NCBI GenBank assembly: GCA_003154115.1
Contig: PMCF01000248.1
Coordinates: forward strand, 1 to 57,682
Direction: 5' to 3'
Source: Anaerolineae bacterium
GTDB lineage: Bacteria; Chloroflexota; Anaerolineae; Fen-1058
DNA: 57,682 nucleotides
Part shown: positions 1-57,682 of the stretch, in pieces
How the letters are laid out: the number at the start of each line of letters is the position of its first letter
Position numbering within the stretch: the first letter of the stretch is position 1
The notes under the pieces: model-generated
Seen by the model: the letters and a program-made list of their open reading frames with translations, nothing else
The model's database searches: none
Told to the model about the DNA's origin: nothing
Translations under genes and position numbers: made by a program

Positions 1-660
1 CACCGTCGCTAGAGTACTCCCGTTGTCTCCCCCAACAGCATAGAGCTTGCCGTTGGGCGCGGCCGCCACGCCCAGCAAATAGCGTCCGGTAGGCAAGGGA
101 GCGCGGGCTGTCCAGGTGTCCGTCGCCGGGTCGTATTCCTCCACCGTCGCTTCCCCGGAAGCCCCCCCAACAGCATAGAGCTTGCCGTTGGGCGCGGCCG
201 CCACGCCCAGCCCCCAGCGCGCAGTGGGCATTGAGGCACGGGCTGTCCAAGTGTCCGTCGCCGGGTCGTATTCCTCCACCGTCGCTAGAGTACTCCCGTT
301 GTATCCCCCAACAGCATAGAGCTTGCCGTTAGGCGCGGCCGCCACGCCCAGCCAATAGCGTCCGGTAGGCAAGGGAGCGCGGGCTGTCCAGGTGTCCGTC
401 GCCGGATCATATTCCTCCACCGCCGCTAGAATGCTCCCGTTGGATCCCCCAACAGCATAGAGCTTGCCGTTGGGCGTGACCGCCACGCCCAGCCCCCAGC
501 GCGCAGTGGGCATTGAGGCACGGGCCGTCCAGGTGTCCGTCGCCGGGTCGTATTCCTCCACCGTCGCTAGAACACCGCTGGTGTATCCCCCAACAGCATA
601 GAGCTTGCCGTTGGGCGCGGCCGCCACGGCCAGGAAGCGGCGCGCTGTGGGCATGGGGGC
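1..660 (-). repeat. Tandem near-identical Kelch-coding repeats
   Basis: Units of roughly 140-147 bp, each coding one Kelch blade, recur with few differences. The segment GTCCGTCGCCGGGTCGTATT or a close variant recurs near 115, 253, 394 and 537. Two alternating unit types (PTARWGLG and PTGRYWLG) suggest duplication of a two-blade unit. The nucleotide identity is much higher than in the second Kelch block at 1570-2450, so this block expanded more recently or is kept uniform by gene conversion. Confidence 0.85.
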
Positions 661-3600
661 GCGAACCGTCCAGAACAACGGCGAAACAAAAGCCACTTGC
701 GGCGCAATTTCCGTATCCATCTCCCGGCTAAACAACACATCAAACGCCACGGTTTGGATGCCCACCGGACTTTCGGGCGTCATCGTAATTGCGCGCACGT
801 AAGCCGGGGCATCCTGAACCGGCTCAGTTAGGATCGGGGTGTAAGTCACTTGTCCCAGGTTGAAATCGTTCCAATAGTCATAGATGCGCTCATCAATGAC
901 GGCAGTGTTGGTCGTACTCCACCAATTGTTTGTCGCCGTAATCGGGTTGGCGGTGTTGTTCACCAAGTCATACGTGCCACGATTGAACTCCAAGTTGTTA
1001 TTGCGGATGGTTGGGCCGCCTGCGGCAATGACCAATGTATTGCCGCCGTTGCCGATGAGCGTATTGCTCAAGACAGTGGCAGGTCCTACTTGCAAGCCAA
1101 TGCCGTTAGAGTTGGCGATCAAGTTGCCCTGCACCAGCCCGCCGCTCACGTTGATGCCGCTCGCGTTGCCCACCACACGGTTGTGAGTCAGCGTGACGTT
1201 CCCGCTGGCCGAGATGCCCCAACCAGAAGCGTTTTCCACATCGTTGCCTTGCACTATGCCGCTGCCAACACTGATGCCGCCGCCGCGAATCGTGTTGGTC
1301 AACACAGAGCCACTGTTGATGCTGATGCTGCCACCCTTGACAATATTGTTTTGCGCTGTGCCACTGCTCAGGCTGACGGTGCCATTAGCCGTGCTTTCGG
1401 TGACCGTGCCGATGCCGTTAACCACTATGCCGCCGCTGGAAGTTGTATTTTGGATGGTGCTACCGTTGCCTACCGTGATTCCTCCGCCAACAGTGCTGGT
1501 CCGCACTTCAGAGTAATCTGGAAGGGATAGAGCGCCATTACGGAGAGCGCTACAAAGAATGTGATAACTGTATTGCCCAGAAGGCGGCGTAAATTCCTCG
1601 ACCGTTGATAGTAGACTCCCGTTAAATCCACCAATGGCATAAATCTTACCGTTCGACGCCGTCGCAGCACCTAACCCCCAACGCCCGGTTGGGATACTGG
1701 CGCGGGATGTCCAGGCATCTGTCGCAGGGTCGTATTCTTCCACCGCCGTCACAGGGCCAGCGTTCCATCCCCCGATGACATAGAGTCTGCCATTCGGCGC
1801 GGCTGCCACGCCAAGTTGCCCACGTGCGGTCGGCACGCTGGTTCTTGTCGTCCAAGTGTTCGTCGCAAAATCGTATTCCTCGACTGTTGACAGTAAGTCC
1901 GTTTGGTCACTTCCTCCGATAGCATAGAGCTTGCCATTCGACGCAACTGCGACGCCTAGAGTGTCGCGTGCGGTTGGCATACTGGCGCGGGATGTCCAAG
2001 TGTCCATTGCCGGGTCGTATTCTTCGACGGTTGATAATTTGACCAAGTCGCTGTTGCGCCCTCCAATAGCATAGATCTTGCCATTTGGTGCAACCGCAAC
2101 GCCCAGCGCAAAGCGCGCGGTCGGCATATTGGTGCGGGGTGTCCAAGTGTCTGTCGCTGGGTCGTATTCTTCAACCGTTGACAGGTAACCTCCAACACCA
2201 CTTCCCCCGATGGCATAGATCCTGCCGTTCGGTGCGGTTGCTACACCAGGACCTGCACGTGCGGTCGGCATATTGGCGCGGGAAGCCCAGCTGTTGGTCG
2301 CCGGGTCATATTCTTCCACTGTCGATCGCGGAATTGAGTCGTATTCTCCTCCTATCGCATAGAGTTTGCCATTTGGCGTTGCTGCAACACCTGGCATGTA
2401 ACGGGCGGTCGGCATACTGGCGCGTGCTATCCATTTTCCCTGTCTGCCGGGAGTGTCAACTCCTGCATTGAAAGAAGCGTTTCCTACGATATCGCTAAAC
2501 AGCAACCAAACAGGCGTACTCCCGATCGTACAGTTTACCCCGCCGCTGGTCAACGTCACATGCTCTAGGTGCGGCGAGGTATTGTTACAGCCGATCCCCT
2601 GACTTGCGTTTTCAATTCGCACCCAACGCAAAATGTTGCCGCCCTGGTACGTGCCGCTCACATCTGTCATCGCATCTACGCTCGGATTATCAAAATAGAT
2701 TCGTCCCCATGTGCTCGTGATGTTGGACATGAAGCGAATGGGCTGTTGCTCTGTGCCGTCGGCGATCAACGTGCCGCCGACACTGAGAGTATAAACGCCG
2801 TTGAACTTGATCACTGTCCCTGGTTGGATGGTCAACGTGTAGCCCGGCGCAACGCCCATATTGCAGCCGATGATGTAGGTCTTGTCGTTCGTCCACGTTA
2901 GGTCCTGCGCCACGGTTCCGCAGAAAGGCTCGTCCCCACTGCGCGTGGTGATTGTCAACGGAAAAGCCGCGGTATAGGTTCCGCCATTGGCCGATAAATT
3001 AAGGGTGAACGCGATCGGATGGTTGTAGCCTGCGCCGCTGGCAATCGTGAACGAGAAGGGGGCACTGCTGCCCGTCGCGCCGGAGGCGATATTGCCCAAT
3101 GTCGCCGTGCCGGTCACGACGGTGACCAACGCATCGCCGGTCGAGAGTGTGCCGACCACGCCCGTCGCATCGAACCAGCTATTCGACACGCTGATGGCGA
3201 GAGTGTTGCCGCTGCCCGGATCGGGGCGCGCGCTCGGCGTGCCATTGATGGAGTAACCGCTGATCGCGAGCAGCGGGTGTGGCGGCTGCATCGCGCTGGC
3301 CGCATTGATCAACCCTGCGCCCAACTGTGCGCCGTAGATCGCATCACTCCCGGCCAGGCTATCCGCCGTTTGAATGATCTGTGCTCGCACCAGCGCGGGC
3401 GACCAATCGGGATGCTGGCTCTTAATCAGCCCGGCTAAACCCGACACGAACGGCGCGGACAGGCTCGTGCCGCTGCCGGGGCCATAGTCGCCGCCGAGAA
3501 ACGTCGTCGTGATCGCCACACCGGGCGCAGCCACATCGACCCAGGAACCGTAATCAGAGAAGACCGCTTTCGTATCGGTGATTGTTGTCGCGGCGACGGC

Positions 3601-4668
3601 GATGGCGTTGGGGTAGGCCGCTGGGTAGAACGGCGTCGTTACGTTGTCGTTGCCCGCGCCGCCGACGATCACCGCGGTGCTTGACGCCGCGTCAATCGCC
3701 GCGCGCAAGGTGGCTGAATCCGCGTAGCCGCCCAACGACAGGTTGATGACCTTCGCGCCTTTGCTGGCCGCGTAGTTCACCGCTGCGGCGATGTCGGAGT
3801 AGTTGGCGACCCCGCTGACTTGCATCGCCTTCACGATCATCAAGCGGCAGTTCCAGCACATTCCGGCGATGCCGAGTGCGTTGTTGGTAGAAGCGCCTGC
3901 GACCCCTGCCACTTGTGTACCGTGACCGTTGTCATCGCTTACATCATTCGAGTTGGCGACGAAGTTCCAGCCGTGTACATCGTCGATGTAGCCGTTGTTA
4001 TCGTCGTCGAGGCCGTTGCCAGGAATCTCGCCGGGATTGACCCACAATTGGCCAGCCAGGTCGGGGTGCGTGGTGTCCAGGCCGCTGTCTATGACGGCAA
4101 TGACGGTGGTAGCCGTCCCGGTCACGATATCCCAGGCCGCTGGGGCCTGGATTTTGCTGAGGCCCCACTGGCTTGAGAGCAATGGGTCGTTGGGAATGAC
4201 AGCCGGGCGGGCCAGGTAATCCGGCTCGGCAAACTCCACCGCCGGGCTAGCGGCCAGTGCTTGCACCGTGGCTGACACATCAGCGGAGAGCGACAGCCGG
4301 AGGCGATAGATATGGCTCAAATCAAAGTCGGTGCTGGATGCCTTTAAGGTAAGCGATGAACCGGTTGCACTTGAAAAGACAGGCTCAACATCCTGCACAC
4401 CCAGTCTTGTAAATGTTTTACTCAACGAGGGATCAGTCGCCTGTGCGGCACGTACACCCATGCTGGCTGATACTCCTTGCTTGAGGCCGACCAAGACAAC
4501 GCCAGGAGCAAATGGTGGCAACTGATGGATACTCAAGTTGTTGGTTTCAACGACCTGGGATGGTTGAGTTGAGATGCCTGCCGCCTGCCTACCGGTAACA
4601 GAAAGAGATACAGGTACGATTAGTAAAACAGCAAACACGACACTCAAGATGATCCTGTACTTATTCAT
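1..4668 (-). CDS. Secreted subtilisin-like protease with Kelch and beta-helix repeats (C-terminus beyond window)
   Basis: A single open frame of about 1556 codons starts at the ATG at 4668 and runs off the left edge, so the C-terminus is missing. The N-terminus has a signal peptide (about residues 1-28). The S8 subtilase triad is visible: Asp194 in AVIDSGLD, His249 in GHGTQVAG and Ser402 in GTSLSAPF. After a beta-sandwich linker come about seven Kelch repeats (about 1570-2450, motif EEYDPATDTW...GKLYAIGG), a right-handed beta-helix-like stretch rich in short G/N/V repeats (about 850-1540), then at least five more, nearly identical Kelch repeats (1-660). The probable role is an extracellular or surface protease with carbohydrate- or protein-binding propellers. 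Its minus-strand neighbour 4776-9755 is also secreted. The family assignment is firm; the substrate is unknown. Confidence 0.9.
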   Translation of the reverse strand, partial: MNKYRIILSVVFAVLLIVPVSLSVTGRQAAGISTQPSQVVETNNLSIHQLPPFAPGVVLVGLKQGVSASMGVRAAQATDPSLSKTFTRLGVQDVEPVFSSATGSSLTLKASSTDFDLSHIYRLRLSLSADVSATVQALAASPAVEFAEPDYLARPAVIPNDPLLSSQWGLSKIQAPAAWDIVTGTATTVIAVIDSGLDTTHPDLAGQLWVNPGEIPGNGLDDDNNGYIDDVHGWNFVANSNDVSDDNGHGTQVAGVAGASTNNALGIAGMCWNCRLMIVKAMQVSGVANYSDIAAAVNYAASKGAKVINLSLGGYADSATLRAAIDAASSTAVIVGGAGNDNVTTPFYPAAYPNAIAVAATTITDTKAVFSDYGSWVDVAAPGVAITTTFLGGDYGPGSGTSLSAPFVSGLAGLIKSQHPDWSPALVRAQIIQTADSLAGSDAIYGAQLGAGLINAASAMQPPHPLLAISGYSINGTPSARPDPGSGNTLAISVSNSWFDATGVVGTLSTGDALVTVVTGTATLGNIASGATGSSAPFSFTIASGAGYNHPIAFTLNLSANGGTYTAAFPLTITTRSGDEPFCGTVAQDLTWTNDKTYIIGCNMGVAPGYTLTIQPGTVIKFNGVYTLSVGGTLIADGTEQQPIRFMSNITSTWGRIYFDNPSVDAMTDVSGTYQGGNILRWVRIENASQGIGCNNTSPHLEHVTLTSGGVNCTIGSTPVWLLFSDIVGNASFNAGVDTPGRQGKWIARASMPTARYMPGVAATPNGKLYAIGGEYDSIPRSTVEEYDPATNSWASRANMPTARAGPGVATAPNGRIYAIGGSGVGGYLSTVEEYDPATDTWTPRTNMPTARFALGVAVAPNGKIYAIGGRNSDLVKLSTVEEYDPAMDTWTSRASMPTARDTLGVAVASNGKLYAIGGSDQTDLLSTVEEYDFATNTWTTRTSVPTARGQLGVAAAPNGRLYVIGGWNAGPVTAVEEYDPATDAWTSRASIPTGRWGLGAATASNGKIYAIGGFNGSLLSTVEEFTPPSGQYSYHILCSALRNGALSLPDYSEVRTSTVGGGITVGNGSTIQNTTSSGGIVVNGIGTVTESTANGTVSLSSGTAQNNIVKGGSISINSGSVLTNTIRGGGISVGSGIVQGNDVENASGWGISASGNVTLTHNRVVGNASGINVSGGLVQGNLIANSNGIGLQVGPATVLSNTLIGNGGNTLVIAAGGPTIRNNNLEFNRGTYDLVNNTANPITATNNWWSTTNTAVIDERIYDYWNDFNLGQVTYTPILTEPVQDAPAYVRAITMTPESPVGIQTVAFDVLFSREMDTEIAPQVAFVSPLFWTVRAPMPTARRFLAVAAAPNGKLYAVGGYTSGVLATVEEYDPATDTWTARASMPTARWGLGVAVTPNGKLYAVGGSNGSILAAVEEYDPATDTWTARAPLPTGRYWLGVAAAPNGKLYAVGGYNGSTLATVEEYDPATDTWTARASMPTARWGLGVAAAPNGKLYAVGGASGEATVEEYDPATDTWTARAPLPTGRYLLGVAAAPNGKLYAVGGDNGSTLATV

Positions 4669-4775
4669 CGCTGTATCCTTTCAACGTATTGCGTGATAGA
4701 TACGAAGTGCCCAACGGCCGCCAACAGGCATGGGATCGGCTGATTGCCGCATGCGCGGGCATCCGCGCCAGTCAG

Positions 4776-7700
4776 TCAAAAATTGCGCAAGATCAGTGGC
4801 AGATACACTCGATTAATCTGATTGTCCAACGTGATTGTTTCGTCGATTGTGCCATCCCCTCCATGGTCAATCTGTAGTGTAACGGCAGCCATTTGTTGCC
4901 AGCTATCGATTGTAATGGTCTGAACATCGCTAGCACTTATGCTAATGCTCCTGTGGTAGAAATTGATGGAGTTATCATTTGTCGCCGATTGTAGTCTCAG
5001 ATCATAGCTGGTAAGTTGAGTGCCGTTGCGCAAGTAAAGCGCGTCAGATATCCCCACCCCTGTTACGAGCGATGCACCTTGCCCCAAGTTTGTATTTATG
5101 ACTTCGTATGTTTTGCTCGCATTCGGTTGGCTGCGCATTAGATTGAAAGAGTACGGCCGGGACGCGCCATTTCCAGCGTACAGGGTGATTTCATCTCCAT
5201 CATCATTAGTGGCGATCTGATCAATGGTATTGGCGTTGTTTGCAAGTTGTGCCTGAGTTACAGTCACACCTGAATATACAAGTGCCAAAGTGCGCGTTGT
5301 CCAGATTGAGTACGTATATGGAACTACAGCGCCTCCAATCGTCGCCATATAATGGCCTTTCGGAAGCATATAACTCGGATCAGTAGTTGCTACCACGTCA
5401 GGCGCACTCCAGGAGAAAGCAGGCAAAGCGCCGGGCATCGTTGCTGTCAGGACTCCATTAATGTAGCCAATCATTTGCCCACTACTAGAGATGACGAGCT
5501 CGCCGCCTCCGCTCTTGGAAGCGACCGGGCCTTGGTAGAGTTTAGTTGCATCATTGCTGTGCCAGAGAGAGAGAGGTGCTAATACGAGTGCTCGATTCGC
5601 GGAATTCCAGATTCCAAAGGGCGAGGCGTAACTAAAGGAATGGAGTATCGTGCCAGAAAGGTTGAATTGAATGTACTTATAGCTATCTCCTTTGGCAAAG
5701 TTCTCATAAACATAGACCTTGGGGTGTATTGGATCACTATCATCGATGCGATAAGGCGCTACTGCATGACCTATCTTGGTATTATCGCCCGGTTTGGGCC
5801 AAATCAGGAGAGTAACAGAATCCGAGCCACTGGACTGAAGAGCGGCTCGCAGCCGTTGGTAAACATCGTCGACTAGAGCCGACGTGTTTGCTCCATTACT
5901 CCAATTATTCCATTCAGCAACTAGGGCATCATAGTAGGCTTGGCTTTTTTGGCGACCATGATAGAGCATGATGTTGTGCCAGCTCTCGTCCTGGTTTAGC
6001 TCATATGTATTGACTGGTCTTGGCTTGGACAAGCCACCAACAAAGTAATCCAAACTGGTGGTGGACATCCCGACGCACAAGCCCGGTGCAAAAGCATCTC
6101 GGGTTTCAACATAGAATCGAGCATAAGTCCCTTTTGGCTCACCATTTGTGCAGACAATTGGCTCGCTGGAAAAGATTGCTTTGAACTCTTCGCAATTTGG
6201 TCGCTGTGAAGACTCTCCTGGATTGTTGAAGCCGTAACCATCGGGATTTGGGCGGAAACTTAGATCAGATTGCGCAGTGAAATTCTGATTAGTTGCATCT
6301 GGCGGCACAGTTACCTGACGCGATGCGGGCGAAAACGTATAACCAGTTTTGGATGCCATCACTGTGTAGGTACCAGCGAGAAGCGGACTGAGGACATAGT
6401 TGCCATTGCTCGCAGACGTGGTGTTGTGCCCAGCTCCATCGGAGACAGTGGCCCCCGCGATCGGGTTGCTACTACCATCGGTTATCTGCCCGGCGATCGA
6501 ATAGGTGATGAGCGTGCCAGTGAAATTCTGATTGGTTGCATTGGGCGGCACAGTTACCTGACACGATGCGGGCGAGAAGGTATAGCCTGTTTGAGTTACC
6601 GTCACCGTGTAGGTTCCGGGGAGAAGCGGACTGAGGACATAGTCGCCATTGCTCGCAGACGTGGTGTTGTGCCCGGCTCCATCGGAGACGGTTGCGCCCG
6701 CGATCGGGTTGCCGCTACCATCGGTCACCTGCCCGGCGATCGAATAGGTGACCAGCGTGCCGGTGAAGTTCTGACCCGTTGCATTGGGCGGCACCGTGAT
6801 ACTACGAGTAATTGGCGAAAATGTGTAGTTGCTCAGGCTTGGTGTAAGGACGTATGTACCAGATAACACCCCAGTCAATGTGTAATAACCGCTTGAGTTT
6901 GTCGTAGTGGAATAGGCGCTTCCCGCAAATAGGGTTGCGCCGGGTATCGGATAATTAGCCCCATCGACGACACGACCAGAGACGGAGTAGACGCCCAAAT
7001 TGATCTTGATTACGTAGGCATCGGCCCCACCCGCCGTAGCTGTAAGCACGACGCCTGCAGTTGTAGGAAAGTTGGATGAATGCGTGTCGCCAGTAGCATA
7101 GGCCGTCCCATCTCCGTCAGAGGCGATAGCCAGGCCATAATCACTACCATTCCCGCCGAGAAAAGTACTATAAACCAAATCCTTTGACCCGCTCTTCAAC
7201 ATCGAAATATTCACGAGAAACGAATCCGACGTTCCGCCGTTGTGTGTAGTTTGGTACGCCCCGTTCGTTGTGGTAAAGTCAGGGGAATCAGTTATACCCG
7301 TGACGTACACTCCAGAGTTGCCATGCAAAGCGATCCCTCTGGCGTCATCATAGTCGCTGCCGCCGAGGAAAGTAGAGTAGAGAAGATCGTTTTTGCCGTT
7401 GCCCAATGGACTTAGCTCAGAGAGAAAGGCATCGCCTGAACTTGGACAGCTGGCGCAACTAATCTGTAATGCACCTGGCGTTGTCGGGAAATCTGGTGAT
7501 AAGGCCCAGCCCACGACGTATGCGTTTCCATTTCCATCCACCGCGAGATCATGTTCTTGCTCTTGAACAGCGCCACCAAGTATCGTGGAGTACACAAGGT
7601 CGTTTGACCCGCTACCAATAGGATTGAGTTTAGTCACGAAGGCCGCTTCCATGCCACGCAGTGTGGTGCTAAACGCGCCGGTTGTGGTTGGAAAATCCGA

Positions 7701-9755
7701 CGATGCCGTCCGGCCGGCTACATACACTGTCCCACCTGGGCCGATTGCAATTGAATAGCCATCATCATATGATCCACCACCCAGATAAGAAGAGTATACA
7801 AGGTCACTCGCCCCAGCCCCTGCAAGGTTAAGTTTTGCCACGAAGGCGTTCCAAGCGTCGGTTGCACTTGGTTGAAATGCACCTACCGTTGTTGGGAAAT
7901 CAGATGAATACGTTATGCCAGCTAGATAGACGATGTTTACGTTACTAAGGGCGATATCGTACGCCTGATCATCGCCAGTTCCGCCTATCAAAGTCGAATA
8001 GGCTAGCGCACTTCCAGCCGGGTTGAGCTTGGTCACGAAGACATCCTGACCGCCGCGCAAGGTCGTTGAAAACGCTCCAGTCATGGTTGGAAAATTTGGC
8101 GAATCGGTGTAACCGGCCACGTATGCTGCACCGTTCACATCGACTGCGATCGAAGTCCCGAAATCGACCCCGCTGCCGCCGATATAGGTCGAATACGCAA
8201 GAGCGGAGCCATCAGGAGTTAGCTTGCTTACAAAGGCATCATTGCTACCGCCGAATGTTTGAGTAAACGCTCCAGTTGTAGTCAAGAAATCAGATGAGGC
8301 AGTCCAGCCAGTAACATAGATCGCTCCGTTCGGGTCAAGCGCGACGCCAAAGGCGGCATCGTCTCCACTGCCCCCGAGTAAAGTAGAGAATATGACGTCA
8401 GTATTGCTTGTTGTAGGCGAAAGAGTGGCGGCCTGATTGGTGGAAATTGACTGAACCTGGCGGGCGAAAGGCAGGCTGACTTCGTTCCCATTAACTACTG
8501 GCTTGCCTGCATTTCCAGGAAGTAACGTTCCATCTTGACCAACTAGCGTCAACAACGGCACACGAATATCGCGATTTGCCGCCGTCAGCCTCAAACTGTT
8601 GTGCTCTAATACTAAATTATCGGCGCCGTCTAGTTGTAACCGTACTGAATCCAAATTCGCGGCGCCGTGTGTAACGAGTCGCCATGTCCACTGATCATCT
8701 TGACTCGTGATTTCCAGATCAATATTGGGATAGATGTCCACATAGCGCACGCCAGTCCAAACCGCGACGTTGGTGTGCCACTTGGCGGAATCCTTGCCGA
8801 TGAAGTAAGAGACTTGAGTGTCCAAACGGCTATAGGGCTCAAGTCGTGAATGCGGGTTGGCCCCGACAAAGCTAAGTTTAATATTTACTCCCGGTAATTG
8901 AATTGGAGACTTCGAAACCGAAGACAGTAACGGAAGTTGTCTATTAAGTAGACCTCTGGTTTTGAGCGCGGATGTGTCAAGCACACTTAGCCAGACTCCA
9001 TCATCGGTCAACCAAATGATCCGGTCACCCGTGTGCGCTTGAAAGCGAACATCATCGGCAAATTGTCCCTCGTTCTCAACAAACATTAAACCCTGATGGT
9101 CCGTCCTCGCTAGTGTGGTTACGGGGCTTGCCAGGTCACTTTCACGTACGCGCGAGAGTGTGGGCTTGCGCTCACTCAATTGAACCGATTTTGAACTGAA
9201 TGTGGGTGAAGCCCAAGTGACGCGGGTAATGACCTCAGTAATCGTTGCGTTTGTTAGAGAACTAATCATCGGCAGAACGTTCGACGAACTCCTCGAGACG
9301 TAGCCTCGGTCTGTGCTGGAATCGGCTGCAATGAGGTCATTATAAGAACCAGCATCAATTCTGCTAGAAATCGTGTTGGTCGTGCCGGTGATCACGGCCA
9401 GGTTACTCATACGGTAGACAGCGGTGTTTGTCTTCGATAAAGGCAGCGTCAGCATATAGGCCGCTAATGCCACATATCGCCCGTTAGCGGAGATGGGCGG
9501 AGGGTAGGACACACTATTCCACCGTGTCCTATCTGAAGCACTAGAGACGCGAGTGATGTTGCTGGTTCCAGCAGTTTCCGTCTTTCCTGCTTCTACACCG
9601 GTTAAGGTTGTTGACAAGTGGGCAACTTCGCTCTTCGTCTCACGGCTTGTGACATTGGGACTTGCGAGTAACGGAGTGCTAAGTGAAGTAGTTGCAGCGC
9701 TGATGAGGACCAACACGAGGCTGATCGCAATTTGAAGGGGTCGAAAGCTTAGCAT
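4776..9755 (-). CDS. Giant secreted SBBP-repeat protein with regulatory-like domains and a possible cysteine-peptidase region
   Basis: 1659 aa. The start at 9755 follows an AGGAGG ribosome site. There is a signal peptide at residues 1-31. A beta-rich N-terminal region (VENEGQFADDVRF motif, about residues 220-420) precedes a run of about eight SBBP repeats (YSTFLGG...DAF..KL) spanning about residues 430-930. Three carboxypeptidase-regulatory-like Ig repeats (GQVTDGSGNPIAGATV type) follow, of which the second and third are nearly identical in DNA. The C-terminal part has GLCVGMS with Cys1227, and IGHAVAPYRI with His1330 followed by VYVYEN, a spacing that would suit a papain- or C39-like fold (inference). 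It ends in RVYLPLILRNF, a C-terminal tail seen on secreted Chloroflexota proteins. The role is probably at the cell surface or extracellular; catalytic activity is unproven. Confidence 0.85.
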   Translation of the reverse strand: MLSFRPLQIAISLVLVLISAATTSLSTPLLASPNVTSRETKSEVAHLSTTLTGVEAGKTETAGTSNITRVSSASDRTRWNSVSYPPPISANGRYVALAAYMLTLPLSKTNTAVYRMSNLAVITGTTNTISSRIDAGSYNDLIAADSSTDRGYVSRSSSNVLPMISSLTNATITEVITRVTWASPTFSSKSVQLSERKPTLSRVRESDLASPVTTLARTDHQGLMFVENEGQFADDVRFQAHTGDRIIWLTDDGVWLSVLDTSALKTRGLLNRQLPLLSSVSKSPIQLPGVNIKLSFVGANPHSRLEPYSRLDTQVSYFIGKDSAKWHTNVAVWTGVRYVDIYPNIDLEITSQDDQWTWRLVTHGAANLDSVRLQLDGADNLVLEHNSLRLTAANRDIRVPLLTLVGQDGTLLPGNAGKPVVNGNEVSLPFARQVQSISTNQAATLSPTTSNTDVIFSTLLGGSGDDAAFGVALDPNGAIYVTGWTASSDFLTTTGAFTQTFGGSNDAFVSKLTPDGSALAYSTYIGGSGVDFGTSIAVDVNGAAYVAGYTDSPNFPTMTGAFSTTLRGGQDVFVTKLNPAGSALAYSTLIGGTGDDQAYDIALSNVNIVYLAGITYSSDFPTTVGAFQPSATDAWNAFVAKLNLAGAGASDLVYSSYLGGGSYDDGYSIAIGPGGTVYVAGRTASSDFPTTTGAFSTTLRGMEAAFVTKLNPIGSGSNDLVYSTILGGAVQEQEHDLAVDGNGNAYVVGWALSPDFPTTPGALQISCASCPSSGDAFLSELSPLGNGKNDLLYSTFLGGSDYDDARGIALHGNSGVYVTGITDSPDFTTTNGAYQTTHNGGTSDSFLVNISMLKSGSKDLVYSTFLGGNGSDYGLAIASDGDGTAYATGDTHSSNFPTTAGVVLTATAGGADAYVIKINLGVYSVSGRVVDGANYPIPGATLFAGSAYSTTTNSSGYYTLTGVLSGTYVLTPSLSNYTFSPITRSITVPPNATGQNFTGTLVTYSIAGQVTDGSGNPIAGATVSDGAGHNTTSASNGDYVLSPLLPGTYTVTVTQTGYTFSPASCQVTVPPNATNQNFTGTLITYSIAGQITDGSSNPIAGATVSDGAGHNTTSASNGNYVLSPLLAGTYTVMASKTGYTFSPASRQVTVPPDATNQNFTAQSDLSFRPNPDGYGFNNPGESSQRPNCEEFKAIFSSEPIVCTNGEPKGTYARFYVETRDAFAPGLCVGMSTTSLDYFVGGLSKPRPVNTYELNQDESWHNIMLYHGRQKSQAYYDALVAEWNNWSNGANTSALVDDVYQRLRAALQSSGSDSVTLLIWPKPGDNTKIGHAVAPYRIDDSDPIHPKVYVYENFAKGDSYKYIQFNLSGTILHSFSYASPFGIWNSANRALVLAPLSLWHSNDATKLYQGPVASKSGGGELVISSSGQMIGYINGVLTATMPGALPAFSWSAPDVVATTDPSYMLPKGHYMATIGGAVVPYTYSIWTTRTLALVYSGVTVTQAQLANNANTIDQIATNDDGDEITLYAGNGASRPYSFNLMRSQPNASKTYEVINTNLGQGASLVTGVGISDALYLRNGTQLTSYDLRLQSATNDNSINFYHRSISISASDVQTITIDSWQQMAAVTLQIDHGGDGTIDETITLDNQINRVYLPLILRNF

Positions 9756-10462
9756 GGTTTCCTCCTAGGAAAATGCCAAAGACAGTCACCACATCTTGCT
9801 CGCCCCCGCTATCCGCCTCGCACCGACTGGACATCGGTCCTGTCACCGCGAGCGGATACCTCAGAATATTCTACACCCAAAATCCCCTTTTACGTCTACG
9901 ACTTTTTGCGTCTCCCATGACGTGCGTTGATTGTGTGCACTCAACAACGACCGACACGTTCAACGCCGAATCAATATGAAGTAAGGGGCAACGTGTCTGC
10001 TGCCGCACCCTCATCTTTCCTTCTTTTTCGTTCTCATTGCGAGCTCTTAACTCGCTTTGAGTCCTATCTACCTTGAGCATTCCAAATCACTGCTCACTTA
10101 CGTCGTTCCACCTCTATCTACGTATCCTGTTATCTACGCCTGAGTGCTAACCCGTCATCAGCTCCTCAGCACTCGTCTACGTCGTTGGACCTCTAGCCAC
10201 GTTCCCCTTTCTTCACGTTAGTCACAACGCTCGTTGTACTGCCGACATTCTGCCTGCGCAGTCTGTTACCGGACGAATTGTTTAGTAGTGGTTGGGCCAT
10301 GTAGGGCCGAATTGTTTGGTGTGCCAAGTTCAGCGTTAACCCCATTTAATCAGGCTGTATCTCACCAAACAATGCAGCCCGTGACACTCTGGCCCGACTT
10401 ACGGCGCGTTCTGGACAAAACTGGACAAAAATTCGGCTTGTTTCTCGATTGCGCTGGCGCAC
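9756..10462. other. 707-bp intergenic region, no gene seen
   Basis: No convincing open frame is present. It holds an imperfect direct repeat of about 27 bp (TACGTCGTT..ACCTCTA.CYACGT near 10096 and 10178), and between the copies a 7-bp inverted repeat GAGTGCT (10142-10148) / AGCACTC (10168-10174). This lies between host secreted-protein genes and the first phage-type gene, so it may contain the left boundary of the foreign DNA. Confidence 0.4.
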
Positions 10463-10795
10463 TCACTCTTTGCCGAATGCCTTCGGGTACTTCTTCACCG
10501 CGTATGCCATGATCAGGTAGGTGTGGCAGAAGCCTCCGTCACGACAAAAACAGAGCAAGGTCACTTCACCATTCACGGCCTGGGCGTAAAGCCAGCGCCA
10601 TGCCTCGACGGAAACAGAGTCGAGAATCTTGGTGTACTGTGCCGTGTATTGCGCGTCAGTCAAGGTGCCACGTTTGTGGCCCATGACCATGTTCCAGGTC
10701 GGGGCAAACGACCTAGCAAAACCGGCAGCCGACTTCACGGTGACATCCACGCCCTTCACTCTAGGACGAATCTGAGCACGAGTCAGTTTGACCAT
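10463..10795 (-). CDS. Small DUF488-like phage/host accessory protein
   Basis: 110 aa from the ATG at 10795 (MVKLTRAQ), with AAGG upstream; a longer frame extends to 10831 but lacks a better ribosome site. The C-terminal half carries LLCFCRDGGFCHTYLI, which resembles the conserved Cys...CHR segment of DUF488 proteins (family function uncertain). It sits next to the phage-specific palindrome at 10882. Its first seven codons and 5' region are duplicated at 13023-13134, which marks it as part of the phage-derived DNA. The DUF488 link is by motif only. Confidence 0.6.
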   Translation of the reverse strand: MVKLTRAQIRPRVKGVDVTVKSAAGFARSFAPTWNMVMGHKRGTLTDAQYTAQYTKILDSVSVEAWRWLYAQAVNGEVTLLCFCRDGGFCHTYLIMAYAVKKYPKAFGKE

Positions 10796-10895
10796 GATGC
10801 CTTCACTTTCTACCTTGTGGGCCGGATTCACTTGCTCAAGGCGAATCCGGCCCAGCTCTCAAGGAGGAGAACCTGAATGGATTGCGCCGGCGCAA
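10782..10895. repeat. Direct repeat copy 1 (left of acyl-CoA ligase)
   Basis: About 114 bp, roughly 85% identical to 13023-13134. It spans the start of the 110-aa gene, a hairpin with an 11-bp stem (GGGCCGGATTC 10819-10829 / GAATCCGGCCC 10843-10853), an AAGGAGGAG stretch and the phage palindrome at its right edge. Confidence 0.85.
10882..10895. repeat. Phage palindrome site 1 (TTGCGCCGGCGCAA)
   Basis: Exact 14-bp palindrome, extended to 16 bp (A...T). It is the leftmost of eleven sites found only in the phage region and is intergenic, upstream of the minus-strand 110-aa gene. Confidence 0.9.
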
Positions 10896-10965
10896 TGGTC
10901 GCTGCGCAGCCACGTGCAGCAGTGTAGCGCAGAGAACCAGCGGAGTCATCGCACGGCGAACGTAC

Positions 10966-10994
10966 TTGACAACAGGTGTACACTGAAGATAAGC
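10966..10994 (+). promoter_or_regulatory. Candidate sigma70-type promoter for the acyl-CoA ligase gene
   Basis: A TTGACA -35 box at 10966-10971 is followed after 16-17 bp by GATAAG/ATAAGC as a weak -10. It lies about 200 bp upstream of the ligase start at 11198, pointing at it. Confidence 0.4.
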
Positions 10995-11197
10995 AAGGGA
11001 GGGTTTCGTGGTTTGATGCAAGCCGCGAACCGACAACCTGTGTCATACGCGACACTCGACGCTCGGCCACGGCAGGCCGGGCGTTTTGTTTTGCCTTCAG
11101 AACTGAGATCGTATTTGCAATAAACTCAAGCGATTCGTTCTCCATATGGAGAAAGCGTTATCCGCCGTTTAGCAGCCAACCTACAAGGAGGCAAAAA

Positions 11198-12814
11198 ATG
11201 CCAGCGTTCGATTATCAATTGTTGCTCAAGCACCTTCTCACCCAGGGTGTAGCATGGGCGCCCGATCAAGAGATCATCTATCGAGATCAGGTGCGCTATA
11301 CCTATCGCGCCATGTACCAACGCGTGCTGCGCCTGGGTGGGGCCTTGCAAGCTTTGGGGATCAAGCCAGGCAACCGGGTCGGTGTGATCGAGTGGGACAG
11401 CCACCGCTATCTGGAGATGTACTTTGGCATCCCCGGCATCGGCGCTGTCCTCCACACGATCAATCCTCGCCTGGCCCCCGAAGACCTTGTGTACACGGTG
11501 GCTCATGCCGAAGACGAGATCCTCATTTTCCACGAGGACTTTGCTCCCCTCGTGGAGCGGATTCGCGCCCGTGTTCCCACCATCCGCAAGTACATCCTGC
11601 TCACAGACAGGCCGCAGGAGACCGGCATCAAGTGGGCGGATGCCGAGTACGAAGAACTCTTGGCCGGCGCGTTCCCCCTGGCCGAATTACCCGACCTCGA
11701 CGAGAACACTCTGGCGACGCAGTCCTACACGACCGGCACGACAGGTCAGCCTAAGGGGGTTTATTTCACGCAACGGCAACTCACTTTGCATACCTTATCC
11801 GGCGGCCTGGCGCTGGCCGGCTCTGGCAACAGCGGCGGTGTGGGCAAGCACGATGTCTACATGCCCCTCACTCCTATGTTCCATGTTCACGCCTGGGGCG
11901 TCCCCTACCTGATGACGGTCCTGGGAGTCAAGCAAGTCTACCCTGGCAAGTACGAGCCGGAAATGCTCATGAAGCTGCTGGTGAAGGAACAGGTCACCTT
12001 CAGTCACTGTGTGCCCACCATCCTCCAGATGATTGTCACTGCACCGGTTGCTCAAAAAGTAGACCTGAGCAAATGGAAGGTCGTCATCGGCGGGGCGCGC
12101 CTACCCAAGGGCTTGGCCATGGCGGCGACCAAGCTGGGCATCACGGTGTGGGCCGGCTATGGCATGTCGGAGACCTGCCCCATCCTCACGCTTGCTCACC
12201 TCAAGCCTTTCATGGAGTCATGGGAGGCCGACAAACAACTGGACGTCGCCATTTCCACTGGATTCCCGATCCCGCTGGTTGATTTGCGGGTGGTGGACGC
12301 CGCCGGCAAGGATGTGGCGCGGGACGGCAAAGAAAGTGGTGAGATCATAGTTCGCGCCCCGTGGCTCACTCCGGGTTACTACAAAGACCCGGACAAGAGC
12401 GAGGAGCTGTGGGCCGACGGTTGGCTGCACACGGGCGATGTGGCGAACATGAACGAGTCTGGATATGTCCAGATCGTTGATCGGCTCAAGGACGTGATCA
12501 AGAGCGGTGGCGAGTGGATTGTATCGCTGGAACTGGAGAACCTCCTCAGCCTGCACGAAGGAGTGCTGGAAGCAGCGGTGATCGGCATCCACGATGAAAA
12601 GTGGGGGGAGCGTCCGCAGGCTATCGTGGTGGCGCGCGAGGGACACAAGGACAAGCTGACCGCCGACGACCTCAAGGCGCACTTGACCAAGTATGTGACA
12701 GAGGGCGTCATCACCAACTGGTCAGTGCCCGAAAGCTATATCTTTGTGGACGAGATTCCCAAGACAAGCGTCGGCAAGATTGACAAGAAGGTGCTGCGCA
12801 ACCGCTTTACCTAG
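11198..12814 (+). CDS. AMP-dependent acyl-CoA synthetase (medium/long-chain fatty acid type)
   Basis: 538 aa. I chose the ATG at 11198 because AAGGAGG lies 9 bp upstream; the frame is open further 5' without a ribosome site. This ANL-superfamily enzyme activates a carboxylic acid with ATP to an acyl-adenylate and transfers it to CoA. Visible motifs are the P-loop YTTGTTGQPKG (residues 177-187), GYGMSET (320-326), TGDV (about 412), DRLKDVIKSGGEWI, and the C-terminal catalytic Lys in PKTSVGKIDKK (about residue 526). The length is normal for the family. It is a metabolic gene with no phage counterpart, yet it is bracketed by copies of a phage repeat (10782-10895 and 13023-13134), so it is either cargo or host DNA caught between two phage-derived copies. 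Substrate chain length cannot be read from sequence. Confidence 0.9.
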   Translation: MPAFDYQLLLKHLLTQGVAWAPDQEIIYRDQVRYTYRAMYQRVLRLGGALQALGIKPGNRVGVIEWDSHRYLEMYFGIPGIGAVLHTINPRLAPEDLVYTVAHAEDEILIFHEDFAPLVERIRARVPTIRKYILLTDRPQETGIKWADAEYEELLAGAFPLAELPDLDENTLATQSYTTGTTGQPKGVYFTQRQLTLHTLSGGLALAGSGNSGGVGKHDVYMPLTPMFHVHAWGVPYLMTVLGVKQVYPGKYEPEMLMKLLVKEQVTFSHCVPTILQMIVTAPVAQKVDLSKWKVVIGGARLPKGLAMAATKLGITVWAGYGMSETCPILTLAHLKPFMESWEADKQLDVAISTGFPIPLVDLRVVDAAGKDVARDGKESGEIIVRAPWLTPGYYKDPDKSEELWADGWLHTGDVANMNESGYVQIVDRLKDVIKSGGEWIVSLELENLLSLHEGVLEAAVIGIHDEKWGERPQAIVVAREGHKDKLTADDLKAHLTKYVTEGVITNWSVPESYIFVDEIPKTSVGKIDKKVLRNRFT

Positions 12815-13022
12815 GCGATGGTTTGGCGCTAGCCGCCTCTCGATTTCGGCGGTGCAAGGGTGCAGAGAAAATCTTCTCTGCGCCTTTGCGTTGACGCGAT
12901 TCGGCATGACCATTTCGATATACGCAAAAGGGCATCTGCCCCGTGCAGTCCACCCAGAGTAACAGCTGCGGTGGACTGGCCGGGAAAGATGCTGTCACTC
13001 ACCATCCACACGTCGGGCGCGC

Positions 13023-13134
13023 GTCAGTTTGACCATGATGCCCTCACTTTCTAACTTGTGAGCCGGATTCAATTGCTCAAGGCGAACCGGCCCAATCCCA
13101 AGGAGGAGAGAAACCTACTTTTGCGCCGGCGCAA
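13023..13134. repeat. Direct repeat copy 2 (right of acyl-CoA ligase), with gene remnant
   Basis: About 112 bp matching 10782-10895. The minus-strand start MVKLTRA of the 110-aa gene is preserved, then the frame diverges and stops within a few codons, so this is a truncated copy of that gene's 5' end. It carries an AAGGAGGAG stretch and ends in a palindrome. Confidence 0.8.
13121..13134. repeat. Phage palindrome site 2
   Basis: Exact TTGCGCCGGCGCAA, extended to 18 bp (TTTT...AAAA, 13119-13136). It is intergenic, just 3' of the minus-strand gene 13146-13574. Confidence 0.9.
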
Positions 13135-13145
13135 AACCAGCACAT

Positions 13146-13574
13146 TCACTTCTCCCACTCAAATGTCGCGTTGAGCAACACGTCGGCTTCTTCAAGAGAG
13201 CCGTTAATCACACCGATACGGCGGCTCAATTCCGGCACGCCGATCTTCGCCATGTCTTCACCGTGCGTGCCACGATTCTGCCCGGCTACGTGGCCCTCGG
13301 CGGCTTCGAGGTTGTAGCGTGCCGAATTCAGCGCGCTGTATCGCCGTCTCGCCAGTGCAAGTCGCCTCATGCCATAGTGCTTCACGGCGTTTGCCATTTG
13401 CCGGTAGTAGCTAGCCTTCTCGGTCGCTGCATCAGCAATGGCGTTGACGATTTCCAGTGCCTTGGCTTCATCGTGGATGGCGTCCGTGCCTGAGCAGCAG
13501 CTGCACCCAAAGGTGGTCGCCGTAAATTGGCCGTAGCCATTGAGTTCCGCAAGTTCGTAAATGGTCATCTTCAC
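13146..13574 (-). CDS. Hypothetical phage protein, 142 aa
   Basis: Starts at GTG 13574 (or ATG 13568) and overlaps the stop of the upstream 42-aa gene by 4 bp (GTGA), so the two are translationally coupled. The sequence has a Cys cluster near the N-terminus (FGCSCCSG) and a helical, Arg-rich middle (RRLALARRRYSALN). I do not recognise a family. It is the last gene of the leftward phage transcript before the acyl-CoA ligase, which converges on it. Confidence 0.6.
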   Translation of the reverse strand: MKMTIYELAELNGYGQFTATTFGCSCCSGTDAIHDEAKALEIVNAIADAATEKASYYRQMANAVKHYGMRRLALARRRYSALNSARYNLEAAEGHVAGQNRGTHGEDMAKIGVPELSRRIGVINGSLEEADVLLNATFEWEK

Positions 13575-13699
13575 TTTCCAATCGAGAAGGTTGCAATAGA
13601 ATTTTGAACCGGTTCAGGCAACGGCGTCACTTGCGCCGTTGCGCCGGCGCAAATGCACAGGACAAACAACAGAATCAGGATACAGGCTTTCATCTTCAT
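13571..13699 (-). CDS. Small secreted or membrane peptide, 42 aa
   Basis: The ATG at 13699 has GGAG 8 bp upstream. MKMKACILILLFVLCICAGA is a clear signal peptide or single membrane segment followed by a Pro-rich tail ending SIGK. It overlaps the next gene by 4 bp. The palindrome at 13639-13652 lies inside and codes the ICAGAT part of the hydrophobic segment. It could be a small lipoprotein or lysis-related peptide; the function is unknown. Confidence 0.6.
   Translation of the reverse strand: MKMKACILILLFVLCICAGATAQVTPLPEPVQNSIATFSIGK
13639..13652. repeat. Phage palindrome site 3
   Basis: Exact TTGCGCCGGCGCAA, inside the 42-aa minus-strand gene. A half site TTGCGCCG lies 8 bp to its left (13631). 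Confidence 0.9.
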
Positions 13700-13724
13700 A
13701 GCAATCTCCAGCGAAAAAGTAAAG

Positions 13725-13796
13725 CGAGATGGATGGATTCGAACCATCAACCTGCACCATTGCTGGTGTCATACTCTACCGTTGAGTTACATCTCA
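13725..13796 (-). tRNA. tRNA-like element with aberrant anticodon arm
   Basis: 72 nt on the minus strand. The acceptor TGAGATG/CATCTCG pairs over 7 bp (last pair T-G), the D arm ACTC-AACGGTA-GAGT is perfect, and the T arm GATGG-TTCGAAT-CCATC is perfect with the canonical TTCGAAT loop. The anticodon arm only forms CACC-AGCAAT-GGTG, with a 6-nt loop, no U33 and an extra unpaired A on the 5' side. The loop could present GCA (Cys) but not in canonical register. CCA is not encoded. It lies between two minus-strand phage genes (13818-14039 and 13571-13699). It is either a decayed phage tRNA or a tRNA mimic. Confidence 0.6.
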
Positions 13797-13817
13797 GACA
13801 CGCATTCGGTGTCAGAA

Positions 13818-14039
13818 TCAACTAATAAGCACAGCATGACCCAGCAGCGCCATGATGCCGATTGCGCCGGCGCAAAGAAACACAAGAATCCAGGCGCAGC
13901 CACCTTTACCACCGCCATTGCCGGAATTCCGCCCACCCTCATAACCACCGGGGCGAGCACCGAACATCAACACGGTGACCATCACGATCAGGGTCATGAA
14001 CGGCCCCAGACAACCAACGCTACTCTGCAAATTCTTCAC
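13818..14039 (-). CDS. Small phage membrane protein, 73 aa
   Basis: The GTG start at 14039 has AAGGAGAG 8 bp upstream; the frame is open to 14075 but without a ribosome site. Two hydrophobic helices (FMTLIVMVTVLMFGA and WILVFLCAGAIGIMALLG) flank a Gly/Asn-rich loop. It codes across palindrome site 4 (LCAGAI). The family is unrecognised. Two helices and small size would fit a holin- or superinfection-type membrane protein, but this is only a possibility. Confidence 0.55.
   Translation of the reverse strand: MKNLQSSVGCLGPFMTLIVMVTVLMFGARPGGYEGGRNSGNGGGKGGCAWILVFLCAGAIGIMALLGHAVLIS
13862..13875. repeat. Phage palindrome site 4
   Basis: Exact TTGCGCCGGCGCAA inside the 73-aa membrane protein gene; 223 bp from site 3. 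Confidence 0.9.
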
Positions 14040-14075
14040 GGCAAACTCTCCTTGAGACAGATATGTAGGGCACAA

Positions 14076-14656
14076 AGCCCTGACTTAACAAAGGGAAAGG
14101 GCAGATGAACTAACGCACCTACCCTATTCACAACCAGTACACCATTGGCGTTATCTCGCCGGGCCGAAGCTCAACTATTCACTATCGCAATAACATCGCC
14201 AAAGCGGGCAATAGGTTTCATAAGCGAGAGCGTCACGAACTGACGGCGTACTTCACAACACCCTTCTGCACCCTGAATAGGGCTTGACTTTACAGAGGCT
14301 TAGGACTCTCGTCTGTGGTAGCATCACCATTCACAAACGGTGGCATTACGGGGCTTCGCCAAGCCCCTATTCGATTATCGAGGCACATGCTTTCAATACA
14401 TCGTTACGCTACACCCCCTCACGATAGGAATAAGGACAAAACAAAAAACAAAGAAAGACAGACGCACGTGGCCGGAAACATCCCGCTATCACAGGGGGTT
14501 TCGCTTACTCCCGCATCCTTGCTCTTACGTGCATCTGCCTTCACTCATCAGCCAAGATACGTGCAGTGACCCGCTTACCAAACAATCTGTGCTCCGGCCA
14601 CTGCACGTGTACCTGACCCTTTCACTATCCCCCACACGCGCGCGTAGGAGTTAAGA
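14076..14656. other. 581-bp non-coding stretch
   Basis: Only short, low-quality open frames on either strand and no ribosome sites. A GCCGGAAACATCC segment near 14471 recurs in the other non-coding block near 15963. The stretch lies between two minus-strand phage genes and may hold a terminator or promoter that I cannot define. Confidence 0.4.
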
Positions 14657-15067
14657 CTAGAACGCGGACTGCGGGGCGGCGGCGGTCACGTCGAAGTCGC
14701 TGGTGATCTGGACGGACTTCGAGCCGAACTTGATAATGCGGTAGTTGTCGCCCGTGGCCTTGCTGGTGCTCCACGCTTCCTCTTTGGCGTTGCTGCTGCG
14801 GGCCAAGCCGGTGATGCCGACATACGCCACGACACTCTTGCCAGCCAAGCGGGTGCCAGCATCCCCGAACTTGTAGGACGCGTTCATGTTGCCGATCTTG
14901 CCCATGACTTCCACGGTCACGCCCTTCGCGCCGAAGTCGCACACTTCAACGAATGCGGCCTTGAAGTTGGGGTGAACCAAGGTGCTGAAATCGACCTCGG
15001 CGACGGTTTGAGTCTCGGGCTTCACGAAGTTGCTGCTGCGGCGGGTTCCTGCGTAATTGCTTCCCAT
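14657..15067 (-). CDS. Hypothetical phage protein, 136 aa
   Basis: Starts at ATG 15067 (MGSNYAGTRRSS), with CAGGAGC 9 bp upstream. It is beta-rich, with no membrane segment or Cys. The middle part (FVEVCDFGAKGVTVEVMGKIGN) and the Ala/Pro end are not recognisable to me. Size and composition would be compatible with an OB-fold or nucleic-acid-binding protein, but no motif proves it. It is flanked by long non-coding regions on both sides, so it is probably its own transcription unit. Confidence 0.55.
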   Translation of the reverse strand: MGSNYAGTRRSSNFVKPETQTVAEVDFSTLVHPNFKAAFVEVCDFGAKGVTVEVMGKIGNMNASYKFGDAGTRLAGKSVVAYVGITGLARSSNAKEEAWSTSKATGDNYRIIKFGSKSVQITSDFDVTAAAPQSAF

Positions 15068-16017
15068 GACGATAAGCTCCTGTTGATCGATGTGCAAGAA
15101 TTGGCTTGCCTCATCCGTTCAGCGCCTTATAGGTGTGGAGGGTCACCTAGAAGGCACTGAACGCATGAGACAAACCTACCCGCCAGGCCAGTGGACTTAC
15201 AGGCGGGATCGGTTTGGTGGGCGCTATCTGCACCCGTAAATAGGAACGCCACCGATCGCGTATGCAATCCGTGGCAGATAGGAAGGTTAGATTGTGCTGA
15301 CACCTTGAGTTGATCGTGGTGTTCAGTGCCATTTACATGCGGTTTCTTCTCTTGGCGAGAATGGCTATCGCCTCACCTTGTGCTTGCGCACTTTGACTCT
15401 TGGGTAGGACATCCCTCACTCACATGACACCGTGATTAGCGCTTCACTTTCTTCTCTAGGCCAATGTGAAATACATCTGGGCCCCGGTGTGGTTACCGGT
15501 CTTACTTGAACGCGACTCACGGGCATCCCGGGCGTGAATTCACTCAAACACCACCCATTTGCGCCAGCGCAACTTTCAGATCATCCTGCTTTTCTCCGTG
15601 CAGGCTACGCTTCTCATCGTGGGAATTGCACCCGTGTATAGCCAAGAGGTAGACCATCCGCGATCTACTGATAAGTGGCTGTCTTCTGGTCGTTGATCCA
15701 TGTCAACGCCTATCCTGTGCGGACTCTGACGAGCCCACGGAGAGCCAATAATGCACTCCCGCTACTCTCGGAGCGAAAGCGACCCTGCCAGCCAAGAACA
15801 GCACAGGCAGAGCCACATTACGCTTCAAGGAGTAGCAAAGACTGGAGATAACCCCAATCTTCACGCACATAGGAGCGAAAGCGACCCCCCGAACCAACGG
15901 AACCGAGTCAGTAGCAGTACGCTATTGCGTACTGGACAGTCTGCCTCGCCGTGTGAACGGGTTGCCGGAAACATCCGGCGGGTCAGCAGGAAGTGACACT
16001 ATTACTCAGACCTGCGC
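15068..16017. other. ~950-bp non-coding, hairpin-rich region
   Basis: No credible open frame. Visible structure: nested stems CAAACC..CCCGCC (15171-15184) with GGCGGG..GGTTTG (15202-15216); CTATCTGC (15224-15231) with GCAGATAG (15274-15281); a 16-bp direct repeat GGAGCGAAAGCGACCC at 15770-15785 and 15872-15887; a hairpin GCCGGA-AACA-TCCGGC near 15963-15978; and a variant palindrome at 15559. It could be the 5' region of the 136-aa gene and/or encode a small RNA. Confidence 0.45.
15559..15572. repeat. Phage palindrome site 5 (variant)
   Basis: TTGCGCCAGCGCAA, one central change (G to A) from the consensus. Non-coding. Confidence 0.8.
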
Positions 16018-16074
16018 TCATTCGAGGGATGAAACGGGTTCATCCTTCGAATGAACACAGGGCTTTTCAGCCCT
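16018..16074 (-). terminator. Double hairpin terminator of the 1073-aa gene
   Basis: Just downstream (in the minus direction) of the stop at 16092 lie two strong hairpins: AGGGCT-TTTC-AGCCCT (16059-16074), then a 15-bp stem with one mismatch (TCATTCGA.GGATGAA 16018-16033 / TTCATCC.TCGAATGA 16039-16054). Neither has a long T run. The placement makes a terminator the best reading. Confidence 0.6.
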
Positions 16075-16091
16075 ATGTTCAATGGTTGACC

Positions 16092-19000
16092 CTACGCAGC
16101 TTCGCAAATCAGCCACATATGGTCTTCACTTGCAACACGATTCGACAGCACACTCACGCGCGCCGGCAGCGCATTGACGTGCGTGCCCTTGCCCAACGAG
16201 CACAGCATGTTGCCCGTATCGACGCTGAACAGACCAGGAATATCCATCTTCTGCTTGCGAACGGTGATTTCCACCACGTCCACATCGAACACCTTCCCGG
16301 TCAAATCCAACTTGGCCGCGGCGTTCTTGCAGTAAGACTCGGTGGTCTGCTTATGAGCGGCCGTCTCACGCTTGCTCAGCGCGTTCACATCGGCAAACGT
16401 GAAATTGACGGGGATGCGCTTGAGCGCCTTACCCAAGTTGAACCACACGGCACGCGCATCGAGGATAATGGCATCGGCCATAGCCTCACGCTGCTGCACT
16501 ACGACGATACCGTTCTCAGTCCATTCGGGTGTACCAATCAACCCGATTTGGCGCAGTGCTTTGATAGTCAGATCGCCAAAGCCTTCCTTGCGGCCCATAC
16601 CCTCGCCTAGTGATTCACCCATTTGCCAAAAGGCAGAGTCACGCACTACACGCTCATCACCTTCAGCAAACGCATCACCATCGACGACTAACATCTTGGC
16701 GTACAGGTCAGCCAGTCCACCCAACATCACCATCGGGCGCATTTCTTCGGGGAATTGCGAAATGTATTCCTCACACATCTGACGAACGTTGTCGAAGTTT
16801 TCCTCACGCGCCTCGTCATCGTCGTGGCTCCACGCCAACACACTGGCATCCTGCACTAGCGAATCAAAAGCCGACAGGGTGTCCACATCCTCAACAACCT
16901 GATCGCCAAGAAGATCGTGCCAGTACGAACCCCACACAGCCTTGAAACGACGACCAGCATCAGCAAACTTCAAACCGTCAACGTACAGCTGTGCGGGAGG
17001 TCGGGCAGCATTGCCGGCGTTCTCAACCTCAGCCTTGTACCACGCGATTTCAGACTTCAAACCAGCGTACAGCTCATCAATCCAGCACTCACCGGGCTTT
17101 GCCACACGGAAGGGTGCAACGATCTTGTTGCCATCTTCATCGTAGGACGTGACCAAACGCTCAAACTCCTGAGCACGGCAAGCGGGAATAGGCTTGCCAC
17201 CATCGGTCATGCTCTGCTCGGCCAACCACAGCAATTGCTTGCGGTCATAGGCAACCGCGATCGAGCAATCATCGAAGGTCTTAACGGCCGCGTCAATGAA
17301 CGATTCAACGGTGTCAGACACCTTGTCGGCCAACTTGCCCAGCACGCCCACGACAAACCACAGATCCAAGCAGTGGATACCCACTGCGCCAACGCTGGTC
17401 AACATCTGATCTGCCGCTTTCGCAATCACGGCAATCGAATACTCTTTCGGCTTCTCACCCTCGTAAGGCTGCACGAGATTGAGGTACTTGGTGCTCTCCC
17501 ACAGATCAGCCGTGGGTAGATTGCGGCTATCCATCGCCAGCCACTTGGCACCATTCACCCATTCGAGGTCATCGCCACCACCGAAATTCAACACAGCAAA
17601 CTCACCCAACTTATTCGGCGAACGCCACAACAGGCACTTCTTAGCGCCGTCGAAGTCAACAAACTGGAATACACGCAGCATGTCATCATCGTCACTGCCG
17701 CCCCACTTGATCATCAAGCCTGGGGCAGCGGCTTGCAACTTGGCTAAACGAGCGTCAGCTGCGTCACGTTGTTCTTGCATCCATTCGCTTACGGGCGTAT
17801 TCAGCAGGGTGTGACTGCCAGCCAAATGCAGCTCAAGGTCAAACACTTTGGCAAAGGTCTGGTCACTGGTGACCAAATCCACGTCATTCACCCACAAGGT
17901 AGCGCCTTCAACGTCTACCCAGACGTGCCCACGCTGTAACTTGGCGATGCGATGATCGTCAGAGACAGACGCCGGCATGACGTACAGATTGATACCGGGC
18001 AGCGGGAAAGCCATATTGCGCTGGCGCGCCTCGATGTGTTTCAGGCCCAACGCCAAGAACTGCTTGGTTGTGTGCTTGAACCAACGCGGGTCCAAACCAC
18101 TGACAACGCTGTTGAACAGCGGGAAGTCGAGCATCTTGTAGGCTTGACCCTCGAACTTGGCACGGGTCGCCTGTGTCACAATGGCATCAATCGCCTTGCC
18201 ACTGCTCAACTTGTCGAGGTAGGACTGCAGGTATTCATGCGCCCAACCGACTAACTTGGACTCGAAGAACTTGCCCAAGTTGATAGCCGACTGAACGTCC
18301 AAGAACAACGGAGAAGCGTGCTGCACCTGGAATGAGATGTACACACGATCATCGGTGCGATACAGATCGGGCTTAACCTGCCCGTCGATCAACTTGATGT
18401 CCCACTTGTTAGTGCGAACGACCTTCATGTTGCCCTTCCACTCACCCTGCCGATCAAGGATCGTATAGTCAACACGACGCGCCTTGCGGGCCTCGTTGCG
18501 TAGGGCAGCAGCCTCATCATCATTCAAGGCTTCGTCCTTAATACGCATCTCTGCCATGTGCATTAGATAAGCACTGCTTACCCAACCGGCACCGTCTTGA
18601 CTGAGCATACGCACGATTCCACGACGCACGTACTTGATGCGTACAGCAGTCTCTATTGTGTTGATGAATAGAGAGGAAGGGCGCAACACACGACTAATGC
18701 GCTTGCTTACAGGACCAATGCCCTTGCCCATGCGTATGGCTACGCCCTTGAGTGCAAGGAACGCTTCTGTATTCGTGCCCTTAACGAACAAGGCTACTGC
18801 TTTGTCGTCTTTCATCCAAGCTAAGGCTGGGTTGCTATTCAGCATCCCACGCAGTGTAGCCATGCCATCGTTCTTCTCAGTCAATGGCGCTGATGCCATC
18901 TTCCACTCAGGCACGTCTTGCATGAAGCCGTACTTCCACAAGCGCATGTCATAGTGGGCAGTATTGCCAGCTACTGTCTTGCCAAAGACGCCCTTCTGAT

Positions 19001-19313
19001 CAGCCTTGAACAAGGCTTTCAGATCGAAGGCTTTAGCAAAGGGGTTAGCCTTAGCTGATGCTTGTCGTACTACGTCATTGGGACGCAGCACACGCATAGC
19101 AGATGCAACGTTGCCTGACTGCATTAGGTTTACAGCACGCTTGATGATCGCGTCTACACGATGCTCATGGCGCGATACTGCGTTGTTGTGACGCACTGCA
19201 TTGCGATTGCAAGCAGCAACTACATAGGTCATGCGTTGAATATCGAACTTCACAATGCACACTGCTAACAGTGCGACCAGCGCAAACAGCACGAGAGACA
19301 GATTGATAGCCAT
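16092..19313 (-). CDS. Large membrane-anchored phage protein of unknown function, 1073 aa
   Basis: I chose ATG 19313 because GGAGGG lies about 10 bp upstream. MAINLSLVLFALVALLAVCIV forms an N-terminal signal anchor; the remaining ~1045 residues look soluble, acidic and mixed alpha/beta. Short tracts such as KWGGSDDDDMLRVFQF and CLLWRSPNKLGEF stand out but I cannot place them in a family with confidence. It has no Walker A, no polymerase A/B/C motifs and no DxDGD. It is the dominant leftward gene of the phage, isolated by strong hairpins on both sides and divergent from the late operon. Being large, anchored and separate from the structural genes, it could act on the host envelope or in early takeover. 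Confidence 0.6.
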   Translation of the reverse strand: MAINLSLVLFALVALLAVCIVKFDIQRMTYVVAACNRNAVRHNNAVSRHEHRVDAIIKRAVNLMQSGNVASAMRVLRPNDVVRQASAKANPFAKAFDLKALFKADQKGVFGKTVAGNTAHYDMRLWKYGFMQDVPEWKMASAPLTEKNDGMATLRGMLNSNPALAWMKDDKAVALFVKGTNTEAFLALKGVAIRMGKGIGPVSKRISRVLRPSSLFINTIETAVRIKYVRRGIVRMLSQDGAGWVSSAYLMHMAEMRIKDEALNDDEAAALRNEARKARRVDYTILDRQGEWKGNMKVVRTNKWDIKLIDGQVKPDLYRTDDRVYISFQVQHASPLFLDVQSAINLGKFFESKLVGWAHEYLQSYLDKLSSGKAIDAIVTQATRAKFEGQAYKMLDFPLFNSVVSGLDPRWFKHTTKQFLALGLKHIEARQRNMAFPLPGINLYVMPASVSDDHRIAKLQRGHVWVDVEGATLWVNDVDLVTSDQTFAKVFDLELHLAGSHTLLNTPVSEWMQEQRDAADARLAKLQAAAPGLMIKWGGSDDDDMLRVFQFVDFDGAKKCLLWRSPNKLGEFAVLNFGGGDDLEWVNGAKWLAMDSRNLPTADLWESTKYLNLVQPYEGEKPKEYSIAVIAKAADQMLTSVGAVGIHCLDLWFVVGVLGKLADKVSDTVESFIDAAVKTFDDCSIAVAYDRKQLLWLAEQSMTDGGKPIPACRAQEFERLVTSYDEDGNKIVAPFRVAKPGECWIDELYAGLKSEIAWYKAEVENAGNAARPPAQLYVDGLKFADAGRRFKAVWGSYWHDLLGDQVVEDVDTLSAFDSLVQDASVLAWSHDDDEAREENFDNVRQMCEEYISQFPEEMRPMVMLGGLADLYAKMLVVDGDAFAEGDERVVRDSAFWQMGESLGEGMGRKEGFGDLTIKALRQIGLIGTPEWTENGIVVVQQREAMADAIILDARAVWFNLGKALKRIPVNFTFADVNALSKRETAAHKQTTESYCKNAAAKLDLTGKVFDVDVVEITVRKQKMDIPGLFSVDTGNMLCSLGKGTHVNALPARVSVLSNRVASEDHMWLICEAA

Positions 19314-19414
19314 GACTAACGCCCTCCAGCGTTTGATCACGTAGTGCATGAAGTGCATGCACACACAAAGCACAAAAGGCTATGCCCTATTTCTAAGGCA
19401 CAGCCTTCTGTGTT

Positions 19415-19456
19415 GAACAAGCACGTCCTATGTGCTCACATAGGACGTGCTTGTTC
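19415..19456. terminator. Perfect 20-bp inverted repeat with 2-nt loop
   Basis: GAACAAGCACGTCCTATGTG (19415-19434) and its exact complement (19437-19456) are separated by CT. It lies 24 bp past the stop of the lipoprotein gene and about 100 bp before the start of the 1073-aa gene, both leftward. A smaller AAGGCT..AGCCTT hairpin (about 19378-19407) follows. There is no T run, so it may equally be an operator or RNase III-type processing hairpin. Confidence 0.6.
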
Positions 19457-19480
19457 TATTCAGTTGTGTTGAGTGATGAG

Positions 19481-19873
19481 TTAGGGCAATGCTGCGCCCT
19501 GCTCAGTGAAGACGCGCATCAGGCCAGCCTTCTGATTGGACTTGATGGTCAGGTTCCACTCGCGCCACATACCACATTCGGGACGCTTGCTGGCGTTGCG
19601 GAACGCCCACTTGCCATCGTTCCGAACGACGATTTCCATGACGCCCTTGTCATCAGACACCATCTGGGCGCATACCTCGATCTTCGACCACTCGGCCACC
19701 CACATTCCGGCCAGCTCGGGCCGCGTGTACTTGCCATTGGTCGATAGATCGGTTTCAAACCCAGCCTTCGCCGCAATCTTCAGATTCTCTTGAACATTGC
19801 TGCCACCACAACCCACCAACACCGACGCAACCACAGCCAACAGAACGACCAACAGAACCAATTTGCTAGACAT
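19481..19873 (-). CDS. Small phage lipoprotein, 130 aa
   Basis: The ATG at 19873 follows AGGAGG. The N-terminus MSSKLVLLVVLLAVVASVLVGC is a type II signal peptide with lipobox LVGC, so the mature protein starts at Cys and is lipid anchored. The rest has three more Cys (EVCAQM, PECGMW) and no recognised domain. It is read leftward from the same divergent region as the late operon and is followed by a perfect hairpin. Phage lipoproteins often block superinfection at the receptor; that role is inference only. Confidence 0.65.
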   Translation of the reverse strand: MSSKLVLLVVLLAVVASVLVGCGGSNVQENLKIAAKAGFETDLSTNGKYTRPELAGMWVAEWSKIEVCAQMVSDDKGVMEIVVRNDGKWAFRNASKRPECGMWREWNLTIKSNQKAGLMRVFTEQGAALP

Positions 19874-20038
19874 TTCATGCCTCCTGGGGCGTATATAGAG
19901 AGGCCCCGGCTTCACTTTTGTGAGGCCGTCACTCTCTATCTGACCCTTTCGAGAATCCCCAAGGGACGCCGAAACTCTCGCTGAGCGTTGCTTTAACGGT
20001 ATTCGGTCATAGACTGAAACCATCTTGAGAGGAGACGA

Positions 20039-20410
20039 ATGAACAAGTTATTTGAGAAGATTCGGTTAGAGGTTTTGCGCCGGCGCAAAGTGCTAACGCC
20101 CGGCATGCGAATCGTCGTGAACTCCGACAATCCGCTGTTCTTCGCCATCGGGGTGTTGACGCTGGACGACAAGAACGCTTTGCCGCTAAAGGTCGTCGAG
20201 GCGTCACTCTCACCTGAGCCGGATGTCGAGGTTGACGGTTGGCTGCGTTGCATAGATCCCGGCAAGCAGTGGACTGGCGGAGAAATCCCGACCATCGTTA
20301 AGCATGGCAAGGTGAAGTGGGACTATTACCCACGTCTCAAAGAACAATTTGGCAACCCCAACGGAGTGCCGTCCGATCTGGACGGCGCTTCGTGTCAAAA
20401 GACTCCCTAA
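20039..20410 (+). CDS. Hypothetical protein preceding terminase, 123 aa
   Basis: ATG 20039 with AGGAGA upstream; first gene of the rightward late operon. Basic N-terminus (LEVLRRRKVL, coded by a palindrome site), beta-rich middle, no clear DNA-binding helix-turn-helix. Its 3' end overlaps the terminase start (GTG 20392) by 19 bp, indicating coupling. Position suggests a small terminase or packaging accessory role, but the sequence does not confirm it. Confidence 0.6.
   Translation: MNKLFEKIRLEVLRRRKVLTPGMRIVVNSDNPLFFAIGVLTLDDKNALPLKVVEASLSPEPDVEVDGWLRCIDPGKQWTGGEIPTIVKHGKVKWDYYPRLKEQFGNPNGVPSDLDGASCQKTP
20075..20088. repeat. Phage palindrome site 6
   Basis: Exact TTGCGCCGGCGCAA (16 bp with flanking T/A), 36 bp inside the first gene of the late operon. 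Confidence 0.9.
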
Positions 20411-22749
20411 GAATCACCGGCGAAGACCTCGCCGTCATCAATGAAACGCTGCGCACGGGCGATCTGAACATCTTCACCAGTCGCTATATGTGCTTACCGA
20501 ACTCCGGCACCATGTGGATGCCGGGAAATGATGCGGTCGGCCATTATCGCGCTGCGTTTCGCTACGACCTGCTGTACGACGCCTGGAAGCGGCTAGGGAG
20601 GCCGGAAGATCAACTCGTCGTCACGGCGCGCGCCTATCAATATAACCTGCGCGTGGTGTGGGACGGGGTGGACCCGACCTTCCTGCTGCCCCACGGCTAT
20701 ATGTTTCTCGATTGGGTGAAGCCGGTCATCGATCCGGCGACCAACCTTGCCCTCATCATCACCGGCACGGGTACAGGCAAGTGCCTGCCGGGACGATCCA
20801 TCGTCTCATGCGCGGATGGGACAAGGAAACGCATAGACGAATTGCAGGTCGGGGACAAGCTGGTTGGTGTGGACGGCTCGTACCGCATGGCAGAGCAGAC
20901 GGTAGTTTCCCGGTGGAGCAACGGTCTAAAGCCATTACTGCGCGTCGTGACGTCCAACGGCACAACGATTGACTGCACCCCCAATCATCCTCTACTTAAG
21001 GCAACCGGGTGGGTTGAGGCCGGGAAGATTGCCGTTGGCGACCGTGTTGGACTTCCGAGGAGTTTGCCATCGTCTCACAAAGAGGCGACGGTCACGTTGG
21101 ACGAGGCCAAAGTTATCGGGTATTTGCTCGGCGATGGCGGGCTGACTGATGCTTCCGCGCGATTCACGAATAGTGATGTCCTTTGGGACAGGGTGGTATC
21201 CATTGAGTCGATCCCGGCAGAGGAGACATTCGACATCGAGGTGACGCCCGATCACAACTTCGTCGCGGACGGATTCTATACGCACAACACCTCCTCCATC
21301 GCGGTTGCCGCTCTGACCTATTGCGTGTTGTATCCCGGTTTCCACTTCATGAACCTGGCGCCTACGGGCGATCAGGCCACCCTCATGATGGAGGAAGCCG
21401 AGAAGTGGATCACCAACACGCCTTACGAGAAATTCATCCGGCGCACACGCACGGGCGAACTGTTCAAGATGAAGCCGCAGCCGAAGATCACCATTTCATC
21501 CCCCTTGGGCCCGAAGCATCCATCGTGGTTCGTCTGTCAAACCGTAGGTCTGACGGGGGACTCGATGCTCGGCAAGCACGAGGACTGGACGAACATCGAC
21601 GAAGTGCAGCTGGTCGATCACATCGAGGAAGTGGTACCCAAGGTCGTCACGCGTAGCCGCGGTCAACGCTCGTCCGGGTCAATGCGCTGGTCGAAGTTGA
21701 CGATGCTCACCAATCCGGGGCCGAACCCGGCCCTGTTAGAGATTCGCAAGCTCATCGAGAAATTGCAAGCCGATCCCGATACCCGCGTGAAGGCGATCTT
21801 CATGAAAGACATTGATTCGCGGGTGAACGTCAACATCAGTGATCGCCAGCACGAGACGATGACCGCGCTGATGGACGCCAGCGATCGAGAGCGCTGGTTG
21901 GGTGGCTTGGCCGATGCGGGCTTATCACGTGGCGACATTCCGACCAAGTTGATCGAGCGTTGCGAGAGCGACGAAATGACCACGGCGCTGAAGGACGGGA
22001 AGTACGAAGTGATCAAGCGCGACGGCATGGGCATTATCCATTACGAGATACCGCCGGACGGCGATCACGAGTACATCGTCGTAGGCGATCCCGGCATGGG
22101 TAATCCGGTCAAGAAGTCACTGAATAACATCCCGATCGTGCTGGTGTTCGACATCACCGATTTCTTAACCAGACCGGCCCGGCTGGTCTACTTCTCGATG
22201 ATCGACGGCATGAACGAGTACAAGCCGTGGCTGTCCGAGTTTCGCAATTGCATGTTGACCTACAGCGCCAAAGGGTATTACGACGCCACGAACTTGCAAC
22301 AGGCATTTGAATCCGCCGGCGCGTTCGACGGCGGCATCGTCGAGGATGGCAAGGGCGGGTTTATCAAGGTGGGCCGACCCTTCGACACCACTCCGGTGAC
22401 CTTCGCCGTGAATAACAAGCGGTGGGCGCGTGGCACATTCGTCATGCTGATGCAGGATGGTCAGTTTGAATGGCCGCATCTCGATACCCTGTGGCACCAA
22501 GCGGCCATCTACAAAGAGACAGGCGAGGGACACCTTAAGCTGGCCGACGACATCCTGGCGGCTATGTTCGTGTACACGTTGGCGTTGCGCATCGAGGGCG
22601 CGCTGTGGGAGAAGATGGCTAAACACTACCATTGGGACGCTGAGGAAGAATCCAGCGGCGCGGAAGAAGACGACGAATCCATGTTCATCGCCAGGCCACG
22701 CAGCAGCGTACGCATTGCGCGCAATCGCCGCCGGAGGGGGCGCAGATGA
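20392..22749 (+). CDS. terL: Terminase large subunit with in-frame mini-intein
   Basis: 785 codons from GTG 20392 (VSKDSLRITGEDL); the frame is open to an earlier GTG at 20317, but that lies deep in the upstream gene. It is the ATP-driven motor that packages phage DNA into procapsids. The ATPase Walker A GTGTGK-TSS is split exactly by an intein (20782-21288). Walker B is NIDEVQ, with ATP-coupling residues downstream. The RNase H-like nuclease has IVVGDPGMG, GYYDAT and LADDILAAMF acids. Spliced product is about 616 aa. Portal and capsid genes follow in the usual order. All catalytic motifs look intact once spliced, so activity should depend on splicing. Confidence 0.92.
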   Translation: MSKDSLRITGEDLAVINETLRTGDLNIFTSRYMCLPNSGTMWMPGNDAVGHYRAAFRYDLLYDAWKRLGRPEDQLVVTARAYQYNLRVVWDGVDPTFLLPHGYMFLDWVKPVIDPATNLALIITGTGTGKCLPGRSIVSCADGTRKRIDELQVGDKLVGVDGSYRMAEQTVVSRWSNGLKPLLRVVTSNGTTIDCTPNHPLLKATGWVEAGKIAVGDRVGLPRSLPSSHKEATVTLDEAKVIGYLLGDGGLTDASARFTNSDVLWDRVVSIESIPAEETFDIEVTPDHNFVADGFYTHNTSSIAVAALTYCVLYPGFHFMNLAPTGDQATLMMEEAEKWITNTPYEKFIRRTRTGELFKMKPQPKITISSPLGPKHPSWFVCQTVGLTGDSMLGKHEDWTNIDEVQLVDHIEEVVPKVVTRSRGQRSSGSMRWSKLTMLTNPGPNPALLEIRKLIEKLQADPDTRVKAIFMKDIDSRVNVNISDRQHETMTALMDASDRERWLGGLADAGLSRGDIPTKLIERCESDEMTTALKDGKYEVIKRDGMGIIHYEIPPDGDHEYIVVGDPGMGNPVKKSLNNIPIVLVFDITDFLTRPARLVYFSMIDGMNEYKPWLSEFRNCMLTYSAKGYYDATNLQQAFESAGAFDGGIVEDGKGGFIKVGRPFDTTPVTFAVNNKRWARGTFVMLMQDGQFEWPHLDTLWHQAAIYKETGEGHLKLADDILAAMFVYTLALRIEGALWEKMAKHYHWDAEEESSGAEEDDESMFIARPRSSVRIARNRRRRGRR
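20782..21288 (+). other. Mini-intein in terminase Walker A loop
   Basis: 169 residues (131-299 of the precursor). It begins with Cys1 (CLPGRS), has Hint block B GTTIDCTPNHPLL, a remnant of LAGLIDADG block C (VIGYLLGDGGL), block F VTPDHNFVADG, and ends YTHN followed by Thr as the +1 nucleophile. Right after block C the sequence passes into block-F-side residues, so most of the homing endonuclease has been lost in frame while splicing residues remain. Insertion lies between GTGTGK and TSS, so the unspliced protein cannot bind ATP. Confidence 0.9.
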
Positions 22750-22928
22750 GAATTTGCTATTTGAAGCTCAAGAGATGGCTGTTGTTCAAACTGATCTATG
22801 CGTTATCCGCTGTGCTACGCTTCCTGAAAAGCAAAGTGCCAGGATATGAGCACGTCGAGTTTGGCTACCGGCATCGCCGGCGTAGTTTCAGGGGCTACCG
22901 TAGACGAATTCGCGTCGCCAAGCGTTGA
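22746..22928 (+). CDS. Small basic protein, 60 aa
   Basis: Starts at ATG 22746, overlapping the terminase stop by 4 bp (ATGA). One hydrophobic stretch (LKRWLLFKLIYALSAVLRF) is followed by an Arg-rich tail (HRRRSFRGYRRRIR). No family recognised. Coupling to the terminase supports its reality. Confidence 0.5.
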   Translation: MRICYLKLKRWLLFKLIYALSAVLRFLKSKVPGYEHVEFGYRHRRRSFRGYRRRIRVAKR

Positions 22929-22991
22929 CTTTCACCAATATACCCGTAGACTGACTGATGGTTGAGATATGTTTGGGAGATGCGGAGATTC

Positions 22992-24611
22992 ATGCCCTTA
23001 ATTAATCCGAAAGATGCAGAAGACATCTATCGCTCGTCAGAATGGGCCGCCCGACGCAAACAAGAGCGCGCGTGGGACGACGTATTCACTGGCAAGGACA
23101 TCCTCGAAGCGATAGACGAGATGCCCGACGATCTAGGCGAGGAACAACCCAAGTATCCGATTGGGTTGACCGTGGCCGAGGTATTTGCAGAGACGCATCG
23201 TGACGTGTTGTTTGGCATGCCGCCCAGCACGGACACGTCGCCGGTCTCTATCCTGCTGTCTTCTGACGGTGATGTGTACAAAGACGAGTGCCACAAGTTG
23301 CAGCAAGCCATTGCTCGCATCATGTACCAGTCGCATGGCGCTTCTCTGCTGATGAAGGCCGGTCTGATGATGCAGGTCTACGGCGGGTGGGTGTTCAAGA
23401 TCGCCCCCGACAAAAACGCCAAGCATCTACGCCACCGCATTCGCGTGACGGGGATGGAGCCAAGCAAGATTGATCCGACTTACGATCTGGAAGACGTGTG
23501 GCGGCTGCGTGAGTGCAAGATCGGCTACATGATCTCGGCGGCAGACGCGCGCGATCGATACGGCGTGACTCCGCGCAAGAACAAAGCCGAAGTCGTCTAC
23601 CTGGAGCACTGGACTGAGAACGAATTCCGCATTGTCGTTGACAATGTGATTCCCAACGTTCCAGGCTATGGTCCGTTCGAGGGTCAACACAATATCGGCC
23701 GCACGCCCGTCCTCTACCTGGCCCACATCCCGTCAGGCTTCTGGGGGATGAGTCACGCTTCGAAGATCGCCAACATTGAGCACGAGATGAACAACCGCCT
23801 GACGGATAAGGGCGACGTAGCCGACGAATCGGCCCATCAAGTGCTCGTGGGCAAGAACCTGCGAACCGCCCCGAAGGTTGAGCTGATCAAGGACGGCAAG
23901 AATCGAGCCGTCCGACCGTTTATCAATATCGGCACGGCGCAGGCCATCCCCAACTCCCCCGATCCGAGCATGGAGTACGCCAAGCAATCGGCCATTCCAG
24001 AGAGTGTATCGGGCCTGGCTGAAGAACTGCTCGCCTATGCCCTGATCATGACTCGCGTGCCCGAGGCGGCGATTGGCAAGGTGGTTAAGGGGACGGGCCG
24101 GACGACTGGCCCGGTGACGGTGGCCGAGATGTGGGCTGCAATTTCTCACGCTACAGCAGAACGTACCGAAGTGTCGGCAGGGCTGCGCGAATCAGCCGAC
24201 CTCATGTTGCGCGAGATGGCGCTTTTTCAGGCCGACGGCACATACGACGAACTCGGCGTCAAACTGCCAAAGATTACCGAAGAACTGATGTCCGAGATTA
24301 TTGCCTCGTCGGCCTGGAATCCGCACGTCCCGCTGTCAGTAGAAACCGAGAGCCGCATGATCAACGAGGACGTGCAGGCCGGGACGTGCAGCATCGAGGG
24401 GGCCTTAATTAGAAAGCGGGTGCGTAACGTGGCCGAAGAACTGAAACGTATTCAGGACGATATGCGTTTCAAGGCAGAGGTTGAGGCTGAGGCACAATTG
24501 AAGATCGCCAAGATGCAGGCCGACACAGCCAAAGAGACAGCACAGAAACAAGCGGATGCGGCAGCGGCACGACCCGCGCCCGTAAATAGGAAACCCACTC
24601 AAGGAGCATAG
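22992..24611 (+). CDS. Phage portal protein
   Basis: 539 aa. I prefer ATG 22992 (MPLINPKDAED), which has GGGAG/GGAG about 8 bp upstream, over ATG 22962. The portal forms the dodecameric ring through which DNA enters and leaves the head. Features: central EHEMNNRLTDKGD-type helix, a wing and clip region, and a long Ala/Gln/Lys-rich C-terminal coil (EVEAEAQLKIAKMQADTAKE). Length and position directly after terL match portal genes of siphoviruses. The assignment rests on context plus these features; it is not a close match to lambda or HK97 portals by eye. Confidence 0.8.
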   Translation: MPLINPKDAEDIYRSSEWAARRKQERAWDDVFTGKDILEAIDEMPDDLGEEQPKYPIGLTVAEVFAETHRDVLFGMPPSTDTSPVSILLSSDGDVYKDECHKLQQAIARIMYQSHGASLLMKAGLMMQVYGGWVFKIAPDKNAKHLRHRIRVTGMEPSKIDPTYDLEDVWRLRECKIGYMISAADARDRYGVTPRKNKAEVVYLEHWTENEFRIVVDNVIPNVPGYGPFEGQHNIGRTPVLYLAHIPSGFWGMSHASKIANIEHEMNNRLTDKGDVADESAHQVLVGKNLRTAPKVELIKDGKNRAVRPFINIGTAQAIPNSPDPSMEYAKQSAIPESVSGLAEELLAYALIMTRVPEAAIGKVVKGTGRTTGPVTVAEMWAAISHATAERTEVSAGLRESADLMLREMALFQADGTYDELGVKLPKITEELMSEIIASSAWNPHVPLSVETESRMINEDVQAGTCSIEGALIRKRVRNVAEELKRIQDDMRFKAEVEAEAQLKIAKMQADTAKETAQKQADAAAARPAPVNRKPTQGA

Positions 24612-24612
24612 C

Positions 24613-24954
24613 ATGGCGACTCAATCAAGTTTGCAGGTAACAGGTTCACTCGACGGTATCCCGGTGACGGAGCCGGTGATCTTGAACCTGGCGCGCAAGA
24701 CGGTGCAGGACCTCGAACTCCCCGCCAGTGCGTTGGATGTCGAGGTTTCGTTGGGTGCAGTGACGCATCCCGAAGTGCTGATCGTCAAGGGCGACAAGGG
24801 CGTTTCATGGCGCAAGGTTGCTGCGACGGGTGCGCCAGTCGTGTCGAATCCAATTTCCTTCATGGTGGACACGGACGGTGTTGCGCTGGACAAGATTTAC
24901 ATCAGCAATGCCGACAGTCAGGCTCATCTCGTGACGGTGATCGCGGGCGAATAA
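24613..24954 (+). CDS. Small phage structural protein, 113 aa
   Basis: ATG 24613 one base after the portal stop, AAGGAG upstream. Beta-rich sequence (LQVTGSLDGIPVTEPVILN; DKIYISNADSQAHLVTVIAGE), typical of head-fibre or decoration proteins. No named family recognised. Overlaps the next start (TAATG). Confidence 0.55.
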   Translation: MATQSSLQVTGSLDGIPVTEPVILNLARKTVQDLELPASALDVEVSLGAVTHPEVLIVKGDKGVSWRKVAATGAPVVSNPISFMVDTDGVALDKIYISNADSQAHLVTVIAGE

Positions 24955-25121
24955 TGACGCTGAGCCGAACCTTTTGGGAAGCATTTAGACAAGCAATACT
25001 GGCGATCAACGCTGCGCTTGAGGTGGAGTTAGGGTATCCACACAAGACGGCGGACGTAGCGAAAGAGAACAAGGCACTACGTCAGCGCGTGAAAGACCTT
25101 GAAGCGCAGTTGAACAAGTAA
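24954..25121 (+). CDS. Small coiled-coil protein, 55 aa
   Basis: ATG 24954 overlaps the previous stop by 1 bp. Short helical protein ending in a coiled coil (KENKALRQRVKDLEAQLNK). Followed directly by a strong terminator. Function unknown; it could be an assembly accessory factor. Confidence 0.5.
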   Translation: MTLSRTFWEAFRQAILAINAALEVELGYPHKTADVAKENKALRQRVKDLEAQLNK

Positions 25122-25143
25122 ATAGACACATTCGGTAACCCGT

Positions 25144-25183
25144 AAGGAGTGCCGCTCTCGTGAAAGCGAGAGCGGCACTCCTT
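25144..25183 (+). terminator. Strong 17-bp hairpin terminator
   Basis: AAGGAGTGCCGCTCTCG (25144-25160) pairs perfectly with 25167-25183 across a TGAAAG loop, followed by GTTTGG. It would separate terminase/portal transcription from the downstream head genes. The stem also contains ribosome-site-like AAGGAG. Confidence 0.7.
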
Positions 25184-25195
25184 GTTTGGAGAGAC

Positions 25196-25639
25196 ATGCA
25201 ACCAGCACTGATGACGGTGAAAGACGTAGAGAACGCAGCTAAGCGCCTGCCCTTTATGCAGATTAAGGAGCGTGGCATTTGCGCCAGCGCAATTTTGGCG
25301 ATGTTACAGGCGTGGGCGTCAATTGGCACTGTGCCAGAGAACGCGCAGATGATACGCACAGCCGCGTTGAAGGCACAGCAGGAGTATAGAAGATGGTTGA
25401 ACCGCGAAAAATCACAGAGCTTGACCACGAGTGGCGTGATGTCTACGCCGCCTGGATCAGAAATGGCAAGCCCTCCCAGTTCGACCGCAACGGCGAATTT
25501 GGCGGAGCCATCTACCACTGTCCCGATTACCGAATCGTTGATCGTCCCGACTTCTTCGTCCACGCCGAAGCCGGGCCAACCACCTTTGACGAGGAACACG
25601 CGGGCGGGCCAGTCGCACTCGGGTGGACGGAAAAACTAA
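25196..25639 (+). CDS. Hypothetical protein, 147 aa, overlapping the next gene out of frame
   Basis: ATG 25196 (MQPALMTVKDVENAAK) with GGAGAG upstream. The first ~66 residues look like real, helical protein; after 25393, where the next gene begins in another frame, the product becomes a Ser/Thr/Pro-rich low-complexity tail. Either the overlap is genuine, or the functional product is short, or ribosomes shift -1 at the A-run near 25407 to join the next frame. It carries a palindrome variant. No family recognised. Confidence 0.45.
   Translation: MQPALMTVKDVENAAKRLPFMQIKERGICASAILAMLQAWASIGTVPENAQMIRTAALKAQQEYRRWLNREKSQSLTTSGVMSTPPGSEMASPPSSTATANLAEPSTTVPITESLIVPTSSSTPKPGQPPLTRNTRAGQSHSGGRKN
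25279..25292. repeat. Phage palindrome site 7 (variant)
   Basis: TTGCGCCAGCGCAA, same single change as site 5; coding (GICASAIL) in the 147-aa gene. Confidence 0.8.
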
Positions 25640-25734
25640 GGCGAATGGGATTTGTGCGGTTTCGACAGATGGGACCGCGACGAATCCGGAAATTGAAGAT
25701 CACCGTGGTGCCCTTGCCACGAGATAGGAACTAG
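25393..25734 (+). CDS. Hypothetical phage protein, 113 aa
   Basis: ATG 25393 has AGGAG 10 bp upstream and an in-frame TAG just 5', so it has its own start. Contains many aromatic and charged residues (DHEWRDVYAAWIRNG; GGAIYHCPDYRIVDRPDFFVH) and a basic C-terminus. No family recognised; a head completion role is suggested only by location. Confidence 0.55.
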   Translation: MVEPRKITELDHEWRDVYAAWIRNGKPSQFDRNGEFGGAIYHCPDYRIVDRPDFFVHAEAGPTTFDEEHAGGPVALGWTEKLRRMGFVRFRQMGPRRIRKLKITVVPLPRDRN

Positions 25735-25736
25735 CG

Positions 25737-26084
25737 GTGCGATACGACTACCGATGCAACAAATGCAGCGCGGTTTTTGAGGTTACGAGACGGCTTGCCG
25801 ACACGATGCCGGTCGCTTGTGTAATGTGTGACTCGACGGATGTGAAGAAGGTCATCTTGCAGACTCCACTGATTCACGTTGCGTGGAAGAAAACACTGGG
25901 CCTTGGTCATAGCGGGCAATTTGTCTTGAGCTCCGTTGAGGCCGTTTCACAACCTAAGAGGGAGAAGAAAGCACATGAACGTGAAGACGGATTTTCCGCA
26001 AAGCGCAAGTGTACGAAGCATCACGGCGCAAGTGACAAACGCCGATCCCGACAACGTGGCGCTGTTCGAGATTCCAGCGAATAG
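25737..26084 (+). CDS. FmdB-like zinc-ribbon protein
   Basis: GTG 25737 start, 2 bp after the previous stop. N-terminal zinc ribbon YDYRCNKCSAVFEV...CVMCDSTDVKKVI shows two CxxC pairs, as in the FmdB family (small zinc-ribbon proteins, proposed regulators). The C-terminal third is Lys/Arg-rich and overlaps the next gene by 110 bp in another frame, so the functional part is probably the first ~80 residues. It is unusual among head genes. Confidence 0.6.
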   Translation: MRYDYRCNKCSAVFEVTRRLADTMPVACVMCDSTDVKKVILQTPLIHVAWKKTLGLGHSGQFVLSSVEAVSQPKREKKAHEREDGFSAKRKCTKHHGASDKRRSRQRGAVRDSSE

Positions 26085-26343
26085 CCGTGTGGTGGGTGTT
26101 TCGTTAGCCGTGAGTGATGCGTTCAACACCGGCGCAAAGTTGGCGTTGGGCAAGGTTGGCGCAGCGGCCCACCTGTTGGCTGCGCAGGCCATCGACGCTG
26201 TGGGTGTGTTCGTTCCAGACCTGGCGAACCCCGAACACACGACACAGCCGACTACGTACATTGCGACGGTTAGCGACAAAACCGCTGCAGGCAGCGTGGA
26301 CATCACCATGCTATTCAGCATGGATACAGACAACGAACTTTAG
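25975..26343 (+). CDS. Putative head decoration/structural protein, 122 aa
   Basis: ATG 25975 (MNVKTDFPQSASVRSI) with GGGAGAAG upstream. Beta-rich, soluble, no Cys (ALFEIPANSRVVGVSLAVSDAF; AGSVDITMLFSM). The layout resembles small capsid-surface proteins lying before the major capsid gene. It starts inside the upstream zinc-ribbon gene. Confidence 0.55.
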   Translation: MNVKTDFPQSASVRSITAQVTNADPDNVALFEIPANSRVVGVSLAVSDAFNTGAKLALGKVGAAAHLLAAQAIDAVGVFVPDLANPEHTTQPTTYIATVSDKTAAGSVDITMLFSMDTDNEL

Positions 26344-26355
26344 CGGAGGAAGAAC

Positions 26356-26877
26356 ATGGCAACTATCAAGATTTTGACTCCGGCGCGCGGCGTGGTTGCG
26401 GTTGACGGCAAGCCCAATCCGATCCCGGATAAAGAGCAAACGATGTTCACACAGGTCGAGCGTGCGCGCGACGAGGCCAGCGGCAAGCACCTGACCAAGT
26501 ACCTATGGCAGTTCGAGGCCGTGATGACGGTGGCGAATCCGCTGGTGTGCGGCGGCGGAGTTGGCGGCGTGCTGACCTTTCCAACGATCCCGGCGACGAT
26601 GCGTGTGACCGATTTCTACTGCGAGATTGCCACTGCCGTGGTCAACGACGCCGGCACGCAAGAAGTGGATTCCGTGAAGCTGAACGCCGACGTCATCATC
26701 GCCGACGCAAACATCACGGCTGCGGCTGGCTTTTACAAGGCCGACGCTGCCGCCCTGCCGAAGAAATACGCAGTGCCCGTGGTCCCGACTGTCGCGCTGA
26801 CTGGCGCCGATGCTGTCAAGTACACCGCCGGCAAAGTGCGGCTGTTCATCGAAACCCTGAGCTACTTCGAGGCGTAG
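26356..26877 (+). CDS. Phage structural protein, 173 aa
   Basis: ATG 26356, preceded by GGAGGAAG. Predominantly beta with conserved-looking TVANPLVCGGGVGGVLTFPTIP and a Val/Ala-rich second half. Probably a minor head or decoration protein, judged from location between small head genes and the scaffold. No named family recognised. Confidence 0.55.
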   Translation: MATIKILTPARGVVAVDGKPNPIPDKEQTMFTQVERARDEASGKHLTKYLWQFEAVMTVANPLVCGGGVGGVLTFPTIPATMRVTDFYCEIATAVVNDAGTQEVDSVKLNADVIIADANITAAAGFYKADAAALPKKYAVPVVPTVALTGADAVKYTAGKVRLFIETLSYFEA

Positions 26878-26907
26878 GCCCCGAATCAATGAAAGGAATG
26901 ATCCAAG

Positions 26908-27645
26908 ATGGAACCTGAAGTAACCGACTCGACTCCACCCGCCGCGGCCGCAACGGAAGTACCCGCTGCGACTGTCCCCCCGGTGAGCCAAAGTGAACCT
27001 GTTGTGAAAAGCAGCCGTGAACTGGCGCAAGCTGCGCCGACCGATCAGACCGATTGGAAGGCCAAGTACGACGGCTTAGTGGGAACGTATCGCGCCCGAA
27101 CGAACGAACTGAACACTCAAATTGACGCGCAGAAGTTGCTCGTCGTGGAGTGGAAAGACAAAGCCACGGCATTCGAGACACAGATCGCATCCCTGAACAC
27201 ACAACTGACGACGGCTAATACCTTCAAGGATCAGGTCACAACGCTGACGGCCGACAAACAAGCGGCCACGGATAAAGCAGAACGACTCGAACTCTTGACA
27301 AAGTTCCCGACCCTGTTAGCCGCACAAGTTAAAGCGGCAGACGGCACGGTCACAAACCCGATGCTCGATCTGCTAATGAGCAGCAACTTGCCAGCCGACC
27401 AGCTCAAAGCGAAGGCCGAAGCACTCGCGGCAGGCATGCCGAGACAGCAACCCGCGCAAGGCTCTAACCTGCCGCCGATGCCAGCAGCGGCGCCCACAGG
27501 CAATGAATTGGTAGCAGACCTGCAGGCGCGCGCGATGGAAGCGCATGGCCGTTGGATTACATCGGGCAGGACGGATGCGGCGGCTAAGGCAGAGGAAGAC
27601 GCGGCTTGGGCACTTCACAGAGAAGCAAAGAAAAAGAAATCTTAA
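26908..27645 (+). CDS. Capsid scaffolding protein
   Basis: 245 aa. Ala/Pro/Thr-rich N-terminus, a central coiled coil (about residues 50-135, QIASLNTQLTTANTFKDQVT), a Pro-rich linker and a charged helical C-terminus ending KKKKS. This composition plus its place immediately before the major capsid gene is the standard pattern of phage scaffolds, which organise capsid subunits during procapsid assembly and then leave. No protease motif seen. Confidence 0.75.
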   Translation: MEPEVTDSTPPAAAATEVPAATVPPVSQSEPVVKSSRELAQAAPTDQTDWKAKYDGLVGTYRARTNELNTQIDAQKLLVVEWKDKATAFETQIASLNTQLTTANTFKDQVTTLTADKQAATDKAERLELLTKFPTLLAAQVKAADGTVTNPMLDLLMSSNLPADQLKAKAEALAAGMPRQQPAQGSNLPPMPAAAPTGNELVADLQARAMEAHGRWITSGRTDAAAKAEEDAAWALHREAKKKKS

Positions 27646-27657
27646 CGGAGGCCATAC

Positions 27658-29094
27658 ATGGCAACTTTGGAGCAGTATCTTGACATGCATCCCACGGCAG
27701 CTTGGAATCGGAACTCTTGGGATGAGAGGGATGCAGCGATCGACGTGCGGTTTCACGAACCGGATGTGTTTTTTACGCCTTTAGCGAATTACGTGCAAAT
27801 GCCGGTGGGCGTGGGCCTGAATCAGAAGTGGTACACGGGCCGTGAAATGATCGCGTCGCACGCGAATCATAATCCCATTGGATGGTATCAACGTTTTATT
27901 GATGGCATCTATTTGGACTCGCGTGAGCGTGCCCTGTATTCGAGAAAAAGATACGGTGGAAAAGCTCAATGGGATTCTAACGACGAGCTGGTGACCCGAT
28001 TTTCGAATGACAACGATGGACTCATTGCGATGGCAATGAACGCCAGTCTGCTGAACAACGTGACGACCGTTCACGAGAAAATCGCGCGCGATGCCGTGCT
28101 GCGTTTCGCGCAGAACAAGTTCCTGGGCAATCTGTCTCAGTGGGATGCGACTCACAACGTCAGCAGCTTTGATGGCACGGGCAGCAACAAGTTCGACATC
28201 AAGTATCTCGAAGAAATGAGCCTGCGCCTGGCGATTCGCTCCGGTGAACACAAGGGCAAGTTCGGCGATTACGCGAATCCCGTTCCGGGCGAGCAGTTCC
28301 GCGACAACGTGCTCTTGGCTGTCCCCACGTCCGTGTATTGGGACCTGTGGAACAGCTCAGCGCGTGAGTGGATGGTTGACCTGCGCCAGCTGAGCGATCA
28401 GCGCGTGATCAACGGCGGAAAAATCCAGTACCGGAACATCACGGTGCAGGACTACGGTGTGTCGATGACCCTCTGGAACGCGGGCCGCATCCTCAAGCAG
28501 GTGAAGGTGACCGAGCCGATCATGTGGGGCGATGGCTCGCCCGATCCTGAGACGGGTGTGGCCGTAGACAACATCTGGCTGACCGGTCAGGGTGGCGCGG
28601 CGGTGACGCACTACATCCAGTGCGAAGCCGGTTCGTTTATCGCCGGTGACTTCAAGTATGGCGACTTCATCAACGTTCACACCATGCGCACCAACGAAAT
28701 GGGCGTCACCGGTGGCTGCGACAACCTGGACGGCATGACCATCACCGTCGAAGTCGTGTCGAGCGATCCGGTTACGGCGCGCATCGTCGTGCGCAAGCCG
28801 ATCACCGAGTTATACGACAAGGTGCTGGCTGACGGTTCAGGCGCGTATGCCTACGTGACGGCCGCACAGCACGTTCATCCGTGCTACGCCATCGGCGCGC
28901 GCGGCATGGTCACCTGGGCTGGCCGCGAGAAGATCACCTGGAACACGCCGAGTGACGAGGAAGCCGACTTCAAGTCGATCAAACGCGTCACCTGGCAGGA
29001 ACGCGGGGAAATGAACACGTGGGATCCCGACCTGTACGAAATCGTGTACTGCGAAGGTTCATTCGCCAACCGTGGCAACGTGAGCATCCGCTAA
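27658..29094 (+). CDS. Major capsid protein
   Basis: 478 aa, ATG 27658 after GGAGG. The product of the most likely capsid position, directly after the scaffold and before connector genes. Sequence features fit a large HK97-fold subunit: N-terminal arm, long helix region around residues 115-150 (AMNASLLNNVTTVHEKIARDAVL), and a P/A-domain-like second half with an inserted beta domain (about 310-400). The class is inferred from order and size; no close homologue is recognised by eye. Confidence 0.8.
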   Translation: MATLEQYLDMHPTAAWNRNSWDERDAAIDVRFHEPDVFFTPLANYVQMPVGVGLNQKWYTGREMIASHANHNPIGWYQRFIDGIYLDSRERALYSRKRYGGKAQWDSNDELVTRFSNDNDGLIAMAMNASLLNNVTTVHEKIARDAVLRFAQNKFLGNLSQWDATHNVSSFDGTGSNKFDIKYLEEMSLRLAIRSGEHKGKFGDYANPVPGEQFRDNVLLAVPTSVYWDLWNSSAREWMVDLRQLSDQRVINGGKIQYRNITVQDYGVSMTLWNAGRILKQVKVTEPIMWGDGSPDPETGVAVDNIWLTGQGGAAVTHYIQCEAGSFIAGDFKYGDFINVHTMRTNEMGVTGGCDNLDGMTITVEVVSSDPVTARIVVRKPITELYDKVLADGSGAYAYVTAAQHVHPCYAIGARGMVTWAGREKITWNTPSDEEADFKSIKRVTWQERGEMNTWDPDLYEIVYCEGSFANRGNVSIR

Positions 29095-29103
29095 GAGGAC
29101 GAT

Positions 29104-29787
29104 GTGACTACGTTCGACGAGATCAACACGACCCTGTGTCTCTTTCTCGACGACAGTCCGAAGGAAGGGGAGCTGAAGTATCAGTTCCCCCTCCCCCTGC
29201 GGATTGCCGGCTGGAATTGGGCGCAGCAGGTGTTCCAGAATCACACGCTGCGTGAGGCGACGTGCTCCGTCGTGATCGATGACGCCCAGCGCAGTGCAAT
29301 ACTGCCGAGCGATCTGGTGAGCATCGCCACGATCTACGACCACCTCAACGAGCGAACCTACGCTCGGCGGAGTTTCGCGGCAGGTGGTCATCGTAACGAC
29401 TACTCCGAGAACTTCGCGTACTGGACGTGGGGCGGCAGGTTGCGTTTCGACCGAACCGTAAGCGAGCCGCTGGTGCTGGAATACTACGCGACCTGGCCGA
29501 ATATCACCTACAACGTCAACAACGAGGGCAAGGTGGTGTACGTCAATGACGCTGTGTTGGTCCCCGAATGGGCGCATAAGGCGTTGGCCCATCTGACGAC
29601 GGCGGCAGTGCTGCATCCGCCAGCCATCACGGCAGCCATGAGCAATGAGTACAAGATCAAGATCGACAGCGGCACACCGCTGGACAATCCGCGCGAGCAG
29701 CAGGCCCGCGCCGAACTGTGGTGGTACAACGAGCTGATCGCGCTGTGCCCGGTGCAGACCCGCGTCTATGGAGCAGGCAATGAGTAG
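29104..29787 (+). CDS. Putative head-tail adaptor protein
   Basis: 227 aa, GTG 29104 start with GAGGACG upstream. The helical start MTTFDEINTTLCLFLDD and the WNWAQQVFQNHTLREATCSVVIDDAQRSA region resemble phage adaptor proteins with an all-helical core and a beta insertion. It lies immediately downstream of the capsid gene, where the first adaptor is expected. Overlaps the next gene. Confidence 0.6.
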   Translation: MTTFDEINTTLCLFLDDSPKEGELKYQFPLPLRIAGWNWAQQVFQNHTLREATCSVVIDDAQRSAILPSDLVSIATIYDHLNERTYARRSFAAGGHRNDYSENFAYWTWGGRLRFDRTVSEPLVLEYYATWPNITYNVNNEGKVVYVNDAVLVPEWAHKALAHLTTAAVLHPPAITAAMSNEYKIKIDSGTPLDNPREQQARAELWWYNELIALCPVQTRVYGAGNE

Positions 29788-30349
29788 CATCAAGCACTTA
29801 CTGGCCAAGACCATCCGCGACGTGTTGCTTGAGGCGTGTGTCACCAACATCGCCGACGATGATCCGACGAAGGTGGACATCGTAGCCATTCGCAACGCGG
29901 GTGGCAAGGCAGGCAAGGCGCGTTTCGTTCTGACGGTCAAGCACTTCGACCCACTGGACGCGACCGGCTGGCAGGACTCAACGGTCGGCAATCGGCAGCA
30001 CACGAACACGTTGGGCATGACCCTGCCGGCAGGTGAGATTGCAGGCAGCACGTTCGAGATGATTCGCGGCATCGTCGAACTGAACGGCAACCTGACGCTC
30101 TCCAAAGAGAACATCGAGGAAGCCGACGAATACGCGCAAGAGGTTCTGGCCCGGGCCAAGTTTGCCTTACGCAATGCGCGTCCAAAATTCTCTATCCTGG
30201 CCGACTCTTACGGCGAATACTGCTTTTCGTTCATCGTGGCATCGGGCACCGAATACGACTCAGGCAGTGACAACTCAAATTCAACCAGATATTTTCTGAG
30301 GTGGGCGGCTTACACGAAATACCGTCAACAGCCACCCAAAGGAGCTTAA
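29780..30349 (+). CDS. Putative neck/tail-completion protein, 189 aa
   Basis: ATG 29780 (MSSIKHLLAKTIRDVL) with GGAG about 8 bp upstream, overlapping the previous stop by 8 bp. Helical N-terminus followed by a beta-strand-rich middle and a C-terminal strand-helix region, as in tail terminator or connector proteins. No signature motif; assigned from gene order between adaptor and tail tube. Confidence 0.5.
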   Translation: MSSIKHLLAKTIRDVLLEACVTNIADDDPTKVDIVAIRNAGGKAGKARFVLTVKHFDPLDATGWQDSTVGNRQHTNTLGMTLPAGEIAGSTFEMIRGIVELNGNLTLSKENIEEADEYAQEVLARAKFALRNARPKFSILADSYGEYCFSFIVASGTEYDSGSDNSNSTRYFLRWAAYTKYRQQPPKGA

Positions 30350-30352
30350 TAG

Positions 30353-31786
30353 ATGGCTGACACTGATCAAATCCAAGTAGCAAGTGATTCCAAGATCGGG
30401 TTTGGCGTGCAGACCGGCAAGGGCGTGTATACCGTCGCCAACAAGGACTTTCGGTACTTTCCGTTCACGTCTTCGCCGTATGGCATCGTTCAACCCGTGG
30501 CAAATCTCCCCCAAGAGGGTGGCGGCGATCTAACGCCCAAGGGCTCGTACAAGTCGGGTTCATGGGGACAGGGCGGGGTGCAGTTCATCCCGCGCTTCGT
30601 CGATGATCTCGGTTTCATCCTGGCCTCGGTCATGGGACAGGATTACTACGCTACTGCCACGCCTGGCCCAGCCAATGGCGAGAATAGTGCGTTTGGTCGC
30701 TCGACCGAAGATTACACTCCGGCTGCGGCCACCATCACCTTCACGGCGGGCCACATCCTGGACAGCGCCAGCGGCCTGGGCGTGTACAAGGTGGGCGACA
30801 TCATCAAGGTGTCCAACAGCGTTAGCAACAATGCCACGCCCTTCACGGTGACAACTGCGGCGGCTGGCGACTTGACCGTTACTGGCAACACAGTGGTCGA
30901 GGCGACTCCCGTGAAAGCGACTATCGCGCTGATGAGTTCTATCGACGCAACGGCAACTGGTTCGCAGATCCACACCTTCGCATTCAAGGCCAAGCAGTCC
31001 GACGTGCCCTATGTGACGGTACGCAAGTTGCTGGAAGGGCCGACCCCGCTGGGCGAGGAAACGGTGGACAACCGCTTCGGCCAGATGGAATTGACCCTGC
31101 CCAATGTGGGGCCGATGACCTGCGCGCTGGAACTGAATGGTCGCACCCCGGCCAATCGCAATATGTTCTACGCTGATCCATTCAACAGTGTGGGCAGCGA
31201 TCCGAACAGTGTGGGCCGCAGCGCGTGGTACGACGCCGCAAACAACGGCTACGACGATGACACGGCGTTTGGCTTGAGCGTTGACCCGAACTCGGTCGTG
31301 AAGATCGCGGGCGGCAAGATTCAATGCACGGGCGCGGTGATCACCACGGCCAACAATCTCCAGCAAGCCGACGCGGGCCGCATCATCGGGGACATCACCC
31401 CGTTGGACTTCCCGGTGTTGAGCCGCGTGATGTCCATTCGGGCGCAGATGTTCATGACCGATGACTACATCTATCGGCAACTGTTCACCGGCTCCCTGAC
31501 GGGCCGCAAGTTCAGTTCGAAGATTTACGCGGGTGACATCGACTTCCGGGCGTATTCGGCGGTCGGCATCACCAGCGCAAGCATTGCGACACAGTACGCC
31601 CTGCAGGCGTTGACCAATGACACGAACGTGCAGTGGTCGCTGCAAGGCGCAGTTGATCCGAAACCGGGCCAGCCGTTGACCATGACGCTGGTGGGCACTG
31701 TGCAGCGACCTGCTACACCGGGCAAGAAGTACGCGATGGTTCGCTTGCAGAACGCCATCTCCAATGCGTATCCGTATGTTGCTTAG
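30353..31786 (+). CDS. Major tail tube protein
   Basis: 477 aa. Contains a beta-sandwich core typical of tube proteins (GFGVQTGKGVYTVANKDFRYFPF at the start, TLPNVGPMTCALELNGR middle) and an Ig-like insertion around residues 120-205 (TVTTAAAGDLTVTGNTVV). It is followed by the tail-assembly chaperones and the tape measure, the conserved order in siphoviruses. It polymerises as hexameric rings around the tape measure protein (family knowledge). Confidence 0.75.
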   Translation: MADTDQIQVASDSKIGFGVQTGKGVYTVANKDFRYFPFTSSPYGIVQPVANLPQEGGGDLTPKGSYKSGSWGQGGVQFIPRFVDDLGFILASVMGQDYYATATPGPANGENSAFGRSTEDYTPAAATITFTAGHILDSASGLGVYKVGDIIKVSNSVSNNATPFTVTTAAAGDLTVTGNTVVEATPVKATIALMSSIDATATGSQIHTFAFKAKQSDVPYVTVRKLLEGPTPLGEETVDNRFGQMELTLPNVGPMTCALELNGRTPANRNMFYADPFNSVGSDPNSVGRSAWYDAANNGYDDDTAFGLSVDPNSVVKIAGGKIQCTGAVITTANNLQQADAGRIIGDITPLDFPVLSRVMSIRAQMFMTDDYIYRQLFTGSLTGRKFSSKIYAGDIDFRAYSAVGITSASIATQYALQALTNDTNVQWSLQGAVDPKPGQPLTMTLVGTVQRPATPGKKYAMVRLQNAISNAYPYVA

Positions 31787-31799
31787 TTCGTGATTCAAC

Positions 31800-31813
31800 T
31801 TGCGCCGGCGCAA
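31800..31813. repeat. Phage palindrome site 8
   Basis: Exact TTGCGCCGGCGCAA, intergenic between tail tube and chaperone genes. Confidence 0.9.
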
Positions 31814-31841
31814 CGCTGACAGAGAAATATCTGTGAGTCGT

Positions 31842-31855
31842 TTGCGCCGGCGCAA
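31842..31855. repeat. Phage palindrome site 9
   Basis: Exact TTGCGCCGGCGCAA, 42 bp (four helical turns) from site 8, about 40 bp before the chaperone start. Confidence 0.9.
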
Positions 31856-31894
31856 GTCATCAATGCTAAACCCAGAGAAAGGTATTGAGGTCAG

Positions 31895-32335
31895 ATGAAG
31901 GTTAAAACCAGTCCAGTTGTATCACCTCCGATCCCGTTGCGCGAGATGTCAGAGGAATTTGCGAAGCATGAAGGCGAAGTGAAAGACGAGGAACGCTGCA
32001 TGGTCATCGTCCGGCAGGCTATCGAACAAGACAACATCGCGCGCGCTGAATTGCAAGCCAAGCGGCAGATGCAGTGGGGCGCCGGGGCCGTGAGTGAGAT
32101 CGTCGAGGACAATCCGCGCCAACGATTCATGTACGAGGCGTGGTGGACATTAGTCGAGGTGATCAACCTCGAATACGAAGATGGCACGCCCGTCTTCCCG
32201 TCGACGCCGATTCACAAGATGAAGTTCGCGGACTTCGAGAAGATTTGGGGCGCACGCGAGTCGTACATCACCCAGGCCATTCACAAAGCCGTGCGCAAGA
32301 CGAACCCCGATTGGGATTGGGAGGGGGAAGGTTAA
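31895..32335 (+). CDS. Tail assembly chaperone (gpG-like short form)
   Basis: 146 aa. Helical, acidic sequence with EDNPRQRFMYEAWWTLVEVINLEYEDG in the middle. It lies between tail tube and tape measure, where lambda-type phages encode a chaperone that binds the tape measure during tail assembly. The frame ends at TAA 32333-32335 right after a GGGGGAA sequence that permits -1 slippage into the next frame. Confidence 0.75.
   Translation: MKVKTSPVVSPPIPLREMSEEFAKHEGEVKDEERCMVIVRQAIEQDNIARAELQAKRQMQWGAGAVSEIVEDNPRQRFMYEAWWTLVEVINLEYEDGTPVFPSTPIHKMKFADFEKIWGARESYITQAIHKAVRKTNPDWDWEGEG
32323..32329 (+). promoter_or_regulatory. Candidate -1 frameshift slip site (GGGGGAA)
   Basis: In the zero frame the codons are GAG GGG GAA GGT TAA. 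A slip of one base at the G run lets GGG re-pair exactly, giving GGG GGA AGG TTA AAG and reading on into the 3' frame (product ...GGRLKAHLDSIK). It is placed six bases before the zero-frame stop, as in known gpG/gpGT systems. Confidence 0.7.
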
Positions 32336-32652
32336 AGGCACATCTGGACAGCATCAAACAGGCTGTGCGTGAGCACTTGAAGTACCGGGAATACAAGCGG
32401 TTGATTCGTATTCCCGGTACGGCACTTACTTTGTGCCCGAAAGAAGCCATTCTCCCCAATGGCGATCCTGATGGTGTGCCTGACGTGTATTTGATTTATC
32501 GAGACTGCGTAGATTGGGGAAAGATGTGGTGGGACGGCGGCATGGCCGATCAGCCTCACTTTTTAATGCTAGAGTTTGCCGCCTGTCGCGCAGCCGAACG
32601 CGACTTTGCCACTACCGACTTACCGTTCTTGGAGGGACTCGCCTCTAAATGA
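32332..32652 (+). CDS. Frameshift extension of tail chaperone (gpGT-like T domain)
   Basis: About 106 residues (LKAHLDSIKQAVREHLKYREYKR... to ...LEGLASK) with no usable start of its own except an unsupported GTG at 32365. It is in the -1 frame relative to 31895-32335, so it is best read as the C-terminal extension made by frameshifting. Contains a Trp/Cys-rich patch (YRDCVDWGKMWWDGG). Its stop overlaps the ATG of the giant gene (ATGA). Confidence 0.7.
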   Translation, partial: LKAHLDSIKQAVREHLKYREYKRLIRIPGTALTLCPKEAILPNGDPDGVPDVYLIYRDCVDWGKMWWDGGMADQPHFLMLEFAACRAAERDFATTDLPFLEGLASK

Positions 32653-35600
32653 TCACTCAGTCACTTAAGCCCGTAACCTATCAAGATGTCGTAGTCCACC
32701 CCTCGAAGGTAGCGTCGATGACGCACACCGATCCGAGCGGCGTGCGTGATCGGCAGATCATCAGTCAGAAAGCGATGATGGACGCGCAGTCGCAACAGTC
32801 GATGGACATCGGCACTAACTTTGATAACTGGTTATCCAGTGACGAAATTCAGACCATCATTCAGCGCAGCATCCGCAGTGGCGGGACTGTGGCGCAGATG
32901 CTCCAGAGATATGGTTTCGCCGGGATGCGTACGCAACGATTCGTCGAGGGCAAGATAGGCGACGTTCGTTTCGGTGGAACGTATGACTTGGCTTTCACGG
33001 ACGCACAGGGCAAAGAACAATTGATTCCTGACACCAAGGTATCGGGGGGTCGGGAATTCATCTCGCAGCCCGCCTCTGGCGCACTCGTGATCGGGACGGG
33101 CAAGGGTCGCACGAACTACGGTATGCAGGTGCAGGGTTACGCCTACGCCACTGGCGCGCAGCAGGTGGCTATCACCAAGATCAATCCGCAATCGGCTGGC
33201 GAGATTCGGTCGCACTTTGACACGTTGAATGACGCCGATCGGGAAGTGTACTTGGCGAAGGTGCTGGAAGCGTATCTGGCGGGTGGTCAGAATGTTGCCA
33301 ACACAGGCGACTTGAGTGACGCGGTAGTCGCTGGCCTGCCACAGATCCAGGCTATTCAAACCCTGCGGCAGAACGTGCTGCCACAGAGCGAGTTCGAGAA
33401 GGGTGGCAAGGTCTACGGTGAGTATCGCGGTGTGGCCGAGCGCGATGCGGTCATTGAACGGCTTACTGGCGTCTCAGCAGAGAAACTTAATTCCGACAAA
33501 CTCAATCCAATTCCGGCAGGGCACGAGCAACAATATGCGCAGATGTACGCGGTGGCCAGCAAGCTGGCCGACGAAGTTGTAAAGGGTACGGTTCTCCCGT
33601 CGGATGCGAAGCGCATCCTCGATCGCGTGCAGTACGCCTCGCATGTGCCGTGGGATTCGTCCAAGGTGCAAGGCGCACGAGCGAAGGGTGCAGGCGTCTC
33701 AGAGGGACCGCTAGGATCCATCTCATCTAACTATGGCGAAGCGGCTCCGGCGGGATTGGCAAAGATTCTTGGCAGTGGCGTTCGGGTGGAGGGTGATGAG
33801 GTTACGGTCGCGTCGGAAGGCAATCGCAATGACGCGACTGGGCTTATGCCGGTGGCCTGGCGCGGCAAGATCGGCGAGTTTCGTGGCCGTCCTGTTGTCA
33901 ACAACTACCTGATCGCCAAAGAACAAGGCACTGACGGCAAGGTGCGTGAAGCCAAGCTGCTCCAAGAGGCACTGATCACTTTCGAGCGCGCCGGCGGCGG
34001 TTCGATTGGGGCCGATAAGGTCAAGCAGTTGATGCTCGTCAAAATGCAGGGGATGCCGTGGCTCAATCCTGCCTGGCAGAACGTTTCTTCGTCTGGCGCT
34101 CAGGCCCTGCTGCGCGAAGCAGTGCATCTGACCGGGACTGAAGACATTCAGGCATGGTACGCCAAGTCCCGTGAATACAACCTCGTGGCGCGTGGCGACG
34201 ATCCCAGCATTGGTTACGCCATCGACAAAGTGATCTCCGCGACGGCAGGTGGCACGGCCGCTAACGGCATGGTCTACACCGGTGAGCAAGACCCCTTGAA
34301 GGTTGAGAAGCGTTTGCAGCAAGCCCTTCGCCGTGAAGGGCTGATGAACGCGCAAGTAGGTAAGGATCGCAACGTCGCGTCTGTGATCCAGATGGAGGGT
34401 GCCGATCGGGTTGAGTTTGGTATCCGCCTGCGCCGAGCCGCGATGACCAGCGTCTTGCCGGAAGGCATGGGTATGGTCGATGCCGATGTGATGCGCGAGA
34501 TGGGTTACCTGGAATTGCCGTACGCGCACCGTATCCAGATCAATCAAGGTGACATCTTCCAGGCCAACGCCAAACCAGAACTGGTGAATGGCAAGTTGCA
34601 CTTGGGCACGATCAACGGCGTGCCCAAGACCATCGATCTCAAAGACTTCCAGGACTTCAAACTTGGCGGCGAACCGAAGATCGTCATTGAGAACGGCAAG
34701 CAATACATTGAGTTGAGCGGTATTGGGCGCATCGATCCGGCGTCTGATACGTTCAAGTCGTGGCTTGGCAACAAGTACATGGGCATGGCCGAGGAAGGAT
34801 TGTCTTACGGCACACGTGCCCACGGATCACTCAAGGAAGGATCGATTGAGGCTCTACTGCCCATGCCGAAGAACATTCGGCAAGCGGCCTACGTCATGCT
34901 GGCGGGTGAGTACGGAGCTGGCGAAAACAAGCGCAAATCACAGAAAAACTTCGACGCCCTAACTAGAGAGTTTAAGGAGGCAGGGGTCGATCTGGCCGAG
35001 CGCGGTTTGTTGACTGACTACTCTGACGAGGAAATCAAGCACGCCAAGTCTCTGGGCATCGCTCTACCCTCGAAGAAGATCATCTGGAACCACAGCTTAG
35101 ACGAAGCCGTAGAAAAAGTGGCGCGTAAGAAATATGCGAGTGCGCTGCGCCTGGGCAAGAACACTACCTTCAACCGCAATATGTCCTATGAGGAAGCGGC
35201 GATGTATGCGCGCATCCTTGGAGAAGACGCCCTCCGGATTGGCAACAATGGCGGCACGCTGGAACAGTGGGAACTCCTGCGCAATCAACGGCAGACCATC
35301 GGCGTGAGTCTGACTGTGCCGACGGCGATCATGTCCGTGATGCAGCAGTTCGAGCACCAGTCCACGGGCCGGGCTTCGTTGTCGATGGAAGAAGCCATTG
35401 ATATGGTGAAGTCGGCTGGCAACCATCTGGACAACGGTGGTTTCCAAACGGCTGAGTACGCCAAGTGGGTCAAGGATCAGTTCATCCCGGCGTTGGGGGC
35501 GAAGTCGGGTCACACCCGTGAATACTACGACAAGTTATTTGATGCCCAACTCGCTTCGCGCGGTGGGCTGAAACTCGACGAGTCGAACGTCGTTTCGATT

Positions 35601-38600
35601 GAACAAGTCGCGGAATACTTCAAGGGCGTGAACTTCCACCAAGCACTCGCCGGGGCGCGTGGAAGTAGCGAGAGCAATCCGTTGCTGTCCGCGATTCAGG
35701 GCAAGATGATTCGCCTGGGCGACGGCACGATCATTCCGCCACTTAACACGCTGGCGATCATGTCCGTGGGCAGCGAGATGCATGATGCGCCCGGCCACAA
35801 GTACGATGACGAGTCGGACAAGTTCCCGCAAGAGGAACACAACTCGCTGATCTACTCGCTGGAAAATCTGATGGCCGAGAACCAGGGTTCTGCGCCGGCG
35901 CAAAAATACTCCAAAGAGCTGGCCGAGAAGCTGGATAAACTTGTGCGCACCAAGAGCGTGAACAAGAACATTGCCGCGTTCAACGTCACCGGATCGGGCG
36001 GCACCGAGCAGCCCTACGTGGGCACGACGGGCCTGCGCCCGTGGCAAGTGGTCATGGGCAACAAGGCGCTGCGCGATCTGTTCGGCACTGATGACATCGG
36101 AGAAGTAAATCGACGCATAGCGGCTGGCGAGAACATGGTGCTGACTCAGCGTCGGCCCAACCCCCTGCCCGAACTAACCTCGATGACCCCCATGCAAATC
36201 CTGACACCTGAGATGGCGCGTTCTCAGGGTGCTAACCATATCTCCAAAGCGTTTAATGGGATTGCTTTCTCGCAAGCCGCGATGGACCCGAAACAGGGCG
36301 ACTTTGACGGCGACCGCGTGTTGGCTATCTTGGCCGCATCCTACAGCATGGGTGACATGGGCAAGCAGATGGGCCTTGATGGGACGAATCTGGAAGACGC
36401 CTATCTGGGCAAGATGCGTGACGCACTTGAGACGATGACCGGCAACACGGGCAAGTACCTCAAGGGCGAGTTCACGTGGGATCGGTATCTCGACGCTGTG
36501 ACCGAACTGCGTAAGTCGTCCGGTAGCAATATGTCGGAAGTAGCGAAGTGGATGCAGACGGTTGGTGACGACTCGGCCTCGATGGACAAGTTGATCGGGA
36601 AAGAGGGCAAGTTCCAGGCCGGGATGACCATCGATCAGGTGCGCAGTGCCTACATGACGCGCCAACTGTACAAGAAGCAAATGGGTATGGTGATGAATCG
36701 CTTCACGCGCAATGCGGGTCAGATGATGGAAGGGCTTGGCCTGACTCAACGTACAGACTATCAGCAGACGGCTGATCGGCTGCGTTACTTTACCTATCAA
36801 GCCTCAATCGACAATCCAGTTAGCACAGGTCTGCGTCGACTGATTGAAATTTCAGACTCTTACACGCCAACAACAGACGGCGAGGGTGGACGCCTGTACG
36901 GAAATATCAGGCATGGCCTGCGCCAAGAGATGGGCGAAGATACGCTTGAGAAGGTTGACTTCAAGGACATGCCTGCTGAGATCATCAAGGCGACGTTGGC
37001 GTCTTCTGAAATGCGCGGGTTGGGCAAAGAGGGATCGCTGATCAACGAGTCATGGGCGGAGGACATTGGCCGCTTACTGACATCCAACACAGATCGGGCA
37101 GGTCAGATCGCCGCGTTGATCAAGGGCAGCAAGTTGATCGCGGATCCATCTGACGAGCGCGAAATCCGGTCACTGACGGCCGACATCCTCCAGGAAGTGT
37201 ACGGCGACAAGACTGAGGACTTCTGGGCCGAGCCTGGCGTCATGCCGGCGATCATCGGCGGGCACATGGCGAAACGCGCCGAACGCCGTGGCGGTGGGGC
37301 CAACTACGACATGCTGTTTAGCGATGACTATAACCGCTATCAGGGTGGCAAGCGCGTCAGCGGATGGGGCGCGATTGCCGAATTATCAAAGGGCATGCAA
37401 GCCGAGCAATCCTTCTTCAGCGGCCGTAGCGGTGAAGTTAGTACCGATCAGATGATCAAGGACATCGCCGGGATGAAGGGTCGCCTGCCTGACGTGATTC
37501 GTTCAGTGCTGAATGTCTCGAACCGGGCCATTCCAGAGGAATTGCTACGCCGACTGGCACCCAATAGCCAGACACGCGACGCCACACGTCTCTCCGCGAT
37601 CGTGGGCCGGTACAAGCAAACCGACGCCTATCAAAAACTTGGCAATCAATTCGGCGGCGTTGATGAACTGGCGTTCATGACCGACGACGAGATGAAGAAC
37701 ATTCTCATGCGTAAAGACGAGCTGATGCGGAATGGCATGAGCGAGTCTGATGCGCTGGCGAAGATTGCCGAAGAAAAGAAAACGTCGTCAGCCAAGATCG
37801 CTGAAGAAGCAGCCGCAGGCGTAAATGCTTTTGACCGAGAAGATGGTACTTCGCAACCGCAACCGAAGAACACCCGCGACGGTTCGCTCAACGGGTATCG
37901 CGCGGGCGTTAACTTCCCGCGCCCGACGATGGCCAGCACGTTCGGTGGGCCTGCCTGGGGTGAATTGCTCAAGCGGATTCGCGCCGGTGAACAGATTCCC
38001 GATCGAGCGGCAGCCGCGGCGATGATGGGCGGCGAGGGTGAAGCGAACATTACCAAGTTCGGCATGTCGGCAATTCAGGCGCTTGGACAGGGAGAGAAGG
38101 GATACAAGACCTTCCAAACTACCTATGATCGCTTGAAGACACTTGGCGCGCACAGTTTGGCGGCTGAATATCAAAAAGCGGCAGCAAACGCCGGCGTGCT
38201 TAATAACGAGTATGGCAGTAACTATTCTACTCGGCTCGATCAGGCGCAGGCAGGTGCTATCAACAATCCGACGGCCCTGATGGGCGTGCTGACCGACTAT
38301 CAGACCGGGCAGATGGGCAAGAAGGGTGTTCAGTCCATTGTGCAGACATCGGGTGTCAAGGGGATGAACGGCGTTCTGCAGGAGATTGATCGCCGCAACT
38401 CAGCCATTCAGCACACCTCGCCCGATGAACGCGAGGGCATGACCAAGCAACTGCAAGAGTACATGGCAACAGCGGCTGGTAAGGCTTCCTTTGGCGACAA
38501 GAAGCAATTGGTAGACGCTGATCACCTTGAGGAAATGGGCAAGGCGGCAGCGCGTGTTACGGAACATCTCGGTAAGTTCACCGGTGGATTGAAAGATGCG

Positions 38601-41600
38601 ACTGAACTGGTTGGCAAGAACCAAGCGCCGAAGGGCGTAGGGAAACTAAAGCCTGATCTCGACATGGTTTCACAGTTGGTGAAGGCGGCGGATCGTGGCG
38701 ACTCTACCGCTCAGGGCATTCTGTCCAGCCATGATGAGAAGGGTATTCGCCAGGTGGCCGGTGAAAACACCAACCTTGACGACAAGATGAAGCGCGCCAT
38801 GCTGGAAGGCAAGGGCGAGTTCAACCCAGACGGGCCGTTTAGCAAACGCCTGGGAAGCTTCATGAATGACATGACATCGGGGTTCGAGTTGTTCCGCATG
38901 CAGCGCATCTGGAGTGCAACCGGTGGGCAGACGTTCAACAAGTACATTCCCGCCGCGGCGAGCGATGCTCTTACGCTGGCTGGCGCGTCACGTGTTATCG
39001 GTGGGGATCGGGTCGGGCCTATCTCTGGCATGGCTGGCGAAATGCTCCAGGGCGAAGCCGCGCGCAAAGACATCAACATCAATGCAGGCAAGAAGGCGTA
39101 TCAAGCTTGGGGTCCGTTCGTCAATGCTAATGCGGGATGGTTTTCAGACGCGCAGGCTGTGGCTGGCCCGGCACTTGGTGCAGGACTCATTACGGGGTTT
39201 GTTGGATCAAATATCGCCGGACTGCTTGGTGCTGGCGCGATGGCGAGTCCGATTGGGCTGCTGGCGGGGGCGGGAGTTGCTGGCGCTGGTCTATTCATGG
39301 CTAATCGCAATATCCGCGAAGCCGAAAGCAAGATCACACCAGACAATCAACTGACTAATGCGCGAAACATGGCGTTGTCCGGTATCGATCTGGGCGCTAT
39401 GCGCCAACAACTGGCAGAGAAGCAGAAGGAGCCTGAAGTTGCGTGGTGGACGTACCTACTTTCTGACTTTGGCTACATGGCGCAAAGCGAACAGAAGTCT
39501 CAGCGCGCGTCCGAAGTTGGCAAGATGAAGAACGCTATTTCGGGCGCAGAGAAGATCGCGGGTGTCTCACTTGGCAATTTGCCGGGAGAATACATCCAGC
39601 CAACGGTAGAACTGATGGCTAAAGATTCGGCCAATAAGGGCATGTTCATTGGCTACGATCAAGAAGCGATGAAGAAGAAGATTCAAACCGCTGCGCCTTA
39701 CGACTCCGACATGATGAACTTTCGGCCCGTGAGCACTGATCAGTTCCAGGCGACCAGTTTCATGAAGCGGCTCGAATCGTCGGCACTTGGCTTCGAGGGT
39801 GCATTGAATCTCGCACAACAGACGGCCGCTAAATACAATCTTGGCCCACAGAGCGTCGAGGGTGTGGCAAACAATCAGCCAACCTCGATGAAAGACATCC
39901 TCGGCTATATGTACAAAACCGATATGTTTGCGCCGGCGCAAAGGTGGGGGATCAATCCGTTGGCCGCAAGCAAGCTGCCCCTGCTCGAAGGGAGAGACGC
40001 GATTCGCGCCCAAGACCTAATGAGCGGCGACCGTACAGCCTGGACGAAGACTGGTACAGACTTGTGGAATCAGGGTGTGCGTGATCTGGGAAATGGCGAT
40101 CAGATTCAGGACGTGTTCACGATGGAGCCTGGCACGATGGCACCCATTGGCACGACGGACACATCGAAACGTTCACGCAAGGCGATTGCTGGCGCACAGG
40201 CCACGATGGGCCTGCGCACGGGTGAGTTCGGAATCAATGCCGACATGAGTAATCTGGGGTCAATTGCTTCGCTGGAAACGACCAAACGCGATCTGGAATA
40301 CGGTTACCAGATGCAGCAGTTCAGTTTCCAGAATCAGGCTCTACAGTCTCAACGGGATTACGCGATGGGCAGGCCAGCCGTCTACAACGGCAGCCAGATG
40401 GATCCTGGCCTCGTTGGGTCGTTTGGTTGGCAGGAGCGGAGTCAAGCTGAGTCAGTGCGTCACACGCAGGCGCAGGCGACGATTGCCGCCGGCACGATGA
40501 ACTTTGGTTATCTGGGCCAGGGACTCAGCCAACAGGTGGCCGGGGCCAGTCTGAGTGAGCTGGGACAGTCGGGCGTATCCTATCGGCAGTTCTATGAAAA
40601 CCTGGACTTGAATCGGCGCCAGTCGAAGATTGGGCGTGATTACAGCGCTGAGGATGCTCAAATATCGCACGATCGCGGCACTATGCAAATAGGTTGGCAG
40701 CAGAGTGATCTTAGTACAAACTTCGGGCGGCAGATGACGGATTTCACTCATCAGTTGCAAGACCTAACTACCAATATGTCCCGCAGTCGCACACAGACGG
40801 GCTGGCAGCAGGAGCAGATCGCCTTTCAGGGAGCACAAACATCGCTCAACTATGGCTGGAATTCGGAAGACATTGACGAATCCCTGCGTTATGCAACAGG
40901 TCGTGATCGCCGAAGATTGTTAAAGCAAAAAGAGCGATCAACAATATCATACGCCATGAACATGGGCCAACTAGACACGGAATCTGGTCATCTCAAGGAA
41001 AAATCAACCTGGTCGGAAGAGGATTTCGCTAAAGACAAGTCTCGCATCGAGGAACGGCGTGCGTGGGCCAGTGCCGATTTCGAGAAAGAGAAAGGGCGGC
41101 TCGATCAGCGTGACGCCTGGCTTGACGAAGACCTGGCGCGCGCGTTGGTTAGACTCGGGACGCAAAACACCCTAGAGGATGAATCCTACGCCCTCCGGGT
41201 TAAGCAGTTCGAGGAAGATATGGCAATGAGCAAGACCAGTCACGACGAGGGTCTAGCGAATGCTAAAGCACTTGCCGATATTCAAACGGGGTCGGCCGCC
41301 GAGGCCAGGTCGCAGTTTGAGGACAACTGGAGTCGCAATAAGGAAGAAGCAAGTGCGGCCCAGACTCAATATGGACTGATGCGCGATACGGTGGGGCAAT
41401 TGAGCGCGGCCACAGCGGTTGCTTCAATACAGGCAAACGTTTTTGCATATGACTTTGGGGACAAAGACGGCGTAATGGCGAAGTCGTTCGATATGTTCAC
41501 CAAGAGATTCGGTGGCATGTTCGATCAGATCAACACATCGACTGACGACGCAGGCAGACGGATCAAGGCCATGTTGGACAGTTTAGCGTCTGGAACTCAG

Positions 41601-41651
41601 TCGGTTCCTTACAAAGAAACGTGGAGCGGTGGCGGCACCTACGGGAGATAA
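32649..41651 (+). CDS. Giant tape-measure protein fused to an RNA-polymerase-like core and a PD-(D/E)XK nuclease region
   Basis: 3000 aa. ATG 32649 overlaps the chaperone stop (ATGA). Residues about 60-190 carry a RecB/Cas4-type nuclease pattern: Asp113 in GTYDLAF, PDTK with Asp128 and Lys130, and QxxxY at 160-164. Around 600-780 is a beta-rich region (PEGMGMVDADVMREMG) that could be the first double-psi barrel. RRPNP (1168-1172) and GDFDGDRV with DFDGD at 1218-1222 match the RxP and metal-binding loop of the beta-prime-type barrel of multisubunit and QDE-1/YonO-type RNA polymerases; QMGMVMNRFTRN (about 1343) follows. About 2170-2220 is a Gly/Ala-rich hydrophobic span. The last ~500 residues form Gln/Arg/Glu-rich helices typical of tape measures. 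Position sets the tape-measure role; polymerase and nuclease activity are inferences. Confidence 0.85.
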   Translation: MITQSLKPVTYQDVVVHPSKVASMTHTDPSGVRDRQIISQKAMMDAQSQQSMDIGTNFDNWLSSDEIQTIIQRSIRSGGTVAQMLQRYGFAGMRTQRFVEGKIGDVRFGGTYDLAFTDAQGKEQLIPDTKVSGGREFISQPASGALVIGTGKGRTNYGMQVQGYAYATGAQQVAITKINPQSAGEIRSHFDTLNDADREVYLAKVLEAYLAGGQNVANTGDLSDAVVAGLPQIQAIQTLRQNVLPQSEFEKGGKVYGEYRGVAERDAVIERLTGVSAEKLNSDKLNPIPAGHEQQYAQMYAVASKLADEVVKGTVLPSDAKRILDRVQYASHVPWDSSKVQGARAKGAGVSEGPLGSISSNYGEAAPAGLAKILGSGVRVEGDEVTVASEGNRNDATGLMPVAWRGKIGEFRGRPVVNNYLIAKEQGTDGKVREAKLLQEALITFERAGGGSIGADKVKQLMLVKMQGMPWLNPAWQNVSSSGAQALLREAVHLTGTEDIQAWYAKSREYNLVARGDDPSIGYAIDKVISATAGGTAANGMVYTGEQDPLKVEKRLQQALRREGLMNAQVGKDRNVASVIQMEGADRVEFGIRLRRAAMTSVLPEGMGMVDADVMREMGYLELPYAHRIQINQGDIFQANAKPELVNGKLHLGTINGVPKTIDLKDFQDFKLGGEPKIVIENGKQYIELSGIGRIDPASDTFKSWLGNKYMGMAEEGLSYGTRAHGSLKEGSIEALLPMPKNIRQAAYVMLAGEYGAGENKRKSQKNFDALTREFKEAGVDLAERGLLTDYSDEEIKHAKSLGIALPSKKIIWNHSLDEAVEKVARKKYASALRLGKNTTFNRNMSYEEAAMYARILGEDALRIGNNGGTLEQWELLRNQRQTIGVSLTVPTAIMSVMQQFEHQSTGRASLSMEEAIDMVKSAGNHLDNGGFQTAEYAKWVKDQFIPALGAKSGHTREYYDKLFDAQLASRGGLKLDESNVVSIEQVAEYFKGVNFHQALAGARGSSESNPLLSAIQGKMIRLGDGTIIPPLNTLAIMSVGSEMHDAPGHKYDDESDKFPQEEHNSLIYSLENLMAENQGSAPAQKYSKELAEKLDKLVRTKSVNKNIAAFNVTGSGGTEQPYVGTTGLRPWQVVMGNKALRDLFGTDDIGEVNRRIAAGENMVLTQRRPNPLPELTSMTPMQILTPEMARSQGANHISKAFNGIAFSQAAMDPKQGDFDGDRVLAILAASYSMGDMGKQMGLDGTNLEDAYLGKMRDALETMTGNTGKYLKGEFTWDRYLDAVTELRKSSGSNMSEVAKWMQTVGDDSASMDKLIGKEGKFQAGMTIDQVRSAYMTRQLYKKQMGMVMNRFTRNAGQMMEGLGLTQRTDYQQTADRLRYFTYQASIDNPVSTGLRRLIEISDSYTPTTDGEGGRLYGNIRHGLRQEMGEDTLEKVDFKDMPAEIIKATLASSEMRGLGKEGSLINESWAEDIGRLLTSNTDRAGQIAALIKGSKLIADPSDEREIRSLTADILQEVYGDKTEDFWAEPGVMPAIIGGHMAKRAERRGGGANYDMLFSDDYNRYQGGKRVSGWGAIAELSKGMQAEQSFFSGRSGEVSTDQMIKDIAGMKGRLPDVIRSVLNVSNRAIPEELLRRLAPNSQTRDATRLSAIVGRYKQTDAYQKLGNQFGGVDELAFMTDDEMKNILMRKDELMRNGMSESDALAKIAEEKKTSSAKIAEEAAAGVNAFDREDGTSQPQPKNTRDGSLNGYRAGVNFPRPTMASTFGGPAWGELLKRIRAGEQIPDRAAAAAMMGGEGEANITKFGMSAIQALGQGEKGYKTFQTTYDRLKTLGAHSLAAEYQKAAANAGVLNNEYGSNYSTRLDQAQAGAINNPTALMGVLTDYQTGQMGKKGVQSIVQTSGVKGMNGVLQEIDRRNSAIQHTSPDEREGMTKQLQEYMATAAGKASFGDKKQLVDADHLEEMGKAAARVTEHLGKFTGGLKDATELVGKNQAPKGVGKLKPDLDMVSQLVKAADRGDSTAQGILSSHDEKGIRQVAGENTNLDDKMKRAMLEGKGEFNPDGPFSKRLGSFMNDMTSGFELFRMQRIWSATGGQTFNKYIPAAASDALTLAGASRVIGGDRVGPISGMAGEMLQGEAARKDININAGKKAYQAWGPFVNANAGWFSDAQAVAGPALGAGLITGFVGSNIAGLLGAGAMASPIGLLAGAGVAGAGLFMANRNIREAESKITPDNQLTNARNMALSGIDLGAMRQQLAEKQKEPEVAWWTYLLSDFGYMAQSEQKSQRASEVGKMKNAISGAEKIAGVSLGNLPGEYIQPTVELMAKDSANKGMFIGYDQEAMKKKIQTAAPYDSDMMNFRPVSTDQFQATSFMKRLESSALGFEGALNLAQQTAAKYNLGPQSVEGVANNQPTSMKDILGYMYKTDMFAPAQRWGINPLAASKLPLLEGRDAIRAQDLMSGDRTAWTKTGTDLWNQGVRDLGNGDQIQDVFTMEPGTMAPIGTTDTSKRSRKAIAGAQATMGLRTGEFGINADMSNLGSIASLETTKRDLEYGYQMQQFSFQNQALQSQRDYAMGRPAVYNGSQMDPGLVGSFGWQERSQAESVRHTQAQATIAAGTMNFGYLGQGLSQQVAGASLSELGQSGVSYRQFYENLDLNRRQSKIGRDYSAEDAQISHDRGTMQIGWQQSDLSTNFGRQMTDFTHQLQDLTTNMSRSRTQTGWQQEQIAFQGAQTSLNYGWNSEDIDESLRYATGRDRRRLLKQKERSTISYAMNMGQLDTESGHLKEKSTWSEEDFAKDKSRIEERRAWASADFEKEKGRLDQRDAWLDEDLARALVRLGTQNTLEDESYALRVKQFEEDMAMSKTSHDEGLANAKALADIQTGSAAEARSQFEDNWSRNKEEASAAQTQYGLMRDTVGQLSAATAVASIQANVFAYDFGDKDGVMAKSFDMFTKRFGGMFDQINTSTDDAGRRIKAMLDSLASGTQSVPYKETWSGGGTYGR
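35890..35903. repeat. Phage palindrome site 10 (variant)
   Basis: CTGCGCCGGCGCAA, first base differs. Coding (SAPAQK) inside the giant gene, about 400 bp before the DFDGD codons. Confidence 0.8.
39928..39941. repeat. Phage palindrome site 11
   Basis: Exact TTGCGCCGGCGCAA (extended TTT...AAA), coding (FAPAQR) in the tape-measure part of the giant gene; rightmost site. Confidence 0.9.
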
Positions 41652-41653
41652 GT

Positions 41654-42073
41654 GTGACTATTCAAGATCATTGTCATATTCAACTCAAAACCGGCAGCGC
41701 GGAGAGTGGTGCCTACCATGTCCGTCAAGGAACACTGGACGACACTCCCCTTGTCCCGGCAACAATTGATCGCGCTTTGAACATGAAGCTGCATCTTCAT
41801 TGTGTGCTGGACGACGCCGGCGCGCCGCGGCGCTTTAACAACGCTGTTATGCAGATCAACTTTGCATCCAAGGCGGAAATCGACGTGCTCGTTAATTCGT
41901 CGGCCCGCGAGGTCTACTACATACCACACGATCACTCTGATACTGGAGACGAGAGTGGGCACATTGCGGACCGGCGCCCGGTAGTCATGTTGGTCAAGCC
42001 TGGATCCGTGACAAACATCGATACCAGCATGCAGTATTGGACAGCAGCTATCGAGATTATCGCAAATGATTAA
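41654..42073 (+). CDS. Tail protein after tape measure, 139 aa
   Basis: GTG 41654 start (VTIQDHCHIQLKTG) with GGGAGA upstream. Beta-rich, with a conserved-looking FASKAEIDVLVNSS and KPGSVTNIDTSMQYWTAAIEI. It occupies the slot of the distal tail protein/first tip protein. No family recognised. Overlaps the next gene by 8 bp. Confidence 0.55.
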   Translation: MTIQDHCHIQLKTGSAESGAYHVRQGTLDDTPLVPATIDRALNMKLHLHCVLDDAGAPRRFNNAVMQINFASKAEIDVLVNSSAREVYYIPHDHSDTGDESGHIADRRPVVMLVKPGSVTNIDTSMQYWTAAIEIIAND

Positions 42074-43418
42074 ACAAGGTGAAGCGATCGGCCAGTCAGG
42101 AGAAGTCCTCTCGGCCAACGAGTTGAATGCACTTGCCGCAGCGGATACCGCCGTGACGAGCAACCTTTCCTACTCTGCGATCATTGAACAGTACGGGCCT
42201 GATTGGGCGTTCCACGATGACATCGTGACACAGGCGTTGTATCTCGACTGTGTGCGCGCAGGCGACTACCTGATCAGAATGTATTGGGACACGACTTGGA
42301 AGATAGAGCGGTTGGCAGTCGAGGGCGAATCGATTAGTGCCTGGCAGGCGTTGACTGTGCCATCTGGGTTCAACCGTGCAAGTGGATTGATCTCGCTGGT
42401 CAGTTCAGGGACGCACGTTAGAGTTTTCTCCTATCACGAGGACATTATCGCGGCGCTGGATTGCCCAGACGTATCCGTCACGTCCCCGGAATTTATGCCG
42501 ACTTCGCTGGCGCACAGCCTGAGTGGAGTTGTGGCTCTGGCGGCCGTTTCGACATCGAAGGTTTACCTGAGCTACCTCACGAGTCAGAGTAATCACCGCA
42601 TGGCCGTGCTGGAGTATGGCACCAGTTGGACGCGCACAGATTCAGACATCTACTGGCCGTTCCCGTTCGATAGTCTTGATGCTGTGACACTCGGAGATCG
42701 GGATGTGGTGGCGTTCAGTGGCGACTTGCCTCCACTATGGGGCACGCGCGCCATTGGCACGACCGTCAAGAGTGAGTTCAATCGCGTGCAAGGCATCGTG
42801 ATCTTCACGGTGCGCAACGGCCGCTGGTCAGACTATCGAACATTCGATGTCGTCGATCGTGACGTGTACGGCTACAGCCGGATGCAGCTGCGATTGTCCG
42901 CGGCGAATGGCTTTGCCTTCATGACGTACAACCGTTACCTGATCTTCAGAAAGGCCGACGACACGGGCGCGATTATCTCAACAGGAAACTCAAAGCGCAT
43001 GGCGCCGGTCGTCTCGCGTTCGCGCAATGGCGTTGATTGGGAGTTTCCCGAAGTGGTGCTCAAGCCGACCCTGCCGTTTATCGTGTTGCCGTTGGGTGAC
43101 TATCTCTATGCCGTGGGCCGCAAGACTTACCGTAGTCATGCCTGTTCGTGGGCCGGAATGACTCCCCGCCGGCAGGACGTGACGGACTACGTACTGAATG
43201 TTGATTCGACGGCGGGTGACATTCGCTCGACCACGGCTGAATTTGCGAATCCGTATGTGGCTGCGTCTCCACTGCCTAAGACGGCATTATCTGGAACACT
43301 GATCGATCTCGACCTGCGACTGACCCTGAAGCTTTACTTGGGTTACTTCGCCGATGTAAGTACACCATTCGTGCTCGACGAGAGCCTACTGGACTCGACC
43401 GACACATACCTTTTGTGA
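42066..43418 (+). CDS. Tail-associated protein with propeller-like repeats, 450 aa
   Basis: ATG 42066. Contains about five blades of alternating short strands (e.g. SGVVALAAVSTSKVYLSYL; YGTSWTRTDSDIYWPF; RNGRWSDYRTFDVVDRD), resembling a sialidase/propeller-type fold, then a C-terminal beta sandwich (ATLKLYLGYFAD-like). Probably part of the tail tip. Receptor or glycan binding is inferred from fold-like appearance. Confidence 0.55.
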   Translation: MIKQGEAIGQSGEVLSANELNALAAADTAVTSNLSYSAIIEQYGPDWAFHDDIVTQALYLDCVRAGDYLIRMYWDTTWKIERLAVEGESISAWQALTVPSGFNRASGLISLVSSGTHVRVFSYHEDIIAALDCPDVSVTSPEFMPTSLAHSLSGVVALAAVSTSKVYLSYLTSQSNHRMAVLEYGTSWTRTDSDIYWPFPFDSLDAVTLGDRDVVAFSGDLPPLWGTRAIGTTVKSEFNRVQGIVIFTVRNGRWSDYRTFDVVDRDVYGYSRMQLRLSAANGFAFMTYNRYLIFRKADDTGAIISTGNSKRMAPVVSRSRNGVDWEFPEVVLKPTLPFIVLPLGDYLYAVGRKTYRSHACSWAGMTPRRQDVTDYVLNVDSTAGDIRSTTAEFANPYVAASPLPKTALSGTLIDLDLRLTLKLYLGYFADVSTPFVLDESLLDSTDTYLL

Positions 43419-43424
43419 GGTTCT

Positions 43425-44357
43425 ATGACTATTAAAACTGACGACGAATTGAAAGCAGAAATTGTCTTCCGCCAGCCCCTGGCGGCTGCAGCGCTGCACG
43501 ACATCATCGACTCTAAGGCCAGCGTAGGGAGTGGCGGTAGTGGAGTGACGCGATCTGGTTCTACAGTTGGCGATCATCTCGCGGTCTGGAATGGTAGTAA
43601 TGCCGATTCCCTTAAAGATGGTGGAGTTGTGCCAGAGGGCGGGGGCGGGGGAGGCGGTTCTTCGATTGGTTCAGGCAATTATGCCGATCGTCTGGTCGGC
43701 TCGAATGGCGATCTGTATCTGGCGCGCGATGGACATCACATCGATCAGAAGAGTGATGGAGTATGGACGGCGTTCGGCCCGTTGGCTCGGTTAGTTCTAC
43801 CGCCTGCGGTGTCAGCCTGGGAGCAAGTCAATTGGGGTAATTCCTCGGCGGACGATACGAAAGGGCCGCTGATTATGAAGTCCCAGGTGAGCGGCGGGCA
43901 GACCTTGCGGGCGTTACAGCTCACTGCGCCTACTGCGCCCTACACCGTGACGGCCCTACTGTCGTGTGATAACCGTTATCAGTGGCCGTCCTGGATGGGT
44001 TGCGGAATTGGGGTTCGTGACAGTGCGACCGGTCGTTCTGTGATGTTTGGACCAAGCAATGCTGACACCGGGAATGGAATTAGTCTCATGCGGTGGGTTA
44101 GTCCTACCGGCTACATGAATTCCTATTTTGCAGACTCGACTTTTTTTACCAATCCGATCTGGCTGCGTATTCAAGATGACGGCATGAATCTTAATTTCTT
44201 CTATTCGGTGCTGGGGGTGGAGGGTACATGGATGCAGAGGTTTACAGTAAGCCGTTCAGACTTTCTGGCAACACCGGATAAAATCTGCGTGATCCTCTAC
44301 CAAGAACACGGATCGGTGCAGTCATCTGCAACTCTCTGGTCGTGGGAAGTAACATGA
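43425..44357 (+). CDS. Tail fibre/tip protein with Gly-rich linker and lectin-like domain, 310 aa
   Basis: Short N-terminal helical piece, a Gly-rich linker (PEGGGGGGGSSIGSG), a small beta domain (NYADRLVGSNGDLYLARDG) and a C-terminal concanavalin/LamG-like domain of about 190 residues (WMGCGIGVRDSATGRSVMFG; WLRIQDDGMNLNFFYS). The same C-terminal module recurs in the tail gene 49091-50131. Likely host-surface binding. Overlaps the next start by 4 bp. Confidence 0.6.
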   Translation: MTIKTDDELKAEIVFRQPLAAAALHDIIDSKASVGSGGSGVTRSGSTVGDHLAVWNGSNADSLKDGGVVPEGGGGGGGSSIGSGNYADRLVGSNGDLYLARDGHHIDQKSDGVWTAFGPLARLVLPPAVSAWEQVNWGNSSADDTKGPLIMKSQVSGGQTLRALQLTAPTAPYTVTALLSCDNRYQWPSWMGCGIGVRDSATGRSVMFGPSNADTGNGISLMRWVSPTGYMNSYFADSTFFTNPIWLRIQDDGMNLNFFYSVLGVEGTWMQRFTVSRSDFLATPDKICVILYQEHGSVQSSATLWSWEVT

Positions 44358-46129
44358 CCTGTCGTTCCTTGTCTGTTCTGATTTCATCCGAAGACCTCGA
44401 AGCACGCACACGTTCGCTCCAGGCGGCACGTTCCATCCTGGGCGTGAAGGGTTCGGATGTCCTGGCGCGTCTCTCGCGCGTGACCTCTGACTACGCGGCT
44501 GAGTATCCGGGGCAAGCCGGCGGACGCGATCCATTCGTGGATGATACCGGCACGGGCTATGGCGGCATGAAGTGGATGGCACCCATCGAGGGCAGTTGGA
44601 AAGCCAAGGATGGCATTCTCGATCTGGTCAGCAGCAAGCATCGTTCGCTGGCCGAGAGCACGCTCGTGATAGATACGTTGAATGGTTCGGCGCAAGTCGG
44701 ATTCAAGTTGACCGGCGAGACGAGCAAAGAATATGGCGGGATCGCGTTTCGTTTATTGGACAAAGACAACTACTTCTTTGTGATGTATGACCGCGACTCG
44801 GATACGATTCAGTTGTGTCGCAACGTCACCGGCGGCGCGGATGTGGTGCTGGCGCAAAGTGCGGCGATGAGCTGGCGGGCCGTTAACTGGCGTTACCTGC
44901 GCGTCGATCTGCGCTATGCCCTGGTGTTCGTCTACATCTCAACCGATGGCGTCACCTGGAATAGTCTGACCTGGGCCACAGGCAGCAACGAATTGCCCGG
45001 CATGGACTTCCTTGATAGCACAGTCAAATACACGGACTGGAGTGGGAAGTTCGCCGTTGTTGGCAAAGGCAAGTCTGACGTTGACGCACCTCCGCCGTGG
45101 GAACCGCCCGTTTACGAACCGCCCAATCCGGCCACTCCGCCGAAGATGGGAGACGCCAGTGAAAAGTGGTTCGCCACCACGACGGTATATAACGGCAGTG
45201 CTATCTACTGGAGCGGGGACTACTTCAGTGGCTATGATCCAACCTTCAACAAGATCACGACGTTGCCTATCGCCGGCTATGATCGATTCGCTGTGTTGCG
45301 GAATGGTTCGGCCATCTTCATTATGACTCGGACCGTCGCTGTCTACCAGTGTCTGAACCCAAAATCTCCCATACCCGTCTGGACGGCGATTGCGACGATC
45401 GGGGACGCGTTGGGCAGCGGCACGATTAACAAGATTTACGACATCAAGGCGTCGGGGTTGACTCTCATCATTTCGGCTCGCTCGACAAGTAATCACAACT
45501 ACGTGGGGGTTTACTCTGGCGGCGCTATCGCGTGGCACCAGGCGCTCGATGATCAAAGCAATCCCGATTGCATTCAGATTACAACCGGCTGTTACACTCG
45601 CTGCAATGGCTATGGTCCTCAAGAGCGGTATATGAACGTCTACCCCATCGGTTCCGGTGCGGCAATAGGGCCGGAGTATGCTCAGGGTCACTGGGCTGAT
45701 TACCCCATTTGGCGCAATGAGATCTCGGGAAACATCCGTGGAGTGATCGCCACTCACCCGCCTAAGCTTCACAACATGACCACGGGCACCAACTTCGCGT
45801 TGCCCGACACGTTTGGCGCATGCACCATCTCCGGCGCTCTGCGAGGACCGCAAGTTTATATGTTTGATAGTCACGACGGTGGGTTGTGGCTCAGCGATGA
45901 TGGAAACTCCTACACCAAAATCGCGGCCTGGCAGGGCCTCGGCTGGATTGAAGACACCACGCTTGCTGGCGGCGGATCGCTCGACGTGACGTTAAACTAT
46001 GTCACTCAAAGCAATGTCCCGATGCGTTTGTACAACCGTGACGGTTCTGTATTGCGGGAGATGACCGGCAATTTCTGGTCACTGACAAACGGTAATCAAA
46101 CCATCGTCGGCGAGGGACTGGTGTACTAA
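44354..46129 (+). CDS. Tail-tip protein with LamG-like and propeller-like domains, 591 aa
   Basis: I use ATG 44354 (overlap ATGA with the previous gene). N-terminal helical segment, then a LamG-like jelly-roll (about residues 60-220, VGFKLTGETSKEYGGIAFRL), a Pro-rich hinge (PPPWEPPVYEPPNPATPP) and a repeated beta-propeller-like domain (about 270-590). Probably displayed at the tail end for receptor recognition. No enzymatic motif seen. Confidence 0.55.
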   Translation: MTCRSLSVLISSEDLEARTRSLQAARSILGVKGSDVLARLSRVTSDYAAEYPGQAGGRDPFVDDTGTGYGGMKWMAPIEGSWKAKDGILDLVSSKHRSLAESTLVIDTLNGSAQVGFKLTGETSKEYGGIAFRLLDKDNYFFVMYDRDSDTIQLCRNVTGGADVVLAQSAAMSWRAVNWRYLRVDLRYALVFVYISTDGVTWNSLTWATGSNELPGMDFLDSTVKYTDWSGKFAVVGKGKSDVDAPPPWEPPVYEPPNPATPPKMGDASEKWFATTTVYNGSAIYWSGDYFSGYDPTFNKITTLPIAGYDRFAVLRNGSAIFIMTRTVAVYQCLNPKSPIPVWTAIATIGDALGSGTINKIYDIKASGLTLIISARSTSNHNYVGVYSGGAIAWHQALDDQSNPDCIQITTGCYTRCNGYGPQERYMNVYPIGSGAAIGPEYAQGHWADYPIWRNEISGNIRGVIATHPPKLHNMTTGTNFALPDTFGACTISGALRGPQVYMFDSHDGGLWLSDDGNSYTKIAAWQGLGWIEDTTLAGGGSLDVTLNYVTQSNVPMRLYNRDGSVLREMTGNFWSLTNGNQTIVGEGLVY

Positions 46130-47358
46130 TGGCGAACGTACAGTTCAAGCAATGGATGTGTTCTGACACAGAACCATCGTTCACGCAAGAGACAGGGCTG
46201 CAGCGTCTACTGGCCTTCGCCGGTATTCACAATACCGCCTCGCGTTCGCTGGTGCCCGATCAGGTCGGGGTCTACAACTGGCGAGAGGACTATCAGGGCG
46301 ATGCGACTTTCGATGCGAGTGGCTGTTCCCTTGGCGGAATTGACAACGGAGTATGGAATAAGGTCTTCTTGACCGCCGACGTTTCCTATGGATTTACAGC
46401 GGACTTCGACAAAGAGGGCACTGTCGGCGGGTTCCTGTTTGGGGGCAAGACCGGTAGTTGGCGTTGCTATCTGGTGTGGTGGACGGCCAGTCGGGTTGGA
46501 TTGTCGCTATTGAACGGCACGGACGGATACACCGAGTCACCCCTGCTCTCGCTTCCCTTCTCTGCCATCGATGCCGCGCACATACAAGTCGCCGTGAAGG
46601 GGATCAGTTCAACGGCCATCGACAAGGTGGACGATCTCATGGTGACGTTGCGCCTCGATGATCGCGTGATCTTCTCCTACGCCATGCAGCTTGACACGTC
46701 CATCGGCAATCAGATTGGTCTCGCCGTGCAGGGAAATAACGCGGCGCGTTTCGAGAACCTACGTGTAGCGCAGTTTCACCAGATCATCGAGATCGCGTCA
46801 GTCGGCCCGACCGAGAAAGCCGCAGCCGGCGCGAGTCGCATCCTGGGCATGGAGATGATTCGCCTGCAGGCCCGCTTCGATGGCAGTGTCCTGATCTGGC
46901 GCAACGATTTGTCTACTTCGGACTGCACCATTCAGCAGGGTGACTACAAGACATTGACGGTCAAGGAAGACCTGCTGTCGCCTACGCACTTCCGCCTGAC
47001 GGGCGGATTGTACGAGGCCGATGTCTACGCCGGCCTGGATAACGCCACGGGTATCGCGCAGCATCGCGGCCACATTTTTGTGACGGCCAATGATCCCAAT
47101 GCACTGGTCGAGCGCGATACTTTCGATCGGGCCAAACGCAAAGCGCGCGAGACAGTCGAGGCGGCTAACGCGATTGAAATCGACGTGCCCTTCAAGCCAT
47201 TGCTGGAAGCAGAGGATGTGATTGAAGTGGTGTTTCCCTACGGCATCACGCCGGTTTTGTATCGCGTGACCACCATCGACTTCAAGTCGTCGAGCACCAA
47301 AGACGCGACTCAGTTCGAGAGTAAGTTATCTTGCCGGAGGCTGATCAGTGGTTTCTAA
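46129..47358 (+). CDS. Putative tail hub/baseplate protein with lectin-like insertion, 409 aa
   Basis: ATG 46129 overlapping the previous stop (TAATG). N-terminal lectin-like beta domain (about 20-220). The C-terminal half includes RDTFDRAKRKARETVEAANAIEIDVPF and VIEVVFPYGITPVLYRVTTIDFK, which resembles the phage hub (gp27-like) pattern. If so, it is a hub decorated with a binding domain. Based on motif resemblance. Confidence 0.5.
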   Translation: MANVQFKQWMCSDTEPSFTQETGLQRLLAFAGIHNTASRSLVPDQVGVYNWREDYQGDATFDASGCSLGGIDNGVWNKVFLTADVSYGFTADFDKEGTVGGFLFGGKTGSWRCYLVWWTASRVGLSLLNGTDGYTESPLLSLPFSAIDAAHIQVAVKGISSTAIDKVDDLMVTLRLDDRVIFSYAMQLDTSIGNQIGLAVQGNNAARFENLRVAQFHQIIEIASVGPTEKAAAGASRILGMEMIRLQARFDGSVLIWRNDLSTSDCTIQQGDYKTLTVKEDLLSPTHFRLTGGLYEADVYAGLDNATGIAQHRGHIFVTANDPNALVERDTFDRAKRKARETVEAANAIEIDVPFKPLLEAEDVIEVVFPYGITPVLYRVTTIDFKSSSTKDATQFESKLSCRRLISGF

Positions 47359-49087
47359 AGCGCAACTTCCCTACGTGTTGGAGCAAGCCACAGTTATAAG
47401 TTACGACCCGCGCGACCCACGCTCGATTGCGATCCGTACTTCCGGTGGGCGCGTGATCCGTAACTGCATGTCGAGCGGTGGTTCGGTAAGCGTGGGATCG
47501 ACGGTGATGGCCGTCATCTCCCATTACGACAACGGCGCTGTCATCATCGGCACTGTGCAGAACTCGTCCTCAATTGCTGCCGCAGGAACCAGCTGTAGTA
47601 ATGCGGCGCTCAATCCACCGTCCGGCCTGCACATCACGCACACGGTGCGACAGATCGACTTGCAGTGGGATTTCTACCCCGGCAATGATAGTGTCTGTTA
47701 TCAGGTGCAGCACAATGCCACGGGCGAGGAAGACGGTACGGAAGTATCGGCCCTCGTCACCAAAGGCTCGAGCTTCATCTATGACTGCACGACGCCGAAC
47801 GAGACACGTTATTTCAGAGTGCGCGCTTTGCAGTGGATCACTGCTGGCAATGTGTTGTACTCCGCCTGGGCTGAATGGCAGCAAGGCTCGGCCTATCAGT
47901 TGCAAGCCGTGGACATTCCCAATCTGGATGCAGCCAAGATTGCCACGGGAATCCTGCCCATCGAGCGAGGTGGCACCAACGCCGGAACAGCCGCCGCTGC
48001 CCTCAACAATCTGTTACCGGCACAGAGTGGCAATACGGGTAATGTGTTAGGGACTGATGGTTCAGTGGTCAGCTGGGTTGTTGGTGGAGGCAGCGGGGGC
48101 GGTTCAATCACAATCGCTAATCTGCCCGTAGGCGTTATCATTCCTTATGGCAGCACCATCATGCCGACCGGTTGGTTAGAGTGTGATGGTTCAGCCATTA
48201 GTCGCACAACTTATGCCGATCTCTTCGCTGTGATTGGCACAACCTATGGATCTGGAGATGGCAGCACCACCTTCAATTTGCCTGACTTGCGTGGGCGCAT
48301 GTCGATCGGACGTGGTACGGGTAGTGGACTTTCTGTGCGGGCGATGGGAGATAAGAACGGAGATGAAACTCACACTCTATCGGTAGCAGAAATGCCAGCG
48401 CACGGTCACGGCGAGGTAGACAAAGATGGCGTACCAGTATCCTCTGGTAAATTCCCAGGCACAGGAGCAATGACAATTGGAACGGTTTCGGCTGATCCGG
48501 AAGGACAACCGATGACCAGTAACACCGGCGGCGGCGGGGCGCACAATAACATGCCGCCATTCGTCGTGATGGCCTGGATCATCAAACATACCGATACAGC
48601 CACTGCGGATGTGATCTTCAACGATAGTGTCCTGCCCGAAGCAGTTGCAGATGTAGGGTCGCCGGGTGATGACATCTACGCCGCCCGACGCGATCATGTG
48701 CATGCCTCCTCGATAGGTGGTGGACACGCGATTGCGTCGGAGTTTGATCTGGTGCCGCCGGAGCCGATTCTTAATTTTAGTGCTGCCTTCATGTTGGATG
48801 ATGATCCGGTCAATGGACGCACGTTGGTCGATCTAGCGCGACCTCCGTTGACTGTGGAAGAAGTTGATGGATCACCTTCTGTATCTGTGTTGAGAGTTCG
48901 GGTCGGCAATGGCGATCTTGTTGACGAAGGAGATGGAGTCGTGCGCCTCAAGACGGCTTCTGACGCAAGTGGAGTGGCGGCAACAGGTCGCTATCGGCAG
49001 TTTGTGTTTGTAGTTTCTGATGGTGACTTTTCATTTGTAAAAATAACAGACGGTCATCCTGTGACCGTCCTACTACCCCTGGAGTGA
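47348..49087 (+). CDS. Tail collar/spike protein with OB-fold, fibronectin III and tail-collar domains, 579 aa
   Basis: GTG 47348 after GGAGG, overlapping the previous gene by 11 bp. N-terminal OB-like domain (LEQATVISYDPRDPRSIAIR ... SVGSTVMAVISHYDN) as in gp5-type spike proteins; an FN3-like domain (about 95-185); then a phage tail-collar domain with the hallmark GWLECDGSAISRTTYADLF and FNLPDLRGRMSIG; a His-rich turn (MPAHGHGE) and MPPFVVMAWIIK. The collar module is well known at the tail tips of long-tailed phages. The C-terminal 160 residues are another beta domain. Confidence 0.8.
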   Translation: MVSKAQLPYVLEQATVISYDPRDPRSIAIRTSGGRVIRNCMSSGGSVSVGSTVMAVISHYDNGAVIIGTVQNSSSIAAAGTSCSNAALNPPSGLHITHTVRQIDLQWDFYPGNDSVCYQVQHNATGEEDGTEVSALVTKGSSFIYDCTTPNETRYFRVRALQWITAGNVLYSAWAEWQQGSAYQLQAVDIPNLDAAKIATGILPIERGGTNAGTAAAALNNLLPAQSGNTGNVLGTDGSVVSWVVGGGSGGGSITIANLPVGVIIPYGSTIMPTGWLECDGSAISRTTYADLFAVIGTTYGSGDGSTTFNLPDLRGRMSIGRGTGSGLSVRAMGDKNGDETHTLSVAEMPAHGHGEVDKDGVPVSSGKFPGTGAMTIGTVSADPEGQPMTSNTGGGGAHNNMPPFVVMAWIIKHTDTATADVIFNDSVLPEAVADVGSPGDDIYAARRDHVHASSIGGGHAIASEFDLVPPEPILNFSAAFMLDDDPVNGRTLVDLARPPLTVEEVDGSPSVSVLRVRVGNGDLVDEGDGVVRLKTASDASGVAATGRYRQFVFVVSDGDFSFVKITDGHPVTVLLPLE

Positions 49088-49090
49088 ACT

Positions 49091-50131
49091 ATGGCTCTTT
49101 CTGGCAATTTCTCTGATTTGATTCTACGAGACGTGGAGGCCAACCGGCCAGCGCCCGGTATACCGGGTCGGTTGTTTTTCAATCTGACAACCCATCTCTG
49201 GCAACGTGACACAGGTAGCGTCTGGGAAGATTGCGAAGCGGCGCAATTTGGCGGGGACGCTACGGCAATTCACACCGATGGCGTTGATGAGTTTACAGGT
49301 TTGACCGAAAAGACCTCGCCAGTAGCTACCGATTTGTTGCTGATTGAAGATTGGGGGATGGAGAGTAGTTACCCCAATCACCCCAAGAAGAAGGTCCAGG
49401 TGGGGAATTTGGCAAATGCCCTGGCCCTTGATGGTCTTGCACCCACGGGCGGCATGACTGGCCAGGTACTTGCAAAGGTCAGTGGCGCTGATTTTGCCTA
49501 CGCGTGGGCCACGCCAGCGGCAGGCGGCGGTGGAGGCAATCCCTTGCTGTTGGGAGAATTGATGCCACCGCCGAGTTCTGGCTGGACGTGGCTTAATCAA
49601 GGTTCAGCCACGTTCACCGACCACAGCACCTATCAGTATTTATACGGTCCCGCCGGATCGGGCGGTACTAACACGCGAGCTGTTCTGCGTCCGATGGCAA
49701 CAGGGAATCGTCTTTCGGTCATGTTAAAACCTTTGATGAGTCCCCTGCCTTACCAAGGTTTAGGAATGCTCGTTCGTAATAGTGCTAATGGAAGACTGAT
49801 GCAGTTTGCAGTTTATCTGCCCGGTGGCAACCTTAATGCCGATAGGTTCGGCAACGAGTTTGGTAACTGGAATGGAGGTATAGGCGCTCACTCTTTGTCG
49901 GATTGGGCAATAGCCATGCCCTTCTACTGGGGATTTAAGTTAGACGCCACGAATATCTACTTCCAGCTATCTCTAATCGGCGATAACACAGAAGCTAACT
50001 GGCAGACGATCTTCACCATTGCCTTAGCTGATTATATAGGCGCGATCGATCAAGTTGGGCCTTTCATCTATTCTGAAGGGTCGCTCTCTACTGCGTCCTT
50101 GGCGTTAATGCACTGGAATCTCTATTCATAA
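49091..50131 (+). CDS. Tail fibre protein with lectin-like C-terminus, 346 aa
   Basis: N-terminal attachment-type beta strands (RPAPGIPGRLFFNLTTHLWQRDTG), a collagen/Gly-rich hinge near residue 140 (AAGGGGGNPLL) and a C-terminal jelly-roll paralogous to that of 43425-44357 (LGMLVRNSANGRLMQFAVY). Likely the receptor-binding fibre. Downstream in the -1 frame a short open stretch reads on, see 50128-50250. Confidence 0.6.
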   Translation: MALSGNFSDLILRDVEANRPAPGIPGRLFFNLTTHLWQRDTGSVWEDCEAAQFGGDATAIHTDGVDEFTGLTEKTSPVATDLLLIEDWGMESSYPNHPKKKVQVGNLANALALDGLAPTGGMTGQVLAKVSGADFAYAWATPAAGGGGGNPLLLGELMPPPSSGWTWLNQGSATFTDHSTYQYLYGPAGSGGTNTRAVLRPMATGNRLSVMLKPLMSPLPYQGLGMLVRNSANGRLMQFAVYLPGGNLNADRFGNEFGNWNGGIGAHSLSDWAIAMPFYWGFKLDATNIYFQLSLIGDNTEANWQTIFTIALADYIGAIDQVGPFIYSEGSLSTASLALMHWNLYS

Positions 50132-50250
50132 TTGTTCTTCTTAGCGGCCGTGGCTTAGCCGAAGTGGTGATCACTGGCAACATTGTCACGGGCAGAGGCG
50201 GAAGTCCAACAGTCTGGGTGTCGGGCACGGTGGCACAGGTGGCCGGCTAA
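50128..50250 (+). pseudogene. Remnant tail-fibre/Ig-like coding fragment
   Basis: In the -1 frame relative to the fibre gene the sequence reads ...GLAEVVITGNIVTG then RGGSPTVWVSGTVAQVAG and stops at TAA 50248. It looks like the last strands of a beta-sandwich domain but has no start of its own. It may be the C-terminus of a lost fibre gene, or an extension made by frameshifting. Confidence 0.3.
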
Positions 50251-50303
50251 TCGTCAGCTACAGCAGCCTTCTGTGTCGAGAAATTTTCTCGACCAGAGCG
50301 AGC

Positions 50304-50534
50304 ATGTTGGTAGAATGGAACAAAGCGCCCGATTTCTCTGGGTAGTGGGAGTTTACTCAGATTTGGTGGGGCGAGATTCCAGGTGTGGGGTGGGCTGCGT
50401 TGAACACCATTCTTGAGATTCTGGCCGAGAAGGTAGATGGACCCGTGGGTTGGCGACGGGCCGACATCACGCGGTATAAGGGCAGAACTGCCGCTGAGTG
50501 CATTAGGGCGGTAGCAATCTACAAACGAATCTGA
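50304..50534 (+). pseudogene. Small gene interrupted by an in-frame TAG
   Basis: From ATG 50304: MLVEWNKAPDFSG, TAG at 50343-50345, then WEFTQIWWGEIPGVGW and ILEILAEKVDGPVGWRR... to TGA 50532. The sequence after the stop is clearly protein-like, about 62 codons. Other genes of this phage use TAG as a normal terminator, so recoding is unlikely. Probably a decayed or truncated gene; family unrecognised. Confidence 0.4.
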
Positions 50535-50550
50535 CAGGGAGGATGAAGAT

Positions 50551-50916
50551 ATGTCGAAACGAAAGCGAGACGGAGAAGTTGATGAGGTTCATACGATAGA
50601 GGTTCAACCAGTGTCAGGGCGGAACTACGTGATTCTGCAAGGGTTCTCGGATGCAGATGTTGCGGTAGTTAAGTCTCAGTTGAGTCGCTTTGGTTTGAAC
50701 GTCATCAGCAATGGCGATCCGGCTGTTTACAGCGGAGCGCGAGTCGTGGCCAGCAGCAATGATTTGGCCTTGCTGTATGCAGAGTATCACAAGAGTTTTG
50801 TTACGGTTCCTGAGCCGGTTCCCGCCGAGCCAGTTATCTCAATGGTGTCGGGCGACCTAGAAGATACAGGTTACGCTTCCGATACGGGAGCGTGGGGCAG
50901 TGAGCAGCGAAACTGA
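50551..50916 (+). CDS. Hypothetical phage protein, 121 aa
   Basis: ATG 50551 with GGGAGG upstream. Basic N-terminus (MSKRKRDGE), a compact alpha/beta centre (NYVILQGFSDADVAVVKSQLSRFGL) and a Pro/Glu-rich tail. No family recognised. It overlaps the following gene by 17 bp, marking an operon with the holin-like genes. Confidence 0.5.
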   Translation: MSKRKRDGEVDEVHTIEVQPVSGRNYVILQGFSDADVAVVKSQLSRFGLNVISNGDPAVYSGARVVASSNDLALLYAEYHKSFVTVPEPVPAEPVISMVSGDLEDTGYASDTGAWGSEQRN

Positions 50917-51316
50917 TCTACTACTGGCACGCATCGACGAGCGCACCGAACTAATTCTAGCCAGTCTGCAAGAGCTGAAGGGCCGATCAGATCGGCTTGA
51001 TAAGGCTGTGTTCGTCGGCAATGGACAACCGCCGTTGCTGGAACGGGTAGGCACTCTCGAAACGAGATTCGATCAATTCCTGGTCGTTTGCACTGAGTGC
51101 CGTCGGATTGTGTATGCGCCCAAGCCTGAACCGAAGGACGCGTCTTCGCTGACGGCAATGGTCGATTTGGCAAAGACAGTGGTCACGTCCGAGGCAGACG
51201 TGAAAAAGACGATCACGCTGGAGAAGTGGAAGTTCTACGGGCTGATGGCCGCCGGCGTTTTCACGATGTTCTCGGCGTTAGTAGGATTAGCGCGCCTCTT
51301 ATTGGGCGCACCATAA
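50900..51316 (+). CDS. Single-TM protein, probable lysis accessory, 138 aa
   Basis: GTG 50900 start (overlapping the previous gene). N-terminal coiled coil (ELILASLQELKGRSDRLDK), CxxC (CTECRR), and one C-terminal transmembrane helix (FYGLMAAGVFTMFSALVGLARLLLG). C-tail anchored topology with a holin-like neighbour suggests a role in lysis timing or an antiholin. Unproven. Confidence 0.5.
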   Translation: MSSETDLLLARIDERTELILASLQELKGRSDRLDKAVFVGNGQPPLLERVGTLETRFDQFLVVCTECRRIVYAPKPEPKDASSLTAMVDLAKTVVTSEADVKKTITLEKWKFYGLMAAGVFTMFSALVGLARLLLGAP

Positions 51317-51326
51317 GGAGACTGTG

Positions 51327-51641
51327 ATGGCTGAAAAATTGATTCCGTTGATTCCTGTTGTTCTTGCGGGGCTGGTACTGGCGCTGTTCTGCTTCCTCCA
51401 GCGCGAGAAGTTTGATGCTATCGCGCGCGGCGTGTTCCTCGTCCTGGAGAAAGAGATGCACACAGCCGAGGGTGAGGCGAAGATGGCCGAAGCCGTGCTG
51501 CGTATCATCGACATTCTGCCTGATTCGGTCAAGTCCGCGCTCGGCCTGGCGGCTTTTGCCATGAGGATGAGCCTGCCGGACTTGATAAAGAAACTGTGCC
51601 AGAAGACATTCGATCTGATCTTCCCAGAGCCGACAGCGTAA
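51327..51641 (+). CDS. Holin-like protein, 104 aa
   Basis: I use ATG 51327 (AAGGAG about 6 bp upstream; GTG 51324 also possible). One N-terminal transmembrane helix (LIPVVLAGLVLALFCFL) followed by an amphipathic helical tail (GEAKMAEAVLRIIDILPDSVK) as in LLH-type holins. It is the last late gene, followed by a terminator. Holins form lesions that release endolysin; no endolysin is recognisable nearby. Confidence 0.6.
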   Translation: MAEKLIPLIPVVLAGLVLALFCFLQREKFDAIARGVFLVLEKEMHTAEGEAKMAEAVLRIIDILPDSVKSALGLAAFAMRMSLPDLIKKLCQKTFDLIFPEPTA

Positions 51642-51646
51642 GATAC

Positions 51647-51680
51647 AAAGAGGGGCAAGTCATTCGACCTACCCCTCTTT
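51647..51680 (+). terminator. Rho-independent-like terminator of late operon
   Basis: AAAGAGGGG (51647-51655) pairs with CCCCTCTTT (51672-51680), with an inner GTC/GAC pairing in the loop, followed by CGTTT. It sits 6 bp past the holin-like stop and marks the end of phage genes. Confidence 0.75.
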
Positions 51681-51828
51681 CGTTTACAACCAAATCGGGA
51701 CTTTCGAACTATTGCACCTTGTTGACGAACTTTCAGCAGCTTGCTCGCCTGACAGGGCGGTGATATAAAGAGGTTGCACGCGACTGACACCAAGAGCGTT
51801 GGGCGGTGATGTCGGATATATGTTATTA

Positions 51829-52154
51829 GGGTGCAAACACTCGTTGACAAACAGCCAACTGGCACAATTTATGTCGCCTGGGATAACGCCGACACGCATC
51901 AAGACGACGAAGTCGAGGCCGTGGTGCGCGGCGCGGCTGGCCGGCTGGTCTTGTTGTATCTGCCCACGTATAGTCCTTGGCTGAATCCGATTGAGATGTT
52001 GTGGCGCCACTTCCGCCGGGAAGTTACCCATTGCGAACTCTTTGAAACGGTCGATGCGTTGCTCCAAGCGAGCCGCGCTTTCTTTGAACGCTGTAATCAA
52101 CATCGGTCGCAAGTGCGCTCAATCATTGGCTCTCTTGCCGCAGGACTTTCGTGA
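51829..52154 (+). pseudogene. IS630-family transposase C-terminal fragment
   Basis: Reads VDKQPTGTIYVAWDNADTHQ...LYLPTYSPWLNPIEMLWRHFRREV: the second Asp region (DNADTH) and the PTYSPWLNPIE catalytic Glu motif of IS630/Tc1 transposases are present. The N-terminal two thirds are absent, so it is a non-functional fragment. It abuts a recombinase fragment at 52155. Confidence 0.8.
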
Positions 52155-52436
52155 ATGTACTTAGCCCCGCGCGCAATCCAGGCCGTGGTCGAACAGGTCG
52201 GTCGAGTGGCGGCTTCGAAGGTGCCGGCGCGTGGAAATGAGGAACGCGAGATCATCGAGGCGCTGAATACGCTCAGTCCACATGTGTTGAGGCATACCTT
52301 CGGCAAGCGATTGCTCGATGCCGGCGCACAGTTGACTGAGGTAGCCGAGATTCTGGGCCATGAGGATTTGAATGTAACGGGACGCTATACTCTACCGAGC
52401 GCGGCTGATTTGCAGCGGGCCGCTGATAGGATTTGA
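52155..52436 (+). pseudogene. Tyrosine recombinase/integrase C-terminal fragment
   Basis: About 93 residues: SPHVLRHTFGKRLLDAG (HxLRHTF box), LTEVAEILGHEDLNVTGRY with LGH and the nucleophilic Tyr. The N-terminal core-binding domain and first catalytic Arg are missing. Probably all that remains of the phage or a transposon integrase, about 0.6 kb from a tRNA gene. Confidence 0.8.
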
Positions 52437-53011
52437 GGTGTGTCAAAACGTGATGTTAGCCATAAGCTGGATCTCGATGGGATAAGACCAGAGATTGGGG
52501 TCTTTTGCAGAGAGGTCATGCTTCACGCATGATAGCGGCAATCAACAACTTAGTCCTAGGAGTTTTGCTTAATCGCAGTAAAAACGTACCCGATTCACGA
52601 CACATATCTCACCTTTCGACCATTTTTCCATGCCACCCGCGAATTAAGAATGCCTAGTTTTCAAGGCATTTTCGCGCTGGTGGACAAGGCCCCGGGTGTC
52701 GCTGAGCCAAGTTTTCACCTGCAACATCTTGAGTCTAAGCAGGCAACCCGCTCTAATTCGGCTAAAAACCAGGGTGTTTTGCGACTTATGTTCGAGTTAA
52801 TTCAAAAACGGCGCTCCAAAATGGTCGAAAGATGAGACATATAGTATGGTAAACCGGTTATATGCGTTTCCACTGATTTTGTATCGTTCCGGATGAATTT
52901 GTACAAGCCTTGGAAACGTTACGCGAAGATATATGCAGCTGAGCAAATCCGATTTATATAGATAAGTGGTTGGTCAAATGTAAGGCAGAACAATCCCTGA
53001 TAAGGCATTAG
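52437..53011. other. 575-bp non-coding region with MITE-like element
   Basis: No convincing gene. Contains the inverted-repeat element at 52607-52837 and A/T-rich flanks. A 61-codon open frame inside that element shows no recognisable protein features. Confidence 0.4.
52607..52837. mobile_element. Putative MITE (231 bp) bounded by 20-bp inverted repeats
   Basis: TCTCACCTTTCGACCATTTT (52607-52626) is the inverse complement of 52818-52837 with one mismatch. Inside there is a short open frame without known motifs. Non-autonomous element is the simplest reading; target duplications were not identified. Confidence 0.5.
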
Positions 53012-53095
53012 TGGACAGGGAGGGAATCGAACCCCCGAACGGCGTCGCCGGGCTGATTTACAGTCAGCGTCCTTTAGCCACTTGGATACCTGTCC
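53012..53095 (-). tRNA. tRNA-Tyr (GTA)
   Basis: Minus strand GGACAGG acceptor pairs perfectly with CCTGTCC; D arm CCAAGTGGCTAAAGG; anticodon arm GCTGA-CTGTAAA-TCAGC with GTA; a long class-II variable arm (CCGGCGACGCCG); T loop TTCGATT. CCA is not encoded. Full, normal-looking gene; likely former integration target near the integrase fragment. Confidence 0.95.
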
Positions 53096-53404
53096 GTTAT
53101 TAGAGCGTTAGACTCAATTGAAGGACTGATGGAAAAGGTTAAACTTGCACTCCTTCACTTACAGTCTGGCGCTCCGCCCTCGAATCACATCATGGATCAT
53201 TCGATGTTAGACACGCTTCGCGGGCGACAACTTCTCGCCCGCTGTAGTGACATTATACCCATGTGCACCGACTTGGTCAAGATAACGAGTTGAATCGTCA
53301 CTGAATGCCACCAAATGCGATTCATTTGCTCACGAACGAACGTAGTTGAATTAATTCCTTTCCTCATGGCATGACTCATCTAAAAAAGAAGGTGGTATAA
53401 CGCG
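53096..53404. other. 309-bp intergenic region, nothing recognised
   Basis: Between the tRNA-Tyr 5' end and the IS256-family element. It should hold the tRNA promoter, but I cannot define its boxes. Confidence 0.4.
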
Positions 53405-54648
53405 GCTTGTGTAAAAAGGTGGGAGCCGGGTATCCTTTTGGTCACCACAACCGAAAGAGGATACCATGACGACTCCCGAGTTATGGCATACTGCGCCGCT
53501 GGTGATCAGTCAAGCCGATTTTCAAGCATTGCTACGTGACAAGTTGTGTCTGGCTGTTCGGCTGATGTTGAATCAAGTGTTGGATTTGGAAGTCGAAGCC
53601 TTCATTGGTGCAGCGCCTTACGAGCGCACACCCACGCGCCAAGATTATCGGAATGGCAGTTACGAACGCGGGCTGGTGACCGGCGTTGGGTCGGTCACGT
53701 TAACGGTGCCGCGCACCCACAGGGGCTTCACGAGCCTGGTCTTTGAGCGCTATTGTCGCCGGCAGGTCGAATTGAATCAGGCCATCGGTGAAATGTTTGT
53801 CAAAGGTGCGAGCACCGCGCAAGTCGGTGAAATTATCGTGACCTTGACCGGCGTGAAGCCCAGCCCATCGGCGGTGTCCCGGGTGCATCAAACGCTCCAG
53901 CACGAGTTTGATACTTGGAAACAGCGGCCGTTGCTCGCCCAGTATCTGTATGTGTTTGCAGACGGCACGTACTTCACGGTCATCTATGATAACGAAGGCC
54001 ACAAAATGCCGGTGCTGGCGGTCGTGGACATCACGCCAACGGGCACCCGTGAGGTGCTGGCCTTTATCACTGGCGACCGCGAGAACGAGGGCGCATGGAC
54101 CGACTTGCTGACGGATTTGCAGCGGCGTGTGACTTACAGAGCGTCGGCTTGTGGATCACGGACGGCAATCAAGCGATGCTCAATGCCTTGGCCGCCAAGT
54201 TTCCGACCACGCCCCGGCAGCGCTGCGTGCAACACAAACTGGCCAACGTCTTGGGCCACATTCCCAAGGCCCAACATGATCAAGTGGAACCGAAACTTAA
54301 GGCGATCTTCTACCAGACTAGCCGCGAGAAAGCCGACCAAACCTGGGCTGCCTTCTGCGAAAAGTATGCCAAGATTTACCCGGCGGCGATCGAGTGCTTG
54401 AAACGCGACGGCGAAGCTTGTCTGGCCTTCTACGCGTTCCCGCCGACGCATTGGAAGACGATCCGAACCACCAACATCATCGAACGTCTCTTGGAGGAGG
54501 TGAAAAAGCGCACCCACAAAATGAACGCCGCGTTTCGCAATGAAGACAGTTGTTTGTTAATGTTCTATGCCGTGATTCGCAGGTTGAAGTTCCGCCGCAT
54601 CGCGGTCGAGACCAAGGCTTAACCCGCCCCACCTAAATTACACAGGAC
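53405..54648 (+). mobile_element. IS256-family insertion sequence
   Basis: About 1.24 kb. Imperfect terminal inverted repeats: left TGTGTAAAAAGGTGGGAGCC near 53409, right end inverse complement TGTGTAATTTAGGTGGGGC near 54648. Inside is one mutator-type transposase frame broken by a frameshift. No clear target duplication seen. Confidence 0.75.
53466..54622 (+). pseudogene. IS256-family (Mutator) transposase, frameshifted
   Basis: Frame 1 (53466 to about 54130) contains the N-terminal part and FADGTYFTVIYDNEG (first Asp). After a single-base indel near 54130 the frame continues as LQSVGLWITDGNQAML (second Asp), CVQHKLANVLGHIPK and TNIIERLLEEVKKRT (Glu) to 54622. All DDE residues remain across both frames, so the shift is recent. 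IS256 members do not normally need a frameshift, so this copy is probably inactive. Confidence 0.85.
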
Positions 54649-54659
54649 TTGACATACCG

Positions 54660-54870
54660 CCCCCACAAGTCGATCTGTTTACAAGTACCTCACTGCGCTG
54701 CAGAAACGATATGCGAAGGCCGGTAAGAAAGTGCGCGACCGAATTCTTGACAAATATGTCTAGAGCCGATACAACCAAAAGTTCGTCCCCGAATTTGCCG
54801 CATCGAAGGTTCAAGCGTATAATCCAACAAACAGCAAGTATTAGCAAAGTCTATCTATCACAGCTTGGGC
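54660..54870 (+). pseudogene. Transposase remnant (N-terminal part)
   Basis: Reads SVYKYLTALQKRYAKAGKKV and RDRILDKYV, stop TAG, SRYNQKFVPEFAA, resembling the N-terminus of integrase-core (IS481/ISNCY-like) transposases that have ILDEF..GYNRKYA. Broken by a stop and truncated by the neighbouring IS. Weak but coherent. Confidence 0.4.
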
Positions 54871-54954
54871 AAGGCCGGTAAGCACATGTTTGCTGATTTT
54901 AAACAAGAACAGGTCCGCACGCTCAAGCATCAATGATTCCACCCTTTTGGCAAA

Positions 54955-55839
54955 ATGAACATGTCTGATAGCTTTGTCATTAAACGCGTTGAGCTCTTCG
55001 AAGACTTTCTAGAAATCGAGGACTTGCAAAAGACTATCTGGGGGTTTGTCGAAACACAGGTAGTGCATGCACGCCTCCTAATCGAAATGCAAAAGAATGG
55101 CGGTTTGGTTCTCGGGGCCTTTGACCAGACCACAGGAAAGCTCATAGCATTTCTTTTAGGTTATCTCGGATTGGAAAATGGCGAAGTTAAGCATTGTTCA
55201 GATATGTTAGGCGTCCTACCGGAGTTTCGGTCAAAACAGTTAGGCTATCAACTCAAATTGGAACAACGCAATCACGTCCTGTCGCAAGGAATCAGGTTAG
55301 TAACGTGGACTTTCGACCCACTAGAACGGGTAAATGCCTCACTGAATATCGGAAGACTAGCTGCAATTTCAAGGATCTATCATCAAGATCTTTTTGGCAC
55401 TAACTTTGGAAGTCTGAATGCTGGCATGCCAACAGATCGCTTACTGGTTGAATGGTGGATCAAGAGTCCACGAGTTCATATGCGGCTGGAGCAACAATCT
55501 TCCGCGTCCAATCTACAACGAGACCTAAGAGAAAACGCAGCATTGATTAATCAAACTAAGCGGATTGGTGGTTTATCTAAAGTGATAAGTCGCAATCTCG
55601 ATCTATCCGATCCTGTGTTGCTACTCGAAATTCCAGACAACATCCAACTAATTAAGGTCACTGATATGGATACTGCCATGGAATGGCGGTTGAATATTCG
55701 TGAAATTCTCGAAAGATACTTTGCCCAAAACTATGCGATCGTGGATTTCTTCAGTGAGAGTCATGGCGAATATCGGCAAAGCTACTATGTTCTTCGGCAT
55801 TTCGAAGACTCATTTCAAGGTAATGAACTCACATTCTAA
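54955..55839 (+). CDS. GNAT-superfamily acyltransferase (COG3375-like)
   Basis: 294 aa from ATG 54955 (ATG 54961 also possible). Contains the COG3375 pattern: LQKTIWG, GGLVLGAFDQTTGKLIAF, MLGVLPEFRSKQLGYQLK (acetyl-CoA loop), VTWTFDPLERVNASLNIGRL and MPTDRLLVEWWI. Members often sit beside enzymes of N-acyl amino acid or o-succinylbenzoate/racemase type metabolism (family knowledge); here the neighbours are a TyrRS-like protein and an MIO enzyme. Probably acylates an amino group, perhaps of a tyrosine-derived product (inference). Confidence 0.75.
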   Translation: MNMSDSFVIKRVELFEDFLEIEDLQKTIWGFVETQVVHARLLIEMQKNGGLVLGAFDQTTGKLIAFLLGYLGLENGEVKHCSDMLGVLPEFRSKQLGYQLKLEQRNHVLSQGIRLVTWTFDPLERVNASLNIGRLAAISRIYHQDLFGTNFGSLNAGMPTDRLLVEWWIKSPRVHMRLEQQSSASNLQRDLRENAALINQTKRIGGLSKVISRNLDLSDPVLLLEIPDNIQLIKVTDMDTAMEWRLNIREILERYFAQNYAIVDFFSESHGEYRQSYYVLRHFEDSFQGNELTF

Positions 55840-56136
55840 ATTGAAGACTATCACGCGCAGAACACGATAATCTGTCATGCCATCGGCTGAAAGACGGCTA
55901 GAGAAAGCGTTAAGTACGCATTCCATACCAATGTTTAATAATAACTTGCGGACGATCAAATGTTGATCCTTGGCCAAGGTTCAGCCCATCCCAATCCTAT
56001 TGATTGACCGTACGCAGTTAAGCTCGCAAAACTTTCCAGTCTTCGCGGGAATCTTGTGAGCTTTGAGCTGGGCATTCGTTTGCGCTGGTGTGACGGCGCG
56101 TAAGATGTGGCAGTCGTAAATTCAGGCAGGCATATC

Positions 56137-57105
56137 ATGTATAGTGAATCAGCGAAATCTCAATTGGAACAACTACGGCGGGGTGTTGTTGATATTATTC
56201 CTAGCGAGGATGCACTTCTCGACAAGCTTGAGCGATCTATTAAAGAGCGCCGTCCACTTCGGGTCAAGTTAGGCATTGATCCCACCAGCACGGAACTACA
56301 TCTTGGACACATTGTCCCGCTTCGGAAACTAATGCAATTCCAAGAGTTAGGCCATCATGCTATATTGATAATAGGGACCTTTACTGCCCTGATTGGAGAT
56401 CCTGAAGGGCGAAAATCCACCCGCCCTCATATTTCGAGACAAGAAGTTCTAGAAAACGCCAAAGAGTGTCAATTTCAAATAGAACGTCTGATTGGTTCGA
56501 GTAAAATCGAGATAGTATATAACGGGGATTGGCTTGACCAGTTGAGCGCTATAGATTTCATGAAGATCACCGAAAGAATCACCTTACAACAGCTTCTGAC
56601 GCGCAAAGATTTTGCAAGCCGGATCAAAACGGATTCACCGCTACATATACACGAGCTTATGTACCCGACCGTGATGGGGTATGACTCGGTCCATCTGCAT
56701 GCAGATGTAGAGCTAGGTGCCACAGAGCAGGTATTGAATATTTATATGGGGAGAGAGCTTCAGGAACAACATGACCAGGAACCGCAGGTTGGGATAATCT
56801 TGCCAATCTTAGTTGGACTAGACGGTACTGAGAAGATGAGCAAGAGTTTAGGAAATTATATTGGTATTCAAGAAACTCCCAAGCGTATGTTTGACAAGGT
56901 TAGTAGTATACCAGATAGTCAGATTACACTTTACTACACTTTGTTAACCTCTAAATCGACCTCAGAAATATCCAAGATCGAAGAGGAATTGCGCACTGGA
57001 CTTGTATCAACAGAAGTGACCAAGCGCAACTTGGCTATTGAAATAGTAGGTATTTTCCATGGTCGAGAGATTGCAGAAAGGATCAATATCGACAACTTCG
57101 AATAG
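56137..57105 (+). CDS. Tyrosyl-tRNA synthetase paralogue lacking the S4 domain
   Basis: 322 aa from ATG 56137 (GTG 56107 possible). TyrRS class I core of TyrZ type: HLGH at 55-58, KMSKS at 233-237, IIGTFTALIGDPEGR. Normal TyrRS is about 400-420 aa; this one stops right after FHGREIAERI, where the tRNA-binding S4 domain should begin. Active-site departures: YPTVMGYDS (176-184) has Met180 where TyrRS has the Gln contacting the substrate alpha-amino group, while the Tyr and Asp of this motif are kept; GGxDQ is GATEQ (194-198). Likely activates a tyrosine-like amino acid, perhaps not for translation. Confidence 0.85.
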   Translation: MYSESAKSQLEQLRRGVVDIIPSEDALLDKLERSIKERRPLRVKLGIDPTSTELHLGHIVPLRKLMQFQELGHHAILIIGTFTALIGDPEGRKSTRPHISRQEVLENAKECQFQIERLIGSSKIEIVYNGDWLDQLSAIDFMKITERITLQQLLTRKDFASRIKTDSPLHIHELMYPTVMGYDSVHLHADVELGATEQVLNIYMGRELQEQHDQEPQVGIILPILVGLDGTEKMSKSLGNYIGIQETPKRMFDKVSSIPDSQITLYYTLLTSKSTSEISKIEEELRTGLVSTEVTKRNLAIEIVGIFHGREIAERINIDNFE

Positions 57106-57181
57106 GATTCGTTAGGTCGATTCCAAGTTTTGCCCAGCAGATGTTATCTGACCTGATGTCTGAACCGCGCATAATGTTCTA

Positions 57182-57209
57182 TTGAACCACCCAATTGATG
57201 AGCTATAAT
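57182..57209 (+). promoter_or_regulatory. Sigma70-type promoter before the MIO gene
   Basis: TTGAAC (57182-57187), 16-bp spacer, TATAAT (57204-57209), about 55 bp before the ATG at 57264. The near-perfect -10 shows the lyase gene has its own promoter after the TyrRS-like gene. Confidence 0.65.
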
Positions 57210-57213
57210 ACGG

Positions 57214-57243
57214 CGTGAGTTCTGCAACAGTATCGAACTCACG
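57214..57243. promoter_or_regulatory. 9-bp inverted repeat at the start of the transcript (possible operator)
   Basis: CGTGAGTTC (57214-57222) / GAACTCACG (57235-57243), beginning 5 bp after the -10 box. The placement suits a repressor site or a 5' leader hairpin controlling the MIO gene. Confidence 0.5.
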
Positions 57244-57263
57244 TTAATGTACAGGAGGACTAA

Positions 57264-57682
57264 ATGAGCACTGAACTCAGCCTAGGAAACAGAGTCATAT
57301 CGATCGACGAATTAGTCGAGGCCGCAATGAATTTGGAGTGCCAAGTGAAAGTGGCAGACGCTGCTTGGGATAAGGTTCGACGGGGCCGACAACTAGTAGA
57401 GCGTTGGGCCGATGAGCGCCGAGTAATATACGGAATGACTACCGGGCTAGGTGAGCTTTCACTCAAGTTGGTTCCCCCTCAGTTCGCGGTTGCATTGTCT
57501 CAGAACATTCTCCGAAGCCACGCCGCAGGAGTTGGTGATATTCTGCCTATTTCGACTATCAGGGCGATTATGTTGCTTCGTATCAACTGCTTATCAAAAG
57601 GGACGTCGGGAGTTCGAGAAGAGACTGTGTCAACACTGGTTAATATGTTTAACCGTCAAGTCTACCCTCGTATCCGTTCTCA
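57264..57682 (+). CDS. Aromatic amino acid ammonia-lyase or aminomutase, MIO-dependent (5' part only)
   Basis: ATG 57264 with AGGAGG upstream; 139 residues before the window ends. The N-terminal catalytic Tyr lies in VIYGMTTGLGE (Tyr56), followed by SQNILRSHAAGVGD and LRINCLSKGTSGV, hallmark of the HAL/PAL/TAL/aminomutase family, in which an Ala-Ser-Gly triad forms the MIO cofactor (beyond the edge here). The YGxTTG form with Thr is typical of TAL/aminomutase rather than HAL (YGVNTG). It could yield coumarate or beta-tyrosine; substrate-deciding residues are out of view. Confidence 0.85.
   Translation, partial: MSTELSLGNRVISIDELVEAAMNLECQVKVADAAWDKVRRGRQLVERWADERRVIYGMTTGLGELSLKLVPPQFAVALSQNILRSHAAGVGDILPISTIRAIMLLRINCLSKGTSGVREETVSTLVNMFNRQVYPRIRS

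Follow-up and report, generated by a model that had tools for sequence, protein, structure and literature searches.

The window analysed here is the whole of a 57,682-nucleotide contig from an Anaerolineae bacterium (PMCF01000248.1), which belongs to a 7.7-Mb genome in 460 contigs. Cellular genes stand on both of its flanks, an AMP-binding enzyme at 10976-12814 and a W/Y-type tRNA synthetase at 56107-57105, and the phage region between them (approximately 13-52 kb) is therefore probably a prophage. Its integrase is seen only as a 93-aa fragment beside transposase pieces, so the prophage may be defective. The center of interest is P0001, an open reading frame (ORF) of 3000 aa that runs as one uninterrupted, stop-free frame from 32649 to 41651 on the plus strand. 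The features discussed below are as follows, with residue numbers referring to P0001 and L007 denoting a counterpart locus in a second genome, G277.

16092-19373, minus strand: P0006, 1093 aa, hypothetically a second, non-virion RNA polymerase (RNAP)-like protein (family alignment motifs)
30353-31786, plus strand: probable tail tube protein, 477 aa (gene position only; counterpart L007 1991-3100)
31895-32335, plus strand: small ORF, 146 aa, in the tape-measure-chaperone position, G-like (counterpart position L007 3336-3851)
32336-32652, plus strand: another small reading frame, T-like and in -1 relation to the first, ending at the tape-measure start (putative frameshift)
32649-41651, plus strand: P0001, tape-measure-position ORF with an RNAP-like core, 3000 aa, Cys-free (motif and C-terminal homologue evidence)
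32949-33146, plus strand: PD-(D/E)XK-like pattern, unverified (D113, D128-x-K130, Q160..Y164; pattern match)
34416-34943, plus strand: candidate DPBB-B, residues ~590-765 (RLRRAAM..EGMGMVDADVM..HRIQI; TRAHGSLKEG; by-eye resemblance only)
36150-36164, plus strand: RRPNP, residues 1168-1172, RxP element of the putative DPBB-A (motif)
36300-36314, plus strand: DFDGD, residues 1218-1222, putative catalytic Mg-binding motif (motif)
36672-36698, plus strand: KKQMGMVMN, residues 1342-1350, post-barrel G-N motif, PNYLGICTN in QDE-1 (motif and profile alignment)
39186-39338, plus strand: Gly/Ala-rich, hydrophobic, membrane-segment-like stretch, residues ~2180-2230 (sequence)
40293-41558, plus strand: helical repeats of the C-terminus, residues 2549-2970 (the segment also conserved in other ORFs at the tape-measure position)
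47348-49087, plus strand: tail collar fibre protein (Pfam Collar, 4e-25; PHROG tail protein, 1e-38)

A Probable Tape Measure by Position and C-Terminus

Upstream of P0001 lie the tail-tube candidate and then the two small overlapping ORFs, and downstream lie distal tail genes that include the tail-collar fibre protein; this is the position of a tape measure. The two ORFs at 31895-32652, overlapping in a -1 relation, are arranged like the G/GT tail chaperones, and a G-rich stretch near 32323-32329 might permit frameshifting between them. The C-terminus of P0001, for which a tape-measure-like character had been proposed, is helical and conserved with other tape-measure-position ORFs: residues 2549-2970 match ORFs of 3433-3566 aa, two in the genome G277 and one in G283. 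Around the G277 copy on contig C5 the order of tail genes is similar, with a tube-like protein, two overlapping small ORFs and the tape measure, and the tube counterpart there (L007 1991-3100) matches the minor tail protein family phrog_290 (E=1e-15). For P0001 itself, the PHROG search gave no tape-measure match and nothing better than E=0.14. This would suit a large injected multi-domain protein of the polyvalent type, in which an RNAP is one of several domains and no tape measure is involved, and such proteins in IMG/VR do carry the same motif (e.g., L033 9475-19161). We nonetheless regard this as improbable, given that the P0001 gene follows a tail tube and a chaperone-like pair, and that the protein has both the hydrophobic Gly-rich segment and the helical C-terminus common to ORFs in the tape-measure position.

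An RNA Polymerase-Like Motif Set and Its Conservation

The original prediction had placed an RNAP-like core within this tape measure. The 3000-aa ORF, RRPNP, DFDGD and the motif downstream, together with D113, D128-T-K130 and Q160-Y164, all lie at the positions that it gave. The hallmark of DPBB-A, RxP followed by DxDGD, is present in P0001 at the level of motifs only, and the G-N element that comes after DPBB-A (LGICTN in QDE-1) is present as QMGMVMN at residues 1344-1350, at a spacing of 126 as compared with 49-99 in relatives. In composition shuffles, GDxD[GS]D without a following Gly arose anywhere in the 3000 aa with p=0.011. An RxP 36-56 residues upstream of the DxDGD motif had p=0.10, a G-N motif 40-140 residues downstream p=0.005, and the two together p=5e-4, values that are somewhat generous because P0001 was already considered when the G-N pattern was drawn up. 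The combination of DFDGD, RxP and G-N in P0001 is well beyond chance.

Comparison with the G277 proteins and with copies in G303, a relative of G277 (one intact and one broken, found using the G277 core), extends this picture. Where P0001 reads RRPNP...QGDFDGD...QMGMVMN, these orthologues read RNPAS...GHPxxFHPHxVQxQGGDNDSD...QIGQAYN, and their RNP, GGDNDSD and QIGQAYN have the same absolute position and spacing as the motifs of P0001; outside this module they have diverged from P0001 beyond the reach of BLAST. The tape measures of G277 and G303 (L006, L007, L015) are thus like P0001 in joining the tape-measure position to an RxP...DxDxD...G-N module, and differ in having DNDSD for DFDGD. An HMM built from the three intact G277/G303 sequences, none of which contains DFDGD, gave residues 1152-1223 of P0001 a score of 1.4, above 1000 of 1000 shuffles that kept GDFDGDRV (mean -19.7, maximum -0.3). 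The G283 ORF shares the C-terminus with P0001 and has no DxDGD. Conservation of DFDGD in homologues, which the original prediction had expected, accordingly fails to the letter and holds for its three Asp, which are retained as DxDxD in every copy seen; because all three remain, DNDSD in the orthologues does not refute the RNAP reading.

The loss of the Gly could also be taken as a sign of decay. On such an account, P0001 would be a tape measure whose RNAP core has lost catalysis and is retained as a structural or DNA-binding module, in a prophage that is perhaps a decaying remnant. One of the G303 copies is broken, few early genes are recognisable in the prophage-like region, and its integrase fragment near transposase pieces fits as well. 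Yet no break interrupts the 3000-aa frame, GGDNDSD survives even in the broken G303 copy, and the three Asp persist throughout, in the canonical form DFDGD in P0001. We therefore hold a non-catalytic core to be unlikely, if somewhat less so than the polyvalent protein considered above.

Close to its N-terminus, the G277 protein P0002 carries two helix-turn-helix (HTH) matches (Pfam HTH_23, 8e-7), and HTH_23/sigma-region-4-like matches occur at residues ~140-186 of the G277 orthologue at L007 5742-16040. Judged from these matches, a promoter-recognition element fused to the RNAP is possible.

Profile, HMM and Structure-Model Comparisons

Scans for the wider family (QGDFDGD and GDFDGDxV in IMG/VR, QGDFDGD in GTDB) yielded many large RxP...GDFDGD proteins, including cyanobacterial plasmid proteins, multi-domain phage proteins and, on large viral contigs, proteins that resemble RNAP subunits. 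One cyanobacterial plasmid protein matched the Pfam RdRP family PF05183 at E=0.004, under the curated cut-off. The G-N motif was found in 16 of the 63 DFDGD ORFs with sufficient flank, 14 of which, P0001 included, also have RxP; the remaining two start so close to DFDGD that an RxP could not be assessed. A profile of P0001 residues 1093-1402 and 21 distant phage and plasmid rows with RxP...GDFDGD, compared with all PDB chains, found QDE-1 best (5fsw, E=5.3e-5; 2j7n and 7y7p, 3e-3), in an alignment that runs through RSP, GDYDGD and PNYLGICTN. As P0001 contributes only one of the 22 rows, this match identifies the wider family and not P0001 alone; that P0001 belongs to the family is argued from its orthologues, the shuffle tests and the set of three motifs.

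The same collections bear on the most prosaic account of DFDGD, in which it is a calcium-binding loop of the EF-hand or dockerin type, or mere chance, in an ordinary tape measure. DxDxD loops are common, and dockerin- or thrombospondin-like repeats account for many of the GDFDGD ORFs collected. In EF-hand and dockerin loops, position 6 is usually Gly (DxDxDG). That residue is Arg in P0001 (DFDGDR) and Met, Glu or Gln in the orthologues, and on this ground we rejected the EF-hand/dockerin assignment. Moreover, the motif of P0001 is a single, non-repeated copy with the RxP and G-N elements in the right order, and none of the clear repeat-type DFDGD ORFs has the G-N motif. Of the alternatives weighed here, a calcium loop or chance seems to us the least credible.

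Other comparisons were less discriminating. A general DPBB-A HMM gave P0001 15.3 bits against a maximum of 16.5 in shuffles that kept GDFDGDRV; this test is blind, because the experimentally proven polymerase gp96 of phage P23-45 (see below), at 14.8, also fails to exceed the shuffles. An HMM of Thermus RNAPs alone did not single out P0001, with 59 of 1000 shuffles scoring equally high. P0001 had no match in Pfam, PDB sequences or GenBank phage proteins, nor did peptide-pattern scans with it match anything in IMG/VR and GTDB. A C-terminal profile run over 400 genomes of the phylum and IMG/VR found only itself, and hhalign of P0001 against the cyanobacterial or P0006 profiles aligned GDFDGD alone or nothing. 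AlphaFold models made without close homologues had a pLDDT of 38 (single sequence) and 46 (with remote rows). Foldseek on the latter returned nothing at E<1 (best E 1.6), and the few RNAP largest subunits among its weak rows are non-significant and partly alignment-driven. As for the second barrel predicted at residues ~600-780, a resemblance can be seen by eye and the low-confidence AlphaFold model did not confirm it; none of the tests on P0001 identified DPBB-B and its lysines.

A Precedent in Thermus Phage P23-45

P23-45 is a long-tailed Thermus phage with a tape-measure-fused virion RNAP. Within its 5,002-aa tape measure, gp96, lies an active two-barrel RNAP which transcribes the pre-early genes; one of these encodes gp64, a second and non-virion RNAP (Chaban et al., 2024; PMC10770324). 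The crystallised fragment of gp96 spans residues 327-1124, with DFDGD at 779-783 and an RNP element ~40 residues before it (PMC10770324). An RNAP fused to a siphovirus tape measure is thus already known, being experimentally proven for gp96, and the earlier view that virion RNAPs belong mostly to podovirus tails and that such an architecture is undescribed is out of date (PMC10770324). P0001 resembles gp96 in carrying an RNP...DFDGD RNAP-like region in the N-terminal part of a giant long-tailed-phage tape measure. It differs in its length (3000 vs. 5002 aa), in the position of DFDGD (1218 vs. 779), in having no metallopeptidase that Pfam can find, and in its setting, a probable bacterial prophage as opposed to a Thermus phage. 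In tblastn searches P0001 had no detectable pairwise similarity to gp96 or to any GenBank phage protein, and it therefore shares the kind of gp96 and not its sequence family. Among other known systems, the Neurospora RNAi polymerase QDE-1 (PDB 2j7n, 5fsw) can be aligned with the profile that includes P0001 through its RSP, GDYDGD and PNYLGICTN-type elements; it is cellular and without a tape-measure fusion. The virion RNAP gp66 of the crAss-like phage phi14:2, likened to P0001 by its description as a single-chain, two-barrel enzyme (PMC10770324), is not a tape measure.

With the motif set, the orthologues, the QDE-1 profile match and the gp96 precedent all supporting an RNAP-like core fused to a tape measure within one intact 3000-aa frame, we consider it very probable on sequence grounds that P0001 is the tape measure of a siphovirus and that its N-terminal half houses a single-chain, two-barrel RNAP. 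Its presence in the virion and its catalysis are argued by analogy with P23-45. By that analogy, P0001 would sit in the tail tube and, on infection, exit the tail with the DNA or ahead of it. DPBB-A with DFDGD would bind Mg ions at the interface with the second barrel, and the RNAP would transcribe the first phage genes during DNA entry, independently of the host RNAP.

A further tape-measure-fused RNAP is apparently encoded on an IMG/VR contig (3300028805_000078, L077; L207 7745-23602). This tape measure, of at least 5286 aa and unrelated to P0001, has PHROG tape-measure matches (E=3e-23) and DFDGD at residue 1041, followed by RFRLGRISN; its RNAP part has no match among GenBank phages. Taken alone, the fusion in P23-45 might have passed for a Thermus peculiarity. 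Its recovery in at least two more, mutually dissimilar tape-measure lineages, that of P0001 with G277/G303 and that of L207, suggests a recurrent and widespread strategy in which the tape measure links transcription to DNA entry. P0001 is very probably a new, distant example in a new lineage, and one of the lineages lies in bacterial genomes. Ordinary annotation misses such RNAP regions because they have no Pfam, PHROG or GenBank-phage match, and the G277/G303 proteins offer concrete targets as putative RNAPs with a DNDSD catalytic motif.

Large DFDGD proteins also occur in other settings. The L033 protein, a phage protein of 3229 aa with several domains, combines a DprA-like domain with DFDGD at residue 2686. 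Cyanobacteria encode large two-barrel-RNAP-like proteins that lack annotation (L037, L054, L055, L063, L070-L074), one of which (L055) has a macrodomain. Many of them lie on plasmids; 89 plasmid records were matched, 38 of them predicted to be conjugative.

The N-Terminal Nuclease Pattern, P0006 and Other Features of the Prophage

The nuclease-like N-terminus once proposed for P0001 finds no backing beyond its PD-(D/E)XK-like pattern. This pattern is loose, recurring in 1239 of 20000 shuffles of the N-terminus (6%), and a Pfam search of P0001 for a nuclease domain gave no match.

P0006, which has no PDB or Pfam match, belongs to a family present in 17 of 396 genomes of the class, its own included, often in several copies each. 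The family alignment shows DGxGxxS...GxxxKGH and GGxDxDDxxW...WRSPNxxGEY, with D561, D563, D564, R584 and P586 invariant, motifs that are reminiscent of RNAP barrel elements in changed or permuted order. By analogy with P23-45, P0006 may be a second, non-virion RNAP, which we offer as a lead only. A fuller scenario, in which the injected tape measure of a temperate siphophage unites RNAP and nuclease and the phage also carries P0006 as a second, non-virion RNAP of a rearranged two-barrel family, strikes us as doubtful; were it true, a prophage-forming virus would own a two-step transcription programme.

Several smaller observations concern the region as a whole. At its right end (51831-54622) are fragments of DDE_3, the Phage_integrase C-terminus and the Mutator family, and a tRNA-Tyr at 53011-53095 adjoins the integrase and transposase fragments. 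No cysteine occurs anywhere in P0001, and none was seen in its G277 and G283 counterparts. Finally, the terminase-like protein encoded at 20317-22749 on the plus strand has its Walker A motif split by an intein (TGTGTGK before CLPG...HN, and T after it; Pfam Intein_splicing, 5e-19).

Follow-up and report, generated by a model that had tools for sequence, protein, structure and literature searches.

A second tyrosyl-tRNA synthetase-like protein without an S4 domain and with an altered amine pocket in an Anaerolineae bacterium

Organization of the locus

The window, meaning the whole stretch of 57,682 nucleotides that was analysed, comes from contig C12 of an Anaerolineae assembly of 7.7 Mb in 460 contigs (96% complete, 8.5% contamination). 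Three co-directional open reading frames stand at its end, as originally predicted. These include a GNAT-like ORF (54955-55839, forward strand), which is COG3375-like and has relatives annotated as GNAT, a tyrosyl-tRNA synthetase (TyrRS)-like ORF of 332 amino acids (56107-57105, forward strand), and the start of an MIO-family gene (57264-57682, forward strand; PF00221, 124 bits) that runs onward to the contig end at 57815. The spacing is loose, with 267 bases between the GNAT-like and TyrRS-like genes and 158 bases between the latter and the MIO gene. Past the window, the contig has 133 more bases, which consist of an ‘nn’ gap followed by SGDLAPLSHLGLVAMGEG... up to its end. Upstream of the MIO gene lie a sigma-70-like promoter, TTGAAC-N16-TATAAT (57182-57209, forward strand, 10 of 12 consensus matches), and a perfect inverted repeat of 9 bp with a 12-base loop (57214-57243, forward strand), which is operator- or hairpin-like and of a kind expected about 0.3 times by chance in the scanned stretch (hand estimate). 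Hence, the MIO gene may have a transcript of its own. The search for a T-box leader gave no Rfam match.

The segment that carries these genes differs in composition from the genome. The GC content of 54900-57680 is 0.448 against 0.53-0.60 at other loci; in tetranucleotide distance the segment reaches 0.490, where loci of equal length average 0.209 (SD 0.029). Its left border is a broken Mutator-type transposase (IS256/Mutator, 53466-54622, forward strand), frameshifted into two overlapping ORFs that match PF00872 at positions 26-221 and 223-371. The genome contains this transposase only once, which makes it of no help in assigning the contig to the organism. A second tRNA-Tyr(GTA) gene (53011-53095, reverse strand) sits near the edge of the atypical segment, 3 kb from the TyrRS-like gene, as a neighbour and at most a candidate member of the locus. 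It is identical at 84 of 85 bases to the tRNA-Tyr of a Thr-Tyr-Thr cluster on contig C93; this identity and the mostly near-ordinary composition of the rest of contig C12 argue that the contig belongs to the organism. The tRNA-Tyr was rejected as an attachment site since none of its 14-mers is repeated elsewhere in the window.

Other features of the contig lie farther upstream. The region 20317-49087 is phage-like, with an intein-bearing ORF, an ORF of 3000 residues (32649-41651), and a tail-collar protein (47348-49087), while the other proteins tested in it had no Pfam or PHROG match. A weak tRNA-Ala with the anticodon AGC (13724-13796, reverse strand, 40.8 bits) is unusual in bacteria and is perhaps a pseudo-tRNA or a phage tRNA.

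Descent and distribution of the TyrRS paralogue

The TyrRS-like protein belongs to the TyrRS family by descent, matching TIGR00234 at 278.6 bits over a cut-off of 113.8. It is a second, non-housekeeping copy, as had been proposed from its sequence, since contig C198 of the same genome encodes a complete TyrRS (341 bits, TIGR00234 model positions 18-403 of 406); this excludes the reading that the paralogue is the housekeeping enzyme. The TyrRS on C198 groups in the tree with the TyrRSs of its own family and is vertically inherited. Sequence identity between the paralogue and this enzyme is 40%, and the tree puts the paralogue in a different clade (support 100/100) with enzymes of Acinetobacter, Legionella, and Bacillaceae, a placement that holds at the level of the sequence set. 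Its branch is long, at 2.43 changes per column where the median is 0.37. The other TyrRS clade, the long branch, and the atypical composition beside a broken transposase together indicate that the segment is foreign and the paralogue a horizontally acquired xenologue, as judged from sequence.

Neither the truncation nor the gene neighbourhood recurs in any relative found among 400 phylum genomes and 396 class genomes, so that conservation of the arrangement has no support; likewise, the trio of GNAT, TyrRS, and MIO genes was not found in any relative from these genomes. Among the TyrRS matches listed from both samples, all frames exceed 370 residues and identity is at most 49%. A second TyrRS copy of this kind was not found in a genome of the same genus (G001), the genome_contigs search returned only two relatives, both distant ordinary TyrRSs, and viral contigs held none. 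A separate observation concerns a Pantoea dispersa plasmid (L131, NZ_CP106661.1), where a full-length TyrRS, possibly a resistance copy, lies in an apparent biosynthetic cluster with an O-methyltransferase, a B12-binding radical SAM protein, two phytanoyl-CoA dioxygenases, and an MFS transporter.

Loss of the S4 domain

The ORF starts with GTG at 56107, and an alternative ATG at 56137, from which the residues are numbered here, gives 322 amino acids. The predicted lack of the tRNA-binding S4 domain was borne out: the match to TIGR00234 covers model positions 8-311 of 406, and the C-terminus falls in the alignment at a domain border, right after the alpha-helical domain. When the C-terminal regions of 65 relatives were used as tblastn queries, no S4 remnant was found downstream (nothing above 24 bits), and the 158 bases before the MIO gene are too short for the domain. 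The 332 codons are free of stops and frameshifts. By a hand estimate, a frame this long at a GC of 0.436 would have a probability of about 3e-9 of being open at neutral saturation, which suggests that the paralogue has long been under selection. The predicted structure (mean pLDDT 56) is too low in confidence to use.

Bacterial-type TyrRSs cut before S4 generally keep tyrosine activation and bind tRNA-Tyr more weakly, with the exception of the Plasmodium apicoplast TyrRS, in which S4 loss abolishes activation too (PMC6310243). By analogy, the paralogue should bind and charge tRNA-Tyr poorly. It is not filed as a working tyrosine--tRNA ligase because two defining features are missing, namely the S4 domain and the amine-binding Gln.

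The altered amine pocket

A comparison with 64 aligned homologues showed that the paralogue retains HLGH (55-58) and KMSKS (233-237) intact, along with the Asp of GDP (88), Tyr176, Asp183, and Gln198. The replacement of Gln by Met at position 180 (ATG codon at 56674-56676, forward strand), noted in the original prediction, is real, as the residue is Gln in 64 of 64 homologues and Met in the paralogue only. Phe200Leu and Pro292Thr are likewise unique among the set, and about eight more near-invariant positions are altered besides Met180. In the Methanocaldococcus jannaschii TyrRS, Tyr151, Gln155, and Gln173 bind the alpha-amine (PMC10322718). The spacing of Tyr176, Met180, and Gln198 equals that of this triad, which suggests that one of three alpha-amine contacts has been lost and two have been kept. 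The phenol hydroxyl of tyrosine is presumably read by Asp183, as in the family generally. Since this residue is retained, a 4-hydroxyphenyl substrate with an absent or shifted amine may still be accepted.

The GATEQ sequence in place of GGxDQ, on the other hand, had been overrated as a special feature. Glu replaces Asp in 8 of the 64 homologues, and the exact motif is shared by two ordinary TyrRSs of that class, both full-length (L049 and L052, 407 and 413 residues), which argues against altered chemistry. By sequence comparison, GATEQ is natural variation. A search of viral contigs for VELGATEQ codons gave eight matches, every one unrelated on reading.

The MIO gene

The window holds 139 readable residues of the MIO protein, about the N-terminal third of the gene, and the missing two thirds are on no other contig of the assembly. 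The Ala-Ser-Gly triad, expected past 57682, coincides with the ‘nn’ gap. Just the Ser-Gly end of the triad is readable, and the Ser codon begins inside the gap. The flanks, ...RIRS and (S)GDLAPLSH, fit the MIO triad. About five to seven codons of the motif would be expected at this point, so the length of the gap (C12:57683-57684) is probably a placeholder.

The fragment gives little encouragement to the suggestion that the enzyme acts on tyrosine. It scores 118 bits for histidine ammonia-lyase (HAL), 98 for D-beta-Phe aminomutase, 78 for FlxA-type TAL, and 74.5 for Tyr aminomutase, and the NCBIfam hutH model gives 106 bits. As yardsticks, the corresponding stretch from the genome's own HutH reaches 147 bits for HAL; a Streptomyces Phe aminomutase, cut to that stretch, reaches 191 bits for its own model and 101 for HAL. 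The nearest relative found (G025, 47%) is a full HutH equivalog over the cut-off. The fragment is accordingly filed as MIO family and HAL-like, and it falls clearly into none of the aromatic families. Ser-His is its readable selectivity pair. By alignment offsets, the counterparts of His86 are His83 in HAL and His93 in the Streptomyces Tyr aminomutase, so that this residue does not tell the two enzymes apart. We take Tyr56 and His86 to align with the catalytic Tyr and the pocket His of both.

A separate HutH (C109) and a urocanase (C138) are encoded in the same genome, and an extra HAL-like copy is hence not needed for histidine breakdown. Histidine breakdown may nevertheless be the role of the gene. 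The genome holds another MIO gene as well (L010/L011, G000:C17:1266-1774), which is frameshifted and truncated and is a paralogue of an intact one on C32.

The GNAT-like gene

The assignment of the first gene to a COG3375-type GNAT holds in part: its relatives are annotated as GNAT, but the protein itself stays below the Pfam and NCBIfam cut-offs (PF00583, E = 0.075). A single-sequence structure prediction (mean pLDDT 34) was too poor to use. Relatives occur in 84 of the 400 phylum genomes, about a fifth, and two more are present in the same genome. Relatives adjoin menC/N-acylamino-acid-racemase genes in Lysinibacillus, Deinococcus, Priestia, and Sulfitobacter plasmids, and the same adjacency is seen in two phylum genomes (G141 and G013). 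Additional neighbours include an M20 aminoacylase and a D-Ala-D-Ala ligase, once each. The racemase genes beside its relatives make an amino-acid N-acyltransferase the likely role of the protein. No racemase or aminoacylase gene is in view beside the GNAT of the window, which sets it apart from the N-acylamino-acid racemase operons that carry the same GNAT family.

Comparison with known systems

Synthetase paralogues outside translation are known for several amino acids, such as the CysRS-like MshC, the IleRS-like SbzA, and the SerRS VlmL. To our knowledge, no bacterial TyrRS paralogue without S4 acts as a free-standing ligase. The closest comparison by descent is the KLG-type bacterial TyrRS clade (closest solved relative PDB 6bqy), whose members are up to 47% identical to the paralogue (Acinetobacter) and share its catalytic and alpha-helical domains, HLGH, and KMSKS. 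Unlike them, the paralogue lacks S4 and carries the Gln-to-Met change in the amine pocket and the other near-invariant changes. The closest comparison by proposed function is the mycothiol ligase MshC, a paralogue of CysRS and likewise of class I, where an aminoacyl-adenylate is likewise expected and a tRNA role is absent. In both cases, the paralogue is a second copy beside a complete housekeeping enzyme. MshC, however, is of the cysteine lineage and has a defined acceptor, whereas the substrate and acceptor of the TyrRS paralogue are putative.

That class-I synthetase paralogues can take up amide ligation is established (PMC2922099; PMC9437257). In SB-203208 biosynthesis, the synthetase-like SbzA works in the same amino-acid conjugate pathway as a GNAT, SbzC (PMC6331615). 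SbzA, however, resembles IleRS, has several domains, uses Ile-tRNA, and lies in a full gene cluster, whereas no cluster is seen at the TyrRS paralogue. The methionyl-tRNA synthetase paralogues, proposed to be peptide ligases, have a GNAT in some neighbourhoods, but they differ from the TyrRS paralogue in their strict partners, a cupin and a lysine monooxygenase, and in being widespread among bacteria (PMC2922099). The available part of one review names no S4-less TyrRS ligase of this kind (PMC9437257). In the literature searched, no report was found of a TyrRS with an aminomutase or of TyrRS self-resistance clusters.

Interpretation of the locus

The best explanation, at a probability of roughly 0.4, is that a class-I synthetase paralogue now serves acyl-adenylate chemistry independent of tRNA, in the manner of MshC. 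A horizontally acquired tyrosine-type synthetase would have been drawn away from translation. With its ATP motifs (HLGH and KMSKS) and most of the tyrosine pocket kept, it would form an acyl-adenylate from a tyrosine-like acid. With S4 lost, it would hand the acyl group on to some small nucleophile rather than to tRNA-Tyr, as MshC does with cysteine. The Gln-to-Met change would suit a substrate whose amine is masked, moved, or absent, and the GNAT (by N-acylation) and the MIO enzyme (by deamination or an amine shift) are of kinds that could make such a substrate. The sequence shows how the locus is built, the second TyrRS copy and its foreign source, the retained catalytic motifs, and the unique Met180; the activity, the substrate, the acceptor, and a single pathway for the three genes are what we infer. 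That the GNAT, the paralogue, and the MIO enzyme work together is a guess, given the loose spacing, an arrangement seen once, and a contig that ends inside the MIO gene. The MIO gene's own promoter-like site, its HAL-like fragment, and borders formed by a transposase remnant and a contig end speak against recruitment. The changed near-invariant residues also count against it, as decay explains them equally.

Decay is the main rival, though a less likely reading. A mobile segment would have brought in a full-length TyrRS, which then shed its C-terminal domain and is drifting among neighbours that are unrelated passengers. The adjoining transposase remnant, the atypical composition, the long branch with its several changed near-invariant residues, and a neighbourhood that is not conserved in the 400 phylum and 396 class genomes all agree with this. 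A decaying gene, however, fits poorly with an intact frame of 332 codons in which every ATP-site motif is kept, and with an end at the domain border that leaves no S4 remnant downstream.

The proposal of a tyrosine-centred locus is borne out in its second, S4-less copy and the unique Met180, and it finds no support for an MIO enzyme acting on tyrosine or for a significance of GATEQ. The boldest reading, a TyrRS remade into a free-standing, tRNA-independent ligase for a product of the MIO or GNAT enzyme (beta-tyrosine, coumarate, or N-acylated tyrosine), is doubtful. A pathway in which the MIO enzyme makes beta-tyrosine, coumarate, or a related 4-hydroxyphenyl acid and the TyrRS-like protein activates it is improbable. 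It would account for the loss of the amine-site Gln with the phenol-reading Asp183 kept, for an MIO gene directly downstream, and for the alignment of Tyr56 and His86 with HAL and the Streptomyces Tyr aminomutase, but the fragment scores HAL above Tyr aminomutase and TAL with HutH as its nearest relative found, a separate promoter-like site precedes the gene, and two of three amine contacts are kept.

Just as improbable is a backup or inhibitor-resistant TyrRS, as also suggested originally, which would still charge tRNA-Tyr, perhaps together with the extra tRNA-Tyr 3 kb away. Resistant second synthetases are known for other amino acids (PMC9437257) and a second tRNA-Tyr gene is indeed close by, yet this gene is near-identical to the housekeeping one and lies on the opposite strand beyond the transposase. 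The reading requires tRNA charging and is disfavoured because the protein has no S4 domain to recognise the long variable arm and should bind tRNA-Tyr poorly (PMC6310243). Least probable is a truncated synthetase whose targets are RNA or protein, in the GluQ-RS manner, and which makes no metabolite; an RNA-modifying truncated synthetase is cited in PMC9437257, but the locus has no contextual link to tRNA modification, and such paralogues are usually widespread, whereas this one turned up in one genome only.

The claim for recruitment to acyl-adenylate chemistry is a modest one. The TyrRS paralogue is real and unusual, and a tyrosine pathway is not established. If active, the paralogue would be a natural TyrRS with changed amine recognition, which may be useful for activating non-alpha-amino acids.
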